64,000 nucleotides of DNA from Candidatus Ferrigenium bremense (GTDB lineage Bacteria > Pseudomonadota > Gammaproteobacteria > Burkholderiales > Gallionellaceae): the NCBI GenBank assembly GCA_019449635.1, contig JAGRPI010000011.1, positions 1 to 64,000 on the forward strand, in the 5' to 3' direction. This document shows positions 1-64,000 of this stretch, piece after piece. Under the pieces are notes generated by a model, which was given only the letters and a program-made list of their open reading frames with translations, was not told where the DNA came from and did not search any database. The position numbers and the translations under genes are program-made. Each line of letters starts with the position of its first letter. Position 1 is the first letter of the stretch.

Positions 1-1911
<1,911 letters not shown>

Positions 1912-3033
1912 TTATTTGCCCATCATCGCCACGAAGCGATCAAACAGATAATCCACGTCTTGCGGCCCAGGGCTCGCTTCGGGATGTCCTTGGAAACAGA
2001 ACGCCGGTTTGTCGGTCAGCTCGAAGCCCTGCAGTGTGCCGTCGAACAGCGAAAGGTGCGTGACGCGCGCATTGGCCGGCAGCGTCGTTGCATCCACAGC
2101 AAAGCCGTGGTTCTGGCTGGTGATCATCACGCGCTTGTTCTGCATGTCCTGCACCGGATGGTTCGCACCGCGATGGCCGAACTTCATCTTCACCGTCTGC
2201 GCACCCACTGCCAGCCCCATCAACTGGTGCCCGAGGCAGATGCCGAACAGCGGTACGCCTACATCGATGAACTTGCGCGTCGCGTCGATCGCGTAATCGC
2301 ACGGCTCCGGGTCGCCGGGGCCGTTGGACAGCAACACGCCGTCCGGTTCCAGCGCCAGCACCTCGGCAGCCGGGGTCTGCGCCGGCACCACGGTGATGCG
2401 GCAGCCGCGCTCGGCGAGCTTGCGCAGGATGTTATTCTTGACGCCGAAATCGTAGGCGACCACGTGGAATTTGCTGTGCGTCACCTCGGGATATCCAACC
2501 CCAAGCTCCCATTCGCGCTGCGTCCACGAGTAGGATGTGGCGCAGCTCACTTCCTTGGCCAGATCCATTCCGGCCAATCCGGCGAAGCCGCGCGCCGCTG
2601 CGAGCGCTGCCGCCTCGTCCGTGCCGGTGGCGATGCAGCCGTTCTGCGCGCCCTTGGAGCGCAGGATGCGCGTCAGCTTGCGCGTATCGATCCCGGTGAT
2701 CGCCACCACGTTGTTGGTCTTGAGATAGTCCGGCAGAGACTGCGTGTTGCGCCAGTTGCTCACCGTCAGCGACAGGTCGCGGATCACCAGCCCGCTGGCG
2801 AACACCCGGCGCGACTCCACGTCTTCGGTATTCACCCCGACGTTGCCGATATGCGGATAGGTCAGTGTGACGATCTGCTTGCAGTAGGAAGGGTCGGTGA
2901 GGATTTCCTGATAGCCGGTCATCGAGGTATTGAACACTACCTCGCCGACGCTGCTGCCGGAAGCTCCGATGGCAATGCCCCGAAATACCGTGCCATCGGC
3001 AAGAACAAGAATGGCGGGGTTCGTTTGCAGCAC
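1912..3033 (-). CDS. carA: Carbamoyl-phosphate synthase small (glutaminase) subunit
   Basis: This subunit hydrolyses glutamine and channels ammonia to CarB. The N-terminal CarA domain has the family signature ADGTVFRG and [12 protein letters not shown]. The C-terminal class I glutamine amidotransferase shows the nucleophile elbow in [11 protein letters not shown] and the His-Glu pair in [11 protein letters not shown]. The GTG at 3033 is preferred because GGGAG lies seven bases upstream and the product (373 residues) matches the family. An upstream ATG at 3087 would add 18 atypical residues. The gene is first in carAB and sits behind a clear sigma-70 promoter. Confidence 0.95.
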
Positions 3034-3107
3034 CGGAATACTCCCAAAGCGGATTACATAAAGAAGCGGGACGAACCGTGTGTCCATCCCGCTTTGAATT
3101 GTCGCGC

Positions 3108-3136
3108 ATTATAGCGGATTAGCGGTGAGGCATCAA
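3108..3136 (-). promoter_or_regulatory. carAB sigma-70 promoter
   Basis: On the minus strand TTGATG (3131-3136) and TATAAT (3108-3113) are separated by exactly 17 bases. This places a transcription start near 3101, about 70 bases before the carA GTG. No arginine or pyrimidine operator was recognised. Confidence 0.7.
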
Positions 3137-3146
3137 ATGCCTGGAC

Positions 3147-4001
3147 CTATTTTGGGGACTCGCCTGGGCGGACACAGGTCGCATTGGCATGCTCATCGAG
3201 GAAACCCTCCAATATCTTGATCCAGGATTCACGCATGAATATGAAGCCGTCGTTATGCCCGCCGGCAAGTTCGAGGAATCGCTTGGGCGGATTGGCCGCA
3301 GCAAAGAGCGTGCGCCCGTGCTCGAAGGGGATGATCTCATCCTCCGGGCTGTGGGCGATCAGCACCGGCGCGGCGACTGCCTGCAGGTTCTTCTCGGTAT
3401 CGTAGCTGAGGCGCGCCAGCCACCTTACCGGCAGATACGGATAGAAGTGCCGCGCCAGATCCGGCACGGAAGTGAAGCCTGAAGCGATCACCAGGACCGC
3501 CGGTTTTTGCCGGGCGGCCAGCCATGCGCCGATGGCTCCGCCCAGCGATTCACCGAACAGCACGATGCGGCAGGCGGGGATATGCCGCTGCTCGGTCAGG
3601 TAGCGCCAGGCGGCCTCGGCATCCCGGTAGGTACCCTGCTCGGAAGGTGTGCCATCGCTGTTCCCGTAGCCGCGGTAATCGAAGATCAGCGTGCTGTAAC
3701 CCAGGCGATGGAACATCTGCAGCGAATCGATCCGGTGGGAGATGTTGCCGGCGTTGCCGTGCAGGAATAGCACCGTGCCGCGCGGCTGCGCGGCCGGAAC
3801 GTACCAGCCGTGAAGACCGAGGCCATCGCTGGTGGTCAATCGGACATCCTTGTACGGCAAACCGGCCTGGCCGGGGGTGGCGATGATCTCGCGCCCGGTT
3901 TCCGGATAGAACACCAGACGCTCCTGGAAGAGATACAGCACCAGCGCAAGTCCGCCATAGGCCGCGGCGAGGATGCCCAGGATGTGCCAGATCACGCGCA
4001 T
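3147..4001 (-). CDS. Membrane-anchored alpha/beta hydrolase (BEM46/FrsA-like)
   Basis: A 284-residue serine hydrolase of unknown substrate. Residues 5-25 form one hydrophobic segment that probably anchors it to the inner membrane with the catalytic domain outside. The fold is clear from the oxyanion-region HGNAGN (81-86), the nucleophile elbow GESLGG with Ser152, an acidic residue in SPEDEIIPF and the catalytic His in AGGHNDGF. The family includes esterases and thioesterases, and the sequence does not say which. The gene is monocistronic, with one copy of the 48-bp hairpin repeat and a gene-free stretch upstream. Confidence 0.85.
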   Translation of the reverse strand: MRVIWHILGILAAAYGGLALVLYLFQERLVFYPETGREIIATPGQAGLPYKDVRLTTSDGLGLHGWYVPAAQPRGTVLFLHGNAGNISHRIDSLQMFHRLGYSTLIFDYRGYGNSDGTPSEQGTYRDAEAAWRYLTEQRHIPACRIVLFGESLGGAIGAWLAARQKPAVLVIASGFTSVPDLARHFYPYLPVRWLARLSYDTEKNLQAVAAPVLIAHSPEDEIIPFEHGRTLFAAANPPKRFLELAGGHNDGFIFMRESWIKILEGFLDEHANATCVRPGESPK

Positions 4002-4100
4002 CCTGAAGCTGCCTTAAAAATTGCTGCGGATGGCACCTGCGGCGTTGCGCGGTACGCGCAATCCTCATGTACTCCCGTGTACATTCCGGTTGCTGTGTTG

Positions 4101-4144
4101 ACCAGCGACTTGGCTGGCGTTTTTGCCAGCTTAGTCGAATGGCC
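4101..4144. repeat. Hairpin repeat family B, copy 1
   Basis: This is the minus-orientation copy of a roughly 48-bp imperfect palindrome also found at 9301, 23071, 23119, 31296 and 39571. Outer arms resemble AGCCATTCGACTA and AAGTCGCTGG. The inner stem here is GCTGGC/GCCAGC around an AAAAAC loop. The rest of 4002-4212 shows no gene. Confidence 0.8.
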
Positions 4145-4212
4145 ATGCAACGCCCGTGCGTTCCTTCGAACCCGCTCAGGACAGGCTTGCATTCATCTCT
4201 CCTCGCAAATTT

Positions 4213-4995
4213 TTAAGTCAGCTTCCCAGAATTTATGCGTAGCACCGGGTCCTGTCGGTAAAAAGCGGCCAGTTGCCGGTACACGTCCGGATATTCCTGT
4301 CGCAGGGCATGGGGCGTTTCGAAGAACGCCTCGCTGGTCACGGCGAAGAATTCGGCCGGATTTTCGGCTCCATAGGGGTCAAGCGCCATTTCCATGTCCC
4401 TTTCCGCCTTGGCGCGGAAGTCGGCGAAAGCCGCGCTAAAGGATTGCGCCCACCGTTCGGAGGACATCCCCAGATGCAATGGCGGGAAACCGTTCATCGC
4501 ACCGTTCAGCATATCCAGTTTGTGGGCCAATTCGTGGATCACTACGTTGGTGCCATCGTGCCCGCCGCAGTGCATGGCATCGGCAGCGGACAGAATCACC
4601 GGCCCGCGTTCCCATGATTCTCCCATCGTCGCGACGCGGACGACATGCACCACACCGGCCTCGTCCATGAATTCGTGTTCCGGCACGAATTCGCCGGGAT
4701 AGACGATCACCGACACCCAGCCCGCATAATAATCCAGACCGAGATTGAGGATCGGCAGACAAGCCTGTGCGGCGATCCTGATCCGCGTCTCGTCGTCCAG
4801 GGAAAAACCGCCGGCCGCGACCATCTGCTTTTCATCCAGGAACAGGGTTGTGAGTTCGCGCAGCCGCTCCAGTTCATCTTCCGACAGCCCGTGCAAGGCC
4901 GACAGGCTGGAGACTGCGCTGCGCCATGCGTCTTCCGGCAACGTTGCGCGTCGCAGGACATGACGCCTGCGCCAGTTCTTCAAGCTCCAGTCCAT
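4213..4995 (-). CDS. mtfA: MtfA-type zinc peptidase
   Basis: A 260-residue cytosolic M90 metallopeptidase. In E. coli, MtfA binds the repressor Mlc and so links to glucose phosphotransferase control; the ancestral role may differ. The zinc site HELAHKLD has His154, Glu155 and His158, and the downstream NPAEFFAV supplies the likely third ligand Glu215. Length matches the family. It is transcribed towards the hydrolase gene but separated by about 210 bases with a hairpin repeat, so probably not cotranscribed. No mlc homologue is visible nearby. Confidence 0.9.
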   Translation of the reverse strand: MDWSLKNWRRRHVLRRATLPEDAWRSAVSSLSALHGLSEDELERLRELTTLFLDEKQMVAAGGFSLDDETRIRIAAQACLPILNLGLDYYAGWVSVIVYPGEFVPEHEFMDEAGVVHVVRVATMGESWERGPVILSAADAMHCGGHDGTNVVIHELAHKLDMLNGAMNGFPPLHLGMSSERWAQSFSAAFADFRAKAERDMEMALDPYGAENPAEFFAVTSEAFFETPHALRQEYPDVYRQLAAFYRQDPVLRINSGKLT

Positions 4996-5181
4996 ATTCT
5001 TTCAAACAGCCCTGTGTGAATGGCAAGCAAGATGGTTTATCAAAGAACCTCTGATCAAGCCGGCTTTCTGTTTTAGAATCCAAATATGGATAGTAGCGTA
5101 GCACGATGGTGTGTCACGCGGGATTTGCCGGGGAAATGGATAGGCAGAGGTTCGTCGGAGTTATTTCTTAAGGAGGTTTTC

Positions 5182-5517
5182 ATGAAGTCACAGTGGAACG
5201 GTATCGCGGCAGTTGCAATGGCGTTGATGTTTGCCGGTCCGGTCGATGCGGCGGTGGATGCAGCTGCATTCAAGGCGTTGGCCAAGAAGAAAGGCTGCTT
5301 CAATTGTCATGGCATGGACAGGCCGATCCTGGGCCCGTCGCTGAGGGATATCGGCAGGAAGTACGGCAGCGATGCCGGCGCGCAAGCCAGACTGGCCGGG
5401 ATAATCAAGAACGGCAGCAAGGGCGGGGTGTGGGGCAAGGATGCCATGCCGGCCTATGCGCGGCTTGGCGACGAAGACATCAAGACCTTGGTGCAGTTTA
5501 TCCTGTCCCTCAAGTGA
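5182..5517 (+). CDS. Small periplasmic c-type cytochrome (c551/c552-like)
   Basis: A 111-residue monohaem electron carrier. A signal peptide of about 23 residues ends near VDA-A, giving a mature protein of about 88 residues. Haem attachment is CFNCH (Cys39, Cys42, His43) and the likely axial ligand is Met89 in AMPAY. The start at 5182 is fixed by AAGGAGG five bases upstream and by the signal peptide; an upstream in-frame ATG would add a non-signal sequence. It stands alone, so the redox partner is unknown. It probably donates to a terminal oxidase or another periplasmic electron acceptor. Confidence 0.93.
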   Translation: MKSQWNGIAAVAMALMFAGPVDAAVDAAAFKALAKKKGCFNCHGMDRPILGPSLRDIGRKYGSDAGAQARLAGIIKNGSKGGVWGKDAMPAYARLGDEDIKTLVQFILSLK

Positions 5518-5531
5518 TCGCGAGGGAAGTT

Positions 5532-5560
5532 GCCGTTGCGCCACGGCGTGGCGCAACGGC
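5532..5560. terminator. Strong hairpin between convergent genes
   Basis: GCCGTTGCGCCA (5532-5543) and its exact complement (5549-5560) flank a five-base loop. The hairpin lies between the 3' ends of the cytochrome gene and the convergent lipoprotein gene. It lacks a long T-run, so whether it terminates transcription on its own is uncertain. Confidence 0.5.
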
Positions 5561-5570
5561 GGCCGGCAAG

Positions 5571-6242
5571 CTATTTGGCAGGCGGTTGTTTTTCCTGCTC
5601 ACCGGGTTTCCGGGTGGCATGGGTCAACCTGACATTGAGTGCTTCGATCTTTTCCTCGATGTACTCGCTGCCCTGGTCGAAACGCCATGCCCATGCAGAG
5701 GAGCGTTTGGTTTTGAATGTTGTGTCAGTCCAGAATTTTCCGGGCAGTGATTCCGGGAAGTAGGCTTTGGGAAGGGTAGGTCCGGGGTAAAAAACGCCTT
5801 CGTCCACGATGGTACCCAGTTCAAAATGGCTGGGCATATACCAGTCGGTGAAGCCGCAAAGTTTTTCCACATTGACCGCCTTGGTGTAGGACTCGGTATC
5901 GCAATCGCTGCCGGTGCATGTTCCGCCATTGGCTCTGCCCGCAAAACCGCCGTTGCTGTCTTTATTCGAGTCGTACCAGCTGTAAGTATTGTTGATGCTA
6001 TGCAAGCCGGGTTCAGGTCGCTTCACTTCCCAGACCAGGCCTGACTGTTTGTCCAGTACGCATGCCCAGGGTTGTTTGGCGTAGTCCTTGCCGTCATTCA
6101 CGCTGCCATCCTGATTAAGGAATGTCATGTCGAATACGTGAGGCTTGAGGGCGGTGATGTTGTCGCAGCCTGCGATTGCCAGAGGGCACAGCAGCGCCAG
6201 CACCATGCGGCGGCAAGAAGAGGCGAAATTCTTTGATGGCAT
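5571..6242 (-). CDS. Lipoprotein with DUF1566/Lcl-like domain
   Basis: A 223-residue predicted lipoprotein. The signal ends in the lipobox LAIAGC, so the mature Cys is acylated and the protein is membrane-attached. The body has the pattern of Lcl/DUF1566 domains (VLDKQSGLVWEVK, then GFTDWYMPSHFELGTIVD, a C-type-lectin-like surface fold). The ATG at 6242 gives a normal basic n-region; a GTG at 6275 or ATG at 6266 would lengthen it. Function is unknown; family members are often surface or adhesion associated. The C-terminal tail is charged and proline-rich. Confidence 0.7.
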   Translation of the reverse strand: MPSKNFASSCRRMVLALLCPLAIAGCDNITALKPHVFDMTFLNQDGSVNDGKDYAKQPWACVLDKQSGLVWEVKRPEPGLHSINNTYSWYDSNKDSNGGFAGRANGGTCTGSDCDTESYTKAVNVEKLCGFTDWYMPSHFELGTIVDEGVFYPGPTLPKAYFPESLPGKFWTDTTFKTKRSSAWAWRFDQGSEYIEEKIEALNVRLTHATRKPGEQEKQPPAK

Positions 6243-6341
6243 ACTTTTGCTGGTTACTTCTTTCATTTGGGGCACCCGGAAATTAAGCAGAATTACCTGT
6301 TCGGTAAAGGGCGGGCATTATCATGGAATTGCGCGGGCAGT

Positions 6342-7730
6342 TCAAGGCAGCAGATCTGGTTCAAGCAATCCACATTCATTCAGAAAGCGCCCCAGGTGGC
6401 GGTCATCATAAGTTAAATGGTTCATCAGCCGGCTGAGCAGGAATAGATGGATGCGCAGTCCGAGAAACAAGCGGTTCTCGATTTGCGCCTCGATATCGTT
6501 CTTTAACTCAAGGAAATTGTTTGTGTAAGAATTGTGGTGCGCAATGTGGTCGGACGTGAAGGGATAGAAATGATTTCTCATCAGATCTTCTTCAAATTCG
6601 AAATGCACCTGAATATGCTTGCCTAAGGAATCTGCTGTTGCTGATATGGCGCCCCAATTTTTTCCGGCCATTACCGCTTCATACAATTCCCGGATATGGG
6701 CCAGCAATTCCTGATGCTGGTGGTCTATCTCGGCAAAACCGGTTTGATACTCACCGCTGCAGTTTACTTCACCGAAAGACTCTTCAGCGCCGACATAGTT
6801 GCCTGTCTCGAGGTAATCATTGCAACGCTTTAGATACATTTTCGCAGGGTTGTCATCAGGATTTTCCCGCACGATCCCTTCCAGTATGGGAAGAGCCCTT
6901 GCGACCTCGCGGCTGTGATAATAGATGACCGCCTCCTCGAATTTTTTCAGGGATTTTGTCTTCAGCTCCTTGACATGCGGAGCGTCATAATCAAACACTT
7001 CATAGATTGATTCTGCGGGAGTTTTTTCGGAGATCTTGACTCTTCCCAAATAGCGTATCGAGAAACGCCGCGGATCGGCTAGACTGCAAAACGTGTATTC
7101 GCTGATCAGCAAGTGCGTGCCATAGATTTTGGTGAAAGACTCGAGGCGCGACGCCAGATTGACCGTACGGCCGACCACGGTGCCTTCCATCCGGTTGCCA
7201 CCACCGATGATGCCGAGCATCAGCAAGCCGGTATTGATGCCAATGCCGATCTGGATCGGACGGTACCCGGCCCTCAACCGGCCGGCATTGTATTCCTTGA
7301 GCCGAGCCAGCATCGATAGGGCAGTGGAGAGTGCGTCCTCGGATGATGTGGGGAACAGCACCATGATCGCATCGCCTATGTACTTGTCGATGATTCCCTG
7401 ATGAGCGCTGATGATCGGGTTCATCATCGACAGGTAGGAGTTGAGCATGTTGAAGGTTTGCTGCGATGTCATGTTTTCCGATAAGGTGGTGAAATCGCGC
7501 ATATCGGTGAACATCACGGCCATCTTTTTCTCAACCTGATCGCCCAGCGAAATATTGAACAGGCTGCCCTTGTTCAAAAGAGAAATCATGTCCCGTGGAA
7601 CGAAATTCAGCAATTTGCTTTCAAGCAGTTTTAATCTTGCGCGGGTTCCTGCATGAGCTTCGCGCTCGAACGCCAGTTCCGCAGCGGCATCCGTGGGGGT
7701 GCCCTCGTTAATATCAAAGCTTGAATTCAT
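6342..7730 (-). CDS. Class III nucleotidyl cyclase fused to bacteriohemerythrin
   Basis: A 462-residue cytosolic signalling protein. After a short helical N-terminus (about 20-50) comes a class III cyclase domain (about 65-250). It has metal-binding Asp76 (FTDMRDF) and Asp120 (YIGDAIM), and the VNLASRLE transition-state motif. Thr occupies the adenine-pocket position usually Asp or Thr, so cAMP is the likelier product. A helical linker follows (255-320). Residues 330-450 form a complete hemerythrin with all seven iron ligands: His339, His376, Glu380, His395, His399, His438 and Asp443. Oxygen or redox control of cyclic nucleotide synthesis is inferred. Its upstream neighbour, also on the minus strand, is an HDOD protein. 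Confidence 0.9.
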   Translation of the reverse strand: MNSSFDINEGTPTDAAAELAFEREAHAGTRARLKLLESKLLNFVPRDMISLLNKGSLFNISLGDQVEKKMAVMFTDMRDFTTLSENMTSQQTFNMLNSYLSMMNPIISAHQGIIDKYIGDAIMVLFPTSSEDALSTALSMLARLKEYNAGRLRAGYRPIQIGIGINTGLLMLGIIGGGNRMEGTVVGRTVNLASRLESFTKIYGTHLLISEYTFCSLADPRRFSIRYLGRVKISEKTPAESIYEVFDYDAPHVKELKTKSLKKFEEAVIYYHSREVARALPILEGIVRENPDDNPAKMYLKRCNDYLETGNYVGAEESFGEVNCSGEYQTGFAEIDHQHQELLAHIRELYEAVMAGKNWGAISATADSLGKHIQVHFEFEEDLMRNHFYPFTSDHIAHHNSYTNNFLELKNDIEAQIENRLFLGLRIHLFLLSRLMNHLTYDDRHLGRFLNECGLLEPDLLP

Positions 7731-7989
7731 GGTCTACCACGCATGTGAGTGTCGACTGGACATATTATGGACGGATTGACCCGGTTTGTCTCGAGTCTGC
7801 CGGGGTGGCTGTCCTGAACGGCTCTCAAGGCCCTGCTGGCGGATTTGGGATAATTCCACGTCTGGGGCCGAATGCCGCATCTGGTGCCCAACTCTTTGTT
7901 ATTGCCATGGCAGGCCTTTTGTGGGACCTGTCCCGTGGCCGGGAAGGCGTTGCTATCGATGCCGTGTTGCGCCGACTTCCGGCATCTCT

Positions 7990-8901
7990 TTAGCCGATTT
8001 CCAGCATCCCTTTGACTACAGCGAGTTGATCTGCATGATTGGACAGGAAATTCTGGCAGTCTGTGGCACAGTAGCCCAATCTCCCGGCCGCATTGACGTT
8101 TTTCCAGGCAACCAGTTTTACGCTACCCGGCATTTGTAGATTGGCCATCGTTACCACATCGACATAATCCGCCAAATTGGAATTGCTGGTGCGTTGCAGG
8201 TTTTCATGGCCGGCAACGACGTCGATCAGTTCATCCGGAAAATTCCAGCTTTGCAGCAGCTTGGTACCGATGACGGTGGAAAATTTGTGTATCAGCCCTT
8301 CCAGTGTCGTTTGCTCGAGGTGCGCATGGTAGCGATCCGCATAAAGATAGAGCGGCAGTGCGCCGATATCATGCACCAATCCTGCCAGCATCGCTTGATC
8401 CGGTTTGAGGTGCCTTTGCTGTTGTGCCAGCACATAACTGATCGCCGCCACTTCGCGGCTATGCTTCCATAATGCCTTCAGTTGCTGATTGACCAACGGG
8501 CTGCGGGCCTGGAACAGTTTGGTCATGGTGACATTCATCACTATGCTGCGCAGCATCCGGTAACCCAGGCGGGAAATGGCGTTGCGCAGATTGCTCACCG
8601 GGGTGATATTTGACAATGCCGCAGTGTTGGCGGCCTTGATGATATACATGGATATAGCCGGATCCGACGAGAGCAGGTTGACTACCTTGTCCGCAGAAAC
8701 ATTGGGATCGTCGATCAGATTCTGAATCTTGATCGCCATGTCCGGCAAGGTAGGCAAGTCCAGACGATTGGCTTCCAGCGCATCATGTATCTCGGCGACA
8801 ATCGCATGTTCGGCGCTTGCTGAAGGGGGGGGCGATAGATTAGTCATATTAGTCGCGTTATATGCTTGCCCGGCAATATCCATAATAGATTCTACATTCA
8901 T
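7990..8901 (-). CDS. HDOD-domain signalling protein
   Basis: A 303-residue protein with an HDOD domain (about 45-245), a relative of HD phosphohydrolases that has lost most catalytic metal ligands. The diagnostic LPTLPDMAIKIQNLI, SDPAISMYIIKAAN and LAGLVHDIGALPLY segments are present. HDOD proteins usually act as scaffolds in cyclic-dinucleotide, chemotaxis or stress signalling; the partner here is unknown. It lies upstream of the cyclase-hemerythrin gene in the same orientation, but with about 260 bases between them that show no gene, so coupling is only suggested. Confidence 0.88.
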   Translation of the reverse strand: MNVESIMDIAGQAYNATNMTNLSPPPSASAEHAIVAEIHDALEANRLDLPTLPDMAIKIQNLIDDPNVSADKVVNLLSSDPAISMYIIKAANTAALSNITPVSNLRNAISRLGYRMLRSIVMNVTMTKLFQARSPLVNQQLKALWKHSREVAAISYVLAQQQRHLKPDQAMLAGLVHDIGALPLYLYADRYHAHLEQTTLEGLIHKFSTVIGTKLLQSWNFPDELIDVVAGHENLQRTSNSNLADYVDVVTMANLQMPGSVKLVAWKNVNAAGRLGYCATDCQNFLSNHADQLAVVKGMLEIG

Positions 8902-9387
8902 GACGGCCCCATTAATCGATTCTTGTCACACCAAGCGTTCGAATTACCATGTTTTTAATTAGAGCAGCCTGCCGCATAAAAAACAATATGCCAATCGGCC
9001 TATATATTCCGGCTTATTGACAACGCAAGGTTCGTTGATTTTGAAGCCTGAAGCGGCTGCCGGGGTGGCTCGAGATAGCCTGGAGCCGGCTTGGCGGACT
9101 TCGTGATGTATGCCGCCCCGTGGCGTGGAAGGGCGAATGAGGCGGATTGTCGGCATGGGCGGCGAATCAGCATTTTGCGCCCCAACCCCTTGCCTTGGTA
9201 CACCACCATCCAGGATTTATCGGCTTTCCCCGTCGCTACGTGGGATAATCATCCCGCTCCAGCAGCTTATCCGCTCAATCTGTGCAACCTGATGTAACTA
9301 CTAGCCATTCGACTATGCTGCCAAAATACGCCAGCCAAGTCGCTGGTTATGCGGACCATAGCTAACCCAATGATTGACTGAACAAAC
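8902..9387. other. Gene-free interval with one hairpin repeat
   Basis: About 485 bases between divergent genes. Short open frames here have no recognisable product and no good ribosome binding site. The only structured element is hairpin family B at 9301-9350. Confidence 0.6.
9301..9350. repeat. Hairpin repeat family B, copy 2
   Basis: Outer arms AGCCATTCGACTA and AAGTCGCTGGTTAT match the other copies. The inner stem is GCTGCC against GCCAGC, with one mismatched pair set, around AAAATAC. It lies about 40 bases upstream of the yhiN start. Confidence 0.8.
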
Positions 9388-10611
9388 ATGAAAACAGACG
9401 TGATTATTATCGGCTCCGGCGCGGCGGGGATGATGTGTGCCATGCAGGCCGGGCAGCGCGGGCGTTCCGTGGTGCTGCTCGACCATGCCAAAAAGCTAGC
9501 GGAGAAGATCCGCATCTCCGGCGGCGGGCATTGCAACTTCACCAACCTCGACAGCGGGCCGGAGAATTTCATCTCCGGCAACCCGGCTTTCTGCCGCTCG
9601 GCGCTGGCGCGCTACACGCCGCGAGATTTCATCGTGCTGCTGCAAAAGCACCGCATCGGCTATCACAAGAAGACACTCGGGCAATTGTTCTGCGACGACG
9701 AAGCGGAAGTGCTCATCACGATGCTCAGGGAAGAATGCGATGCGGCGGGCGTGAAGCGCTTCATGTCCTGCAAGATCGAAAAGATCGAGCGTTCCCCTCT
9801 ACCTTCGGGAGAGGGTGCAGGGGTGAGGGAGAAAGCGCCAGCTTTCCAAGTCAGCACCTCACGCGGCGAATTCGAGGCGAAGTCGCTGGTGATCGCCACC
9901 GGCGGCCTGTCCATCCCCAAGACCGGCGCGACCCCGTTCGGCTATCACGTCGCCGAGCAGTTCGGCGTTCCCATCGCCAAACTCAAGCCCGGGCTGGTGC
10001 CGCTGAGCTTCGCTCCGGACGACTGGAAGCCTTATGCCGACCTGACCGGTGTTTCGCTCGATGTATCGGTGAGTTTCGAAAAACACTCGTTCCGCGAAAA
10101 CATGCTGGTCACCCACCGCGGCCTGAGCGGCCCGGCGATATTGCAGATATCCTCCTACTGGCAGCATGGCCAGCCGCTGCATATCGACCTGTTACCGGAT
10201 TGCGACATGGCTGCCCTGCTGGACGAGCAGAAGGGTAGCAAGAAACTGCTCAGCAATTACCTGACGCAATGGTTTCCGAAGAACTTTACCGACGTGTGGT
10301 GCGCGCAGTTGGCCGAGCGCACACAAATCGGGAACAAGCCGCTCAACCAATACAACGACAAGCAGCGCAAGCAGATCGCCGCAGCCCTGCACGACTGGCA
10401 GATCACCCCGTCCGGCACGCTGGGCTACACCAAGGCCGAGGTGACCTGCGGCGGAATTGACACGCGCGCGCTGTCGTCGAAGACCATGGAATGCAACGAC
10501 GTGCCCGGCCTGTATTTCATCGGCGAGGTGGTGGACGTGACCGGGCAGCTCGGCGGCCATAATTTCCAGTGGGCGTGGGCCTCGGGCTATGCCGCCGGAC
10601 AGGCGGTTTAG
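9388..10611 (+). CDS. YhiN/HI0933-family flavoprotein with an in-frame repeat insertion
   Basis: A 407-residue FAD-dependent oxidoreductase family protein whose substrate is unknown. The N-terminal dinucleotide fold VIIIGSGAAGMMCA binds FAD; ISGGGHCNFTN, LVIATGGLSIPKTG and the C-terminal GGHNFQWAWASG are family signatures. Residues about 136-148 (SPLPSGEGAGVRE) do not belong to the family. They are the translation of a dispersed CCCTCTCC-type palindromic repeat (DNA 9794-9832) that keeps the frame. It sits in a variable loop before a beta strand, so the protein is probably still functional. Confidence 0.9.
   Translation: MKTDVIIIGSGAAGMMCAMQAGQRGRSVVLLDHAKKLAEKIRISGGGHCNFTNLDSGPENFISGNPAFCRSALARYTPRDFIVLLQKHRIGYHKKTLGQLFCDDEAEVLITMLREECDAAGVKRFMSCKIEKIERSPLPSGEGAGVREKAPAFQVSTSRGEFEAKSLVIATGGLSIPKTGATPFGYHVAEQFGVPIAKLKPGLVPLSFAPDDWKPYADLTGVSLDVSVSFEKHSFRENMLVTHRGLSGPAILQISSYWQHGQPLHIDLLPDCDMAALLDEQKGSKKLLSNYLTQWFPKNFTDVWCAQLAERTQIGNKPLNQYNDKQRKQIAAALHDWQITPSGTLGYTKAEVTCGGIDTRALSSKTMECNDVPGLYFIGEVVDVTGQLGGHNFQWAWASGYAAGQAV
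9794..9832. repeat. Repeat family F inside yhiN
   Basis: A GGGAGAGGGTGCAGGGGTGAGG-like segment related to the copies at 19338-19380 and 37547-37635. It is read in frame as about 13 extra residues. Confidence 0.65.
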
Positions 10612-10739
10612 AAAACCTACTGCGCGACTCGATTGCGGCGTTGCGCGGTGCTCGCTTCCTCGCCTACCCATGGGGTATGTCTCGTCGCTGTGCTCCGTGC
10701 GTCTTGCACTCGAGCCGCTCGCTACGGTTTTCTAGCACC

Positions 10740-10819
10740 GTAGGGCGCATTAGCCGCAAGGCGTAATGCGCCGAATGCTCGAACCATCCGGCGGGTTACG
10801 CTACGCTAACCCGCCCTAC
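10740..10819. repeat. Repeat family G, intergenic
   Basis: A palindromic segment: GTAGGGCG at the left end pairs with CGCCCTAC at the right, with an inner GCGGGTTACG/CGCTAACCCGC hairpin. A related element lies at 17250-17377. The rest of 10612-10878 shows no gene. Confidence 0.6.
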
Positions 10820-10878
10820 AAATCGGGTTCGGTGCTATAGTTTCCGCGTATTTTCTGATATTCAATTCGGAGGAACCG

Positions 10879-11502
10879 ATGATGCGTACCTTATGGATTG
10901 TTTTACTGGCGTTGGTGTTGAGCGGCTGCGGCTACAACACATTTCAAACAACCGATGAGCAGATCAAGGCGAGCTGGTCTGAGGTGCTGAACCAGTACCA
11001 GCGGCGCGCCGACCTGATCCCCAACCTGGTCAACACCGTCAAGGGCTTCGCCGCGCAGGAGCAGACCGTGCTGCTGGGCGTCACCGAGGCGCGCGCCAGG
11101 GTCGGCAGCATCCAGGCCACACCCGAGCTGATCAACGATGCTCAGGCCTTCGCCAGGTTCCAGGCCGCGCAGGGCCAGCTGACTTCCGCATTGAGCCGCC
11201 TGCTGGTGGTGGCGGAGAATTATCCGCAGTTGAAATCCGACGCGAATTTCCGCGACCTGCAGGCGCAACTGGAAGGCACCGAAAACCGCATCACCGTGGC
11301 GCGCAACCGCTACATCAAGGCGGTGCAGGAATACAACGTCACGGTGCGCTCTTTCCCGAGCAATTTGACCGCGATGCTGTTCGGCTATAGCGTCAAGCCA
11401 AACTTCACGGTGGAGAACGAGAAGGAAATCTCCCGCCCGCCGGCAGTCAGTTTTGACACTCCCAAAGCGACTCCGCCAAACGCTGCAGCTCCGGCAAAAT
11501 AA
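10879..11502 (+). CDS. LemA-family lipoprotein
   Basis: A 207-residue LemA protein. The N-terminus is a lipoprotein signal ending LVLSGC (Cys17), so it is membrane-anchored with a four-helix body outside the cytosol. Family signatures are the NQYQRRADLIPNLVNTVKGF helix and the NRYIKAVQEYN...FPSNL segment. The ATG at 10879 follows GGAGGAACCG; a second ATG at 10882 is possible. Its TAA directly abuts the start of the TPM gene, the usual lemA-TPM pairing. Molecular role in the family is poorly defined; envelope maintenance is a common suggestion. Confidence 0.92.
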   Translation: MMRTLWIVLLALVLSGCGYNTFQTTDEQIKASWSEVLNQYQRRADLIPNLVNTVKGFAAQEQTVLLGVTEARARVGSIQATPELINDAQAFARFQAAQGQLTSALSRLLVVAENYPQLKSDANFRDLQAQLEGTENRITVARNRYIKAVQEYNVTVRSFPSNLTAMLFGYSVKPNFTVENEKEISRPPAVSFDTPKATPPNAAAPAK

Positions 11503-12465
11503 ATGAAATTGCCGGTCATGCCGTCACACCGGCGGAGGCCGGTGTCCAGTTGGTTTAAGGCACTGGATTCCGGCCTTCGCCGGAATGACGGATCCGGATT
11601 CGTTCAGCGCTTCTTGTCCATGCTCTGGATTTTCATGCTTGCGCTGCTGCTCACCGGCGCGGCGCAGGCCGAGATTGCCGTGCCGCCGCTGGGCGCACGC
11701 GTCACCGACCTCACCGCGACGCTGGATGCGGGACAAATACAAACACTTGAGGCGCGCCTCGCCGCATTCGAAGCGAAAAAAGGCGCGCAGCTTGCCGTGC
11801 TGATCATCCCCACCACCCAACCGGAAACCATCGAACAGTTCGGCATGCGCGTCGTCGAGGCGTGGAAGCTCGGGCGCAAGGGCGTGGATGACGGCGCACT
11901 GCTGCTCGTCGTCAAAGATGACCGCGCGCTGCGCATCGAGGTCGGCTACGGTCTGGAAGGCGCGCTGAACGATGCCACGGCAAAACGCATCATCGCCGAG
12001 ATCATCACGCCCTTTTTCCGGCGCGGCGAGTTCTATGCGGGGATCGATGCCGGCACAGCGGCGATGATGCGGGTGATCGACGGCGAACCCCTGCCGCCGC
12101 CGCGTGCCGCCGCAAGCGGCAGCTACGATATCGAGTCGCTGCTGTTCATCGCCTTCGGGCTGGTGGTGGTCGTGGGCGGCATGCTGCGCGCGCTGCTCGG
12201 GCGCTTTCCCGCCGCGATGCTGATGGGCGGAGGGCTGGGCGTGCTGGCCTGGCTGACGGTCGCGCCGTTGCTGATCGCGCTGCTGGTCGGGCTGATGGCA
12301 TTCGTGTTCGTGCTGCTGGGCGGATCGGGGCGCGGCTTCGGCGGTCATGGCAGAGGCGGATTCGGGCATGGCGGTTTCGGCGGGGGCGGAGGCTTCGGCG
12401 GAGGAGGCGGTTTCAGCGGCGGGGGTGGCGGGTTTGGCGGCGGTGGTGCGTCAGGAAGGTGGTGA
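11503..12465 (+). CDS. TPM-domain membrane protein (YgcG-like) with repeat-altered N-terminus
   Basis: A 320-residue product. The TPM domain (about 65-185; VLIIPTTQPETIEQFGMRVVEAWKLG, then GYGLEGALND) faces the periplasm. Two or three membrane segments follow (about 205-270), then a glycine-rich tail typical of the family. The natural signal peptide is FLSMLWIFMLALLLTGAAQA. It is preceded by about 36 residues, most of which are encoded by a dispersed palindromic repeat (DNA 11522-11591) placed just after the ATG. An internal start near 11620 would give a normal signal peptide. It is cotranscribed with lemA (TAAATG junction). Confidence 0.87.
   Translation: MKLPVMPSHRRRPVSSWFKALDSGLRRNDGSGFVQRFLSMLWIFMLALLLTGAAQAEIAVPPLGARVTDLTATLDAGQIQTLEARLAAFEAKKGAQLAVLIIPTTQPETIEQFGMRVVEAWKLGRKGVDDGALLLVVKDDRALRIEVGYGLEGALNDATAKRIIAEIITPFFRRGEFYAGIDAGTAAMMRVIDGEPLPPPRAAASGSYDIESLLFIAFGLVVVVGGMLRALLGRFPAAMLMGGGLGVLAWLTVAPLLIALLVGLMAFVFVLLGGSGRGFGGHGRGGFGHGGFGGGGGFGGGGGFSGGGGGFGGGGASGRW
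11522..11591. repeat. Repeat family A, short copy inside the TPM gene
   Basis: CCGGCGGAGGCCGG near the left end and CTGGATTCCGGCCTTCGCC near the right end are the terminal hairpins of family A; the core is deleted. It is read in frame as SHRRRPVSSWFKALDSGLRR. Related copies lie at 15683, 25104 and 50622. Confidence 0.75.
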
Positions 12466-12466
12466 C

Positions 12467-12967
12467 ATGGACTTGAAACGCATCATGCAACATCTATCCA
12501 GCGGCCGCGCGGCGATGCGCCGCGCCTTTCCGCAGCGCGCGCTGGATGCGATCGAGCGCGCCATCCGTGAAGCCGAGGTGCGGCACGCCGGGCAGATCCG
12601 CTTCGCGGTCGAGGCTGCGCTAGACCTGCCGCCGCTGCTCGCCGGCCAGACGGCGCGGGGCCGCGCCATCGATGTGTTCTCCCAACTGCGCGTCTGGGAT
12701 ACCGAACACAACAACGGCGTGCTGATCTATCTGCTGCTGGCGGACCGCGACGTCGAGATCGTCGCCGACCGCGGCATCCATGCGAGGCTCGGTGCGGAAA
12801 CCTGGGAAGCGATCTGCCGCGAGATGGAAGCGGCGTTCCGCAACGGACAGTTCGAGGCAGGCGTGCTGGCCGGGATACACGCGGTGGGCGAACATCTGGC
12901 GCGCCACTTCCCGCCACGCGGCGAGAAACCCAACGAAATGCCGGATCGTCCGGTGGTGTTGCAGTGA
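12467..12967 (+). CDS. Second TPM-domain protein
   Basis: A 166-residue soluble protein related to the TPM domain of the preceding gene but without signal peptide or membrane segments. ARGRAIDVFSQLRVWDTEHNNGVLIYLLLADRDVEIVADRGIH is the family core. The ATG at 12467 lies one base after the upstream stop and has AGGAAGGTGG just before it. A longer in-frame start at 12347 lies wholly within the upstream gene. It completes a lemA-TPM-TPM operon found in many proteobacteria. Exact role unknown. Confidence 0.88.
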   Translation: MDLKRIMQHLSSGRAAMRRAFPQRALDAIERAIREAEVRHAGQIRFAVEAALDLPPLLAGQTARGRAIDVFSQLRVWDTEHNNGVLIYLLLADRDVEIVADRGIHARLGAETWEAICREMEAAFRNGQFEAGVLAGIHAVGEHLARHFPPRGEKPNEMPDRPVVLQ

Positions 12968-13023
12968 AACGGGACGTGATATTTTTGTGTTCTTCAATGA
13001 TGCCTACTGTGGAGGGATAGATC

Positions 13024-13473
13024 ATGCCAATCGGAGAAATTTGTAACCGCGAAGTGGTTATCGTGCAGCGCGACACGACTGTAGCAGAAGCCGCCCGGCT
13101 GATGCGCGAGCATCATGTCGGTGCGCTGGTGGTGGTCAAGGAAGTATCCGGTAAGCGCAAGCCGGTCGGCCTGGTCACCGACCGCGATCTGGTCGTCGAG
13201 GTGCTGGCGACGCAACTGGATGCCGCGGTGATCACCGTGGGCGACATCATGCTTCAGGAACTGGGCACCGTCCCGGAGAGCAGCGGCGTGTTCGAGGCCA
13301 TCCAGTTCATGCGTGCCAAGGCGGTGCGGCGTCTGCCGGTGGTGGACGGGCATGGTGTGCTGGTCGGGATCGTGGCGCTGGATGATCTGCTGACGTTGCT
13401 GGCCGAGGAGTTGAGCGAGCTGGCCGCCCTGATATCGCGCGAACAGGAGAAGGAGTCGCGCGCCCGGCACTGA
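13024..13473 (+). CDS. Paired CBS-domain protein
   Basis: A 149-residue protein made of two CBS motifs (about 8-62 and 70-130), a Bateman module that usually binds adenine nucleotides. VGLVTDRDLVVEVLA closes the first motif and LVGIVALDDLLTLLAEEL the second. No effector domain is attached, so it probably acts on a partner protein. The gene starts 56 bases after the TPM gene with GGAGGG before the ATG. Its 3' end converges on the kinase fusion gene with nine bases between. Confidence 0.9.
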   Translation: MPIGEICNREVVIVQRDTTVAEAARLMREHHVGALVVVKEVSGKRKPVGLVTDRDLVVEVLATQLDAAVITVGDIMLQELGTVPESSGVFEAIQFMRAKAVRRLPVVDGHGVLVGIVALDDLLTLLAEELSELAALISREQEKESRARH

Positions 13474-13482
13474 AGCGCGGCT

Positions 13483-15099
13483 TCAGGCGGCGCAGGCCAG
13501 GCGCGCCTCGAACGCAGCCCAGGGCGCGGCGGCCGTTCGCAGCGTATCGGTAGCGCCGTTGTTGGTGAAAATCGCGGCGGCGGCGAGCTCCTCATCCTGC
13601 AGTGGCTCCTGGGTAGCCTGCAGGGTGCGCAGTACCGCGGCATCGGCTTCGGATGCGTCGTCGGCGCGGCTGCGCCGTTGCGCCAGCCGCTCCTTCAGCA
13701 CCGCTGCGTCGGCCTGCAGGCTGGCAATGACGAAGGGCGCGCTCATTTTCCGCGCCAGCATACGAAAATTTTCGCGTTCGGCGTGGCGCAGGAATGCGGC
13801 ATCGACGATGACGGGAAACCCTGCGGCGAGCAGGCCGCTCGCCAGTTCATGCAGGCGCGCGTAGATGCGGCGTGTGGCCTCCTCGCTGTAGATGCCGGTG
13901 CCGGTTTGCGAGCGGCTGTCTGCCAGCGCATCGAGACCGAACAGCCGCTTGCGCTCCACATCCGAGCGGATGCGGATCGCACCGAGGCGCTCCAGCGCGA
14001 TCTGCGCAAAGGTGCTCTTGCCGCAGCCGGGCAGCCCGTGCGTGATGATCAGGGCGGGCCGGCGGCGCGCCAGACAATCGTGGGCGAGCGCGAGATAGCC
14101 GCGGCAGGCCGCCAGTTCATGTGGCGCTTGCGCCGGGTCTTCCTGACCGGCACGGATCGCGGCGACCTTGGCGCGCACCATCGCGCGGTAGGCCAGGTAG
14201 AAACGCAACACCCCGGCCCCGGAATAATCGCCGCTATTCTCCAGATAGGCGTTGAGGAAACGCCACGCCAGTTGCGGCCGGCCGCGCTGCAGCAGGTCCA
14301 TCACCGTGAAGACGATCTCGCTGATCATATCGATCCAGCGCAGCGTCGCGCTGAACTCGATGCCGTCGAAAGGCACGGGCGTGTCGTCCAGCAGCACGAT
14401 GTTGCCGAGATGCAGGTCGCCGTGGCACTCGCGCACGCAGCCGGCGGCCTTGCGCTGCCGGAACAGCGGCTCGCAGGCGGCGAACTCGAGCGCGCTGGCC
14501 AGGCGCACCTTTTCCAGCATCGCGAGGTCTTCGGGCGTGGCGAGCAGCTGCGCGAGCTGCGCGAAATTCTCCAGCACCGCATCCTGGATCGCGGCAGGCG
14601 AGCCGTAAGGCGAATCCGCCGCGGCGGGCGGCAGCGCGGCGTGGAAGCGGGCGATGGTGGCGGCCAGTTGGTCGATATGCGCCGTGGTGACGAGGCCATC
14701 TTCCAGCAGGCGATCCATCATGGCGGAGCGCGGGAAGCGGCGCATGTGCACCGCATACTCGATGGCGGGCTCGCCGCCCAGCACCGGTTGCTCCGGACTG
14801 CCGCCGATGGTAATTACGTCGAGATAGAGATCGGGGGCTAGGCGGCGGTTGAGGCGCAGCTCCTCGGTGCAATAGAAGCGACGCAGCTCCAGCGTGGAAA
14901 AATCGAGGAAGCCGAGGTCGAGCGATTTCTTGATCTTGTAGGCATCGCACCCGGCCAGCAGCACCCAGGAGATATGCGTCTCTTCAATTCTGGAACGGCG
15001 CGGAAAATATCCGCGCGCGCACAGCGCATCCACCAGTTGCCGCTGGCGCAACAGATCCGGTGAGGGTGGTACAGGCATCATGGGCAGAACTTGCTTCAT
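13483..15099 (-). CDS. APH-like kinase domain fused to P-loop ATPase
   Basis: A 538-residue two-domain protein. Residues about 25-330 resemble aminoglycoside-phosphotransferase-type kinases, with CHGDLHLGNIVL (catalytic loop) and FDGIEFSATLRWIDMISEI. Residues about 345-520 are a small P-loop kinase-like domain with Walker A GLPGCGKST. Proteins of this architecture are usually called bifunctional aminoglycoside phosphotransferase/ATP-binding proteins. Resistance is not established, and the true substrate is unknown. The 5' end is divergent from the archease gene, with about 110 bases between the two starts. Confidence 0.85.
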   Translation of the reverse strand: MKQVLPMMPVPPSPDLLRQRQLVDALCARGYFPRRSRIEETHISWVLLAGCDAYKIKKSLDLGFLDFSTLELRRFYCTEELRLNRRLAPDLYLDVITIGGSPEQPVLGGEPAIEYAVHMRRFPRSAMMDRLLEDGLVTTAHIDQLAATIARFHAALPPAAADSPYGSPAAIQDAVLENFAQLAQLLATPEDLAMLEKVRLASALEFAACEPLFRQRKAAGCVRECHGDLHLGNIVLLDDTPVPFDGIEFSATLRWIDMISEIVFTVMDLLQRGRPQLAWRFLNAYLENSGDYSGAGVLRFYLAYRAMVRAKVAAIRAGQEDPAQAPHELAACRGYLALAHDCLARRRPALIITHGLPGCGKSTFAQIALERLGAIRIRSDVERKRLFGLDALADSRSQTGTGIYSEEATRRIYARLHELASGLLAAGFPVIVDAAFLRHAERENFRMLARKMSAPFVIASLQADAAVLKERLAQRRSRADDASEADAAVLRTLQATQEPLQDEELAAAAIFTNNGATDTLRTAAAPWAAFEARLACAA

Positions 15100-15212
15100 G
15101 TGTTACAGGCCTTCATGCGTTGCAGGCAGCGTACTCTAGCATGGCGCAGGCCGTTGCCGCGCGGGATAAATGGGGGCACAATCAATCCGGTTTTCACGAG
15201 AAGGGAGTCCGC

Positions 15213-15635
15213 ATGGCCGCCGCCCGCTGGGAGCACTTTCCCCACCAAGCCGATATCGGCGTGCGCGGTGTGAGCGCGACCCTTGAGCAGGCTTTCGAGC
15301 AGGCGGCCATGGCGCTGACGGCGGTGATCACCGATCCCGCGACCGTCGCGCCCAGAGAGATGATCCGGCTTTCCTGCGAGGCGCCCGATGCCGAGTTGCT
15401 GCTGGTCGACTGGCTCAACCTGCTGATCTACGAGATGGCGACGCGCAACATGCTGTTCGGCCGCTTCGAGGTGCATCTGCAAGGAAACCGCCTCGCCGCG
15501 CAGGCGTGGGGCGAGGCGCTGGAACCGGCGCGCCATCATCCCGCCGTCGAGGTGAAAGGCGCGACCTATACCGCGCTGAGAGTCGCGCAACAACCGGATG
15601 AAAGCTGGGTTGCGCAGTGCGTGGTGGACGTATAG
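15213..15635 (+). CDS. Archease, RtcB activator
   Basis: A 140-residue archease. This family accelerates guanylylation and turnover of the RNA ligase RtcB. FPHQADIGVRG at the N-terminus carries the conserved Asp near the metal site, and LLVDWLNLLIYEM is the family core. The C-terminal acidic end is VVDV. The start at 15213 has AAGGGAG at ideal spacing; longer upstream frames lack homology. It lies directly before rtcB in the same orientation, a pairing that supports both calls. A palindromic repeat of about 130 bases now separates the two genes. Confidence 0.93.
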   Translation: MAAARWEHFPHQADIGVRGVSATLEQAFEQAAMALTAVITDPATVAPREMIRLSCEAPDAELLLVDWLNLLIYEMATRNMLFGRFEVHLQGNRLAAQAWGEALEPARHHPAVEVKGATYTALRVAQQPDESWVAQCVVDV

Positions 15636-15682
15636 CAATCTATGGATATTTTGATAGTTCATGATGCGGCATATACAACTGC

Positions 15683-15814
15683 CGTCATTCCGGCGCAGGC
15701 CGGAATCCAGACAATTAATAACGCTCCCACGAAGTGGGACAATAACCAACAAATTTTTGTTCGCTACGCGAAGTTATATTACAAACTGGATTCCGGCCTG
15801 CGCCGGAATGACGG
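15683..15814. repeat. Repeat family A, full-length copy between archease and rtcB
   Basis: About 132 bp. Both ends are hairpins of the form CGTCATTCCGGCGCAGGC and its inverted counterpart. The core (CTCCCACGAAGTGGGACAA, then TTCGCTACGCGAAGTTATAT) closely matches the copy at 50622-50755. The structure suggests a non-autonomous mobile palindromic element. Its right end provides the GGAG that serves as the rtcB ribosome binding site. Confidence 0.85.
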
Positions 15815-15822
15815 AGAAGCAC

Positions 15823-17253
15823 ATGGACCTTGCCCTGTTTGAACGCGTATCCGAATTCGAATGGCGCATCAGGCCGTTCGGCAGGATGCGCGTGCCCGGC
15901 GTGATCTTCGCCAGCGAGGCGCTGATGCGCGAGATGGACGCCAAGGTCTACGAGCAGGTCACCAATGTCGCGATGCTGCCCGGCATCGTCGGGGCCTCCT
16001 TCGCGATGCCGGACGCCCACTGGGGCTACGGCTTCCCGATCGGCGGCGTGGCGGCGTTCGATGCCGACGCGGGCGGCGTGGTGTCGGCGGGCGGCGTGGG
16101 CTTCGACATCTCCTGCGGCGTGCGCACGCTGCTCACCGGCCTGCATGGCGAAGACCTCGACGCGGTGAAAGAGCGGCTCGCGGAGGCGCTGTATCACGCC
16201 ATCCCCGCCGGCATGGGCAGCACCGGCGCGATCCGGCTGGATGCCGTCGAGATGGACAGGATGCTGAAGGGCGGTGCGCGCTGGGCGGTGGAGCGCGGCT
16301 TCGGCAGCGCGGCCGACCTGGAGCGCATCGAGGAGGGCGGCTGCATGAAGGGCGCCGACCCATCGCAGGTTTCCGACCAGGCCAAGAAGCGCCAGCGCGA
16401 CGAGATGGGCACGCTTGGCTCCGGCAACCATTACCTCGAGATCCAGCAGGTGACCGAGGTGTATGCGCCGGAGATCGCCGCGGCATTCGGTGTGGGCGAG
16501 GGCGATATCGTGGTCAGCATCCATTGCGGCTCGCGCGGCCTCGGCCACCAGATCGGCACCGAATTCCTCAAACGCATGGTGATCGCCGCCCCCGGTTATG
16601 GCATCGAGCTGCCCGACCGCGAGCTGGCCTGCGCGCCGATCGCTTCGCCGCTCGGGCAGGAATATCTCGGCGCGATGCGTGCGGCGATCAACTGCGCGCT
16701 GGCCAACCGCCAGATCCTCACCCACCTCACGCGCCAGGTGTTCTCGGAAGTGCTGCCGCAGGCGCGCCTGCCGCTGCTCTACGACGTGTCGCACAACACC
16801 TGCAAGGTGGAGGAGCACAAGGTGGACGGGCGGCTGAAAAAACTCCACGTGCACCGCAAGGGCGCCACGCGCGCCTTCGGCCCGGGGCATCCCGACCTGC
16901 CGCGCGATCTGCGCGATGCCGGCCAGCCGGTGCTGATCGGCGGCAGCATGGGCACCTCTTCCTATATCCTGGCCGGGACGGAAGCCGGCATGCAGCGCGC
17001 CTTCGGCTCCGCCTGCCACGGCGCGGGGCGCGCGATGAGCCGCCACCAGGCGCTGCGCAACTGGAGCGGGCGCAAGGTGGTGGACGATCTTGCCGGGCAC
17101 GGCATCCTGATCCGCAGCCTCTCGATGCGCGGCGTCGCCGAAGAAGCGCCGGGCGCGTACAAGGATGTCGGTGAGGTGGTCGATGCCGCCGATCACGCCG
17201 GCCGGGCGCGCAAGGTGGCGCGGGTAAAGCCGCTGGTTTGTATTAAGGGGTAG
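15823..17253 (+). CDS. rtcB: RNA-splicing/repair ligase RtcB
   Basis: A 476-residue GTP- and Mn-dependent RNA ligase that joins 2',3'-cyclic phosphate or 3'-phosphate ends to 5'-OH ends. Metal and catalytic motifs are present: PDAHWGYGFPIGGVAAFD, GGVGFDISCGVRTL with Cys98, GSGNHYLEIQ, HCGSRGLGHQIG and the C-terminal CHGAGRAMSR. RKGATRAFGPGHP is also conserved. The ATG at 15823 has GGAG upstream. A longer frame from 15661 only translates the repeat. The archease partner precedes it. No RtcA or RtcR regulator is visible in the window. Confidence 0.96.
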   Translation: MDLALFERVSEFEWRIRPFGRMRVPGVIFASEALMREMDAKVYEQVTNVAMLPGIVGASFAMPDAHWGYGFPIGGVAAFDADAGGVVSAGGVGFDISCGVRTLLTGLHGEDLDAVKERLAEALYHAIPAGMGSTGAIRLDAVEMDRMLKGGARWAVERGFGSAADLERIEEGGCMKGADPSQVSDQAKKRQRDEMGTLGSGNHYLEIQQVTEVYAPEIAAAFGVGEGDIVVSIHCGSRGLGHQIGTEFLKRMVIAAPGYGIELPDRELACAPIASPLGQEYLGAMRAAINCALANRQILTHLTRQVFSEVLPQARLPLLYDVSHNTCKVEEHKVDGRLKKLHVHRKGATRAFGPGHPDLPRDLRDAGQPVLIGGSMGTSSYILAGTEAGMQRAFGSACHGAGRAMSRHQALRNWSGRKVVDDLAGHGILIRSLSMRGVAEEAPGAYKDVGEVVDAADHAGRARKVARVKPLVCIKG

Positions 17254-17377
17254 GTTGGGTTAGGCGCGGTGTTTTGCGCCGTAACCCAACATAATGCTGT
17301 ATTGATTGGCTGAAAATCTGGCGGTATTGAAAGCGCAGTTTGTTGGGTTACGCGATAAAGCTGCTAACCCAACCTAC
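17250..17377. repeat. Repeat family G between rtcB and pncA
   Basis: GTAGGTTGGGTTA at the left end is complementary to TAACCCAACCTAC at the right end (about 13 bp), with a second internal pair, GTAACCCAAC and GTTGGGTTAC. It is a terminally inverted element of about 128 bp. Confidence 0.7.
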
Positions 17378-17416
17378 ATAACTACGTTTTTCAACACCCT
17401 GTTGAAGGTGCGCACG

Positions 17417-17968
17417 ATGAATACCGCAAATCAGAATAACTTGCATCCCCAACGAGGCGACGCGCTGCTGATCGTCGATGTACAGAACGACTTCATGCCC
17501 GGCGGCAGTCTAGCAGTGCCGCGCGGCGACGAGGTGGTGCCGGTGCTCAATCGTTACCTGACCTTCTTCACTGCAAAAGGCCTGCCGGTGTATGCGACGC
17601 GCGACTGGCATCCCGAGCGGCATTGCTCCTTCCGCGCGCAGGGCGGTATCTGGCCGCCGCATTGCGTCGCGGGAACAAACGGCGCGGAGTTCGCGGCGGC
17701 GCTGCAACTGCCGCCTTCCGCCGTGATCGTCTCCAAGGCGGCCACCGCGGAACAGGATGCCTACTCCGGCTTCCAGGGCACCGGCCTCGATGCGCAGCTG
17801 CGCGCCGCCAATATCCGCCGCCTGTTCATCGGCGGGCTCGCCACCGACTACTGCGTGCTCAACACCGTGCGCGATGCGCTGCGGCTCGGCTACCGGGTGT
17901 GGCTGCTGAGCGATGCGATCCGCGCGGTGGATGTCCAGCCCGTCACCACCGAAGGGATCGCCACATGA
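17417..17968 (+). CDS. pncA: Nicotinamidase
   Basis: A 183-residue cysteine hydrolase converting nicotinamide to nicotinate for NAD salvage. The catalytic Asp lies in LLIVDVQNDFMPGGSL, metal-binding residues in TRDWHPERHCSF, and the nucleophile Cys in GGLATDYCVLNTV. The ATG at 17417 follows GAAGGTG; the upstream extension is repeat-derived. Its TGA overlaps the start of the phosphoribosyltransferase gene by four bases (ATGA), so the product is handed directly to the next step of the same pathway. Confidence 0.95.
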   Translation: MNTANQNNLHPQRGDALLIVDVQNDFMPGGSLAVPRGDEVVPVLNRYLTFFTAKGLPVYATRDWHPERHCSFRAQGGIWPPHCVAGTNGAEFAAALQLPPSAVIVSKAATAEQDAYSGFQGTGLDAQLRAANIRRLFIGGLATDYCVLNTVRDALRLGYRVWLLSDAIRAVDVQPVTTEGIAT

Positions 17969-19290
17969 AAGATAGCGCGCTGCTCACCGACCTCTACCAG
18001 CTCACCATGCTGCAGGGCTACCACGATTCCGGCATGGAAGAGGTCGCCGTGTTCGAGTTTTTCGTGCGCAAGCTGCGCCCCGGGCGCGGCTTCCTGATGG
18101 CGGCGGGGCTCGAACAATCGCTGCAATTCCTCGAAGGGCTGCACTTCTCTTCGGAAGAGCTTGCCTGGCTCGCATCCACCGGCCGCTTCAGCAACGGCTT
18201 CCTCGTGCAGCTCGAAACATTGCGCTTCACCGGCGACGTGCACGCGATGCCGGAAGGCACGGTGTTCTTTCCGAACGAGCCGATCCTGCGCGTCACTGCG
18301 CCGATCGCGCAGGCGCAACTGGTCGAAACGCGCCTCATCAACCTGCTGCACTTCCAGACGCTGATCGCCTCCAAGACGGCGCGCATCGCGCTGATGGCCC
18401 CGGACAAGCTGCTGGTGGACTTCGGCCTGCGCCGCGCGCACGGCGCGGAAGCCGGGCTGCTCGCGGCGCGCGCCAGCTACCTCGCCGGCTTCACCGGCAC
18501 GTCGACGGTGCAGGCCGGCATGCAGTTCGGCATCCCGCTGTTCGGCACGATGGCGCACTCCTTCGTGCAGGCGCACGCCGGCGAGACGCTCGCCTTCGAG
18601 CATTTCGCCCATGCACAGCCGGACAACGTCGTGCTGCTGATCGACACCTACGACACCGAGGCGGCGGCGCGCAAGGTGGTGGCGCTCGCGCCGCAACTGG
18701 AAAGCCAGGGCATTCGCATCAAGGGCGTGCGCATCGATTCCGGCGACCTCGCCGACCATGCGCGCCGGGTGCGGCAGATCCTCGACGCGGGCGGGCTCCG
18801 GCAGGTCACCATCTTCGCCAGCGGCGACCTCGACGAATACCTGCTGCGCGACATGCTCGCCGCGGGCGCGCCGGTGGACGGCTTCGGCGTCGGCACGCGC
18901 ATGGACACCTCGAGCGACGTGCCCTATCTCGACTGCGCCTACAAGCTGCAGGAATACGCCGGCCAGGCGCGCCGCAAGCGTTCCGAAGGCAAGCAGACCT
19001 GGCCGGGGCGCAAGCAGGTGTACCGCAGCTACGGCGCCGACGGCCGCATGGCCGCGGATGTCGTGACCATCGAAGGCGATGCGCAGCCCGGCGAGCCGCT
19101 GCTCAGGCAGGTGCTGCAAGGCGGCCGGCGTCTCGCCGCGCCGTCGCTGGAGGACAGCCGCAGCCATGCCGCCGCCGATCTCGCGCGCCTGCCCGAGCCG
19201 CTGCGCCAGCTGCAGGAACCCTATGCTTACCAAGTGGAGATTTCTGCCGCGCTGCACCGGCTCGCGGAGCAGGTTGACCGGGGACTGTAG
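17965..19290 (+). CDS. pncB: Nicotinate phosphoribosyltransferase
   Basis: A 441-residue enzyme that couples nicotinate to PRPP, giving nicotinate mononucleotide. The N-terminal LLTDLYQLTMLQGYH, the central FGTMAHSFVQAH and the phosphate-binding segments KGVRIDSGDLADHARRVR and FASGDLDEYLL identify the family. It begins with the ATG overlapping the pncA stop, forming a two-gene Preiss-Handler salvage operon. The length fits the longer bacterial PncB type. No NAD repressor gene is seen nearby. Confidence 0.94.
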   Translation: MKDSALLTDLYQLTMLQGYHDSGMEEVAVFEFFVRKLRPGRGFLMAAGLEQSLQFLEGLHFSSEELAWLASTGRFSNGFLVQLETLRFTGDVHAMPEGTVFFPNEPILRVTAPIAQAQLVETRLINLLHFQTLIASKTARIALMAPDKLLVDFGLRRAHGAEAGLLAARASYLAGFTGTSTVQAGMQFGIPLFGTMAHSFVQAHAGETLAFEHFAHAQPDNVVLLIDTYDTEAAARKVVALAPQLESQGIRIKGVRIDSGDLADHARRVRQILDAGGLRQVTIFASGDLDEYLLRDMLAAGAPVDGFGVGTRMDTSSDVPYLDCAYKLQEYAGQARRKRSEGKQTWPGRKQVYRSYGADGRMAADVVTIEGDAQPGEPLLRQVLQGGRRLAAPSLEDSRSHAAADLARLPEPLRQLQEPYAYQVEISAALHRLAEQVDRGL

Positions 19291-19337
19291 GTCGGGTTTC
19301 AATCCACTCTGCACCTGATAAATAGCCAGCCGATTAT

Positions 19338-19380
19338 CCCCTCTCCCGCTGGCGGGAGAGGGCTAGGGAGAGGGTTGAGG
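19338..19380. repeat. Repeat family F, intergenic
   Basis: CCCCTCTCCCGC and GCGGGAGAGGG form a tight hairpin followed by CTAGGGAGAGGGTTGAGG. It is related to the in-frame copy in yhiN and to the copy at 37547-37635. Confidence 0.7.
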
Positions 19381-19420
19381 GCTGGGGTTTTGATAATTTT
19401 GCAACTGACAGAGGACACCC

Positions 19421-20536
19421 ATGAAGATCGGCATTCCAAAAGAGATCAAGACCAACGAGAACCGCGTCGCGCTGGTGCCCTCCGGCGCGGCGGCGCTGGT
19501 GGCGGACGGCCACGCCGTCATCGTCGAGACCGGCGCGGGGCAGGGCAGCGGCTTCGGCGATGCCGAATACCGGGAGGCGGGCGCGCAGATCGCGCCGGAT
19601 GCCGCCACGGTCTGGGCGGCGGCCGACCTGATCGTCAAGGTGAAGGAGCCCATCGAACCGGAATGGCCGCGCATCCGCCCCGGCCAGTGCATCTTCACCT
19701 ACTTCCATTTCGCCGCCAGCGAAGCGCTGACCCGCGCGCACCTCGCCTCCGGCGCGGTGTGCATCGCCTACGAGACGGTCGAGCTGCCGTCTCGCGAACT
19801 GCCGCTGCTCACGCCGATGTCCGAAGTGGCCGGGCGCATGGCCGTGCAGGAAGGCGCGAAATACCTCGAGAAACTCTACGGCGGGCGCGGCGTGCTGCTC
19901 GCCGGCGTGCCCGGCGTCGCGCCCGGCAAGGTGGTGATCCTCGGCGGCGGCGTAGTCGGCGAGAATGCCGCCAAGATCGCCGCCGGCATCGGCGCGCAGG
20001 TCGTCCTGCTCGACATCTCGGTGCAGCGGCTGCGCCACCTCAGCGACATCCTGCCCGTCAACGTGCAGCTGATCCACTCCAACCGCCACAACCTGCTGCG
20101 GCATATCGCCAACGCCGACCTAGTCATCGGCGCGGTGCTGATCCACGGCGCGGCGGCGCCCAAGCTGATCCTGCGCGAAGACCTCAAGGCCATGCGCCCC
20201 GGCACGGTCATCGTCGACGTCTCCGTCGACCAGGGCGGCTGCGTCGAGACGATACGCCCGACCACCCACGAGAACCCCACCTTCATCGTCGACGGCATCG
20301 TCCACTACGGCGTCGCCAACATGCCAGGCGGCGTGCCGCTCACCGCCACGCTGGCACTGACCAACGCGACCCTGCCCTATGTGCAGCAGCTCGCCGCCAG
20401 GGGCTGCAAACAGGCGCTCCGCGAAAATGCCGCACTGCTCAACGGCCTCAACATCATCGATGGAAAAGTGACGCACCGGAAGGTCGCCGAGGCGTTCGGG
20501 CTGGACTATCACCCGGCGGAATCCATTGTCGACTGA
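19421..20536 (+). CDS. ald: Alanine dehydrogenase
   Basis: A 371-residue NAD-dependent oxidoreductase that interconverts L-alanine and pyruvate plus ammonium. The N-terminal [20 protein letters not shown] contains substrate-binding Arg and Lys residues. [10 protein letters not shown] and the Rossmann segment [19 protein letters not shown] with the NAD-binding Asp of LLDIS follow; the C-terminal [19 protein letters not shown] is family-specific. Length is canonical. It is monocistronic, with a repeat hairpin upstream; no Lrp/AsnC regulator is next to it. Confidence 0.95.
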
Positions 20537-20573
20537 CCCAGCCCGTTGCTTGATTGTTTGTGGTGAATGGCAT

Positions 20574-20594
20574 AAAGTAAGGATTCCTTACTTT
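20574..20594. promoter_or_regulatory. Palindromic operator before the AbrB-PIN module
   Basis: AAAGTAAGGA and TCCTTACTTT are perfect inverted arms around one central base, 19 bases upstream of the antitoxin ATG. Autoregulation by the antitoxin or the toxin-antitoxin complex is the expected use of such a site. This is inferred, not shown. Confidence 0.55.
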
Positions 20595-20613
20595 TGCGAA
20601 TTGGATATCTGCC

Positions 20614-20862
20614 ATGCTTGCCAAGATGACCTCTAAAAACCAGCTCACCCTGCCCAAGAGCGTGACCGCCGCCGTTGGCACGGCGGAATACTTCGACGTG
20701 GAAGCTCGCAACGGCCAGATCGTGCTCACCCCGGTGCGCATCCAGCGTGGCGACGCCGTGCGCGCCAAACTGGCCGAGCTGGACTTGAGCGAGCAGGACA
20801 TTGCCGATGCGGTCGCATGGGCGCGAAAATCGCCTGCAACTAAAAATTCACGCAAGAAATGA
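20614..20862 (+). CDS. AbrB/SpoVT-type antitoxin
   Basis: An 82-residue protein whose N-terminal half has the swapped-hairpin AbrB DNA-binding pattern (MTSKNQLTLPKSVTAAVG, then EYFDVEARNGQIVLTPV). A helical C-terminus would bind and inhibit the toxin. Its TGA overlaps the PIN toxin start by four bases, the standard arrangement for a type II module. A perfect palindrome sits just upstream. Confidence 0.87.
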   Translation: MLAKMTSKNQLTLPKSVTAAVGTAEYFDVEARNGQIVLTPVRIQRGDAVRAKLAELDLSEQDIADAVAWARKSPATKNSRKK

Positions 20863-21293
20863 CCCGTTCCCCACGACCGCCCCGCGTGGTGATCGACACC
20901 AATCTGGTGTTATCCGCGCTGATATTTGCGCAGGGCCGGCTGACGCCACTGCGACACGCATGGCAAGGCGCTCACTGTCAGCCGCTTGTATCAAGCGTCA
21001 CTACCGCAGAGCTTATACGTGTGCTCGCATACCCGAAATTCAAACTCACGGCCGCAGATCAACAGGAGCTGCTTGCCGACTATCTGCCCTATTGCGCCAC
21101 AGTGCGCATGCCCGTCAAGCCACCCGCAACGCCCGCCTGCCGCGACGCGTTCGACTTGCCTTTTTTGCAACTCGCCGTCGCGGGCAAGGCGAAATACCTG
21201 GTAACCGGTGACCAGGATCTGCTGAGCCTCACTGGCCAGTTTGTCTGCCCCATTATTGCCGCAGATCAATTCATCAAAACGCTGAACTTGTGA
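20859..21293 (+). CDS. PIN-domain toxin (putative ribonuclease)
   Basis: A 144-residue PIN-domain protein. The acidic metal-binding set is visible in VVIDTNLVLSAL, TTAELIRVL, CRDAFDLPFLQLAV and VTGDQDLL. PIN toxins cleave RNA; the target is unknown. It is translationally coupled to the AbrB-type antitoxin. The frame is intact and all expected acidic residues are present, so activity is plausible. Confidence 0.88.
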   Translation: MTRSPRPPRVVIDTNLVLSALIFAQGRLTPLRHAWQGAHCQPLVSSVTTAELIRVLAYPKFKLTAADQQELLADYLPYCATVRMPVKPPATPACRDAFDLPFLQLAVAGKAKYLVTGDQDLLSLTGQFVCPIIAADQFIKTLNL

Positions 21294-21299
21294 TTCCGC

Positions 21300-21352
21300 T
21301 GGAACCCAGGAAACAAACACCCCATCGGTTTTGCGCCGTGGGAGAAAAACAG
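21300..21352 (+). pseudogene. Possible C-terminal relic of an ORF6N-type protein
   Basis: One frame reads KHPIGFAPWEKN, almost identical to KRPIGFAPWKEK at the end of the relic near 23650. This looks like the basic tail of phage-related ORF6N/KilA-type proteins. No complete gene surrounds it. The family link is tentative. Confidence 0.35.
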
Positions 21353-21386
21353 TGCTGGCCTATTGAGCTTCTGTGTATAGACAATG

Positions 21387-21415
21387 TTGACACATATGCC
21401 GGGTGCTCCTAAACT
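21387..21415 (+). promoter_or_regulatory. mazEF promoter
   Basis: TTGACA (21387-21392) and TAAACT (21410-21415) are spaced by 17 bases and lie about 30 bases before the antitoxin start. CTGCCGGCAG immediately downstream is a short palindrome that could be an operator. Confidence 0.55.
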
Positions 21416-21445
21416 GCCGGCAGTCCGATTTCTGGAGTACGCATC

Positions 21446-21688
21446 ATGGAAGTCATCGTGAAAAAATGGGGTAACAGCGCGGCGGTGCGCATCCCCGCCG
21501 CGGTCATGGCGGCGGCGCATGTCGAATTGGATCAATCCGTCGAAGTGCGCGAGGAGCAGGGGCGCATCGTCATCGAACCGATCCGCCGCAAGGCATACAA
21601 GCTGGACGAACTGCTGGGCGGCATCACCGGCAAGAACCTGCACAAACCCATCGACACCGGCGCGCCGGTCGGCAAGGAAGTCTGGTAA
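21446..21688 (+). CDS. mazE: MazE-type antitoxin
   Basis: An 80-residue antitoxin with an N-terminal AbrB-like fold (MEVIVKKWGNSAAVRIPAAV) that binds DNA. The C-terminus (KLDELLGGITGKNLHKPIDTG) is the usual acidic-to-flexible MazF-binding tail. The TAA overlaps the toxin ATG by one base (TAATG). TTGACA and TAAACT promoter elements precede it. Confidence 0.92.
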   Translation: MEVIVKKWGNSAAVRIPAAVMAAAHVELDQSVEVREEQGRIVIEPIRRKAYKLDELLGGITGKNLHKPIDTGAPVGKEVW

Positions 21689-22029
21689 TGGCGCGCCGCT
21701 TCGTGCCGGAAGCGGGCGACATCGTCTGGCTGGAATTCTCCCCGCAGGCCGGCCACGAACAAGCCGGGCATCGCCCGGCGCTGGTACTCAGCCCCGCCGC
21801 CTACAACAGCAAGACCGGCACCATGCTGTGCTGCCCGATGACCACGCAGATAAAAGGCTACCCGTTCGAAGTCATCATTCATGGCAAAGACGTAAGCGGC
21901 GCGGTGCTGTCCGACCAGGTCAAGAATCTCGACTGGCGCGTCCGCAAGGCTACGCCCAAAGGTAAGGCATCAGCCGAAGAGCTGGACGAAGTGCGTGCCA
22001 AAATCGCCGCGTTGCTTGGGATGCGGTGA
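21688..22029 (+). CDS. mazF: MazF-type endoribonuclease toxin
   Basis: A 113-residue MazF/PemK toxin, expected to cleave mRNA at short sites. Family motifs GDIVWLEFSPQAGHEQAGHRPALVLSP and LSDQVKNLDWRVRKA are intact. It is coupled to mazE. The last 130 or so bases have a near-identical truncated duplicate at 23195-23323, which shows that this toxin type was once present twice in the island. Confidence 0.93.
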   Translation: MARRFVPEAGDIVWLEFSPQAGHEQAGHRPALVLSPAAYNSKTGTMLCCPMTTQIKGYPFEVIIHGKDVSGAVLSDQVKNLDWRVRKATPKGKASAEELDEVRAKIAALLGMR

Positions 22030-22061
22030 ATATAGACATCGAGAAGCATTTACCTACTTGA

Positions 22062-22116
22062 TGTCGCAAATTGTGACCTCAAGTTTAAGATCGCAATTTG
22101 CGACCTTGGCCTGAAA
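22062..22116 (+). pseudogene. Relic with SQIVTSS-type coding repeats
   Basis: The frame reads LMSQIVTSSLRSQFATLA then stops. The LRSQxVTS pattern is characteristic of ORF6N-type phage-related proteins, where it can occur in tandem. No upstream domain remains. A short frame that follows (ATG at 22134) starts MNKDQLKELEA, reminiscent of a type I methylase N-terminus, then loses similarity. Both are best seen as relics. Confidence 0.35.
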
Positions 22117-22178
22117 TTGCAAGAACAGGACTCATGAACAAAGACCAACTCAAGGAACTGGAAGCCGCCAAGCCCGGA

Positions 22179-22208
22179 ATGACGGCAAGAAGCGATGCAA
22201 TGTATAAT
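22179..22208 (+). promoter_or_regulatory. Promoter of the small-antitoxin/Fic module
   Basis: A perfect TATAAT lies at 22203-22208, with ATGACG at 22179-22184 as a weaker -35 at 18 bases. The antitoxin ATG is about 70 bases downstream. Confidence 0.45.
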
Positions 22209-22276
22209 TCCGGCAACAACACCCACCGCGCCTCTCCACGATGCGCATTAAGTGGGCTACTTATTCGGAGACAACC

Positions 22277-22435
22277 ATGCAGATAACTGCCAGCCTGAAT
22301 AAAAAAATCAGCAAAGCTGTTCAGACCTCCATGCAGATCGAAGGCTATAAACCCACAAAGTCGCCCGCCATCAAGGCACAGGTCAAGGCCCTCATGGAAC
22401 AGCACCGTGTCCAAGTATCAGTTCCACGCAAGTGA
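22277..22435 (+). CDS. Small VbhA/YhfG-like antitoxin of a Fic toxin
   Basis: A 52-residue helical protein just before and overlapping a fic gene. It contains SMQIEG (Ser18, Glu22, Gly23), an exact match to the (S/T)xxxE(G/N) inhibitory motif of class I Fic antitoxins. In those proteins the Glu pushes into the ATP site and blocks AMP transfer. Length and position also fit. The two frames overlap by 29 bases, so translation is coupled. Confidence 0.75.
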   Translation: MQITASLNKKISKAVQTSMQIEGYKPTKSPAIKAQVKALMEQHRVQVSVPRK

Positions 22436-23042
22436 TATCTACCTTCCCGGCACGGACATCCCCAGAAACCGCTTGGGGATAACCGAGCCGGAACTGCTGC
22501 ACGAAGTCGAAGAAACGCTGTTGCAGCAGGCATACCAAACCTTCATCGCCGAATGCGAACCTACCACCCGCTTCGACGAAACCTTCTTCAAGTCCTTGCA
22601 CAAAAGAACCTTTGAAACGCTCTACGACTGGGCGGGCGTGTACCGCACAGTGGACATGAGCAAGGGTGGCTCCATGTTCTGTCGCGCCGCCTATCTTGAA
22701 CAGGAATCGCAGCGCATTTTTCGCCAACTGAAAGAAGAAAGTTTTTTGCAGCAAGGCAGGGATGGGCAGCCGGAAAGATTCGCCGAACGGCTGGCGCACT
22801 ACCAATCCGAATTGATCGCGCTGCACCCTTTCTACGAACTCAACGGACGCATCACCCGATTGTTCTTCGACCTGATAGCCGTTGCCAACGGCTATGCCCC
22901 GATTGATTACAGCAATGCACTGGCCGGGCAACCGATGAATGCCTATGTGCAAGCCTCCATCGCCTGCGTGCAGCAAGCCGATCCGCAACAGCTCTATCAG
23001 ATCATCTTGCAGGGGTTGACCAAACTGGATGCCACCGCATGA
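22407..23042 (+). CDS. fic: Fic-domain toxin (putative AMP transferase)
   Basis: A 211-residue Fic protein starting at GTG 22407 inside the antitoxin gene. The N-terminal KYQFHASDIYLPGTDIPRN and FDETFFKSLHKRTFETLYDWAGVYRTVDMSKGG-type segments are typical of class I Fic toxins. The catalytic loop reads HPFYELNGRITR: His, Asn, Gly and Arg are kept, but the usual first Gly of GNGR is Leu. This may mark a natural subfamily or changed chemistry. The target protein is unknown. Confidence 0.88.
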   Translation: MSKYQFHASDIYLPGTDIPRNRLGITEPELLHEVEETLLQQAYQTFIAECEPTTRFDETFFKSLHKRTFETLYDWAGVYRTVDMSKGGSMFCRAAYLEQESQRIFRQLKEESFLQQGRDGQPERFAERLAHYQSELIALHPFYELNGRITRLFFDLIAVANGYAPIDYSNALAGQPMNAYVQASIACVQQADPQQLYQIILQGLTKLDATA

Positions 23043-23070
23043 ACCTGATGGAACCACTGATATGACTACT

Positions 23071-23118
23071 AGCCACCTGACTAACCCAGCAAAAGACGCT
23101 GGGTAAGTCATTGGTTAT
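23071..23118. repeat. Hairpin repeat family B, copy 3 (tandem pair, left)
   Basis: The inner stem here is ACCCAGC against GCTGGGT, a different sequence from other copies but still fully paired, around AAAAGAC. It directly abuts copy 4. Confidence 0.8.
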
Positions 23119-23166
23119 AGTCATTCGACTAGGCGGTCAAACAACGCCCGCCAAGTCGCTGGTTAT
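23119..23166. repeat. Hairpin repeat family B, copy 4 (tandem pair, right)
   Basis: Outer arms TTCGACTA and AAGTCGCTGGTTAT are conserved. The inner stem is now GGCGG against CCGCC, again paired. The loop is longer than in the other copies. Confidence 0.8.
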
Positions 23167-23194
23167 GCCGCGCTATTCCGAATACAGAGGCAGG

Positions 23195-23323
23195 GGTGCG
23201 GTGCTGTCCGACCAGGTCAAGAATCTCGACTGGCGCACCCGCAAGGCTACGCCCAAAGGCAAGGCTTCAGCCGAAGAACTGGACGAAGTGCGCGCCAAGA
23301 TCGCCGCGTTGCTGGTATTGTAA
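23195..23323 (+). pseudogene. 3' fragment of a second mazF
   Basis: It encodes GAVLSDQVKNLDWRTRKAT through to AALLVL and a stop, the C-terminal third of MazF. Identity with the intact gene at 21688-22029 is very high over about 128 bases. The upstream two thirds are missing, replaced by the tandem hairpin repeats. Confidence 0.8.
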
Positions 23324-23479
23324 GAAGCTGTATCCTTCCATGGGCTGAGTGATGTATTGGCGGTATCATGCGCAAGCTGCACGACTGCGAAAGGGTGGCG
23401 GCGAAGTCGCCGGGCACCCACCGGCGTACTCCTCGCGGGTGCAAGCAGAAAGGGGATAGGTGATCACATATTGTGACTA

Positions 23480-23651
23480 CCTCGTCAAACAAAAAAATTA
23501 CCAACTTGAGATGCCAGGTTGACACATCAAACTTGAAGTCACAATTTGTGATTTCAAGTTTAAGATCACAAAAAGTGACCTTACGATTTGGAAGAGGGCA
23601 GAGCCGAAGAAGAAACGTCCCATCGGTTTTGCGCCGTGGAAAGAAAAATGA
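23480..23651 (+). pseudogene. Relic with three tandem LRSQ/VTS-type repeats and a basic tail
   Basis: One frame reads NLRCQVDTSNLKSQFVIS then SLRSQKVTL. This is three degenerate copies of a nine-to-ten-residue unit typical of ORF6N-type proteins. A shifted frame then gives KRPIGFAPWKEK and a stop. The frame change and absence of an N-terminal domain indicate decay. The remainder of 23324-23479 shows nothing recognisable. Confidence 0.4.
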
Positions 23652-23684
23652 TGCTGCACCATTTGCCAGTCTAAAATAACCGCT

Positions 23685-25634
23685 ATGACAAACAAGACAC
23701 CACAAGCCGGGAATGCGCCAGAGCGCCTGCCGCTGACATCAATGGACATGACCGATGCGCTCATCAATCAACTGCGCGACGCCGCGCCGCAGATTTTCAG
23801 CGAAGGCCGCGTGGACTTTGCCAAGCTGCAAACGGCGCTGGGCGAGCACATAGACAGCAACCCGGAACGCTACGGCCTCACCTGGGCAGGCAAGCGCGAC
23901 GCGTTCCGCAACGTGCAAGTGCCCAGCGTCGCCACGCTGCGCCCGCAGCCGGAAGAAAGCGTCAACTGGGACAGCACCGAAAACCTCATCATCGAGGGCG
24001 ACAATCTCGAAGTGCTCAAGCTGTTGCAAAAGCCCTACCACGCCAAGGTCAAGATGATCTACATCGACCCGCCCTACAACACCGGCAACGAATTCATCTA
24101 CCCCGACAACTACCGCGAAGGGCTGGACGAATACCTGCGCTACACCGGGCAATTGGGCGAGGACGGCACCGCCACCAGCACCAATAAAGATACCAGCGGA
24201 CGCTACCACTCCAACTGGCTGAACATGATGTACCCGCGCCTGTTTCTCGCGCGCAACCTGCTGAAAGAAGATGGTGTGATTTTCGTCAGCATAGACGACC
24301 ACGAGGTGCACAACCTGCGGCTACTAATGGATGAGGTGTTTGGGGAAGAGAATTTTGTTGGAAGCTTCATTTGGCATAAAAAACTTACCGGTGGATATGA
24401 CAACAAAAATATCAATAGTCAGCATGACTACATATTGACCTATGCTAGAAGCATACAAAACTTTGATGCGGTGCCAGAAATTAAAGAAAGCAATTACAAA
24501 CTGATTGATGAGCATGGAAAAAAATTCAAGTGGGATAGCTTGTGGAATATAGGCGGGCTAACTTATTCAGCTTCGCTTGATTACCCCATAACAGCACCAG
24601 ATGGTAGTGAGATATGGCCTATTGGAGAGCGTGGTATTGCCTTCTGGTTATGGAGTAGAAAAAAAGTGGAGAGCGAAAGGTCTCAACTTAAATTCGAGAA
24701 GGATAAGAACGGGTTGTGGAAAGTTTATAAGCGAGTGTATGCGTCAGATGGTGTGGTTCCAGGCTCAATGCTGGATAAAGAGATAGTAAAAGGGAATACA
24801 CATTCCTCTGCTGAAATGAAAAATATTTTTGACGGTAATAAAATATTTGATTACGCAAAGCCAACGCCACTTATAAAATATCTCGCAGCGAGAGCAATGA
24901 AGCAAGAAGATATAGTTCTCGACTTCTTCGCAGGCTCTGGCACCACCGCCCACGCGGTGCTCGATCTCAACCAGGAAGACGGCGGCAACCGTCGATTCAT
25001 CCTCGTCCAGCTCCCCGAAAAAACCGATAACCCGCAATACCCAACCATCGCGCACATCACCCGCGAGCGCGTGCGGCGGGTGATCGCGAAGCTGCAGGAG
25101 AATCGTCATTCCAGCGCAGGCCGGAATCCAGTAATTCAAGAAGCTTTTGATTTAAACCCACTGGATTCCGGCCTGCGCCGGAATGACGGCGACTTGGGTT
25201 TTCGCGCCTTCAAACTTGATTCGAGCAATTTTAAAATCTGGCGTTCTGACCAGGCGCCGCAATCCGCCGAGCAACTGGCGGAGCAGTTGAGCCTGTACGC
25301 GGACAATGTGCTGGCGGAACGCGGCGATCAAGACCGCCTGTACGAGCTGATCCTGAAATGCGGGATGCCGCTGTCGGCAAGGGTGGAGGAAATACCTCTA
25401 CCCATTAGCTCCAGCCCTTCGACAGGCTCAGGGCGAACGGCCTGTTCTGTATCCGACGGCAACTTGTTAATCTGCCTCGAACCGCATCTCGACCGCGACA
25501 CGCTGCGCGCCCTGTTCGCGCGCAAGCCGCAGATGGTGCTGTGCCTCGACACCGCGTTCGACGGCAACGATGCGCTGAAAACCAACACCGTGCTGGAAGC
25601 GCAGACGCACGGGATTATTTTCAAGACGGTGTAG
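23685..25634 (+). CDS. mod: Type III restriction-modification methyltransferase (Mod)
   Basis: A 649-residue beta-class adenine methyltransferase that sets sequence specificity for the type III system. The catalytic DPPYNTGN lies near residue 127 and the SAM-binding DFFAGSGTT near 412, in beta-class order. The target-recognition part (DNA about 24330-24920) is clearly AT-rich compared with its flanks, a sign of specificity-domain exchange. Two family-foreign insertions are visible. One (DNA 25104-25189) is a family A palindromic repeat before DLGFRAFKLDSSN. The other (25411-25443) gives SSPSTGSGRTA. Both keep the frame, so activity is possible. Confidence 0.93.
   Translation: MTNKTPQAGNAPERLPLTSMDMTDALINQLRDAAPQIFSEGRVDFAKLQTALGEHIDSNPERYGLTWAGKRDAFRNVQVPSVATLRPQPEESVNWDSTENLIIEGDNLEVLKLLQKPYHAKVKMIYIDPPYNTGNEFIYPDNYREGLDEYLRYTGQLGEDGTATSTNKDTSGRYHSNWLNMMYPRLFLARNLLKEDGVIFVSIDDHEVHNLRLLMDEVFGEENFVGSFIWHKKLTGGYDNKNINSQHDYILTYARSIQNFDAVPEIKESNYKLIDEHGKKFKWDSLWNIGGLTYSASLDYPITAPDGSEIWPIGERGIAFWLWSRKKVESERSQLKFEKDKNGLWKVYKRVYASDGVVPGSMLDKEIVKGNTHSSAEMKNIFDGNKIFDYAKPTPLIKYLAARAMKQEDIVLDFFAGSGTTAHAVLDLNQEDGGNRRFILVQLPEKTDNPQYPTIAHITRERVRRVIAKLQENRHSSAGRNPVIQEAFDLNPLDSGLRRNDGDLGFRAFKLDSSNFKIWRSDQAPQSAEQLAEQLSLYADNVLAERGDQDRLYELILKCGMPLSARVEEIPLPISSSPSTGSGRTACSVSDGNLLICLEPHLDRDTLRALFARKPQMVLCLDTAFDGNDALKTNTVLEAQTHGIIFKTV
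25104..25189. repeat. Repeat family A, short copy inside mod
   Basis: CGTCATTCCAGCGCAGGCC and the inverted GGCCTGCGCCGGAATGACG ends flank about 35 bases of spacer. It is translated in frame as about 28 residues. Confidence 0.8.
25411..25443. repeat. Repeat family H inside mod
   Basis: CCCTTCGACAGGCTCAGGGC and the following GAACGG form the common palindromic motif. Related sequences are at 30256-30345 and 31352-31410. Confidence 0.6.
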
Positions 25635-25643
25635 GAAGCAACC

Positions 25644-26762
25644 ATGCAAAAACAAGCCCCTTGTACTCCGCCCGCGCTTCCGGTCACCGATCTCGACTGG
25701 CGGCGGTTGGTGCCGTTGGTGGGCAAAGCCAATGCCGCGCTGGCACGGTATGACGGCATGTTGCAGGCGTTGCCTAATCCTGCCGTGCTGCTTTCCCCGA
25801 TTACGGCGAATGAGGCGGTGTTGTCGTCCCGCATCGAGGGCACGCAGGCCACATTGGAAGAGGTGTTGCAACAGGATGCCGGTATTGAGCAGGCGCAATC
25901 GCGCCACGCCGACATCGAGGAGATTTCCAATTACCGTGCCGCGATGCGCGATGCCGAGCAGGCTTTGGCGCATCGCCCGCTCTCGTTATCGCTGATCAAG
26001 GGAGTGCATCAACGGCTGATGCAGGGCGTGCGCGGTTCCGACAAAACACCCGGTGAGTTTCGCATCGACCAGAACTGGATAGGCCGCCAAGGCTTTCCCA
26101 TGAGTGCCGCCCGGTTTGTGCCGCCCAATCCGGTGGTGTTGCCGCAGGCTCTCGATATCTGGGCAAATTATCTGGCGTCGGAGGCCGAAGATCCGGTTCT
26201 TCAGGTGGCGGTCGCGCACGCACAGTTCGAGATTCTGCACCCGTTCAAAGACGGTAATGGCCGTATTGGACGCATGCTGATTCCGCTGCTGCTGTTCCAG
26301 CGCAAGACGTTGTCGCGCCCGATGTTTTATTTGTCCGAATATCTGGAAGCTCACCGCGACCAATATTACGATGGGCTGCTGGCGATTACCGATGAGGGTA
26401 ACTGGCAAGGCTGGATCGAGTTTTTTCTGGGAGCGATTGTTTTGCAAGCGGATGCCAATCTGGCCAAGGCCAAGCAAATTCTAGAGTTGTACGATACGTT
26501 GAAGCGGCGCTTTATCGAATCAACACATTCGCAGTTTGCGGTTCCCGCGTTGGATGCGTTTTTTGAGAGGCCGATTTTGAACGCTACCGATTTCAGCCGA
26601 TTGGCGGGGATAGAAAACCGCATGACCGCTAATGGCATCCTCAGCCATATTAAGCAAGACGGGCTGATTATTCGCCTGCGCGAATCTTCGGGAAGAACCC
26701 CCGCCGTATTTGCGTTACCAGCTCTTATCAATATCGCCGAAGGGAGAAAGGTGATCGGATAA
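25644..26762 (+). CDS. Class II Fic protein between mod and res
   Basis: A 372-residue self-inhibited Fic protein. The N-terminal region carries the inhibitory helix motif SSRIEG (Ser61, Glu65, Gly66). The catalytic loop HPFKDGNGRIGR is fully canonical, so AMP transfer to a protein target is likely. A C-terminal winged-helix-like region follows (about 300-365, FSRLAGIENRMTANGILSHI). The ATG lies nine bases after the mod stop, so the gene is cotranscribed with mod. Its presence inside a restriction operon is discussed as a finding. Confidence 0.92.
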   Translation: MQKQAPCTPPALPVTDLDWRRLVPLVGKANAALARYDGMLQALPNPAVLLSPITANEAVLSSRIEGTQATLEEVLQQDAGIEQAQSRHADIEEISNYRAAMRDAEQALAHRPLSLSLIKGVHQRLMQGVRGSDKTPGEFRIDQNWIGRQGFPMSAARFVPPNPVVLPQALDIWANYLASEAEDPVLQVAVAHAQFEILHPFKDGNGRIGRMLIPLLLFQRKTLSRPMFYLSEYLEAHRDQYYDGLLAITDEGNWQGWIEFFLGAIVLQADANLAKAKQILELYDTLKRRFIESTHSQFAVPALDAFFERPILNATDFSRLAGIENRMTANGILSHIKQDGLIIRLRESSGRTPAVFALPALINIAEGRKVIG

Positions 26763-26785
26763 TTGTGTATACCCTGACAACGTCT

Positions 26786-26840
26786 ATGGCATTTGTGTAA
26801 AGTATAAACTGTTTTAGCTTACACAAATGCCATTGTGTAA
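26786..26840. promoter_or_regulatory. Inverted-repeat operator candidate before res
   Basis: ATGGCATTTGTGTAA (26786-26800) and its exact inverse (26819-26833) flank an 18-base AT-rich spacer, and a third TTGTGTAA follows at 26833-26840. AATTGTGTAT at 26761 is a possible fourth half-site. The block occupies the only sizeable gap of the operon, about 60 bases before the res start. Confidence 0.55.
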
Positions 26841-26898
26841 GGTGGACTTAACGTAATTATCGGTTTGGTAGATATGCTGTTGAAAACAGGAAGTAACA

Positions 26899-29532
26899 AT
26901 GAAAATCAAGTTCGATAGCAACCAGCAATACCAGCGTGATGCCACTGACGCAGTGCTCGGCCTGTTCGATGGGCAGCCGTTGAGCGGCGGCGCGTTCGAG
27001 TTTGCCTTGTCCGATGTGGGTTCGCTGGCTGGCCTGACGGAGCTGGGCGTGGGCAACCGGCTCTCACTGGATGAGGCGGCGCTGCTGCACAACCTGCAAG
27101 CGGTGCAACAGGTCAGCAAGCTTGTACCCAGCGCGGCGCTGGACGGCATGAACTTTTCGGTGGAGATGGAAACTGGCACGGGCAAGACTTACGTTTACCT
27201 GCGCTCGATTTTCGAGCTGCATCAGCGCTACGGTTTCAGCAAGTTCATCATCGTGGTGCCGAGCGTTGCGATCCGCGAAGGTGTCATCACCAGCTTGCGT
27301 TTGATGAAGGAACATTTTCAGGCGCTGTTCGGCAATGTGGCGTTCGATAGCTGGGTGTATGACTCGAAACAGTATTCCAGGCTGCGCCAGTTCGCGCAGA
27401 GCAGCACGCTGCAAATTCTGGTGATGAACATCGACGCTTTCAACAAGAAGGATGTGGCGGTCATCCATCAGGAGAAAGACCAGCTTTCCGGACGCAGGCC
27501 GATCGAGTTTGTGCAGGCGGCGCGGCCCATCGTGGTGATGGATGAACCGCAAAATATGGAAACGCCGACCGCAAAGGAAGCGATTGCCAGCCTGAACCCG
27601 CTTTGCACGTTGCGCTATTCGGCAACGCATCGCAATCCCTATAACCTCGTTTACAAGCTCGACCCGGTGCAGGCTTACGACCTGAAACTGGTAAAGCGCA
27701 TCGAGGTCAGCTCGGTGCTGGATGATCCCGATTTCAACCAGCCGTTCATCCAGGTGCAGAGCATCAGCGCGACCAAGACCAAGGTGACCGCCAAGCTACT
27801 GATAGACGTTAACGAAAAATCCGGGCCGCAACGCAAGAGTATTTCCATCAGTGCGGGCGGCGTGGATTTGTTCGATAAATCCAACCAGCGCAGCAACTAT
27901 GCCGATCACATCATTGATGAAATTAATGCTGCGGACGGATATGTGAGTTTCACCAACGGGCTGGTGCTGAATGTCGGGCAGACGCACGGCGGACGCGGCG
28001 ACGATGTGATGCGTGTGCAGATACGCGAAACCGTGCGCGAGCATTTTGACAAGGAGCTGCGCATCAGGAGACTGCTGCCCGATATTGCGGGAGCCGATGC
28101 GCGGCTGAAAGTGCTGTCGCTGTTCTTCATCGACCGCGTGGCGAACTACGCCACCGAGGATGGCAAGATACGTCACTGGTTCATTGAGGCTTACACAGAA
28201 GTGGCGGCTTTGCCGAAGTACCGCGAGCTGTCGCCGCTGCCTGTAGAGAAAGTCCACAACGGTTACTTTGCGGCTGTCAAAGGCATGGCGAAAGATACGC
28301 GCGGCGATACGGCGGCAGACGATGAAGCTTACGCGCTCATCATGCAGGACAAGGAGCGGTTGTTGTCGCCAGACGAGCCGCTGCGCTTCATTTTCAGCCA
28401 TTCCGCACTGCGAGAAGGCTGGGACAACCCGAACGTGTTCCAGATTTGTACGCTGAACGAAACCAGATCCGAAATCAAGAAACGTCAGGAGATAGGCCGG
28501 GGCTTGCGTTTGCCGGTACTGGAAAGCGGTGAGCGCTGTTTCGACGCCAGCATCAACCGGCTGACGGTGATTGCTAACGAGCATTACGACGAGTTTGCCG
28601 CGAAACTGCAAACCGAGATTGAAGATGAGTGCGGTGTGAAGTTTGCCGGGCGTATAGTCAACAAGAAAGAAGCGCGTACCGCGAAGCTGAAAACAGGTTG
28701 GCGGCTGAATGAAGATTTCAAGGAACTGTGGGCGCGCATCAAGTACAAGACCCGCTATGCGGTGGATTATCAGACGGATGTGCTGATCGAGTGCGCGGCA
28801 AAGAACCTGGCGGCGCGCGAAAAGATTGCACCGAGCAGATTGAGCGTACAGCGCGGTGGCATCGTCATGACCGGCGAGGGGGTGGGTGCGCAGTTGCTGG
28901 GCGTGCGCGAAGCGGAGGCCAAGGATTACAGCGCGGTCAATGTGCCCGATATGCTCGGTTACTTGCAGGCCAGAACCGAGCTGACGCGCAAAACCATAGC
29001 CGCGATTTTGTTGCGCTCAGGTCGCTTGGGCGAAATTCAGAATAACCCGCAGCAATTCCTGGAGCAAGCCCAGCAAGCCATCGAGGCCGAGTTGCATGGC
29101 CTGATGATAGATGGCATCAAATATGAGCGCATCAACGGCCAGGAATACGAGATGATGCTGTTTGAAACCGAGGAAATTATCGGCGCGCTGACCAGCATGA
29201 TCGAGGTGGACAACAGCATCTACGATGCCGTGCTGTTTGAGTCGGAGGTGGAACGCAATTTCGCCGAGGCGATGAGCAAGCGTGAGGACATCAAGCTGTT
29301 CATCAAGCTGCCCGGCTGGTTCAAGATCGAAACGCCCATCGGCACCTACAACCCGGATTGGGCGATTGTGAAGCAGGACGATGCCAAGGTGTATCTGATG
29401 CGCGAAACGAAAGCTACCAAGGATCAATTGAAACTGCGCGGCTCGGAGTGGGCAAAGATTCAGTGTGGCAAGGCGCACTTCGATTCATTGCAGGTGGATT
29501 TTGCGCATGTGACGACTGCAAATGAAATATAG
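26899..29532 (+). CDS. res: Type III restriction enzyme, Res helicase-nuclease subunit
   Basis: An 877-residue DEAD-like helicase with a C-terminal nuclease. The Walker A motif METGTGKTY lies near residue 89 and the DExx-type box VMDEPQ near 213. The motif V/VI region (ALREGWDNPN, then QEIGRGLRLP) lies near 500-540. The PD-(D/E)xK nuclease is NPDWAIV with ETKAT near 817-837. With Mod it cleaves DNA between inversely oriented unmethylated sites. The length is slightly short for the family but all motifs are present. The separate promoter-like block upstream may allow delayed expression relative to mod. Confidence 0.94.
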   Translation: MKIKFDSNQQYQRDATDAVLGLFDGQPLSGGAFEFALSDVGSLAGLTELGVGNRLSLDEAALLHNLQAVQQVSKLVPSAALDGMNFSVEMETGTGKTYVYLRSIFELHQRYGFSKFIIVVPSVAIREGVITSLRLMKEHFQALFGNVAFDSWVYDSKQYSRLRQFAQSSTLQILVMNIDAFNKKDVAVIHQEKDQLSGRRPIEFVQAARPIVVMDEPQNMETPTAKEAIASLNPLCTLRYSATHRNPYNLVYKLDPVQAYDLKLVKRIEVSSVLDDPDFNQPFIQVQSISATKTKVTAKLLIDVNEKSGPQRKSISISAGGVDLFDKSNQRSNYADHIIDEINAADGYVSFTNGLVLNVGQTHGGRGDDVMRVQIRETVREHFDKELRIRRLLPDIAGADARLKVLSLFFIDRVANYATEDGKIRHWFIEAYTEVAALPKYRELSPLPVEKVHNGYFAAVKGMAKDTRGDTAADDEAYALIMQDKERLLSPDEPLRFIFSHSALREGWDNPNVFQICTLNETRSEIKKRQEIGRGLRLPVLESGERCFDASINRLTVIANEHYDEFAAKLQTEIEDECGVKFAGRIVNKKEARTAKLKTGWRLNEDFKELWARIKYKTRYAVDYQTDVLIECAAKNLAAREKIAPSRLSVQRGGIVMTGEGVGAQLLGVREAEAKDYSAVNVPDMLGYLQARTELTRKTIAAILLRSGRLGEIQNNPQQFLEQAQQAIEAELHGLMIDGIKYERINGQEYEMMLFETEEIIGALTSMIEVDNSIYDAVLFESEVERNFAEAMSKREDIKLFIKLPGWFKIETPIGTYNPDWAIVKQDDAKVYLMRETKATKDQLKLRGSEWAKIQCGKAHFDSLQVDFAHVTTANEI

Positions 29533-29603
29533 GTTTTTGGCTGATTTTTCTATCACTACTAGCACTGCGTGAGCGGGCGAAGTTATAACCCTGGAGTCGT
29601 GAC

Positions 29604-29711
29604 ATGATACCGAAAACAATCCAGATATTTCTGCCGGGCGGCGATCCTCAGGGTATCCGCATAGCTGAGATTACCACGCGCATTGTGCAGGAACGAATAA
29701 TCAGCGAATAA
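29604..29711 (+). pseudogene. N-terminal stub of a GIY-YIG-type nuclease protein
   Basis: The frame reads MIPKTIQIFLPGGDPQGIRI then AEITTRIVQERIISE and stops after 35 residues. The opening matches the N-termini of GIY-YIG/DUF4357 proteins, but the nuclease domain is missing. It is probably a truncated remnant at the island edge. Confidence 0.5.
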
Positions 29712-29732
29712 TCAGGGACAGACCACGGTTTA

Positions 29733-30188
29733 TTAAAGGTCAGCTGGTTTGGCGCGCGTCTTGGCGGCAATGTAGTCTCCATGGGAGATGTGGAGCAGGT
29801 CGGCCATCCTGCGCATCAGGTGGTTTTCGTGCGCGCTGATTTGCCTGTCGGCATAGGCGACTTGCCACATGTATTCGATGATGCGAACCTTTTCGGACGA
29901 TTCCAGCTCCCGGTTGATGAGAGACGTGAACTGGTGAAGGTCATTGGCGACCTTTGCCGTCCGGTGTCCCAGTACGGACAGTTGCGCCACTTCTGCATCC
30001 GCTAGCTGAAACCGCTCCTTGAGGATGTTCAGGATCGTGGCCTGTTCTTCGTCTGTGCTATCGGCATCCGAGCGCATGACTTCGATCAACAGCACGGCAG
30101 TGGCCAGTTGCAGGGTGTGTTCGGGACGGCTCTCGGCGCTGGCGGGGGCGATGATCGCAGACAGAAAGTCATTCAGTTTGTTCAGCAT
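29733..30188 (-). CDS. TerB-like protein
   Basis: A 151-residue helical protein of the TerB/DUF533-like superfamily. The core is LATAVLLIEVMRSDADSTDEE and EYMWQVAYADRQISAHENHLMRRMADLL, with the paired acidic residues that bind divalent metal in TerB. Tellurite resistance is not implied, since no other ter genes are near. It stands alone between the restriction island and slyX. Confidence 0.82.
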   Translation of the reverse strand: MLNKLNDFLSAIIAPASAESRPEHTLQLATAVLLIEVMRSDADSTDEEQATILNILKERFQLADAEVAQLSVLGHRTAKVANDLHQFTSLINRELESSEKVRIIEYMWQVAYADRQISAHENHLMRRMADLLHISHGDYIAAKTRAKPADL

Positions 30189-30255
30189 GGCTAATCGTTT
30201 AACTCTTGCATTTCCAACAGTAAAAAATAGTAAAAAGCAGGGACGTAGTCAGTGC

Positions 30256-30345
30256 TGTTCACTTTGCCGTTCGTGGTGAGGTTTGAACCACTTGATGTAC
30301 ACCCTTCGATACCTCAGGGCGAACGGTTTGGTGTCAAGTGAACAG
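30256..30345. repeat. Repeat family H, inverted element
   Basis: GTTCACTTTGCCGTTCG at the left and CGAACGG followed by GTCAAGTGAAC at the right are terminal inverted arms around the CTCAGGGCGAACGG motif. Confidence 0.6.
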
Positions 30346-30388
30346 CATAGGGGACGTAGCCCGATATTCATGGCAGCGGGGCTGCCTA

Positions 30389-30595
30389 CTAATAATGCGG
30401 CGGCCTTTCGTTCGCGGGCATCCTCTCGTTCCCTGCTTCAGCCAGCGATTGGATGCGTCTTGCGAGCGCTTCGCAGACCGCTTCAAGGTGGTCCAGCTTT
30501 TGTTGCTGCTGATAGACCGTTTTGTTCAGTTCCTCGATGAGGTCTTCCTGGAAGGTGATTTTCGCTTCGATGTTTACTAGACGTTCTTCAATCAT
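30389..30595 (-). CDS. slyX: SlyX-like protein
   Basis: A 68-residue coiled-coil protein of the SlyX family: ERLVNIEAKITFQEDLIEELN and VYQQQQKLDHLEAV are the conserved heptads, with a proline-rich PPHY end also seen in the family. Function is unknown. No slyD or other companion is near. Confidence 0.88.
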   Translation of the reverse strand: MIEERLVNIEAKITFQEDLIEELNKTVYQQQQKLDHLEAVCEALARRIQSLAEAGNERMPANERPPHY

Positions 30596-30713
30596 GGGAG
30601 GGCTCTGAAAGTTCGGCGACTGGCCGTGGGATGGCGCTCATTCTAGCGCGGGACCGGAATCCATGCCCGGTGAGAGCGAACGATCAGGGGCAGCCCATGG
30701 ATACGGTTCAGGC

Positions 30714-30742
30714 AAAAGCCTCGCGTGATGCGAGGCTTTTTT
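30714..30742. terminator. Bidirectional rho-independent terminator
   Basis: AAAAGCCTCGC and GCGAGGCTTTT are perfect arms around GTGAT, with six Ts on the plus side and four on the minus side. On the minus strand it ends transcription of the 88-residue gene upstream of slyX. Confidence 0.8.
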
Positions 30743-30775
30743 GTTGCCGGACGGGGCGGAGTTGCGGGGGCGCGA

Positions 30776-31042
30776 TCAGCGCTTCCGGATATGGAGCTCG
30801 GGATCGTTGATGAGGTCGTATTCAAGCTGGGTAGCCAGGCTGTCGATCAGGGACTTTTGCGCCTCGGGCGTGAACAGGTTTGGATTGTCCAGATGGGCCT
30901 GATAGCTGGCCACGGAGATCTGGTGTCCGTCCGCGCCGAACGCGGCGACATGGGCGGTGGTCGAGTGTATCCAGGATTCGATCGTGACGGTCCTTCCGTC
31001 TCCGAGACGGAAATCATTTCTCTTTGCGCGATGGTGGATCAT
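30776..31042 (-). CDS. Uncharacterised 88-residue protein
   Basis: I do not recognise this family. The start at 31042 is set by AAGGAG six bases upstream; the longer frame from 31132 lacks such a site. The product is soluble and mixed alpha/beta, with a first half rich in short strands (FRLGDGRTVTIESWIHSTTA) and a helical second half (LFTPEAQKSLIDSLATQLEY). A terminator follows within 35 bases, so it is a single-gene unit. Confidence 0.65.
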   Translation of the reverse strand: MIHHRAKRNDFRLGDGRTVTIESWIHSTTAHVAAFGADGHQISVASYQAHLDNPNLFTPEAQKSLIDSLATQLEYDLINDPELHIRKR

Positions 31043-31518
31043 TTGGAACTCCTTTCCTTCGATGGTTGCACAAGGGGCGCTTCCAGGCTCGTTCCAACAG
31101 TGTCCTGCCGGACGGTTGCGTCCGGGCGGCAATGCTGGCGTCCATAGTGCTCCGTCATCATCGGTTGCGCAATAGGGCTATTCCCGCCATTTCCCAATCG
31201 AGAGGCCCGGTAGAGTGATCGGGGTTCATGGGGTCGTCCTCGCATGTCTGCTTTGGTGATTCGGCACGAACAGAGTTTCTACTCCGTTCGGCCTGATAAC
31301 CAGCGACTTGGCTGCCGTCTTTTGGCAGCTTAGTCGAATGGCTAGTAGTTCCTTCAGTCTGTCGAAGGCGCGTCGCCATTCATGTTTCGACAAGCTCAAC
31401 ACGAACGGCCTGCTACTTTATAGGTGCCGGATCAATAGTGGGCAGGGATGTGAGATAGAATGGGCCAGGTTCGATCCATTTTTCACCGGCCAGGAAAACA
31501 ATCTCTACCCGGACACCC
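31043..31518. other. Gene-free interval with two repeat types
   Basis: About 475 bases between divergent genes. It contains hairpin family B (31296-31347) and a family H element (31352-31410) back to back. No convincing coding sequence was found in the remainder. Confidence 0.6.
31296..31347. repeat. Hairpin repeat family B, copy 5
   Basis: Minus-orientation copy. Read on the minus strand the inner stem is GCTGCC against GGCAGC, perfectly paired, around AAAAGAC. It is followed immediately by family H. Confidence 0.8.
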
Positions 31519-32430
31519 ATGCAGCTCATCAGCCCGCGCACACTGCACATCCTGAGAAACCCCGTCGTCTTCGCGCGCCAGGTGCTGAAGGCATTCCGCG
31601 CGAACCAAGGCATGCTGCTTGCGGGTGCGGTGGCTTTCTATGCGCTGCTCTCCATCGTGCCGCTGCTCATCCTCATGGTGATCGTGCTGTCGCAGGTGAT
31701 CGATCAGGACACGTTGCTGACGACGCTGCACAGGGCGCTGGAATACGTGCTGCCGGGCGAGAGCGGGGCGGTGGTGGTGGAGCTGAAGGCGTTCCTCGAC
31801 CACCGCGCGGTGATCGGCTGGGTGCTGCTGATCATGATGCTGTTTTTCAGCTCGCTGGGCTTCAAGGTGCTGGAGAACGCGATGTCGGTGATCTTTCGGC
31901 ACCGTGTGCAGATGCGCAGGCGGCACTACCTCGTTTCCCTGATGTTGCCCTTCGGTTACATCATCTTCATCGGCACGGTGCTGTTCCTCGGCGCCTTCGT
32001 GATCGCCGACCTGATGGCGATGGGTGCCGAGAGCTTTGTCCTGCTGGGGCATAGCTGGTCGCTGACCGGCTTCGCGCACTTGCTGATCTATGGCGCAGGC
32101 CTCCTCGGGGAGATCTTCCTCATCTCCGCGATCTATTACTTCATGCCGGTAGGCAGGCTGTCGGTGCATCATGCGCTGGTTGGCGGCGTCACGGCAGCCC
32201 TGCTGTGGGAACTGGTGCGCTTCGCGCTGCGCTGGTATTTCCTCACGCTGTCGCAGGTGAGCGTGGTGTACGGCTCGCTGACCACCTCCATCGTCGTGCT
32301 GATCAGCCTGGATGTGGGCGCCGTGCTGCTGTTGCTGGGCGCGCAGGTGATCGCGGAATACGAACGCATCGAGGTCGGCGAGGCCACGATGATAGAGATG
32401 CGCATGCGCACCAAGCCCAAGTCGCGGTAA
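31519..32430 (+). CDS. YihY/BrkB-family inner-membrane protein
   Basis: A 303-residue integral membrane protein with about six hydrophobic segments (around 35-60, 95-115, 140-165, 180-205, 215-240 and 250-275). The family core GAVAFYALLSIVPLLI and the later LWELVRFALRWYF with VYGSLTTSIVVLI are present. The family was once mislabelled RNase BN; its transport or envelope role remains unclear. The DUF3820 gene follows after 12 bases and is probably cotranscribed. Confidence 0.9.
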   Translation: MQLISPRTLHILRNPVVFARQVLKAFRANQGMLLAGAVAFYALLSIVPLLILMVIVLSQVIDQDTLLTTLHRALEYVLPGESGAVVVELKAFLDHRAVIGWVLLIMMLFFSSLGFKVLENAMSVIFRHRVQMRRRHYLVSLMLPFGYIIFIGTVLFLGAFVIADLMAMGAESFVLLGHSWSLTGFAHLLIYGAGLLGEIFLISAIYYFMPVGRLSVHHALVGGVTAALLWELVRFALRWYFLTLSQVSVVYGSLTTSIVVLISLDVGAVLLLLGAQVIAEYERIEVGEATMIEMRMRTKPKSR

Positions 32431-32442
32431 CAGGGTCATTGG

Positions 32443-32655
32443 ATGGACCACGCACACCTGGAGCTGCTGGTGACCCGCAAGATGCCGTTCGGCAAATACC
32501 AGGGCCGCCTGATCGCCGACCTGCCCGGCCAGTACCTCAACTGGTTCGCGCGCAAGGGCTTCCCGCCCGGCGAGATCGGCCTGCTGCTGGCGCTGATGCA
32601 GGAACTGGATCACAACGGTCTGTCGTCGCTGCTGGACCCGTTGCGCAGGCGATGA
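32443..32655 (+). CDS. DUF3820 small protein
   Basis: A 70-residue protein with the DUF3820 signature MPFGKYQGRLIADLPGQYLN then WFARKGFPPGEIGLLLALM. Sometimes called a putative quorum-sensing-regulated virulence factor, but no mechanism is established. Twelve bases separate it from the upstream BrkB-type gene. Confidence 0.88.
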   Translation: MDHAHLELLVTRKMPFGKYQGRLIADLPGQYLNWFARKGFPPGEIGLLLALMQELDHNGLSSLLDPLRRR

Positions 32656-32718
32656 AACATCGGGAAATCAAAGGCTGTCGGGGTGGATGACCGGGCAGCA
32701 AGATCCTTGTGTCGCGGG

Positions 32719-33636
32719 CTAGGTGTTCAATCCGATGATCTCATACAGCTTGTATGTGCCGCTCTTACCCTTCAGCGCCGAATCGGCGAACTCCCTGCCG
32801 ACACGGGCCTGTTGCCGGATCTCATCGTAAGCATGCCCGGAAACGAGCAATCGTGTCCCATATTCCTTGTTGGCCTGCTCGATGCGACTGGCGACGTTGA
32901 CCGCATCCCCTATGGCAGTCATCCGCCGTGCATCTCTGGCGCCTATGCTGCCAATGACGACCTCTCCGTAATGCACGCCGATACCGATCTGGAAACTCAT
33001 CGCGTAGATGTTTTCCAGATAATCACCGAGCTGTTCGACGGCTTCGAGCATGCCCAGCCCGGCCCTTGTGGCCCTGAGCGCAGCCTCCTGCGGGTCGTCG
33101 ACGCCGAATAGCGCCATCAGGCCATCGCCCATGTAATTGTCGATATACCCGCCGTTCCGGTTGATCACCTTGCCCATCTGGTCGAAATAGCGGTTCAGCA
33201 CATGGATGACATCGTAAGGCGGAAGGGATCCGGAAAACGCGGTGAATCTGCGGATATCGGCGAACAGGATGGCGATCTTTTTCTCTTCCCCCGCGGTGAT
33301 GGGAGTCTTGTCCGGCGTCAGCTGGCTGGTGAGTTCCACGTCTGCTGCATCCAGCACCAGGCGGCGCACGGTCACGGGACCGGTGATCAAGGTCTGACAG
33401 GCGAGGCGGATCTGCGGAGTGAAGTGCAGGCAATTGACGAGCGCCCGTTCTTTGCTGTTGCGCGGCAAGCAGTTCTCCAGCCCATCCAGGATGATGACGC
33501 GGCAGGTGGAGCAGCGCGCGTTTCCGCCGCATACGTGGGTATGGGGGATCCCGTGCCGCAAGGAGGTCTGGAGGATGGTTTCGCCTTGCTCCGCTTCGAC
33601 GCTCTTGTTGTCCGGCAAGTAAGTGATGGTAGGCAT
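32719..33636 (-). CDS. 2Fe-2S ferredoxin domain fused to class III nucleotidyl cyclase
   Basis: A 305-residue cytosolic protein. Residues 1-95 are a plant-type ferredoxin with cluster ligands Cys36, Cys42, Cys45 and Cys80. Residues about 115-300 are a class III cyclase with metal-binding Asp127 (FADIRRF) and Asp171 (YMGDGLM), plus VNVASRIE. The adenine-pocket residue is Thr, compatible with cAMP. A redox-gated cyclase is the natural reading, but the electron partner is unknown. It is distinct from the cyclase-hemerythrin protein at 6342-7730, giving two redox-type cyclases in one window. Confidence 0.9.
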   Translation of the reverse strand: MPTITYLPDNKSVEAEQGETILQTSLRHGIPHTHVCGGNARCSTCRVIILDGLENCLPRNSKERALVNCLHFTPQIRLACQTLITGPVTVRRLVLDAADVELTSQLTPDKTPITAGEEKKIAILFADIRRFTAFSGSLPPYDVIHVLNRYFDQMGKVINRNGGYIDNYMGDGLMALFGVDDPQEAALRATRAGLGMLEAVEQLGDYLENIYAMSFQIGIGVHYGEVVIGSIGARDARRMTAIGDAVNVASRIEQANKEYGTRLLVSGHAYDEIRQQARVGREFADSALKGKSGTYKLYEIIGLNT

Positions 33637-33721
33637 GGGAATAATGACTCCGTATGGTTACGCTGCCGTCTAAAGGGCCGGCTTCGTTTCGCGATACCTG
33701 CGCTATGCGGCAGCCGCTGCG

Positions 33722-34222
33722 CTACTCGTAGCGCAGGAAATTCTCCGCCAGGGCTTCGGCGTCGGAACGCTCGATCAGTTCTTCGATTTCGGGCATCAGC
33801 ATGTCGGCCTCATCCTCTTCCAGAACGCCGTCGCCGATCAGGCGGGCGGCGAGGCCGCTGGCCAGCGCTTCCCTGATGGTCCCGAGAGTGGGCGGGTTTT
33901 CCCGGTTCTCGTCGTTCAGGACGGTCTCGATCGCCCGCGAGAGCGGTTCGCTGGCAAACGCCGAGACGAAGTCGATTGCCGCCGCCGATTCGCCGAAGCC
34001 CTCGATCAGCGCATCCAGTTCGTCGACGAGCGATTCGCACGTGTCGAAGCGGTGCAGGTGTTCGTCTTCGCTGAGGTTGACAGGCAGTTCGTTTTCGATG
34101 AATGAGCGGACTGCGGCGAGCGTCACCGGCTCGTCGGAGTCCAGCTGGTTGACGATGGCTTCGATGAGGCCGGACAGTTCCGGGCTGGTGCGGCTGGCGA
34201 TGTCGATCGGGTTGCGGATCAT
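33722..34222 (-). CDS. Uncharacterised acidic 166-residue protein
   Basis: I do not recognise a family. The product is strongly acidic and almost wholly helical, without Cys-rich or membrane segments. Two halves each begin with a PELSGLIEAIV- or PLSRAIETVL-like helix, suggesting internal duplication. The ATG has a strong AGGAGG seven bases upstream, so it is certainly translated. It lies 90 bases downstream of the ATP-grasp gene in the same direction and may belong to that operon. Confidence 0.65.
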   Translation of the reverse strand: MIRNPIDIASRTSPELSGLIEAIVNQLDSDEPVTLAAVRSFIENELPVNLSEDEHLHRFDTCESLVDELDALIEGFGESAAAIDFVSAFASEPLSRAIETVLNDENRENPPTLGTIREALASGLAARLIGDGVLEEDEADMLMPEIEELIERSDAEALAENFLRYE

Positions 34223-34312
34223 GATATATCCTCCTGGTGGGTGTGGCTAAATCATAGTACTGCTCAAAAATAACAAAATCAAAGGGAGCTGCATCGATAT
34301 TCTCATCCCTGC

Positions 34313-35791
34313 TCACGCGCATCGTGAAATGCCGCGCTTGCGCGCTTCGATGCGCTTCAGGAACACGCCCATCACTTCGCGGTACAGCGCGTCCCTGAGC
34401 ACGCTGTCCTCGTTGCCTGCATCCACGTTGGGGTTGTCGTTGATCTCGATGACGTAGAGGCGGCGGCCGACCTGCTTGATGTCCACGCCGTAGAAGCCGT
34501 CGCCGATCAGCCTGGCCGCGCGGAGCGCCATCTTCACCACACGGTCCGGCGCTTCGCCGACGGACAGCGCCTCCGTCTTGCCTTCGACGAAATCGTGCTT
34601 CTCGTCTCCGTGCCGGATGATTTGCCAGTGGCCGGGCGCCATGAAGTATTTTGCGACGAACAGCGCCCGCCCGTCGAGGATGCCGACGCGCCAGTCGAAC
34701 CCGGTGGGCAGGTATTCCTGCGCGACGATAAGCTCCGATTTGTCGAGCAGGCCGTTCACTTTCGCAAGCAGCTCCTGTTCCGTCTCCACCTTCACCACGC
34801 CCAGCGAGAACGAGCTGTCCGGCTGCTTGAGCACGCAGGGCAACCCGAGCGCCGGGACGATCCGGTTCACGTTGTCGCGTTGCACCAGCAGGGTCTTCGG
34901 GGCGGGGATGCGGTGCCGCGCGAGGATCTCGGCGAGATAGACCTTGTTGTTGCACTTCAGGATGGAATCGGGATCGTCGATCACCACCAGCCCTTCGGCG
35001 GCCGCGCGCCGCGAGAAGCGGAAGGTGTAGTGGTTGGCGAAGGTGGTGTCGCGGATGAACAGCGCGTCGAACTCGGTCAGCCTGCCGTAGTCCGCCCTGG
35101 TGATGAGCTCCACATGCAGGCCGAGCGCCTGCGCCGCTTTCTCGAACTTCTGTAGCGCCTTCGCATTGGAGGCCGGCTCGGGGTTGTCCGGGTCGTGCAG
35201 GATGGCGAGGTTGTAGCGCGGCGCGGCGCGCCTCGCCGTGCGCCGTCTGCGGCCCATGAAGTATTCCGTGGTGGCCTGCACCGCGAATTCCTGATGCTGC
35301 GGCGTGATGTCGCTGGCGGCGATCGGCCGCACGCTGCGGATGCGCCAGTGATGGCCGCGGCGCTCGAATTCGGCGCGCAGCAGCGGTGCCTGCAGAAGGC
35401 TGAACAGCTGCCTGCTGAGCTGTTCGTGGCGGCTCGCCGCGCTGCGGCCGAAGTAGATGCTGAGCTCGAAGGTGTCCGACTTGATAGCCTTCAGCGATTT
35501 CTGGATCAGTTCGTCCAGCCCCTCGGTCAGCAGCCGCACCATGTTCTGCGATTGCAGGTCCTCAATGGTGGTCGTGCGCGGCAGCGGCTTGTGGCCGCGC
35601 GCCTCGGCGAGCAGCGATACGTAGTAGCCGAGCGTCTGGTAGCGGTAGCTCTTGCACAGGTTGAACACCCGGGCCGCGCGGTCGCCGCCATAAGCCGGGT
35701 CGGTCAGGTAGGCGCGCGCCGGCACGACGCTCACGCCGGGAATGTCGAGCGGCCAGTCGCGCGGATTGTTGACGACGATGAGGTTGCTCAC
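34313..35791 (-). CDS. RimK-like ATP-grasp ligase with RLAN-type N-terminus
   Basis: A 492-residue protein. The N-terminal 200 or so residues (SNLIVVNNPRDWPLDIPGVS) form the domain often found before RimK-like ATP-grasps. The C-terminal ATP-grasp (about 265-480) has KCNNKVYLAEIL, the nucleotide-binding VLKQPDSSFSLGVVKV and the metal-binding VIEINDNPNVDAG. Such enzymes form amide bonds between carboxylates and amines, and the substrate is unknown. It starts at GTG with AAGGAGG upstream and overlaps the HhH gene by four bases, so it is the third gene of a coupled operon. Confidence 0.88.
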   Translation of the reverse strand: MSNLIVVNNPRDWPLDIPGVSVVPARAYLTDPAYGGDRAARVFNLCKSYRYQTLGYYVSLLAEARGHKPLPRTTTIEDLQSQNMVRLLTEGLDELIQKSLKAIKSDTFELSIYFGRSAASRHEQLSRQLFSLLQAPLLRAEFERRGHHWRIRSVRPIAASDITPQHQEFAVQATTEYFMGRRRRTARRAAPRYNLAILHDPDNPEPASNAKALQKFEKAAQALGLHVELITRADYGRLTEFDALFIRDTTFANHYTFRFSRRAAAEGLVVIDDPDSILKCNNKVYLAEILARHRIPAPKTLLVQRDNVNRIVPALGLPCVLKQPDSSFSLGVVKVETEQELLAKVNGLLDKSELIVAQEYLPTGFDWRVGILDGRALFVAKYFMAPGHWQIIRHGDEKHDFVEGKTEALSVGEAPDRVVKMALRAARLIGDGFYGVDIKQVGRRLYVIEINDNPNVDAGNEDSVLRDALYREVMGVFLKRIEARKRGISRCA

Positions 35792-36480
35792 AACACCTCC
35801 TTCTCTGAGGATCGCCCATGGCGCGACTCCGCGCGGCGCAGGCGCAGCCCTGCTCTTACCAGCGCCGCTTCGAAATCGGCGAAGCTCTGCGCCGCTTGTC
35901 CGTCATTGGCCCATGCCTGCTGCAATCGCGCCAGCGCCGTTCCTTCGGCCTCGCGGCCATGCCTGAGGTAGCCGAGTTCCTGCGCCGCGGTCAGCGCCAG
36001 CGGCGACAGCGGCGGCGCGGCCTTGCTCCAGATACCGCGCAGCTCGCGCAGGAAAATCGCGGCGGTCGTGTCGCCGATACCCTTGCCGAGCGCCTTGAGC
36101 CGCGCTTCCAGGTCGCGCGGACCGCTTGCGGCGGCATGCAGCGCATCGAGATCGCCGGAATAGTCGCGCAGCAGTGTAGCGCATACCGCGAGCAGCTTGG
36201 TGGCGGTCTTGAAGTCGTAGCGCGTGTAGCCGCCGGAGTCGAGGATCGCGACCAGTCCATCCCAGCCGGTATCCTGGATGCGCTGCGGCATGAGCACGCC
36301 GCTTGCGGCAAACTCGCGCCAGGTGCGGGTGGCGAGCGGTTCCGAAATGCGCGTCCCGTACAGGATTGCGGCGAGAAACCACTTGAAGCGCTCGCCTCTG
36401 TCCTTGGCAAGTTCGATGCCGAGCGCCGCGGCATAGCGTCCGCCATGGCTGTGCACCAGCTCGCCGGGGGTGATCGGCAT
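35788..36480 (-). CDS. HhH-GPD-like uncharacterised protein
   Basis: A 230-residue protein with a helix-hairpin-helix segment (LKALGKGIGDTTAAIFLREL, about 130-150) and an N-terminal helical half reminiscent of endonuclease III folds. The catalytic Lys/Asp and Fe-S cysteines of true glycosylases are not evident. It starts at the ATG whose A is shared with the CapA-like gene's TGA, and its own TGA overlaps the ATP-grasp gene. Tight coupling on both sides argues for a shared function. Confidence 0.7.
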   Translation of the reverse strand: MPITPGELVHSHGGRYAAALGIELAKDRGERFKWFLAAILYGTRISEPLATRTWREFAASGVLMPQRIQDTGWDGLVAILDSGGYTRYDFKTATKLLAVCATLLRDYSGDLDALHAAASGPRDLEARLKALGKGIGDTTAAIFLRELRGIWSKAAPPLSPLALTAAQELGYLRHGREAEGTALARLQQAWANDGQAAQSFADFEAALVRAGLRLRRAESRHGRSSEKEVL

Positions 36481-37460
36481 CACGGGGTGGACTCCCAGGC
36501 CAGCCTGTCGTCGCGGCGCATCAACTTCGTGCCGAATTCGGCGCTGAGCATTTCCATGCGCGTACAGATTGCCTCAAATTCCGCGCCGCGCGCCAATGCG
36601 ACATGCGCCACGCTCAGCGAAACCGGCAGCATTTCGATGCGGCACAATTTCTTCTGGTCGAACATCACCTTGAACAAACAGGAGCGGTCGTTGCGCAGCA
36701 GCGGATGGACGGCGTAGTCGTCGATGAAATTGCCGGTGTCGTAGAGGATCGCTTTGCCATGGTGGATTTCGATGCCCTGGCAGATATGCGCGCTGTGTCC
36801 GTAGTAGATGTCGGCGCCGAGTTCGATCACGCGCCTGGCGAAGCCGCGGAACATGGAGGAGGGGCGTTCGACGAAATTGGCGCCCCAGTGGTTGGAGAAC
36901 ACCACCAGGTTGGCGCCCTGTGCGCGCGCCTCTGCGATGGCGTTCGCGATGCGCGCCAGCGCTTCTTCGCGCAGCGAGACTTCCAGATAGTTGGTGCCGG
37001 GGTGTTGGGCAGTTGCGGCGAAGTCCGGCTGGTTGTCGGTGCAGGAGAGCAGCGCGACGCGGCAGGGTGCTTCAAGAATGGCCGGGGCGGCGGCCTCTGC
37101 GGCGTTGGTGCCGGCGCCGGCATAACGGATGCCGGCCGTTCTGAGCACACGCAATGTGTCGCGCAGGCCGCGCTCTTCGTAGTCGAGGATGTGGTTGTTG
37201 GCGAGCGCACAGGCATCGATGCGCGCCGCCTGCAACACGCGCACCGCGGCAGGGTCGGCACGGAAATGGAACATTTTTTCGCTGCGCGTCCATTGGCCGA
37301 GATGGCTGGTCAGGGCGCATTCCAGATTGGCGATGCGCAGATCGGCCTGCACGAGGTGCGGCAGCACATCGCCCCACGCTTCTTCCGGCTGCATGTCCTT
37401 GAGCCTGTCGTTGACCAGGCGGCCGAGCATTACATCTCCAGTAAAGGCCAGCGTCAGCAT
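36480..37460 (-). CDS. CapA-like metallophosphatase-fold protein
   Basis: A 326-residue CapA/PgsA-family protein. The family signature LAFTGDVMLGR at the N-terminus, NLECALTS, ALANNHILDYEERGL and GHSAHICQGIEIHHGK supply the metal-site Asp, Asn and His residues. No signal peptide is evident, so unlike capsule CapA it is probably cytosolic. First gene of the operon with the HhH and ATP-grasp genes. In other settings CapA proteins act in poly-gamma-glutamate metabolism; here the partner ligase suggests an amide-linked product, which is inference. Confidence 0.87.
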   Translation of the reverse strand: MLTLAFTGDVMLGRLVNDRLKDMQPEEAWGDVLPHLVQADLRIANLECALTSHLGQWTRSEKMFHFRADPAAVRVLQAARIDACALANNHILDYEERGLRDTLRVLRTAGIRYAGAGTNAAEAAAPAILEAPCRVALLSCTDNQPDFAATAQHPGTNYLEVSLREEALARIANAIAEARAQGANLVVFSNHWGANFVERPSSMFRGFARRVIELGADIYYGHSAHICQGIEIHHGKAILYDTGNFIDDYAVHPLLRNDRSCLFKVMFDQKKLCRIEMLPVSLSVAHVALARGAEFEAICTRMEMLSAEFGTKLMRRDDRLAWESTP

Positions 37461-37546
37461 GGTTACCCCAATTCCTGATAGAAACGATCACTGTGTTGGC
37501 TTCGTCTTTGGCTCCTGATACTGCAACTTTGAAATTGCGTTGTATT

Positions 37547-37635
37547 CCCTCCCCTTCAAGGGGAGGGGTAGGGTGGGGATGGGGCGGTTTGCCAGGAACC
37601 CATCCCCCTCCTAGCCTCCCCCTTGAAGGGGGAGG
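37547..37635. repeat. Repeat family F, large intergenic copy
   Basis: CCCTCCCCTTCAAGGGGAGG and CTCCCCCTTGAAGGGGGAGG form hairpins at either end. The two ends are also partly complementary to each other. It lies between capA-like and polX. Confidence 0.7.
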
Positions 37636-37666
37636 AACTTCTGAAGCATCACTTTCATGCCAATAA

Positions 37667-39406
37667 TCACATGGTGCGCCTGAGCAGCTTGCGCAATGCG
37701 GCTAATGAACGCGTGTTGAGCACGTCGGCTTTTTCCAGCCAGCCGCGCCGCGCCTGCCCGACGCCGTAGCGCAGGTTGCTGAAGTCGAAGGTGCTGTGCG
37801 CGTCCGAGTCGATGCTGACCAGCACGCCTTCCTCCCTCGCGCTCTGGCAGTGGCTGTCGAGCAGGTCGAGGCGTTCCGGGTGGGCGTTCAGTTCGAGGAA
37901 GCAGCCGCGCTGCCTGGCGTAGCGGATGATGCGCAGCATGTCCACGTCGTAGGGCTCGCGCTGCTCGATCAGGCGGCCGCTGGGATGGGCGAGCAGCGTG
38001 AAGTGCGGGTGATCCATCGCGCGCAGGATGCGCTCGGTCTGCTTCGCGCGCGACAGGCCGAAGCGGCTGTGCACCGCGCCCACCACCAGGTCGAGCCGTG
38101 CCAGCACCGAGTCAGGCAGGTCGAGGCTGCCGTCTTCGAGGATGTCCACCTCGATGCCCTTGAGCAGGGTGATGCCATCCAGTTGCGCGTTGAGCCGGTC
38201 GATCTCGTCGCACTGTCGCATGAGTTGCACCGGGTCGAGGCCATGCGCGACGGTGAGGCGGCGCGAGTGCTCGGTGATCGCGAGGTACTCCAGCCCGAGC
38301 GCCCTGGCCGCCAGCGCCATGTCGCGCAGGCTGTCGTGGCCGTCGCTGGCCTTGCTGTGCGCATGCAGGTCGCCCCTGAGGTCGGACAGTTCCACCAGCT
38401 GCGGCAGTCGCCCGGCGCGTGCCGCCTCGATTTCACCGCGATCCTCGCGCAACTCCGGGGGAATGAACGGCAGGCCGACGGCGCGGTACACCGATTCCTC
38501 GCTGTCCCCGGCGATGCGCCGCGCGCCTCTGAACACGCCGTATTCGTTGACCTTCAGGCCGAGCTGCTGCGCGATGCGGCGGATCGCGATGTTGTGCGCC
38601 TTGGAGCCGGTGAAGTAGTGCAACGCCGCGCCATAGCTAGCTTGCGCCACCACGCGCAAGTCGACCTGCATGCCGCATTTGAGCAGGATGCTGGCGCGCG
38701 TTTCACCCGCGGAGAATACCTCGGCCACTTCGTCATAGGCGGTGAAGCGCTGCATCACCGGGCTGTGCATAACTGCACTATCTGGGGCGGCGGTCACCAG
38801 GATGTCGAGGTCGCCCACGGTCTCGCGCATGCGCCGGAAGCTGCCGGCGACGGCAACCTGAAGCACGCCGGGGATGGCTTGCAGAAAGGCGCACAGCGCA
38901 TCGGCATATTGCGCCGCCGTGGCGAGTTTGAAGCGCCGGCTCTGGCTGGCATGGGCCTCCACGGCCTGCAGGATGTTCTGTTCGGTTTTTTCGCCGAAGC
39001 CGGGCAGCGCGCGGATGCGGCCATCCTGCGCGGCGCGATGCAGCTGCTCGACGGTCTGCACGTCGAGATCGTGATACAGCGCCTTGACCCGCTTCGGGCC
39101 GAGGCCGGGAATTTTCAGCAGCTCGGTGATCGCGGGCGGCAACTCGCGGCGCAAACGATCCAGCAGGCTGCAATGCCCGGTGGTGATGATTTCGGAAATC
39201 TTGCCGGCTAGGTCGGCGCCGATGCCGGGTAAACGAGTCAAATCGTCACCTTTCTCTACCAGTGTGCGCGCCTCCTGCGGCAGGTCGCCCAGGATGCGCG
39301 CGGCATTGCGATAGGCGCGGATGCGGAACGGGTTCGCCCCCTGGATCTCCAGCAGGTCGGCGATCTCTTCGAATAGGGTGGTGATGTCGGCGTTATGGAC
39401 CGGCAT
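37667..39406 (-). CDS. polX: DNA polymerase/3'-5' exonuclease PolX
   Basis: A 579-residue family X repair polymerase. From the N-terminus: an HhH-containing 8-kDa-like domain (LPGIGADLAGKISEII, IPGLGPKRVKALY), and the palm with VAGSFRRMRETVGDLDILV holding the metal-binding Asp pair and QVDLRVV the third. A C-terminal PHP domain follows (DLHAHSKASDGHDSL, AITEHS, GIEVDIL, DSDAHS) that gives exonuclease and AP-endonuclease activity. The start at 39406 has GGAGG seven bases upstream. The role is gap filling in base-excision repair. Monocistronic. Confidence 0.95.
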   Translation of the reverse strand: MPVHNADITTLFEEIADLLEIQGANPFRIRAYRNAARILGDLPQEARTLVEKGDDLTRLPGIGADLAGKISEIITTGHCSLLDRLRRELPPAITELLKIPGLGPKRVKALYHDLDVQTVEQLHRAAQDGRIRALPGFGEKTEQNILQAVEAHASQSRRFKLATAAQYADALCAFLQAIPGVLQVAVAGSFRRMRETVGDLDILVTAAPDSAVMHSPVMQRFTAYDEVAEVFSAGETRASILLKCGMQVDLRVVAQASYGAALHYFTGSKAHNIAIRRIAQQLGLKVNEYGVFRGARRIAGDSEESVYRAVGLPFIPPELREDRGEIEAARAGRLPQLVELSDLRGDLHAHSKASDGHDSLRDMALAARALGLEYLAITEHSRRLTVAHGLDPVQLMRQCDEIDRLNAQLDGITLLKGIEVDILEDGSLDLPDSVLARLDLVVGAVHSRFGLSRAKQTERILRAMDHPHFTLLAHPSGRLIEQREPYDVDMLRIIRYARQRGCFLELNAHPERLDLLDSHCQSAREEGVLVSIDSDAHSTFDFSNLRYGVGQARRGWLEKADVLNTRSLAALRKLLRRTM

Positions 39407-39441
39407 TCGGATACCTCCATAAACCTGAAAACATAGATTCA

Positions 39442-39562
39442 AGCCACAGAGATCACAGAGCACACAGAGGGGATGGCAGCTTGGTTTGTTTTTGCGAGTT
39501 GGGCGACAAGTCGCCCATTCCTGCTTCCCCCAACTCCTCTGTGATCTCTGTGTTCTCTGATG
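39442..39562. repeat. Repeat family E
   Basis: AGCCACAGAGATCACAGAG at the left end and CTCTGTGATCTCTGTG at the right end are inverted arms. It is similar in style to families C and D but with a different motif. It is followed directly by hairpin family B. Confidence 0.65.
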
Positions 39563-39570
39563 TAGCCACT

Positions 39571-39618
39571 AGCCATTCGACTAAGCTGCCAAAAGACGCC
39601 AGCCAAGTCGATGGTTAT
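39571..39618. repeat. Hairpin repeat family B, copy 6
   Basis: AGCCATTCGACTAAGCTGCC and GCCAGCCAAGTCGATGG with loop AAAAGAC. It lies between polX and a small convergent-spaced gene. Confidence 0.8.
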
Positions 39619-39676
39619 GTGGCTAGATGCTTTTTTAGGCAAGCCATAATTGGCGCAGCATTGAATCAGTGGGAGA

Positions 39677-39964
39677 TTATTCGTCGCTGAGGTGCGGCTG
39701 CAAACTCTCTGCCGGTTCACCGGTTTCCGGATCGGTCCAGCCGGCGATGCCGATTTCCGCTTCCGCCTCTTCCAGCGACTCGCCTTCTCCGTAGCCGGTA
39801 TCGTCCTGGCCTTGCATGTCCTGCACCGCTTCGAGCAGCGTCAAGAAGGGGCCGTACAATTCGTCGCTGGGTTTGTCCTGCCAGTAGAAACCGTCCGGGC
39901 GCTCGATCACGCGCGTTTGGTCATAATCGGGCGGGGTTTGTTGAATGGGTATAGTAGGGGTCAT
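39677..39964 (-). CDS. Uncharacterised acidic 95-residue protein
   Basis: Not recognised beyond general similarity to small acidic proteins of betaproteobacteria. RVIERPDGFYWQDKPSDELY then GPFLTLLEAVQDM is the most structured part and resembles a compact domain, with a strongly acidic tail. The third of three in-frame ATGs is chosen because GGAG lies six bases before it. No partner gene is obvious. Confidence 0.6.
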   Translation of the reverse strand: MTPTIPIQQTPPDYDQTRVIERPDGFYWQDKPSDELYGPFLTLLEAVQDMQGQDDTGYGEGESLEEAEAEIGIAGWTDPETGEPAESLQPHLSDE

Positions 39965-40010
39965 CATCATCTCCAATCGGAATGCATTTCATTCTGGAAA
40001 CCTCGCTTGT

Positions 40011-40143
40011 ACCACGAGGAGCACGGAGGGCACGAAAAAAATCAAACGATTGCTACTCGTTCCTGATTCACCGGGCAGGTGAACGATGCTCACGCCGCAA
40101 CGTCTTGAAAACGCTTCGTGTCCTCGGTGCCCTTCGTGGTGAA
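40011..40143. repeat. Repeat family D, copy 1
   Basis: ACCACGAGGAGCACGGAGG at the left and CCTCGGTGCCCTTCGTGGT at the right are inverted ends around a spacer of about 90 bases. Other copies are at 48003 and 50548. Confidence 0.65.
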
Positions 40144-40158
40144 CTGCCTTTTTCATGT

Positions 40159-40608
40159 TCATTCGGCGCGAACCAGCAGCACCGGGACCGACGCGCTGCG
40201 CACCACGCCTTCGGCAATGCTGCCCAACAGCAAACGGCTCAGGCTGGAACGTCCATGCGTGCCGATCACGATCAGGTCGGCATGCCATTGCCGGGCCTCG
40301 CCCTCGATCACGCTGGCAATGCGCTCCCCCTTCGCTTCAAGCAGCTCGATCTCCGCCGACTTACCCGCCTGCCGCACTTTTTCCGCAGCCTGTGCAAGAG
40401 CGCGTTCTCCGGTAAGCCGCACGGCTTCCTGCAGGGTAACGTAATCGATAGAGGCATAGCCCTCGGGATCGAGCGGAAAGGTTTCCTCGAGCACATACAC
40501 CAGGCGCAATCGGGTTTTGCCGTCCGTCAGTTTGATGGCCTCCTGCAATGCGCGTTCGGAAGTTGCACTGCCGTCGATCGGAACCAGAATACGTTGATAG
40601 ATGGACAT
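40159..40608 (-). CDS. Universal stress protein (UspA family)
   Basis: A 149-residue UspA-fold protein. The N-terminal [15 protein letters not shown] and C-terminal [20 protein letters not shown] then SVPVLLV form the ATP-binding G-2x-G-9x-G(S/T) type site, so this is probably an ATP-binding member. The start is the ATG with AGGAG at five bases; two alternative starts lie three and six bases upstream. Located beside the Lon-like protease in the same orientation, about 120 bases downstream of it. Confidence 0.92.
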
Positions 40609-40726
40609 CATCACTCCTCCCTCTTTGAGAAGCTAAGGTACACGTCGCTGCGATTCGATTCTATACCTCTTTTGAATCCGGAACGGTGCGCATGATTTTC
40701 GAGTAGCCGGGCACGGGTCGGCGGCG

Positions 40727-43165
40727 TTATTTGCGCAAGCGTTTGCGCTCGGTCTTGGTGTGTTCCGATGCCTGGACCGAGCGGCGGTAGGCCAGCAGGG
40801 TCTTCTGGGCGTGGCCGAGCACGCTGCCGCGCGGGTAATTGCCCTCATCGTTCACTATGCCTGCCGGCAAGCCGGTGAGCAACTCGATGCCTTCGGTGGC
40901 ATGTTCCGCGGTGTAGATATGGAACAGGCCCTGTTCGACGGCCTCGGCGACCTTGCGCTCCAGCATCAGGTGGCGGCGGTTGCGCTGCGGGATCAGCACA
41001 CCGTGGCTGCCGTCCAGCCCGGCGGTTGCGCAGACTCGAAAGTAACCCTCGATCTTCTCGTTGATGCCGCCGACGGGTAATACTTCGCCATGTTGATTGA
41101 CCGCGCCGGTCACCGCGATGCCCTGCTTGAGCGGCAGCCCCGACAGAGACGAGAGCAACGCGTACAGTTCGGCGCAGGAAGCCGAGTCACCCTCCACGCC
41201 GCTGTATTCCTGTTCGAACACGACTGATGCGTTGAGCGCGAGCGGCGCGTTGTGGGCAAACAGCGCGGACAGGTAGCTTTGCAGGATCAGCACGCCCTTG
41301 TCGTGGATCGGCCCGGACATCTCCACTTCGCGCTCGATGTTGAGCAGGCCGTCCTCGCCGGCGTAGGTGTGGGACGTGACGCGCACCGGGAAGCCGAAGC
41401 GGTAGTCTCCCAGGTCGATCTGGGTCAGGCCGTTGAGCTGGCCGATCTTCTCGCCATGCAACGCGATCAGCAGATCGCCCTCGGCGATGGCCTCCTGCAG
41501 GCGCTGGTCGGGGTAATCGTGGCGCAGGGTGCGCGCCGCCACAGCCGCTTCGACATCCTGCTCTTCAACAATTGGCGCCTCGGCCAGGCGGCCGGCGCGG
41601 GCGCTGCACAGGGCGGCGCTTTCCATCACCAGCGCCTCGGCGCGCGCGAAGATCGCGCTCTGGCGCGACTGGTCGTCCGCCTCGCGGTGCCCATCCTCCA
41701 GCAGGCGCGCGACGGCGGCAGCGGAAAAATGCGGCAGCCCCAGTCTGCGGCAGGTATGGGCGACGAAGATGGCCGAGGCGCGCCGTGTCTCGGCGCTGGA
41801 CGAAAAGCTTTCGGCAAAATCCACCTTGACGCGGAAGCTGCGCGCGAACTCCGGATCATCCTCCTGCAACTCGTAATACAGTTCGCGCGAACCGATCAGG
41901 ATGATCTTGACGTCGACATCCACCGCCTCGGGTTCGAGCGAGACCGCCGCGATAGTCGTAAAGGCCGTGCCGGGTTCCTCGATCTGCAACCGGCCGCTGC
42001 GCAGCACGCGCCGCAGCTTTTCCCATACCAGGCCGTCGGCCAGCAGGTCGCGCAGGTGCAGCATCAGGAAGCCGCCATGCGCCTTGTGCAGGCTGCCGGC
42101 GCGGATGCGCGAGAAATCGGTCATCAACACATCGTTCTCGGATTGGTATTCGATGCTGCCGAACAGCGGGCGGAACAACGGATTGTCTTCGACGATCACC
42201 GGCGCACCGTCCAGGCCGTCGTTGTCCACCACCAGGTTGACGCGGTAGCGCGACAGCACTCTGCTCAATGCTTCCCTGCGGATATCGTCGTCGGTATCGG
42301 AAACCTTGAACAGTTCCAGGTTGTCGAGCACGTCGTGCATGACCCGGTCCAGATAGGCGCCGAGCTTGACCGAATCCTTGATCTGCTTCTTCAGGCCGAC
42401 GCGGATTTCCTGCAATTCGCGGTCCAGCAGCGGCTTCACCACCTGGCGGCGCAAGGCCGCCAGCGCCTCGTTCATCACCCGCTCCATCGGCCGGGTCTTC
42501 TCGAAATAGCGGCTGATCTCGGCGCGCAGTTCCTGCTCGGCCTGCGCGATCTCGGCACGGCGTTCCTTCGACAGGGCGAGCACTTCATCCTCGGTCAGTG
42601 CGTGGCCCTTCTTGCCGCGCAAGGTGAAAAGCATGTGCCCGGATTCGCGGTGCATCGTGAAGTTGCGGGCCTCGGCATAGGCCTCGAGTTCGGCGTAGGC
42701 CTTGGCTTCTTCCTCCTTGTAGGATTTTTCGATGTGCTCGCTTTCGGCCTTGAAATCCTGCCCGTCCAGATGCTGGGGGATTTCCACCTGCAGCGATTTC
42801 ATCATGCGCGCCATGAGCTGGCGCAGCAGGCGCCCCTGCCCGGCGGGCAGGCGCAGCGCGTGCGGCCGTTCCGGCGCGTCGAAATTGTGCAGGTAGCACA
42901 GGTCGGGAGGTGGCGCCCGGTCTGAGGCAGCCGCCTGCATCGCCTGTTTCAGCAGCGAAGAGCGGCCGCTGCCGACTTCGCCGAGAACGAACAGGTTGTA
43001 ATCCGGCTGATCCATGCCGAGGCCGAAGCGGGCAGCCTTTTCCGCGCGCTCCTGCCCGATCCACGGCAGCTCATATTCCAGCAATTCGGAAGTGTCGGTG
43101 AACCCGAGTGTATCGGGACCGATGGTGAGGCGAAGCTCGGCGGGAGTCAGGTTGGAGATCGGCAT
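40727..43165 (-). CDS. Lon-like ATP-dependent protease (AAA_32/LonP type)
   Basis: An 812-residue protein of the Lon-related YcbZ/LonB group. The N-terminal P-loop is GEVGSGRSS, with Arg in place of Lys, a variant seen in this group. A long helical insertion follows (about 140-270). The ATPase part continues through GSIEYQSEN and GGFLMLHLRDLL. The protease domain has the Ser-Lys dyad: Ser in EGDSASCAEL (near 657) and Lys in VGGINEKIEGYF (near 700). Substrate unknown. The ATG at 43165 is chosen; a longer frame from 43240 adds non-family residues. Confidence 0.9.
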   Translation of the reverse strand: MPISNLTPAELRLTIGPDTLGFTDTSELLEYELPWIGQERAEKAARFGLGMDQPDYNLFVLGEVGSGRSSLLKQAMQAAASDRAPPPDLCYLHNFDAPERPHALRLPAGQGRLLRQLMARMMKSLQVEIPQHLDGQDFKAESEHIEKSYKEEEAKAYAELEAYAEARNFTMHRESGHMLFTLRGKKGHALTEDEVLALSKERRAEIAQAEQELRAEISRYFEKTRPMERVMNEALAALRRQVVKPLLDRELQEIRVGLKKQIKDSVKLGAYLDRVMHDVLDNLELFKVSDTDDDIRREALSRVLSRYRVNLVVDNDGLDGAPVIVEDNPLFRPLFGSIEYQSENDVLMTDFSRIRAGSLHKAHGGFLMLHLRDLLADGLVWEKLRRVLRSGRLQIEEPGTAFTTIAAVSLEPEAVDVDVKIILIGSRELYYELQEDDPEFARSFRVKVDFAESFSSSAETRRASAIFVAHTCRRLGLPHFSAAAVARLLEDGHREADDQSRQSAIFARAEALVMESAALCSARAGRLAEAPIVEEQDVEAAVAARTLRHDYPDQRLQEAIAEGDLLIALHGEKIGQLNGLTQIDLGDYRFGFPVRVTSHTYAGEDGLLNIEREVEMSGPIHDKGVLILQSYLSALFAHNAPLALNASVVFEQEYSGVEGDSASCAELYALLSSLSGLPLKQGIAVTGAVNQHGEVLPVGGINEKIEGYFRVCATAGLDGSHGVLIPQRNRRHLMLERKVAEAVEQGLFHIYTAEHATEGIELLTGLPAGIVNDEGNYPRGSVLGHAQKTLLAYRRSVQASEHTKTERKRLRK

Positions 43166-43214
43166 AGGTATTTGCGGCTTGCGTATCGGGTAATCCTGAT
43201 TAAAAACCTCAGTT

Positions 43215-43279
43215 AGCCACAGATTTACACGGATAAACACGGATAAAACATCTGTGACAATCCGTGTTCATCCGTGGCT
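43215..43279. repeat. Repeat family C, copy 1
   Basis: AGCCACAGATTTACACGGAT and ATCCGTGTTCATCCGTGGCT are inverted ends. Family C recurs at 46387-46508 and 53296-53371. Confidence 0.75.
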
Positions 43280-43342
43280 CAATTGCGTTTTTCAAGTTAG
43301 TCAAGATTAAACGCCTTATGCCGTTTCATGGCAAGCAGGGTT

Positions 43343-44113
43343 TTACAGGATGCGGCGGCGCTTTAACCGCACTACCACCCAATACATCGCCAGCGCGGCG
43401 AGGATGTGCTTCAGCGTGTGGCCGCTGACCGCGCCGGTCAATGCGGCGATCCGCTGATCGGTGAGGTCGCACAGCAACGCCAGCAGGTAGAGCCCGATGA
43501 CGGCGAGGATGTTCTTGTCGCCGCTGTAACGTGGCGCATAGAGTTTCAGCAGCAGCGGGATTAGCAGCATCGGATAGAGCTGCATCAGGCCGTAGGCGCG
43601 CAGGTCGCCGTTGCCGCGCATCTCGCTCCAGCCCCAGTAGATTGCGCTGCCCGGGCCGGCGGCGAGCAGCAGCGGCAGCAGGCGCAGCCCGGCGGTGAGG
43701 CTGACGCGCTCGCACAGCATCGCGGAAAACAACGACATCAGCGCCAGCGAGACCGCCATGCGGTCCCATACCAGCCGGCCGTTGTCGGGCGCGAGGTGGT
43801 AGTAGCCGGAGCCGAGGCCGACCAGGATCGCGGCGAGGAAGAACAGGCGGTAGGGCAGGGCCTCGCGCGCATCGATGAAGGCGCGCCGCCCCGCACCGCT
43901 GGAGAGGAACAGCAGCCCCGCCAGCCCCGCCAGCGCGAACAGCGCGTTGGAGGCGCTATCGAGGCAATTGGCCACGCCGAAGCAGGCGCGCCGGTCGGCG
44001 AAATCATGGTATTGCAGCGGCTGCGGGATAGGCGGCAGCAGCGTGAAGGTCAGGCCGGCCAGCGCCGCAACGAGCAGCCACAGGCCGAGAGTCTTCCTGT
44101 CAGGCGGCGGCAT
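43343..44113 (-). CDS. Ceramidase-like (CREST superfamily) membrane protein
   Basis: A 256-residue protein with about seven membrane segments. The CREST metal-site pattern is visible: YHDFADRR near the first loop, [23 protein letters not shown], and [11 protein letters not shown] near the C-terminus. In eukaryotes this fold includes alkaline ceramidases; bacterial substrates are mostly unknown, and a lipid amidase role is only suggested. Its start overlaps the end of the macrodomain gene by 14 bases, so the two are coupled. Confidence 0.8.
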
Positions 44114-44615
44114 CGAGCAGCCTTCGGTAGACGGCGAGGTCGCCGGCGGAGAAGCAGCAGAAGACCACCTCGCGGAGCGAGCCGGGTTCCGCCAGCGCCG
44201 AGCGGACGGTCTCGACCGCGACCCGCGCGGCCAGCTCCAGCGGGTAGCCGTACACGCCGGTGCTGATGCACGGGAACGCGATGCTCTGCGCGCCGTGCTC
44301 GGCGGCGACGCGCAGCGAATTGCGGTAGCAGGAAGCCAGCAGCTCCGGCTCGCCGTGCGCGCCGCCGCGCCACACCGGGCCGACCGTGTGGATCACGAAC
44401 TTCGCCGGCAGGCGATAGCCGCGCGTGAGCTTCGCTTCGCCGGTCTCGCAGCCGCCCAGCAATCGGCACTCCTGCAACAACTCCGGGCCGGCGGCGCGGT
44501 GGATCGCCCCGTCCACGCCCCCGCCGCCGAGCAGCGAGGAATTGGCGGCGTTGACGATCGCATCGACCTGAAGCGTGGTGATGTCGCCTTGCACGGCGCG
44601 AAGGATGGGTAGCAT
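44100..44615 (-). CDS. Macrodomain protein (O-acetyl-ADP-ribose deacetylase type)
   Basis: A 171-residue MacroD-type domain. [32 protein letters not shown] carries the ADP-ribose-binding Asn residues and the glycine loop; [14 protein letters not shown] is the second substrate loop. Such enzymes remove ADP-ribose from carboxylates or deacetylate O-acetyl-ADP-ribose. GAGGG four bases before the ATG supports the start. Coupled to the ceramidase-like gene downstream. Confidence 0.92.
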
Positions 44616-44648
44616 GGTTCCCTCAACAGAAATCGAAAATGCAGTCCG

Positions 44649-44707
44649 TGTAGGAGCGGGCCATGCCCGCGAATGAAAAAACAATCGCACGCATGGCGTG
44701 CTCCTAC
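44649..44707. repeat. Short palindromic repeat (family I)
   Basis: GTAGGAGCGGGCCATGCCCG at the left and ATGGCGTGCTCCTAC at the right are inverted ends. A related GTAGGGGCGATTCATGAATC element is nested in the family C copy at 46387. Confidence 0.6.
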
Positions 44708-44852
44708 AATTCGCGAACGATCCAATGTGTAATCCGGGTTGAACAGGCTGCTGCGCCCCGGATTAAACGCCTTATTCTGCGGCATCACAAGCGACATCCG
44801 AATCCCGATAGCCTGCTATAGTAAACACCTCTACGCTTTATTTGAGGCTGAC

Positions 44853-46388
44853 ATGGCGGTCGAAACCGAACTCAAATTGCGCATTGCCCCGGGGCAGCTT
44901 GCCAGGCTGAAGCGGCATCCGTTGCTCAGGAAACATCAAGTCACGTCCCCCGTCGCACGCCGCCTGCACAACATCTACTACGACACCCCGAAGCTCGAAC
45001 TGCATAAAGCGGAAATGGCCTTGCGCCTGCGCCGCGCCGGACGGCAATGGCTGCAAACCCTGAAGGGCGGCGGGTCGGTCAAGGCCGGGATGCACCAGCG
45101 CAACGAATGGGAGGTGCCGGTGAGCCGCGCGGCGCTGGATTTCTCCTCGCCGCAAACGGCGGAGTGGGAAGAGCATCTGCCGCTGTCGCTGCGCAAGAGA
45201 TTGCAGCCGGTGTTCGTCACCGATTTTTCCCGCACCAGCCGCATGCTGGACTGGCAGGGCGCGCAGATCGAACTGTGCATGGATCACGGCGAGGTGTGCA
45301 CCGAGCAGCGCAGCACGCCGGTCTGCGAACTGGAGCTGGAACTGAAATCCGGCGAGCCGGCGCAGTTGTTCGAACTGGCGCTGGCGCTGCTGGAGATCGT
45401 GCCGTTCGAACTGGAGCCGGTCAGCAAGGCGGAGCAGGGCTACCGGCTGTTGACCGGCCAGACCGACAAGCCGGTCAAGGGCGCCGCGCCGGGACTCGCC
45501 AGGACAGCCACGCTGGCGGAGGCGCTGCGAACGCTGATCTGGTCATGCCTGCTGCATCTGCAGGGCAATCTGCGCGGGGCGATGACCAACGGCGATACCG
45601 AGTATCTCCACCAGATGCGGGTCGCCCTGCGGCGTTTGCGCGTGGTGCTGCGCATGGTCGAAAAATTCCGCGCCGATGAAACGCTGAGCGCATTGAGCGG
45701 GGACATCGCGGCGTTGTGCGTCGCGCTGGGGCGGGCCCGCGAATGGGACGTGTTCATCGCCGAGACGATGCAGCCGATGTGCGCGCGCATGGCCGGCCAT
45801 GCAGGGTTGCAGGCCTTGCTGGCAGCCAGCGAGCGGCAACGCGCGGCCTGCTATGCCGAGTTGCGCGGCGCGCAACAGGTGCGCGAATTGCAGCGGCTGA
45901 TCCTGCGTATTGCGCTGTGGATGAACGGCACCTATTGGCAGGCGCCGCAAGGGGTTGCCGCGCCGCCGGCGCAGGATTTCGCCACACGCCGTTTGCGCAA
46001 GCTGGCCAAACGCTTCGCCCAGGCCGGACGGCAACTGGACACTCTCGATGACAAGCGGCTGCATGCGCTGCGCATCCTCGCCAAGAAGTTGAGATACAGC
46101 GCGGAATTTTTTGCCGCGCTGTACGACCGGCAGAAGACCGGAGTATTCCTCACCGCATTGAGCGAGGTGCAGGACGTGCTCGGCCAGATCAACGATGTGG
46201 CGGTAGCGCACCGCCTGCTGGACGAACTCGCGGCGCTACCGGAATTGGCCGCGCACCAGGAAGCGGTTGCGCTGGCCAAGGGCTGGATCGCGCACGGCCT
46301 GTCCCGCCAGCTCGGCGCATTGCGCAAGGCCATCCGGCGTTTCACCAGGCAGGCCGAGTTCTGGGATAATCCTAAAAATGATGATTAG
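44853..46388 (+). CDS. CYTH-CHAD fusion protein
   Basis: A 511-residue protein. The CYTH domain (about 1-200) begins with the diagnostic VETELKLRI and has the acidic/basic tunnel residues of triphosphate-tunnel enzymes (ELELELKSGEP). The CHAD domain (about 225-500) is helical with conserved His and Arg residues (LHQMRVALRRLRVVLRM, HALRILAKKLRYSAEFF) that bind polyphosphate. Inorganic triphosphate or polyphosphate handling is the usual inference. The ATG follows TGAGGCTGAC. The phosphate-stress genes lie only 8 kb away, but no operon link exists. Confidence 0.93.
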   Translation: MAVETELKLRIAPGQLARLKRHPLLRKHQVTSPVARRLHNIYYDTPKLELHKAEMALRLRRAGRQWLQTLKGGGSVKAGMHQRNEWEVPVSRAALDFSSPQTAEWEEHLPLSLRKRLQPVFVTDFSRTSRMLDWQGAQIELCMDHGEVCTEQRSTPVCELELELKSGEPAQLFELALALLEIVPFELEPVSKAEQGYRLLTGQTDKPVKGAAPGLARTATLAEALRTLIWSCLLHLQGNLRGAMTNGDTEYLHQMRVALRRLRVVLRMVEKFRADETLSALSGDIAALCVALGRAREWDVFIAETMQPMCARMAGHAGLQALLAASERQRAACYAELRGAQQVRELQRLILRIALWMNGTYWQAPQGVAAPPAQDFATRRLRKLAKRFAQAGRQLDTLDDKRLHALRILAKKLRYSAEFFAALYDRQKTGVFLTALSEVQDVLGQINDVAVAHRLLDELAALPELAAHQEAVALAKGWIAHGLSRQLGALRKAIRRFTRQAEFWDNPKNDD

Positions 46389-46508
46389 CCACGGATTTAC
46401 ACGGATTACCACCGATAAAAAAGCATTGTGGGAAATCCGCTGTAGGGGCGATTCATGAATCGCCCCTACCCATCGATAATCCGTGTCCATCTGTGTCCAT
46501 CCGTGGCT
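46387..46508. repeat. Repeat family C, copy 2, with a nested palindrome
   Basis: AGCCACGGATTTACACGGAT at the left and a CATCCGTGGCT right end. In its middle lies GTAGGGGCGATTCATGAATC with its inverted half, which looks like one repeat inserted in another. Confidence 0.7.
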
Positions 46509-46543
46509 GAATTGTCTTTTTCGGGGTGTACATGTATCTCTGA

Positions 46544-47983
<1,440 letters not shown>

Positions 47984-48002
47984 TCCTTGAGGCCATAATC
48001 AA

Positions 48003-48138
48003 ACTACGAAGATCACGAAGCAGAACAACCAGAGGCTCAAAGAATGGATGCCACTTCATGAATCGGGGTTGGCAGGGATGGGCGGCTTTATGCCCAACTC
48101 GCAAAAATCTTCGTGCTCTTCGTGGCCTTCGTGGTGAA
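48003..48138. repeat. Repeat family D, copy 2, between atpD and atpC
   Basis: CTACGAAGATCACGAAG at the left and CTTCGTGGCCTTCGTGGTG at the right are inverted ends of about 135 bp. It enlarges a junction that is normally only a few bases in N-ATPase operons. Confidence 0.65.
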
Positions 48139-48151
48139 GCGAGTTTTTAGA

Positions 48152-48559
48152 ATGAGAACCTTTTCCATGCACCTGCAGAGCGCGACGCAATACGAGCGCA
48201 TCGAGAACGTGGCCAGTTTCGTCGGCGAGGACGAGTCCGGCAGTTTCGGCATTCGCGCGCGCCATGCGCGCATGATGACTGCGCTGACCTACGGTCTGGC
48301 GCGTTATCAGTTGCGCGACGGCAGTTGGCGTTATCTTGCCTTTCCGCGGGGTATCCTCTATTTTGTGAACAATGCGCTTTACATCAGCACGCGGCGCTTC
48401 CTGCACGACGCGGATTACCAGCGCATCAGCAATGGCCTGCTGGAGCAACTGCTCAGGGAAGAGGAAGAGCTGCGGATAATCAGGGAAAGCCTGTATCGTC
48501 TGGAGCAGGAGATGTTCCGGCGTTTATGGCGGATGGGGCGACGCGGAGCCGGAATATGA
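48152..48559 (+). CDS. atpC: N-type ATPase F1 epsilon subunit
   Basis: A 135-residue epsilon subunit. The beta-sandwich core is VGEDESGSFGIRARHARMMTAL and YLAFPRGILYFVNNALYISTRR, and the C-terminal helical pair is shortened and charged as in N-type enzymes. The start at 48152 is right after the family D repeat; an internal ATG at 48167 is possible. The ribosome site is weak because the repeat replaced the natural upstream region. The TGA overlaps the next ATG (ATGA). Confidence 0.85.
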   Translation: MRTFSMHLQSATQYERIENVASFVGEDESGSFGIRARHARMMTALTYGLARYQLRDGSWRYLAFPRGILYFVNNALYISTRRFLHDADYQRISNGLLEQLLREEEELRIIRESLYRLEQEMFRRLWRMGRRGAGI

Positions 48560-48828
48560 ACGACGAACAGTTGCGCAGGTCGGTCGAGAAACAGGTGAAG
48601 CGCATGCGGCGCGCGGAGAAGGAGCGCCCCACGCTGCTCGCGCAGTCGGTGTTCATGGGTACGCTGGCATTGTTGTTCGTGCTGCCGGTGATCCTCGGCG
48701 CCTATCTCGGCAACTGGCTGGACGGCATGGCACAGGGTTATTCGATCCGCTGGACGATCGGGCTGATATTCGTCGGGCTGGTCGTCGGCGTCATCAACGT
48801 CTACATCTTCATCCGGGAGCGCGAGTGA
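48556..48828 (+). CDS. atpQ: N-type ATPase accessory membrane protein AtpQ
   Basis: A 90-residue protein with a basic N-terminal helix and two membrane segments (about 30-50 and 63-85). This fits the Atp1/AtpI-like AtpQ subunit that follows epsilon in N-type operons and is thought to aid assembly or Mg/Ca transport. Its start overlaps the atpC stop and its stop overlaps the atpB start (TGATG). The gene that normally follows, atpR, is absent. Confidence 0.8.
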   Translation: MNDEQLRRSVEKQVKRMRRAEKERPTLLAQSVFMGTLALLFVLPVILGAYLGNWLDGMAQGYSIRWTIGLIFVGLVVGVINVYIFIRERE

Positions 48829-49517
48829 TGGAAGCGGCAGCCGTCTGGTTTCACATCGGGCCGTTCGCGATCTCCTCCATCGTGGCGACCACTTGGGGGA
48901 TGATGCTGGCGCTGGCGATTTTCTGCTGGCTCGCCACGCGGCGCCTGACGCTCGATCCCGGGCCGCTGCAGACCATGCTGGAAGGCGCGGTCTCCGCGAT
49001 CGAGGCGGCGATAGCCGCGGTGCTGCCGGAGCGCGCGCAACTGCTGCTGCCGTTCATCGGCACGCTGTGGATCTACATCGCGATCTCCAATCTGCTCGGC
49101 CTGATCCCGGGGCTCAGTTCGCCCACGGGGAATCTGTCGGTGACCGCCGGTCTCGCGCTGCTGGTATTCCTGTCGGTGCACTGGTTCGGCGTGCGCAGCG
49201 AAGGGTTGCGGAGCTATCTCAGACACTATCTCAGCCCCACCCCGATCCTGCTGCCGTTTCATCTGATCAGCGAAGTGACACGCACCGTTGCGCTGGCGGT
49301 GCGTTTGTTCGGCAATATCATGAGCCTGGAAATGGCGGCTTTGCTGGTGTTGCTGGTGGCCGGGCTGCTGGTGCCGGTGCCGCTGCTGATGCTGCATATC
49401 GTCGAGGCGGTGGTGCAGGCGTATATTTTCGGCATGCTGGCGCTGATCTATGTGGCGGGCGCCATGCAGTCGCAACAGAATCTTGAACGAAACGAGGAAG
49501 GGGATGGCAATGAATGA
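48828..49517 (+). CDS. atpB: N-type ATPase Fo subunit a
   Basis: A 229-residue subunit a with five or six membrane helices. The essential Arg lies in EVTRTVALAVRLFGNIMS, and the last helix AYIFGMLALIYVAGA is typical. It forms the two ion half-channels against the c ring. The ATG at 48828 overlaps the atpQ stop. It overlaps the atpE start by 14 bases. Confidence 0.93.
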   Translation: MEAAAVWFHIGPFAISSIVATTWGMMLALAIFCWLATRRLTLDPGPLQTMLEGAVSAIEAAIAAVLPERAQLLLPFIGTLWIYIAISNLLGLIPGLSSPTGNLSVTAGLALLVFLSVHWFGVRSEGLRSYLRHYLSPTPILLPFHLISEVTRTVALAVRLFGNIMSLEMAALLVLLVAGLLVPVPLLMLHIVEAVVQAYIFGMLALIYVAGAMQSQQNLERNEEGDGNE

Positions 49518-49776
49518 CATGACATGGTTTACGGTACTTTCCACAGTCGGGGCGGCCTTGGCGATCGCGCTCGGCGTGATGTTCCCGGCGCTGGCGATGG
49601 GGCGCGCAGTCAGCCAGGCACTGGATGCGCTGGCGCGCCAGCCGGAAGCGGAGAAATCGATCACGCGGACCCTGTTCATCGGCCTCGCGATGATCGAATC
49701 GCTGGCGATTTACGTGCTGGTGATCGTGCTGATCATCCTGTTCCGCAATCCGTTGCTGCAATACCTGATCAAGTAA
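49504..49776 (+). CDS. atpE: N-type ATPase Fo subunit c
   Basis: A 90-residue hairpin of two membrane helices joined by the polar loop ARQPEA. The ion-binding carboxylate is Glu65 in IESLAIY. Using this start, residue numbers coincide with the well-studied Ilyobacter c subunit. Pro28 is kept, position 32 is Met instead of the sodium ligand Gln, Ser66 is kept, and 67 is Leu instead of Thr. This favours proton over sodium specificity. AGGAAGGGG precedes the ATG; a second ATG at 49510 is equally possible. Confidence 0.93.
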   Translation: MAMNDMTWFTVLSTVGAALAIALGVMFPALAMGRAVSQALDALARQPEAEKSITRTLFIGLAMIESLAIYVLVIVLIILFRNPLLQYLIK

Positions 49777-49787
49777 GCGGGCTGACC

Positions 49788-50537
49788 GTGGAATTCGACT
49801 GGACGACCTTCATTCTCGAAATCATCAACTTCCTGATCCTGGTCTGGATCCTGAAGCGGTTTTTGTATCGCCCGGTACTCGGGGTGGTTGCCCGGCGCCG
49901 CGCCGACATCGAGAAGATGCTGGCCGATGCCCGGCGCATCGAAGCCGAAGCGGGCGAACTCAAACAGCAGAACGAGCGCCGTATCGCGCAATGGGAGGAA
50001 GAAAAGGAAGCGGCGCAGGCGCGGCTGCGCGAGGAGCTGGCGGCGGAGCGCGAGCGCCTGATGGCCGCGCTGGAGGCCTCAATCGACGAGGAGCGCGAAC
50101 GGCGGCGCGTGCTGGACGAGCGGCGCCAACGCGACTTCGAGCGCGCGATCGAGGAGCAGGGCATCGCACAGGGTGCGGCGTTCTCCGCCAGGCTGCTGGA
50201 GCGGCTCGCGACGCCGGAACTGGAGGCGCGGCTGTATGCGCTGCTGCTGGAAGATTTGCGCAATTTGCGCGCCGAGGACAAGCAGGCCGTGGCGGAGGCC
50301 GCCGCCGCGCAGGGATTGCAGCTCAAGGTGCAGAGCGCGTTCGCGCTCGACGAAGGCAGGCGGGACGAACTGGCGCATGCGCTGGCCGACGTGACCGGCA
50401 AGGCGCTGCCGGTCGAATACCGCGAGAATCCGGAGCTGCTGGCCGGATTCCGGGTGAGCATCGGGCCGTGGATCCTGCACGCCAACCTGCGCGACGAACT
50501 GAAATTTTTCAGCGGTGCATTGCGCCATGCCGGATAA
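49788..50537 (+). CDS. atpF: N-type ATPase stator subunit b with delta-like C-terminus
   Basis: A 249-residue protein starting at GTG. The N-terminus has one membrane helix (FILEIINFLILVWILKRFLY). A long charged coiled coil follows (about 35-130). The last 70 residues (LQLKVQSAFALDEGRRDELA, then GFRVSIGPWILHANLRDEL) match the C-terminal part of the delta subunit. One polypeptide thus serves as b and part of delta, which explains why no atpH gene exists here, as in other N-type operons. Confidence 0.88.
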   Translation: MEFDWTTFILEIINFLILVWILKRFLYRPVLGVVARRRADIEKMLADARRIEAEAGELKQQNERRIAQWEEEKEAAQARLREELAAERERLMAALEASIDEERERRRVLDERRQRDFERAIEEQGIAQGAAFSARLLERLATPELEARLYALLLEDLRNLRAEDKQAVAEAAAAQGLQLKVQSAFALDEGRRDELAHALADVTGKALPVEYRENPELLAGFRVSIGPWILHANLRDELKFFSGALRHAG

Positions 50538-50547
50538 AGGCCTGATT

Positions 50548-50952
50548 TACCACGAAGGTCACGAAGGGCACGAAGAAAAAATTATTGGTCTTTTCGTAAT
50601 TCATAACAATGCATTTAAAGCCGACATTCCGGCGAAGGCCGGAATCCAGACAGTTATCAATACTCCCACGCAGTGGGGACAACACCCAAAACACGGCTTT
50701 GTCCGCTACGCGGAGTTATATGACAAGCTGGATTCCGGCCTTCGCCGGAATGACGAAGTGGCAGGTTTTGCATACTGTCGCCTTATGGAAACCTCAACCG
50801 ATTCATGAAGCGCAGTTGCTGACTTACATGAAGCTGGCAAATATCAGAACAGGGTTGCTTATCAATTTCAATACTGGGTTGTTGAAAAATGGCATCAAAC
50901 GTTTCGTGCTGTAATGTTAAATCCTTCGTGATCTTCGTGACCTTCGTGGTGA
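50548..50952. repeat. Repeat family D, copy 3, interrupted by family A
   Basis: CACGAAGGTCACGAAGGGC at the left and CTTCGTGACCTTCGTGGTG at the right are the family D ends, 400 bases apart. A full-length family A element (50622-50755) lies inside. The right end runs into the atpA start codon. No gene is seen in this 415-base stretch. Confidence 0.75.
50622..50755. repeat. Repeat family A, full-length copy nested in family D
   Basis: GACATTCCGGCGAAGGCCGG and the inverted CCGGCCTTCGCCGGAATGAC ends. The core (CTCCCACGCAGTGGGGACAA, TCCGCTACGCGGAGTTATAT) matches the copy at 15683-15814 with compensating changes in its small stems. Confidence 0.85.
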
Positions 50953-52452
50953 ATGGTTATGTTGACCGCTGATTCGCCGCTCGCCGCGCAGGCGCAATGG
51001 TTGTCGCGTTACCGTTACGGCCTGCGTTTGTCGGAGCAGGGCACGGTGGTTTCGGTCGGCGACGGCATTGCCTGGGTCAGCGGCTTGCCTTCGGCCCGCA
51101 TGGATGAAATCGTGCAACTCGATGACGGCAGCAGCGCACTGGTGTTCCACCTGGCGCGCAACCGGATCGGGGCGATCCTGCTGCGCCAGACCGAGCGGCT
51201 GACGGCCGGCACCCCGGCCTATCTGACCGGCCGGCGGCTGAGCATCGGCGTCGGCAACGGATTGCTGGGCAGGGTGATCGATCCGCTCGGCGCGCCGCTC
51301 GACGACGGCGGACAACTCGCGCCCGCGACACACCGTTCGCTCGACGTGCGCTCGCCACCCATCATCGCGCGCGATTTTGTGACGCAGCCGCTGTATACCG
51401 GCAACAAGATCGTCGATACCCTGATTCCCATCGGCAAGGGCCAGCGCCAGCTGATCATCGGAGACAACGGCAGCGGCAAGAGCGCGCTTGCGGTCGATGC
51501 CGTGATCAACCAGCGCGGCAAGAACGTCTATTGCGTGTACGTATTGATCGGGCAGAAACGTTCCGCCGTGGTGAACACGATAGCGATGCTGCGGCGCGCG
51601 AATGCGCTGGCCTATACCACGGTCGTGGCGGCGGAGGCGACCGCCATGCCCGGCCTAAAATATCTCGCGCCATTCGCCGGTTGCACCGTGGCCGAGGCGT
51701 GGATGGCCGAAGGGCGGGACACGCTGGTGGTGTACGACGATCTCACCACCCATGCGCGCAGCTACCGCGAGCTTTCGCTGCTGTTGCGCCGCCCGCCGGG
51801 GCGCGAGGCCTACCCCGGCGATATTTTTTACCTGCATGCGCGGCTGCTGGAACGCTCCACGCGCCTGTCGGCGAAGCAGGGCGGCGGCAGCATGACCGCG
51901 CTGCCGATCATCGAAACCGAGCAGGGCGAGATCGCATCCTACATCCCGACCAACCTGATCTCGATCACCGACGGGCAGGTTTATCTGGATCACGATCTGC
52001 TTGCGCGCGGTTTTCTTCCGGCGATCGATGTCACGCGCTCGGTGTCGCGCATCGGCGGCAATGCCCAGCACCCCAACATCAAGAAGGAAGCGGGGCGGAT
52101 GAAACTGGACTACCTGCAATTCCTCGAACTGGAGGTGTTCACCCGTTTCGGCTCGCGGCTGGAAGCCGGCATGGAAGCGCGCATCCGGCGCGGCCAGGTG
52201 CTGCGCGAAATGCTCAAGCAGGATCTGCTCACGCCCTTGCCGATCGAATTCCAGATGGCGTGGCTGGTGGCCTACAACGAGGGGCTGTTCGACAATCTCG
52301 AGCTGGGGCGGGTGAAACCGCGCATGGAACTGCTGCAACGGCAGGTGGAACGCGCCGGATTGAGCATAGACGAAGGGCGCGACCAGTGGAAAAGCCTGGT
52401 GCATGCGTGGCTGAGCGAAGAGGAGGCGCCCTCAGGTGAGCAAACGGCGTGA
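50953..52452 (+). CDS. atpA: N-type ATPase F1 alpha subunit
   Basis: A 499-residue non-catalytic nucleotide-binding alpha subunit. [13 protein letters not shown] is Walker A and [22 protein letters not shown] follows; the arginine finger lies in [13 protein letters not shown]. The start is the ATG at 50953 or 50959, and the only Shine-Dalgarno-like sequence (GGTGA) is part of the inserted repeat. Expression may therefore be weaker than in intact operons. It overlaps atpG by 17 bases. Confidence 0.94.
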
Positions 52453-53296
52453 GGTAAAGGAGCGTCTGGCCACACTGGACGAGATCGACGGCATCATGGT
52501 CGCGATGAAGAACCTGGCCCTGCTGGAAACGCGCAGGCTTGCGGCTTTTCTCGCCACGCAGCGCCGCGCGGTGGCCGGCATCGAAGCGGCTGCGCAGGAC
52601 TTCCTCAGCTTTTATCCTGAAATCGCGGCGCTTCCCGGCGGCGCGCGGCAACTGCTGCTGGTGGTCGGCTCCGAGCGCGGCCTGTGCGGCGACTTCAACG
52701 AAACGCTGCTCGCGCCGCTCGCTACGGCCATGCAGCAGGCGGACACGCTGCCGGTGGTGGTGGGGCGCAGGCTGGAAGCCAAGCTGCAAGGGAGTCAGCG
52801 CATCACCGCCTTCGTGGAAGGTCCCGGCGTGGCCGAGGAGGTGCCGGCGGCACTGGTGCGACTGGCCGGGGTGCTGGGCAAACTGCAGCAGCAGCGCCCG
52901 GAAGAGGCGTGGTGCATCGGCGCGCTGTACCACGACGAGGAAAGCGGCGCGCCGCGGCTGCGCCAGTTGCTGCCGCTGGAGTTGCCAAAAACAAGGCCGG
53001 CTTATTCCCATCCGCCGCTGCTCAACCTGGAACCGGCGCAGTTCCTCTCGCAGCTCACCAGCCAGTATCTTTACGCCGTGCTGCACGAGGTGTTCTACGC
53101 CTCGCTGATGGCGGAGAACCGCAAGCGGCTCGAGCACATGGACGGCGCCATCCGCCGCCTGGAGAAGGACGAGGCGAAACTGCGGCTGCGCTACAACGCG
53201 CTGCGCCAGGAGGAGATCATCGAGGAGATCGAGATCATCATGCTGAGCGCCGAGGCGCTGGCGGACCAGATGGCTGATTCTGACAGACACAGTTAA
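52436..53296 (+). CDS. atpG: N-type ATPase F1 gamma subunit
   Basis: A 286-residue rotor subunit. The N- and C-terminal helices ([20 protein letters not shown] and [23 protein letters not shown]-type) form the shaft, and the central [19 protein letters not shown] is the family core. It starts at GTG inside atpA. It ends the operon; a family C repeat begins at its stop codon. Confidence 0.92.
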
Positions 53297-53371
53297 GCCA
53301 CGGATTAACACGGATGTTCACGGATAAAAGCAGTGGGTTGTATCGGTATTAATCCGTATCTATCCGTGGCT
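53296..53371. repeat. Repeat family C, copy 3
   Basis: AGCCACGGATTAACACGGAT and ATCCGTATCTATCCGTGGCT are inverted ends. It sits between the 3' ends of atpG and the convergent efflux gene. Confidence 0.75.
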
Positions 53372-53398
53372 AATCGGTTTTCTTCAGGTTTGATTGAT

Positions 53399-54295
53399 TC
53401 AATGTGTGGTATGCACAGATAACAGGCATGGCTGATCGCCCGTCTCGACCTGGATGGTGGGATGCTCGATGTCGAACCTGTCGTGCAATGCGTTCACCAC
53501 GCGGCACAGGAAGTCATCGTCGGGCTGCCCGTCCGGCATGACGAGGTGGACGGTCAGCGCGGTTTCCGAGGTGCTCATCGCCCATATATGCAGGTCGTGG
53601 ATCGCGCTGACGCCGGGCAGGCTGGACAGGTAGTCCGCGATGTCGCCCAATTCGATCGAGGCCGGCACGCCATCCAGCGAAAGATGCAACGCGTGGCGCA
53701 ACAGATCCCAGGTGCCGATCAGGATCACCAGCGCGATCACCAGGCTGATCGCCGGGTCCAGCCAGGTCCAGCCGGTCCAGATGAATAGCGCGGCGGCGGC
53801 AACGACCCCGAGCGAGACCAGCGCGTCCGCCGCCATGTGCAGATAGGCGCCGCGCAGATTGAGATCGTCTTTGCTGCCGGACATGAACAGCCAGGCAGTG
53901 ACGCCATTGACGACCACGCCGATGGCAGCCACCACCATGACGGTGACGCCCTGGATCTGGACCGGATGGGAGAATCTGCTGATGGCTTCCCAGACGATGC
54001 CGCCTATCGCGACCAGCAAGATCAGCGCATTGAACGTTGCCGCCATGATGGTCACACGCCCCAGTCCGTAGGTGTGCTTCTGGCTGGGGCGCAACCGTGC
54101 CAGATAAAAGCCGCCCCAGGCTATCAGCAGACCCAGCACGTCGCTGAGATTGTGTCCGGCATCGGAGAGCAGCGCGAGCGAACCGGTCAGCCAGCCGTAA
54201 AAAGCCTCAACCAGCACGAACCCCACATTGAGCGTGACACCGACGGCAAAGGCGCGGTTATGGTTGTGGCTATGTGTGTGGCCGTGAGCGTCCAT
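53399..54295 (-). CDS. Cation diffusion facilitator (CzcD/ZitB-like)
   Basis: A 298-residue zinc/cobalt/cadmium-type exporter of the inner membrane. A His-rich N-terminus (HGHTHSHNHN) precedes six membrane helices. The metal site is in LLSDAGHNLSD (helix 2) and HMAADALVSLG (helix 5), an HxxxD pair. A cytosolic C-terminal dimerisation domain follows (about 215-295). The start at 54295 has AAGGAG at five bases. No metal regulator is adjacent. Confidence 0.93.
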   Translation of the reverse strand: MDAHGHTHSHNHNRAFAVGVTLNVGFVLVEAFYGWLTGSLALLSDAGHNLSDVLGLLIAWGGFYLARLRPSQKHTYGLGRVTIMAATFNALILLVAIGGIVWEAISRFSHPVQIQGVTVMVVAAIGVVVNGVTAWLFMSGSKDDLNLRGAYLHMAADALVSLGVVAAAALFIWTGWTWLDPAISLVIALVILIGTWDLLRHALHLSLDGVPASIELGDIADYLSSLPGVSAIHDLHIWAMSTSETALTVHLVMPDGQPDDDFLCRVVNALHDRFDIEHPTIQVETGDQPCLLSVHTTH

Positions 54296-54524
54296 GAAGT
54301 CTCCTTGCGGCAGATAAAATGCCAAATGGCGGGTTCATGCGCATCATCATATAAATAATCCATTTGCATGGAAACGTTTATTCGTGTTTATCGATAAATT
54401 TACCGGTTGTACGGCTGGCGGTTTATCGCCTGCCGGTGTTGTGCGATCGGAGTAGTGGAATGTTGACCGGTGACTGGCGGACCGAATGATGCGGCCGTTC
54501 TGGAAGCATCGGAATCAAAGGCCG

Positions 54525-54550
54525 AAAAAATCGGGGGCCATAGGCCCCCG
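54525..54550 (-). terminator. Rho-independent terminator of pstS
   Basis: On the minus strand CGGGGGCC and GGCCCCCG form an 8-bp stem with a three-base loop followed by six Ts, 29 bases after the pstS stop. Confidence 0.85.
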
Positions 54551-54578
54551 CGAAATAAACCGCCTTCCGTGAGCCGGC

Positions 54579-55631
54579 CTATTTCGTCAGCGAAGAACCG
54601 GATGTATCACGGATTTGATTCTTCCATGCCTTGCGAATCAGGTTCTGCACATTTTCCGGCAGCGGCACGTAGTCCAGGTCGGAAGCTAGGCTGCCGCCGT
54701 TGGTGTAGGCCCAATCGAAGAATTTCAGGACTTCCTTCGCGGTATCCGGTTTTTCCTGCATCTTGTGCATCAGGATAAAGGTCGCGCCACTGATCGGCCA
54801 GCTTTCCTTGCCGGGTTCGTCGGTCAGGATTTCATAAAAGCCCGGCGCCTTGTCCCATTGTGCATTTGCTGCGGCTGCCTTGAAGGAGGCGTCGCCCGGT
54901 TTGACGAACTGGCCGTCACGGTTTTTCATCTGTATGGGATTCATCTTGTTTTGCAACGCATAGGCGTATTCCACATAGCCGATGGAACCCTTGATGCGCT
55001 GCACATAGGACGCCACCCCCTCGTTGCCCTTGCCGCCGGTGCCGGCCTTCCAGGAAACCGCCGTGCCTTCGCCGACGCCGGTCTTCCATTCCGGGCTGGC
55101 CTTGGACAGGTAGTTGGTGAAGATGAAGGTGGTACCGGAACCGTCCGAACGGTGCACGACAGTGATGTTCTCGTCGGGCAGTTTGAGGTCCTTGTTCAGC
55201 GCCGCGAGGGCGGGGTCGTTCCACTTGGTGATCTTGCCCAGATAGATGTTCGCCAGCGTCGTGCCGTCCAGTTTCAGCGTGCCGGTTTCAACGCCGGCCA
55301 CATTGATCACGGGAACCACACCACCGATGACAGTCGGGAACTGCATCAGGCCGTCCTTGTCCAGTTTTTCCGGGGTCAGAGGCATGTCGGATGCGCCGAA
55401 ATCCACGGTCTTGGCGGTGATCTGCTTGATGCCGCCGCCGGAGCCGATGGACTGGTAGTTCATACTTACACCGCTTTTTGTCTTGTAGGCTTCGGCCCAT
55501 TTGGAATAGATCGGATAGGGGAAGGTCGCGCCCGCACCGGTGATGTTGGTGGCCGCCTGGCTTGCGCCCGCACAGGACAGGGCAGCAGCGGTGGTGATGC
55601 CGAGGATGAGTTGCTTGAGTTTGCTGTTCAT
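54579..55631 (-). CDS. pstS: Phosphate ABC transporter binding protein
   Basis: A 350-residue periplasmic phosphate-binding protein. The signal peptide ends SQA-A near residue 27. Phosphate-contact motifs are GAGATFPYPIYSKW, SIGSGGGIKQI, DFGASDMPL and VVHRSDGSGTTFIFTNYL. GGAG lies five bases before the ATG. The transporter genes pstCAB are not in this window. It is downstream of the porin gene with 105 bases between and no obvious own promoter, so both are probably read from the Pho-type promoter before the porin. Confidence 0.95.
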   Translation of the reverse strand: MNSKLKQLILGITTAAALSCAGASQAATNITGAGATFPYPIYSKWAEAYKTKSGVSMNYQSIGSGGGIKQITAKTVDFGASDMPLTPEKLDKDGLMQFPTVIGGVVPVINVAGVETGTLKLDGTTLANIYLGKITKWNDPALAALNKDLKLPDENITVVHRSDGSGTTFIFTNYLSKASPEWKTGVGEGTAVSWKAGTGGKGNEGVASYVQRIKGSIGYVEYAYALQNKMNPIQMKNRDGQFVKPGDASFKAAAANAQWDKAPGFYEILTDEPGKESWPISGATFILMHKMQEKPDTAKEVLKFFDWAYTNGGSLASDLDYVPLPENVQNLIRKAWKNQIRDTSGSSLTK

Positions 55632-55736
55632 GGAGTCTCCGTTTCGATTTCATTGCTTAAAAACACTGGCCCGGATCAACAACGCCTTGCGGCAAGATCT
55701 ATGTTGACCCGGTCCTTCCGGGTCGGCCGGGCGGGA

Positions 55737-56894
55737 TCAGAAAGTGTGTCTAATGCCGAGGGAAACCACGGACGGGGAAGCTCCGATGCCGTTGACGGTG
55801 CTTGCTGCCGAGGTGGTTTGGCTGAAGCCGTAGTCGCTGCCACTCTTGTTGCTGATGCGCGAATAGATCGCATACAGCTTGGTGCGCTTGCTCAGGACAT
55901 GGTCGTAGCCCAGGCTGAACTGGTTGGCGCCGGTGTTGGCGGTCGAGGCCAGCTGGCCTGCCCTGCCATAGGCAAACTTGACGGCATTCATGCCCATCTT
56001 GTAATTGCCGGACAGGTAGTAGGCATTGTGGCCGAAGCGGTCGGCGCCGACCGCAGCACAGCCGCCGACTACCACGGCGGTACACAGGTTGTCGCTGGTT
56101 CTTTCATAAGCGAAACCCAAGGTAAGCGCATCCATCATCGTGTAGCCCAGCCCCAGTTTCCAGGCAGATTCCTTGCCGCCGATTCGAGTCGCATCGAGCT
56201 TGTGGTCTTCATAGCCCAGCGAACCATAGAACGGGGCGGCATCGTACGTGATGGCCAGACTGGTGAGACTTTCCTTGGCTTGCGCGGCCGTAGTGTTGGT
56301 CTCTCTCAGGTTGGCGTAGGCGATCATGCCGGTGAAGCCGCTCAATTTGGGCGTGGCGTAGTGGATGGTGTTGGTCGGGCGGCCGTCGAAGGCGGTGTTG
56401 GCGGAATCGACGGTGGTGGGGCTGGTTACGCCTCCCGTCAGTGCGCGGCTATCCGCGACGCTGTCGGCGAACGGGTCCAGCCTGCGCGTGGCCAGCTTGT
56501 AGGGGGTGTCGTGGCGGCCCAGCAGCACGGTGCCTGCGCTGTCGTGCTTCAGCCCGATGAAGGAATTGCGCGTGGCAAAGGTGCCGGTGCCGCCTGCTTC
56601 GTTAGTGCTGTCAATGTTGATTTGCTGCTCGATCTGCCAGATTACCGACAGGCCATCGTCCAATCCTTCCGCGCCCTTGAGGCCAATACGCGAGACGTTG
56701 CTCGATACGTTGGTCTTGCTTGCGCCAGCGACGCCGGCAGCAGAGGTGCCGTTGTTGATGAAGTCATACGACAAGTCGGCCATGCCGTAAAAGCTCACAT
56801 TGGCGGTCTCGGCCAATGCCGGCGCCGAAAAGGTTGCGGCTGCCAGTGCGGCGACGATGAGTTTCTTTTGCTTCGTGAATGCTTTTTGCATCAT
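55737..56894 (-). CDS. Outer-membrane porin upstream of pstS
   Basis: A 385-residue betaproteobacterial general-porin-type barrel. The signal peptide ends ALA-E near residue 29, NVSFYGMADLSYDF starts the barrel, and the C-terminus ends in Phe (GIRHTF), required for outer-membrane insertion. Position and a Pho-box-like promoter suggest it brings phosphate or phosphorylated compounds into the periplasm for PstS. By sequence alone it is not of the OprP class. GGGAG precedes the ATG. Confidence 0.9.
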   Translation of the reverse strand: MMQKAFTKQKKLIVAALAAATFSAPALAETANVSFYGMADLSYDFINNGTSAAGVAGASKTNVSSNVSRIGLKGAEGLDDGLSVIWQIEQQINIDSTNEAGGTGTFATRNSFIGLKHDSAGTVLLGRHDTPYKLATRRLDPFADSVADSRALTGGVTSPTTVDSANTAFDGRPTNTIHYATPKLSGFTGMIAYANLRETNTTAAQAKESLTSLAITYDAAPFYGSLGYEDHKLDATRIGGKESAWKLGLGYTMMDALTLGFAYERTSDNLCTAVVVGGCAAVGADRFGHNAYYLSGNYKMGMNAVKFAYGRAGQLASTANTGANQFSLGYDHVLSKRTKLYAIYSRISNKSGSDYGFSQTTSAASTVNGIGASPSVVSLGIRHTF

Positions 56895-56941
56895 TAAATC
56901 TCCCAGTAATTTTGAATAAGCCGCCCTAGTGCGACCCAGGC

Positions 56942-56986
56942 AGATTAGAGGGCGAATGTGAAAAACCGATTAAGGATTGATGAAAG
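56942..56986 (-). promoter_or_regulatory. Pho-box-like promoter of the porin-pstS unit
   Basis: On the minus strand CTTTCAT, CCTTAAT and TTTTCAC (compare consensus CTGTCAT) begin at exact 11-base steps (56986, 56975, 56964). Ten bases after the last, TAATCT (56942-56947) is a -10-like hexamer. This matches the PhoB-dependent promoter layout, in which the box replaces the -35. Confidence 0.6.
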
Positions 56987-57074
56987 TTTTGTTACGGGGG
57001 ATTATTCGATGAGGCGATTTGATTGCAGCGTGAGGGCGCGAAACAAAAGCAGCCTGAAATAACCGGCTCTGTAC

Positions 57075-57758
57075 TTACGCCGAAAAGCGGTAACCGCTGC
57101 CGCGCACGGTCTGGATCAAATGATCCCTGCCTGCCGCTTCCAGCGCTTTTCTAAGCCGGCGTATATGCACATCTACCGTACGCTCCTCGATAAAAGCATG
57201 CGTGCCCCACACTTGGCTGAGTAACTGAGAGCGGCTGTACACCCGTTCGGCATGGTTCATGAAAAAACACAACAATCGAAATTCGGTTGGCCCCAATTCA
57301 ATATTGATACCGTTTGCCCTAACCCGGTGCGATATGGGGGATAGTTCCAATCCGCCTATGGTTATGGACTCATCCGGCATCTGGGGGGCATGGCGGCGCA
57401 GCATGGCGCGTATCCGCGCCATAAGTTCGCGGGGCGAAAACGGTTTGGTAATGTAATCGTCCGCACCTGATTCGAGCCCCAATATTTTGTCGTGTTCTTC
57501 CCCGCGCGCTGTCAGCATGATGATGGGAATGTTGCTGGTCCTTGCTTCGCTGCGAAATTGCCTGGCAAGCAACGGGCCGCTGGTGTTAGGCAACATCCAA
57601 TCAAGCAGGATCAAATCCGGCAAGTCCTGCCTGATTTGCAGCCAGGCACTTTCCGCGTCTTCCGCGCGCAATGCGCGAAATCCAGCTTGGGTAACATTGA
57701 ATGCCAGCAGCTCCTGAATCGCCGGTTCATCTTCGACTATCAAAATTTTTGCGCTCAT
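57075..57758 (-). CDS. phoB: Phosphate-regulon response regulator
   Basis: A 227-residue OmpR/PhoB-type regulator. The receiver has the acidic pair in VEDE, phosphoacceptor Asp53 in LLDWMLPNTSG, and the conserved Lys in ITKPFSP. The C-terminal winged helix has LGPTEFRLLCFFM and RTVDVHIRRLRKALE, the PhoB recognition helix. GGAG is immediately before the ATG, so a TTG at 57764 may be the real start. The sensor PhoR is not adjacent. A Pho-box-like promoter suggests autoregulation. Confidence 0.93.
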   Translation of the reverse strand: MSAKILIVEDEPAIQELLAFNVTQAGFRALRAEDAESAWLQIRQDLPDLILLDWMLPNTSGPLLARQFRSEARTSNIPIIMLTARGEEHDKILGLESGADDYITKPFSPRELMARIRAMLRRHAPQMPDESITIGGLELSPISHRVRANGINIELGPTEFRLLCFFMNHAERVYSRSQLLSQVWGTHAFIEERTVDVHIRRLRKALEAAGRDHLIQTVRGSGYRFSA

Positions 57759-57791
57759 CTCCAACTTTCAATCACTGATTACGGAATGGCT

Positions 57792-57825
57792 AATATATGG
57801 GTAATTTGTGACAGAAAGATGAATC
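57792..57825 (-). promoter_or_regulatory. Pho-box-like promoter of phoB
   Basis: On the minus strand GATTCAT and CTGTCAC stand 11 bases apart (starting 57825 and 57814). Exactly ten bases after the second comes TATATT (57792-57797), a strong -10. Transcription would start near 57785. Confidence 0.68.
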
Positions 57826-57949
57826 CAGGGAAACATTTCGCATCGCGGCCGCTCATGCGCGACATTTGCAGCGGGTCAACGAGTGATTTGCATGGCGATT
57901 TATTTGCTCCGTTCTGGCCGGGAGATGGGTGGGGTAGGGTAGGGGCCGG

Positions 57950-58072
57950 TTAACCGAGTGTTTTTGCAATGATTACGCGCTCTATGCCATTGATCAGAGC
58001 GATCAGATTTTTGTGATCCGAATCGATAGCCGCAATTTCGACGATCAACTGTTTTGTCCATACCAATTCCAT
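57950..58072 (-). CDS. Truncated hemerythrin-like protein, 40 residues
   Basis: The frame MELVWTKQLIVEIAAIDSDH then KNLIALINGIERVIIAKTLG matches the first helix and first iron ligand (His20) of single-domain bacteriohemerythrins, then stops. The other ligands are absent, so it cannot bind a di-iron centre. AGGAG at six bases before the ATG suggests it is still translated. It lies 23 bases after an HDOD gene. Either a decayed gene or a short helical peptide. Confidence 0.55.
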   Translation of the reverse strand: MELVWTKQLIVEIAAIDSDHKNLIALINGIERVIIAKTLG

Positions 58073-58095
58073 TTTGCACTCCTGCAATCTAGCCG

Positions 58096-58941
58096 CTAAT
58101 CTGCGTTCAGCATGCTTGTTATGTCGCTGCGCAACTCGTCGAATTCCCGCCTGGAAAATTGCAGATGTTCCAGCACAAGCTGCTGCCACATTGCCCATTC
58201 GTCGTTACGCAAGTACAAATGCGAATCCACAATATATTCCGCTGCCTGAACAATGCTTATCCAATTGCACACTTCAATTGAAGCCTGGTCGGCAACTGAG
58301 GAAAAAACCGTGATGTCGTGATGGCGCAGGATTGCGCGGCATATGTTCAGTGGAAGCAACCAGTTGCGCGCCAGCAGATTGCCAACTACCGCATGGGTGG
58401 TCGAATAACGGAGGTTTTCGGCCACACAGATATTTCCGCTGATGCGCGACATCTCGTCGATATCCTTCAGGTAACCGGGATATTTCTGCATGAGCACCGG
58501 AGTGCCGCAATCGTGGAATAGCCCTACGGTATAAGCATCATCGCAAGATACGCCGGGAACCTGCGCAGCAATACGGGATGCGGCAAAAGCGGTCATGCTG
58601 GAGCGGCTCCAGAACTCATTCATGCCGGCCAGATTCGGCGCTACGTTGGCACGCAATGCGACATTACTGAGCAGATTGACCGTATTTCTGAGTCCCAGCA
58701 CAGTGATCGCCTGTTGAACGGAAGATACTTTGTTGCGCAGACCGAAATGCGGCGAATTGGCGAGTTTGAGCATCGGCGCGGATAAACCGACATCCTGCCC
58801 GATTAAACGCGCCATACGCACAGGGTCGGCATCGGCCGATCGCGCCTCTTTCATGGCCGCCAGCAATGCAGCCGGGCACGGCGGCAAATGGATTCCGCTT
58901 AATACCTGCCTGGCGGCATTTATGTCTAATTCGGCATGCAT
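58096..58941 (-). CDS. HDOD-domain protein
   Basis: A 281-residue HDOD protein. LPPCPAALLAAMKEARSADA, IGQDVGLSAPMLKLANS and TVGLFHDCGTPVLMQKY are family signatures. Catalytic HD residues are mostly replaced, so it is a probable signalling scaffold. It precedes the truncated hemerythrin, echoing the HDOD and hemerythrin-cyclase neighbours at 6.3-8.9 kb. It is divergent in sequence from the HDOD protein at 7990-8901. Confidence 0.87.
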   Translation of the reverse strand: MHAELDINAARQVLSGIHLPPCPAALLAAMKEARSADADPVRMARLIGQDVGLSAPMLKLANSPHFGLRNKVSSVQQAITVLGLRNTVNLLSNVALRANVAPNLAGMNEFWSRSSMTAFAASRIAAQVPGVSCDDAYTVGLFHDCGTPVLMQKYPGYLKDIDEMSRISGNICVAENLRYSTTHAVVGNLLARNWLLPLNICRAILRHHDITVFSSVADQASIEVCNWISIVQAAEYIVDSHLYLRNDEWAMWQQLVLEHLQFSRREFDELRSDITSMLNAD

Positions 58942-59110
58942 GTTTTTTGTCCTTGTTTATGGTCTGATAAAACGCTACCGGTATTCCCCCGGAGAGAATT
59001 GCCGCTAATTGGCAGAACGGCTAACCAGTGATCTAAAGCGGCATCATATTTTTCTGCTTCGCATTATGTTTTTCACTCTTGATGTTTATTGAACCGGTTA
59101 ACGGGCCGGA

Positions 59111-59884
59111 TTACCTCTTGAGAATATGTTCTGATATTTTGAGAAAATGTTTCGCATAGCGGCTGCTGAGGCGCGACATCGGCAGCAGTATCAACAGGTC
59201 GGCTGTATTGAATTCCGCATCCCATGCCGGTTCGCCGCAGATATAAGCCCCCAGCCGCAGGTAGCCTTTGATCAGCGGCGGGATCGGCGCATCGAGGTGC
59301 TGGTTCAGCGCGTGCAGAGGCAGCGGGTTGCGAGGGAAGACGCTGTATTCGACGGGGGCTGCATAGATGCGGTGCAGTTTGCGATAGATGCTGGCTGCGA
59401 CATGGCCGCCGTCCGCGATACCGATGCTGGCGCAACCAATCAGGTATTCGTGGCCGCTTTGCTGCATGTATTGCGCGAGGCCGCTCCACAACTGGGTGAT
59501 GGTCGCGCCGTCGCGGTAATCCCAGTGCACGCATGAGCGTCCCACTTCTACCATGCGCTCGCCGAGATGCAGTAATCGGGTCAGATCGAATTCGGTCTGG
59601 GCATAGTAGCCGCCGATTTTTTGCGCCTGATCGGGCGAAAGTATGCGGTAGGTGCCCACCACTTTGTTCTCGTTGCTTTCGCGCACCAATAAATGCTTGC
59701 AGTATTTGTCGAAAATATCGCGATCGATCCCCTCGTTTGCGCTGGGCAGGTTCGCCCCCATCTCTTCGGCGAACACCTTGTAGCGCAGGCGTTGCGCCTC
59801 CAGTATTTCCGCTTCGCTGTGCGCCAGGCTTGTGACCAGGCGGCGTTGGGCCGCGGGTTGGGTCTGTCGGTCGAGTTCCAGCAT
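59111..59884 (-). CDS. olsB: GNAT-type N-acyltransferase, OlsB-like
   Basis: A 257-residue hemolysin-like acyltransferase (COG3176). RLRYKVFAEEMGANLPSANEGIDRDIFDKYC and VGTYRILSPDQA are the OlsB/autoinducer-synthase-like GNAT core, and RMVEVGRSCVHWDYRDGATI the acyl-ACP-binding part. OlsB transfers a 3-hydroxyacyl group to ornithine, the first step of ornithine lipid synthesis; the acylating partner OlsA is not in the window. GGAGG precedes the ATG. The Pho-box-like site upstream and divergent phoU support a phosphate-stress role. Confidence 0.82.
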   Translation of the reverse strand: MLELDRQTQPAAQRRLVTSLAHSEAEILEAQRLRYKVFAEEMGANLPSANEGIDRDIFDKYCKHLLVRESNENKVVGTYRILSPDQAQKIGGYYAQTEFDLTRLLHLGERMVEVGRSCVHWDYRDGATITQLWSGLAQYMQQSGHEYLIGCASIGIADGGHVAASIYRKLHRIYAAPVEYSVFPRNPLPLHALNQHLDAPIPPLIKGYLRLGAYICGEPAWDAEFNTADLLILLPMSRLSSRYAKHFLKISEHILKR

Positions 59885-59940
59885 TGCATCCTCCGTTTGG
59901 TTGAAGATGCGCGCAGGTTATTGGATCCTTGTTGCCGCGC

Positions 59941-59969
59941 GATGACGGAAATATGAAGAGTTCGTGAAA
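59941..59969 (-). promoter_or_regulatory. Pho-box-like array before olsB
   Basis: On the minus strand ATTTCAC, TCTTCAT and CCGTCAT begin at exact 11-base steps. The best half-site, CCGTCAT, matches six of seven consensus positions. A weak -10 (AAGGAT) lies ten bases further on, 59925-59930. Confidence 0.6.
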
Positions 59970-60149
59970 TCGCTGCTTGGGCGGCTGGTCCGGAAACTGA
60001 GCGAGGAATAGCGCATAAGCAGATAGTGTCGAAAGTAGTGTTTGTGCTTCATGCGCCAACGGGAGAAAGTCCGTGCTGAGAGCGTTTCGATTCTTGCGCG
60101 CTTTTTGAATATTGTGGTTCTTGATCATCAGCCAGCATCCCGCGTTGAC

Positions 60150-60183
60150 TCGTAACGATCCCGTCATGATTGGTGAGTAGCAT
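60150..60183 (+). promoter_or_regulatory. Pho-box-like promoter of phoU
   Basis: TCGTAAC (60150) and CCGTCAT (60161) are 11 bases apart. Ten bases after the second, TAGCAT (60178-60183) is a four-of-six -10. The phoU ATG is 37 bases downstream. Confidence 0.5.
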
Positions 60184-60219
60184 GGAACGCTAAATCAATC
60201 TGTGCCGGGAGAGAATCGG

Positions 60220-60942
60220 ATGAGCAATAGGAAACATACATTGACGCAGTTTGATGCCGAACTCGATGAGGTGCGTGACCAGGTGATGCTGATGGGCCGC
60301 CTGGTGGAGAGCCAGATACGGCTGGCCATGGAAGCGCTGAAAAACAATGATGTCGCCCTGATGGAACGCGTCATTGAGGACGATCACCGTGTGAACGGCA
60401 TGGAGGTCTCCATCGACGAAAAGTGCGTCCAGATCATCGCTTGCCGCCAACCGGCAGCAAACGACCTGCGCATGGTGATGACGCTGATCAAGACCATCAC
60501 AGATATTGAACGCATCGGCGACGAGGCGAAAAAGATCGCGCGGATGGGAAAACTGCTGTCCAGCCGGGAACATTTCCATTCGCCGCGCTACACCGAAATT
60601 CGGCATGCCGCCAATCTGGTGCTCGACATGCTGCACCAATCACTGGACTCATTCGCCCGTCTGGACATATCCAACATCACGCACGTGATACGCCAGGACA
60701 AGTTGGTGGACAACCAGTTTCGCACCGCCCTGCGCTACCTCATCACATTGATGATGGAAGACCCCCGCACCATCTCCAGTGCGCTGGAGATGCTGTTCAT
60801 CGCCAAATCGGTCGAGCGCATGGGCGACCACGCACAGAATATGGCCGAATATATGGTCTACATGATCAAGGGGCGCAATGCGCGCCACATCAGCGTGGAA
60901 GAGATCGAGCGCGAAGTGCAGCAAGCGGGTTTGCAGATATAG
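60220..60942 (+). CDS. phoU: Phosphate signalling regulator PhoU
   Basis: A 240-residue all-helical protein of two PhoU repeats, each with the E/DxxxD metal motif (EDDHRVNGMEVSIDEKC and IGDEAKKIARM; then RMGDHAQNMAEYMVYM). It dampens PhoR-PhoB signalling and the Pst transporter when phosphate is plentiful. GGGAGAG precedes the ATG at 60220; a GTG at 60202 is less likely. It is separated from pstS and phoB by lipid and signalling genes. Confidence 0.95.
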   Translation: MSNRKHTLTQFDAELDEVRDQVMLMGRLVESQIRLAMEALKNNDVALMERVIEDDHRVNGMEVSIDEKCVQIIACRQPAANDLRMVMTLIKTITDIERIGDEAKKIARMGKLLSSREHFHSPRYTEIRHAANLVLDMLHQSLDSFARLDISNITHVIRQDKLVDNQFRTALRYLITLMMEDPRTISSALEMLFIAKSVERMGDHAQNMAEYMVYMIKGRNARHISVEEIEREVQQAGLQI

Positions 60943-61073
60943 CCATTCACAGGGAGTCGCGGCCTCGTTCAGCATGGAAATCGAGAAAGGTTCGGGTGTG
61001 CGACCTCGGGCAGATTTGTCCTGGGCGTGCAATTTAAGCAGGGGTTGTCGCGCAGCAATAAAGGATTATCAAA

Positions 61074-61178
61074 GTGAAAATTATCAAGAGGTATTTAAAG
61101 AAGCTGTTGCTCAAAGTACAGCGAAAATTTATGAAAAAGTATGTCAGAAAAAAAATCATTTGCGGCGGGGAGTGGTAA
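61074..61178 (+). CDS. Possible small basic peptide, 34 residues
   Basis: A GTG start with AAAGGA eight bases upstream opens a frame rich in Lys and Arg (KRYLKKLLLKVQRKFMKKYV). It would form a cationic amphipathic helix. Base composition is AT-rich compared with the flanks. There is no known family, so coding status is uncertain. The rest of the gap 60943-61289 shows nothing else. Confidence 0.25.
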   Translation: MKIIKRYLKKLLLKVQRKFMKKYVRKKIICGGEW

Positions 61179-61289
61179 GCCATCATGTCGATTGTTCCCG
61201 GCAGATCGGCCCACCACAAAACTGCAAGCAACCGTCCGGCCTTGTCGAAGTCCGATAGTGCGCCGCGAAATTCGTGTTTGATTTCGATA

Positions 61290-62444
61290 TCAGTGAAGCT
61301 CAATGACGGACTGGTAAAAATCCAGCATGCGTTCTGCCTGTTTGCCGGCCGACCATCCGTGTGCATACTCTCGCCCGGCTTCGCCAAGGCGCGTCCTGAC
61401 ACCGGCGTCTTCCAGCATCATGATGACCTTGCCGGAAAAATCTTCCAGTTCTTCTTTGGCAATCCGGACGCCGGCGCCTTCGCGCAGCACGTCGCGGGTG
61501 CCCATTTCGGCGGTAGACACTACCGGCACACCTTGCGCCATCGCTTCCAGCAGAACCAGCCCCTGAGTTTCAGTCCTTGATGAAAATACGAAAATATCTG
61601 CCGATTGATAGCAGCTATTGAGTTCGGTGTGGCGATCAAGGTAGCCGATAAACATGACATTCTCTGCCAGCCCAAGCTTGTCGGCTTCATGTTCCAGCCC
61701 TTTACGCGCCGGTCCCGCGCCTGCGATCAGCAGCAGCACTTCGGGAATATCCTTTCTGACACGGTCAACTACCCGCAGCAGGAACCCGATATTCTTTTCG
61801 TGCGCCACGCGCCCGACAAAAAGCAGCATTGGGCGACCCTGCGAAATGCCGTATTTCCTGCGGAAATCATCGCCATTACCCGGCACGAAACTTTCCGGTT
61901 CGAGTCCGGTCGGGATGACTTCCGCATGGGTCGTCACGCCATAGCCGCGTAACACCTCCATCATGGGGCGTGATGGAACTACCATGCCATCCAGGCTATT
62001 ACCTTGATGGCGGGAGAATCTCCTTGCCACTGACCCCATTATTGCTTTGGGTACGAACGGGATGTAGTGGTGAAGATATTCCTCGAAGAATGTGTGGTAG
62101 GTTTCTATGCAGGGAATATCCAGCAAACGGGATAGTTTGATGCCGAGGTAGTGCGCCACGAATGGCGTTTGAATGTGGATGACGTCGTAATGCTCGTTGC
62201 GCAGTTTTTCGAGGTGCGCCATCACCCAGTTGAATCTCATCAGCCGGTCTTCCGGGTCGAATGGCAGTTGGCGGGAAGGCACCCTCATGATGTCGCTTTC
62301 ATTAGAGCCGGGTCCTGGATAATCCGGCGCGATCAGGTGTACCGTATGGCCGAGTTCACGGAGTTCGTGCCGGAAGGTTTTGATGGAAGTCGAGACGCCG
62401 TTGATGCGCGGGAAATATACGTCGGATATGAACAGGATTCTCAT
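61290..62444 (-). CDS. GT4 glycosyltransferase, candidate diacylglycerol glycosyltransferase (Agt-like)
   Basis: A 384-residue GT-B glycosyltransferase. The N-terminal domain begins MRILFISDVYFPRINGVSTS, the type shared with glycolipid and PimA-like enzymes. The C-terminal donor domain has LLFVGRVAHEKNIGFLLRVV and the GT4 signature SRTETQGLVLLEAMAQGVPVV. The gene order plcP-dgkA-GT suggests diacylglycerol as acceptor, making glycolipids that replace phospholipids. This is inference from context, since GT4 acceptor specificity cannot be read from sequence. Confidence 0.8.
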   Translation of the reverse strand: MRILFISDVYFPRINGVSTSIKTFRHELRELGHTVHLIAPDYPGPGSNESDIMRVPSRQLPFDPEDRLMRFNWVMAHLEKLRNEHYDVIHIQTPFVAHYLGIKLSRLLDIPCIETYHTFFEEYLHHYIPFVPKAIMGSVARRFSRHQGNSLDGMVVPSRPMMEVLRGYGVTTHAEVIPTGLEPESFVPGNGDDFRRKYGISQGRPMLLFVGRVAHEKNIGFLLRVVDRVRKDIPEVLLLIAGAGPARKGLEHEADKLGLAENVMFIGYLDRHTELNSCYQSADIFVFSSRTETQGLVLLEAMAQGVPVVSTAEMGTRDVLREGAGVRIAKEELEDFSGKVIMMLEDAGVRTRLGEAGREYAHGWSAGKQAERMLDFYQSVIELH

Positions 62445-62480
62445 CTCGGGTGCCCGTAGTGTTGATGGATTGAAATCGTG

Positions 62481-62849
62481 TCAGCCGAGCAGAACCAGTA
62501 ACCAGACCAGTATCAGATCGACAATGGTGATGAGCACCGCAGCGCTGCCGATGTCCTTGGCGCGCTTGGCAAGCCTGTGGTCATCCAGCGAGATGCGGTC
62601 AACCGTGGCTTCTATGGCCGAATTCAGCAACTCGACGATGAGCAGCAGCAACACGCTGCCTATCATCAGGGCGCGCCCGACGGCTGTTGCATCAAGCCAG
62701 AACGCCAGCGGCAACAGAATAGCCGCCAACAACGTCTCCTGGCGGAAGGCATCCTCATTCCGGTACGCTTCTTTGATGCCGGAGCAGGAATAACGAAATG
62801 CATTCAATAAGCGTTTGAGGCCGGTCTTGCCTTTATGCGGGCTTTCCAT
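62481..62849 (-). CDS. dgkA: Diacylglycerol kinase
   Basis: A 122-residue DgkA with three membrane helices. The catalytic AFRQETLLAA and NSAIEATVDRIS (with the DDHRLAKRAKDIGSAAV segment) are the family signature. It phosphorylates diacylglycerol to phosphatidate, returning it to phospholipid synthesis. It begins six bases after plcP and ends 36 bases before the glycosyltransferase, so the three are one operon. It would compete with the glycosyltransferase for the PlcP product. Confidence 0.93.
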   Translation of the reverse strand: MESPHKGKTGLKRLLNAFRYSCSGIKEAYRNEDAFRQETLLAAILLPLAFWLDATAVGRALMIGSVLLLLIVELLNSAIEATVDRISLDDHRLAKRAKDIGSAAVLITIVDLILVWLLVLLG

Positions 62850-62855
62850 CACTTT

Positions 62856-63623
62856 TCACCAACGTGGTTGCATTGCCGGATTCTGGCTTGCATTCCATGT
62901 GACAAGCTCCATGCGCCCGTCGAAATGCTCGACAATCGCGGTGCAGCTATCCACCCAGTCGCCACAGTTCAAATACGAAAGTCCGTCGACCTCTTTTATC
63001 ATCGGCCAGTGGATGTGGCCGCAAATCGCCCCATCCAGCTTGCGTCCCCGCACATGATGGATGACCGAGTCTTCAAAGCTGAAGATGAAATTGATGGCGG
63101 TTTTTATCTTGCGCTTGGCATAACCGGCAAGCGACCAGTATCCGGGACGTCGGAAAGTCCTGCGCAGCCAGGATAGATATATATTCAGGCTCACCAGCAT
63201 GTTGTAAGACTTGTCGCCGAGTATGGCTACCCACTTGTGATGACGCGTTACCTGGTCGAATTCATCGCCATGCAATAACAGGTAGCGGCGCCCGTCAGCG
63301 GCGGTATGGATGATCTCGTGGGCAACTACCACATCACCAAACGATGTACCGACATATTCGCGTATGGCCTCATCATGGTTGCCTGGAATGAAGAAGATCC
63401 TGTCACCGTGCCGCGCGCACCGCAGCAGTTTTTGCACAACCGTATTCTGGGCCGGTGTCCAGTGAACTCCCCCCCTGCTCATCGCCCATAAGTCGATGAT
63501 GTCACCGAGCAGGAAAATGTTCTCGGCTGAGTATTCTTTCAGGAATTCAAGTAAACGGTTGGCTTGGCATGCCCTGGTTCCGAGATGGATGTCGGAAAGG
63601 AATATCGACCGGACTTGTGTCAT
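62856..63623 (-). CDS. plcP: PlcP-like metallophosphoesterase (phospholipase C type)
   Basis: A 255-residue calcineurin-like phosphoesterase of the COG2908 group that includes LpxH and PlcP. Metal motifs are FLSDIHLGT, LLGDIIDLW, IPGNHDE, LLHGDEFD and CGHIHWP. The segments HTAADGRRYLLLHGD and YLNCGDWVDSCTALVEH-like ending resemble the PlcP enzymes that hydrolyse phospholipids to diacylglycerol under phosphate limitation, more than LpxH. The operon with dgkA and a glycosyltransferase strengthens this. Assignment to LpxH-like UDP-diacylglucosamine hydrolase remains possible. Confidence 0.8.
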   Translation of the reverse strand: MTQVRSIFLSDIHLGTRACQANRLLEFLKEYSAENIFLLGDIIDLWAMSRGGVHWTPAQNTVVQKLLRCARHGDRIFFIPGNHDEAIREYVGTSFGDVVVAHEIIHTAADGRRYLLLHGDEFDQVTRHHKWVAILGDKSYNMLVSLNIYLSWLRRTFRRPGYWSLAGYAKRKIKTAINFIFSFEDSVIHHVRGRKLDGAICGHIHWPMIKEVDGLSYLNCGDWVDSCTAIVEHFDGRMELVTWNASQNPAMQPRW

Positions 63624-64000
63624 CTCGGGGATACCACAATGATGGTTCGAGAAGCATCATTCAGGATGCATGCGCTTATTGCGAGGCAATCCGGCTGCCT
63701 GTAGGGCACGCCGCCTATATGCCGCATCGTTGTTTGGAACCGGAATGGAAAGTAACCTTTTGATTCATGCTGTCAGCATGACAGCAAAATATTTAATAAT
63801 TATTAACTTTTTGTTTTGGAATTATGAATTTTGAAGCGGCGCGGCGCGGGCATGGGAGGAGACGATCGGTTGCTGGGCGCATTCCTGTCATATGCATTCT
63901 GACAACGACCATTTTCCGGCGAAACCATCAATGAAGGCGACACTTGAGGAAGCTTTTCTTCCGTCGGCTGGATGCTATATAAAACATATAGGTTCCAGAA
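63624..64000. other. Upstream region of the plcP operon
   Basis: About 375 bases without a recognisable gene. A Pho-type half-site lies at 63767-63784, followed rightwards by an AT-rich block (about 63785-63830). A plus-strand frame near 63569 overlaps plcP and is a shadow. Confidence 0.5.
63767..63784 (-). promoter_or_regulatory. Weak Pho-box candidate before plcP
   Basis: On the minus strand a perfect CTGTCAT half-site (63778-63784) is followed at 11 bases by ACAGCAT. The same bases form the palindrome CTGTCAGCATGACAG, so another regulator is equally possible. The -10 is poor (GTTACT at 63751-63756). Confidence 0.35.

Follow-up and report, generated by a model that had tools for sequence, protein, structure and literature searches.

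We identified a gene island in the genome of a Gallionella species that very probably serves in phosphate starvation, where it would lower the phosphorus content of the membrane through the predicted activities of PlcP, a GT4-family glycosyltransferase, DgkA and OlsB/OlsA. The host belongs to the iron-oxidising Betaproteobacteria, and the island was found in a stretch of 64,000 nucleotides, called the window here. The genes named in a preliminary description of this DNA are real and located as described, all with intact reading frames (Table 1). At low phosphate, PhoB of the PhoBR pair encoded elsewhere, possibly together with the second PhoB, would activate porin-pstS, phoB and olsB via predicted PHO boxes. 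PlcP, by orthology to characterised PlcP, would cleave phospholipids into diacylglycerol and a phospho-alcohol, and the GT4 enzyme of the plcP transcription unit might add a sugar to the diacylglycerol, producing a phosphorus-free glycolipid, as the operon, the family profile and the conserved pairing suggest. DgkA could turn surplus diacylglycerol into phosphatidic acid as an overflow or return path, and OlsB and OlsA would, judging from homology, make ornithine lipid.

Table 1. Features of the island and its flank, in window coordinates unless a contig is given.
Feature	Position	Strand	Remarks
pstS, second copy	54579..55631	-	NF008171 459 bits, over cut-off
Porin	55737..56894	-	PF13609 171 bits
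Two overlapping PHO-box-like sites, porin	56969..56997	-	85 and 74 bp before start; scores 11.0 and 10.75
phoB, second copy	57075..57764	-	TIGR02154 347 bits, over cut-off
PHO-box-like site, phoB	57808..57825	-	43 bp before phoB; score 11.25, the window's best
HDOD gene	58096-58941		between phoB and olsB; absent from the preliminary description
olsB-like ornithine N-acyltransferase	59111..59884	-	183.7 bits with the NCBIfam OlsB profile, under its cut-off of 350
PHO-box-like site, olsB	59942..59959	-	57 bp before olsB; score 11.0, among the 4 best
olsA 3' end fossil	59960..60044	-	directly upstream of olsB
phoU, second copy	60202..60942	+	TIGR02135 220.6 bits, over cut-off
GT4 glycosyltransferase	61290..62444	-	predicted diacylglycerol glycosyltransferase, non-Agt clade
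dgkA, prokaryotic diacylglycerol kinase	62481..62852	-	directly after plcP; Pfam PF01219 119 bits
plcP, PlcP-type phospholipase C (calcineurin-like metallophosphoesterase)	62856..63623	-	identity, tree, motifs
Weak PHO-box-like site, plcP	63767..63784	-	score 10.25; block partly conserved in close relatives (alignment)
olsA-like gene	G000:C30:66094-67002		2.1 kb past window end

The earlier claim that these genes lie together holds for their coordinates, but olsA falls outside the region first described, and phoB, phoU, pstS and dgkA are second copies. The Pho regulators beside the lipid genes are paralogues; phoBR and pst transporter genes are found elsewhere. The phoB of the window is 82.7% identical to the phoB beside phoR on contig C8; no phoR adjoins the window copy, whose product scores over the TIGR02154 cut-off and under that of NF007546. 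The phoU is 61% identical to the other copy on contig C42, the pstS 85% identical to the one beside the pst permease genes on contig C14, and the other dgkA lies at G000:C16. Only 3 nt separate plcP from dgkA and 36 nt separate dgkA from the GT4 gene, and pyk sits between olsA and plcP in this genome.

The phosphoesterase was originally taken for PlcP, with a grouping with LpxH named as the refuting outcome, and it indeed comes out apart from LpxH by tree, identity and motifs. It is 49.6% identical to S. meliloti PlcP and 47.9% to P. aeruginosa PlcP, versus 20% to E. coli LpxH. In an 81-row tree, LpxH and PlcP are split with support of 100/100, and the S. meliloti and P. aeruginosa PlcP proteins fall on the side of the window protein. 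When four PlcP proteins were aligned with two LpxH proteins, the motifs GNHDE, HGDxF, CGHIH and GDWVxSCTA emerged as common to the PlcPs; the window phosphoesterase has the metal-site motifs as well as the PlcP-specific GNHDE, CGHIH and GDWVxSCTA. We take SMc00171 to be the S. meliloti PlcP locus, and the plasmid genes of P. aeruginosa are presumably copies of PA3219-PA3218. An LpxH/lipid A identity of the protein is ruled out by the trees and by a separate LpxH, distinct from PlcP, encoded in the same genome. It is very improbable that the phosphoesterase, DgkA and the GT4 enzyme work instead in lipid A or surface polysaccharide synthesis outside phosphate starvation. A PDB sequence search with PlcP returned LpxH matches only. 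In favour of a lipid A or polysaccharide role, proteins of this type are annotated in databases as UDP-2,3-diacylglucosamine diphosphatase, LpxH is the top-scoring NCBIfam profile although its cut-off is not reached, and an LpxH gene precedes plcP on the same strand in 10 relative loci (at 36-172 nt in 8 and 5.9 kb in 2). However, the PlcP proteins of S. meliloti and P. aeruginosa score equally low on the LpxH profile, and the tree split, the genome's own LpxH and the top two profiles of the GT4 enzyme, both lipid glycosyltransferases, speak against such a role.

The best of these GT4 profiles is alpha-monoglucosyldiacylglycerol synthase (NF049988), at 156.2 bits and below the cut-off of 400. 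The notion that the enzyme is Agt was not borne out: orthology is ruled out by an identity of 29% to P. aeruginosa Agt1 and by placement in a clade of its own (100/100) separate from the Agt clade (99/97). Agt is marked by a TDTxG motif, with Asp in place of the GT4 Glu (passages of PMC8231724). This motif is absent from the window enzyme, which has TETQG where two Agt proteins have TDTYG and TDTFG and one GTB protein has TETYG. A tree with five E. coli LPS/colanic-acid enzymes is uninformative on a capsule or LPS role because their branches are long (6.5-7.7) and scattered, two adjoining the window GT4 clade weakly (87/74) and three lying elsewhere. A PDB sequence search matched diverse GT4 and related enzymes, and since no characterised close relative was found here, the acceptor could be another lipid. 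Many Nitrosomonadales and Rhodocyclales have PlcP together with a member of the window's GT4 clade, whereas Agt is the companion of PlcPs that are more distant. As to DgkA, it spends ATP and returns phosphate to lipid, fitting poorly with phosphorus saving unless it only clears surplus diacylglycerol.

The presence of an OlsB-type gene was confirmed by full-length homology to the S. meliloti OlsB homologue (38.8% over 250 columns) and by an OlsA homologue nearby. OlsB and OlsA are the best profiles of the two proteins, and a second OlsB model gives 182.9 bits against a cut-off of 320; judged by their names, the two OlsB models seem to be built on alphaproteobacterial members. That OlsB, OlsA and GT4 alike stay below their own NCBIfam cut-offs counts against our interpretation of the island. 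A PDB sequence search with OlsB gave one weak AHL-synthase match and two chance-level matches.

The gene order itself bears traces of its history. Directly before olsB lies a remnant that matches the 3' end of the intact olsA with 72% identity over 87 nt (47.3 bits; maximum 24.7 in 60 shuffles), and the wider junction shares 76.6% identity across 205 nt with an olsA-olsB junction that is uninterrupted. Because this remnant adjoins olsB while the intact olsA is found on the other side of the plcP operon, we infer that the plcP-dgkA-GT4 module was probably inserted into an olsA-olsB junction, leaving the fossil behind. The reverse direction, with olsA-plcP-dgkA-GT4-olsB as the older operon and contiguous olsA-olsB derived by excision, is somewhat unlikely. 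A Nitrosomonadales metagenome-assembled genome (L153) has exactly this order on one strand, with OlsA and OlsB 49% and 67% identical to those studied here, and a search for the junction fossil in it gave nothing significant. Another genome (G049) carries the olsB promoter region a second time, just before plcP, and flanking repeats there would permit clean excision. Nevertheless, a fossil next to olsB despite an intact olsA on the far side requires an earlier contiguous olsA-olsB. The two genes are adjacent in many relatives, and among the loci retrieved from the same genus, even those of distant members, contiguous olsA-olsB is a common arrangement.

Candidate regulatory sites were given an ad hoc score by counting agreement with the PHO-box consensus that PMC8528852 presents. 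Of the four best matches among 127,966 positions in the 64 kb, three are found upstream of porin-pstS, phoB and olsB at distances of 43-85 bp, a concentration of such sites in these promoters. No PHO box precedes pstS itself in the window (best score 7.75), so we assume transcription together with the porin, which is probable. The site before plcP is weak, also in most close relatives looked at, and could be due to chance, as a fraction of about 0.00016 of all positions reaches this score, or about 0.05 per 300-nt promoter. One may ask whether only the ornithine-lipid half is under Pho control in a loose neighbourhood of Pho genes, with plcP-dgkA-GT4 taking part in normal lipid turnover and driven by a promoter of its own or a constitutive one. 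This reading is unlikely, although the strong boxes precede olsB, phoB and the porin and not plcP, pyk intervenes between olsA and plcP, and gene arrangements vary widely across species. Against it stand the duplicated olsB promoter region before plcP in G049, the proximity of plcP and olsB in the genomes counted below, and the enrichment of PHO boxes before plcP in relatives. Upstream scores of at least 11, counted in relatives and, where applicable, the window contig, were found for plcP in 42/121 cases (2.9 expected from shuffles), for pstS in 19/29 (1.2) and for olsB in 18/54 (1.6). These relatives do not form an independent sample: a number of genomes occur both as a numbered and as a named locus, and only identical promoter stretches were removed. 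Before olsA, 2 of 30 cases in relatives reached this score versus 0.3 expected, hardly an enrichment. For all these counts, gene starts were taken from the longest open frame and the first 90 nt within it were included, which places some of the best sites past the assumed start. Pho control of plcP itself is only weakly indicated in this genome.

In 121 genomes searched per protein, PlcP was kept at an identity of at least 44% (53 genomes, from 98 with matches) and OlsB as a full-length match (83 from 88), leaving out LpxH-like matches (at most 35%) and fragments. Both genes lie within 15 kb in 14 of the 44 genomes that have both, the window's own included, compared with about 0.5 expected by chance, an estimate that takes 30 kb as a fraction of roughly 2.9 Mb and multiplies it by 44. 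Counting against the island, 17 of 73 same-genus genomes, some of them incomplete, have neither protein by the chosen cut. Consecutive plcP, dgkA and GT4 genes on one strand occur in 15/79 named and 6/53 relative loci, and a GT4 gene lies at most 3 kb from PlcP in 63/79 and 23/53, respectively; these are lower bounds because contig ends cut neighbourhoods. As named loci we used the 80 with the highest PlcP similarity out of at least 478; 79 of these 80 were counted, as were 53 of 55 relative loci; loci without a full-length PlcP frame were omitted from both. In Betaproteobacteria, PlcP is paired with at least two different glycosyltransferase clades, and a survey of plcP-agt pairs alone would therefore miss part of this diversity.

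We tentatively suggest, as a possibility somewhat short of even, that Nitrosomonadales and Rhodocyclales harbour a distinct remodelling lineage, where the partner of PlcP is not Agt but a GT4 enzyme from a separate clade that is uncharacterised, in many cases joined by DgkA and a third glycosyltransferase clade. In Gallionella, plcP-dgkA-GT4 might enter and leave the olsA-olsB junction when duplicated junction repeats recombine, gaining the olsB PHO-box promoter as in G049. If true, this moving PlcP-GT4 lineage would enable iron oxidisers to grow next to iron oxides that bind phosphate. Iron oxidisers form ferric oxyhydroxides, which are strong phosphate binders (PMC10734482, in part), so phosphorus-free membranes could matter to their life. 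The same source deals with how Gallionellaceae take up phosphate and store polyphosphate, its main text containing no words starting with "lipid". The GT4 clade offers a concrete, easily expressed enzyme for testing.

Among the matches listed from the open-licence PMC literature, we found no paper on Gallionella lipid remodelling or a plcP-dgkA-glycosyltransferase operon; PMC13086504 combines the three words, with dgkA merely among KEGG entries in the parts available. The view that alphaproteobacteria are the main group known for the phosphorus-sparing steps is outdated, as passages of PMC8528852, PMC5082522 and PMC9239053 illustrate. Within alphaproteobacteria, the Sinorhizobium meliloti PlcP is orthologous and its OlsB homologous (passages of PMC3972451 and PMC4796936), whereas Agrobacterium tumefaciens has the genes scattered (atu1649, atu2297, atu0344, atu0355) and uses another glycosyltransferase, Agt (PMC3972451, in part). 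A betaproteobacterial plcP is already in print for Methylotenera, with transcripts in Lake Washington sediment, but the text parts of PMC9239053 describe no ols genes or Pho paralogues beside it. Alpha-monoglucosyldiacylglycerol synthase is likewise a lipid glycosyltransferase, yet the window enzyme scores well under its cut-off. Pseudomonas putida BIRD-1 has the same four activities, PlcP, DagK, OlsA and OlsB, all up on Pi depletion, and its phoBR mutant lacks PlcP and OlsAB (PMC5082522, in part); its plcP and olsAB locus tags are well apart (1390 versus 0974-0975), whereas those genes lie within a few kb in the island studied here. The PlcP-Agt system of P. aeruginosa (PA3219-PA3218, PA0842) has a GT4-family gene directly after plcP, Pho control and a diacylglycerol intermediate (passages of PMC8528852), in line with what is predicted for the island, but the island's GT4 is not Agt, dgkA stands between plcP and GT4, and ols genes and Pho paralogues adjoin. 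PlcP/Ols remodelling has been published for gammaproteobacteria, and the predicted chemistry is of a known kind, whereas the arrangement of the genes and the glycosyltransferase set the island apart from the examples studied.

Every gene that the preliminary description had named was recovered from the window with its frame intact by gene calls and profile searches. The genes plcP, dgkA and GT4 (the glycosyltransferase gene) all lie on the minus strand with gaps of 3 nt and 36 nt, as expected of a single transcription unit. The source genome (2.4 Mb in 42 contigs, with the window at positions 1-64000 of contig C30) has its closest PlcP relatives, among the best 80 of at least 478 matches, in Gallionella MAGs (98%, 90% and 88%), and a genome search assigned three other genomes, G044, G008 and G049, to the same genus. 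Neighbouring features are collected in the table. The ordinary alpha model was passed by the ATPase alpha subunit, and its high score with the alternate F1F0 ATPase model, under cut-off, makes a second, alternate-type ATPase possible.

Genes near the island and at related loci
Feature	Location	Position	Profile evidence
F1-type ATPase alpha and gamma	window	50953-53296	
Cation diffusion facilitator family	window, adjoining island	53399-54325	
HDOD-domain gene	window, between phoB and olsB	58096-58941	
OlsA-like acyltransferase	C30	2.1 kb beyond window	NCBIfam lyso-ornithine lipid O-acyltransferase, 137 bits, under cut-off (300)
Pyruvate kinase	C30	beyond window	NF011314, 771 bits, over cut-off
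GGDEF/EAL protein	C30	beyond window	
PsiE family (phosphate-starvation-inducible)	L035 (G049), between olsA and plcP	8657-9151	PF06146, 62.9 bits
Long-form pyruvate kinase	L031, beside plcP	4137-6020	NF011314

The phosphoesterase grouped with PlcP and apart from LpxH, as had been proposed. It shares 49.6% and 47.9% identity with the S. meliloti and P. aeruginosa proteins but 20% with E. coli LpxH, and the genome has a separate LpxH gene whose product is 38.7% identical to the E. coli enzyme. The two reference PlcPs are 46.6% identical here, in agreement with the printed 46% (PMC8528852). An 81-row tree separated 10 LpxH from 71 PlcP sequences with support of 100/100; its long-branch warnings (S. 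meliloti with R. mucosa, and the E. coli LpxH with another of the LpxH rows) concern joins within either group, not across the split. Both phosphoesterase families can be neighbours: in ten loci of Gallionella relatives (L039, L040, L041, L044-L048, L050, L051), an LpxH gene lies 5' of plcP on the same strand, at a distance of 36-172 nt in eight and of 5.9 kb in L040 and L046, and GT4 follows plcP in 8/10.

The glycosyltransferase is not an Agt. It has 29.3% identity to P. aeruginosa Agt1, which is 53% identical to the R. mucosa protein. A 46-row tree resolved three clades, namely window-type GT4 (21 rows, 100/100), Agt (12, 99/97) and a third glycosyltransferase clade, GTB (13, 100/99). The split was kept with outgroups in a 39-row tree (99/96, 99/99 and 96/91, respectively), in which the LPS and capsule enzymes of E. 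coli were too remote to inform on a capsule role. Window-type GT4 carries the motif TETQG and the two Agt proteins checked TDT(Y/F)G, a site discussed in PMC8231724; the top profile of GT4 was alpha-monoglucosyldiacylglycerol synthase, under cut-off. GTB is frequent near plcP, dgkA or olsB (L054, L062, L176, L182, L190, L202, L226, L228 and others), with about 45-65% identity to the GTB reference and 35-40% matches to Agt1.

Within 3 kb of PlcP, window-type GT4 occurred in 63/79 named loci and 23/53 relative loci, and Agt in 0/79 and 13/53, although the named loci are no census because they were picked by PlcP similarity to the window (best 80 of at least 478). Among all loci checked, Agt accompanied PlcPs with 44-65% identity to the window PlcP (15 loci), whereas window-type GT4 accompanied PlcPs of at least 66% in 86/87 loci, some genomes being counted twice; the exception was the gammaproteobacterium Thiodictyon (52%). 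The glycosyltransferase partner thus broadly follows the PlcP lineage. Homologues of the long-form pyruvate kinase also recur beside plcP by BLAST (L033, L034, L056-L058, L221).

Pho regulators do stand beside the lipid genes, but they and the binding protein are paralogues rather than the sole set: a further phoB (82.7% identity), followed by PhoR (TIGR02966, 430 bits, over cut-off), lies on C8, a further pstS (85%) on C14 adjoining two pst permease matches (one above and one below cut-off), and a further phoU (61%) on C42. Another dgkA lies on C16. PHO-box-like sites were scored as matches to CTGTCATNNNNCTGTCAT plus small bonuses at 127,966 window positions, four of which reached at least 11. 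Three lie in the correct orientation 43 bp before phoB, 57 bp before olsB and 85 bp before the porin gene, and the fourth within the porin gene; the best scores before plcP and phoU were 10.25 and 9.5. Around the plcP site, alignment revealed parts of an element, CTGYCATGCTG...GCATGAA, common to close relatives, which suggests a function. Promoters of relatives scoring at least 11, with the number expected from shuffles, were pstS 19/29 (1.2), plcP 42/121 (2.9), olsB 18/54 (1.6), phoU 5/16 (0.4), porin 3/6 (0.0), phoB 3/9 (0.2), GT4 12/78 (2.0), GTB 13/51 (1.2), DgkA 7/56 (1.1) and olsA 2/30 (0.3). PhoB would control porin-pstS, phoB and olsB, PlcP would release diacylglycerol, GT4 would glycosylate it, DgkA would return any surplus to phosphatidic acid, and OlsB with OlsA would produce ornithine lipid.

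Many loci of the genus have contiguous olsA-olsB, often with a GGDEF/EAL gene 5' and porin-pstS, phoB-porin-pstS or dgkA 3'. The plcP-dgkA-GT4 block stands between olsA and olsB in the source genome, G044 and G049. Over 205 nt, the window DNA before olsB aligns at 76.6% with an uninterrupted olsA-olsB junction, including the terminal part of olsA; this olsA fossil, about 6 kb from the intact olsA, scored 47.3 bits against it (maximum of 60 shuffles, 24.7). G049 has two copies of the olsB promoter region with the olsB 5' end, one before plcP and the other before olsB. Fossil, junction match and doubled promoter are best accounted for by an insertion of the plcP block between contiguous olsA and olsB that duplicated the junction. 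An older olsA-plcP-dgkA-GT4-olsB operon with later excision is less likely but has in its favour a Nitrosomonadales MAG locus (L153) with all five genes in this order on a single strand and no detectable olsA fossil. Insertion into olsA-olsB remains our preferred reading. Across 73 genomes of the genus, several incomplete, PlcP was found in 30, OlsB in 52, both in 26 and neither in 17.

In the open-licence literature searched, we found no report of the gene arrangement, the GT4 clade or the Gallionella setting. The pathway itself is already known from published cases. PlcP-based remodelling has been described in Alphaproteobacteria, with plcP genes reported in Gammaproteobacteria, Flavobacteria and others and adjoining more than one kind of glycosyltransferase (PMC4796936), in P. 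aeruginosa (PMC8528852) and in a methanotroph (PMC9239053, which also mentions plcP transcripts of the betaproteobacterial Methylotenera). In P. putida BIRD-1, PlcP, DagK, OlsA and OlsB increased upon Pi depletion, and the phoBR mutant was without PlcP and OlsAB (PMC5082522).
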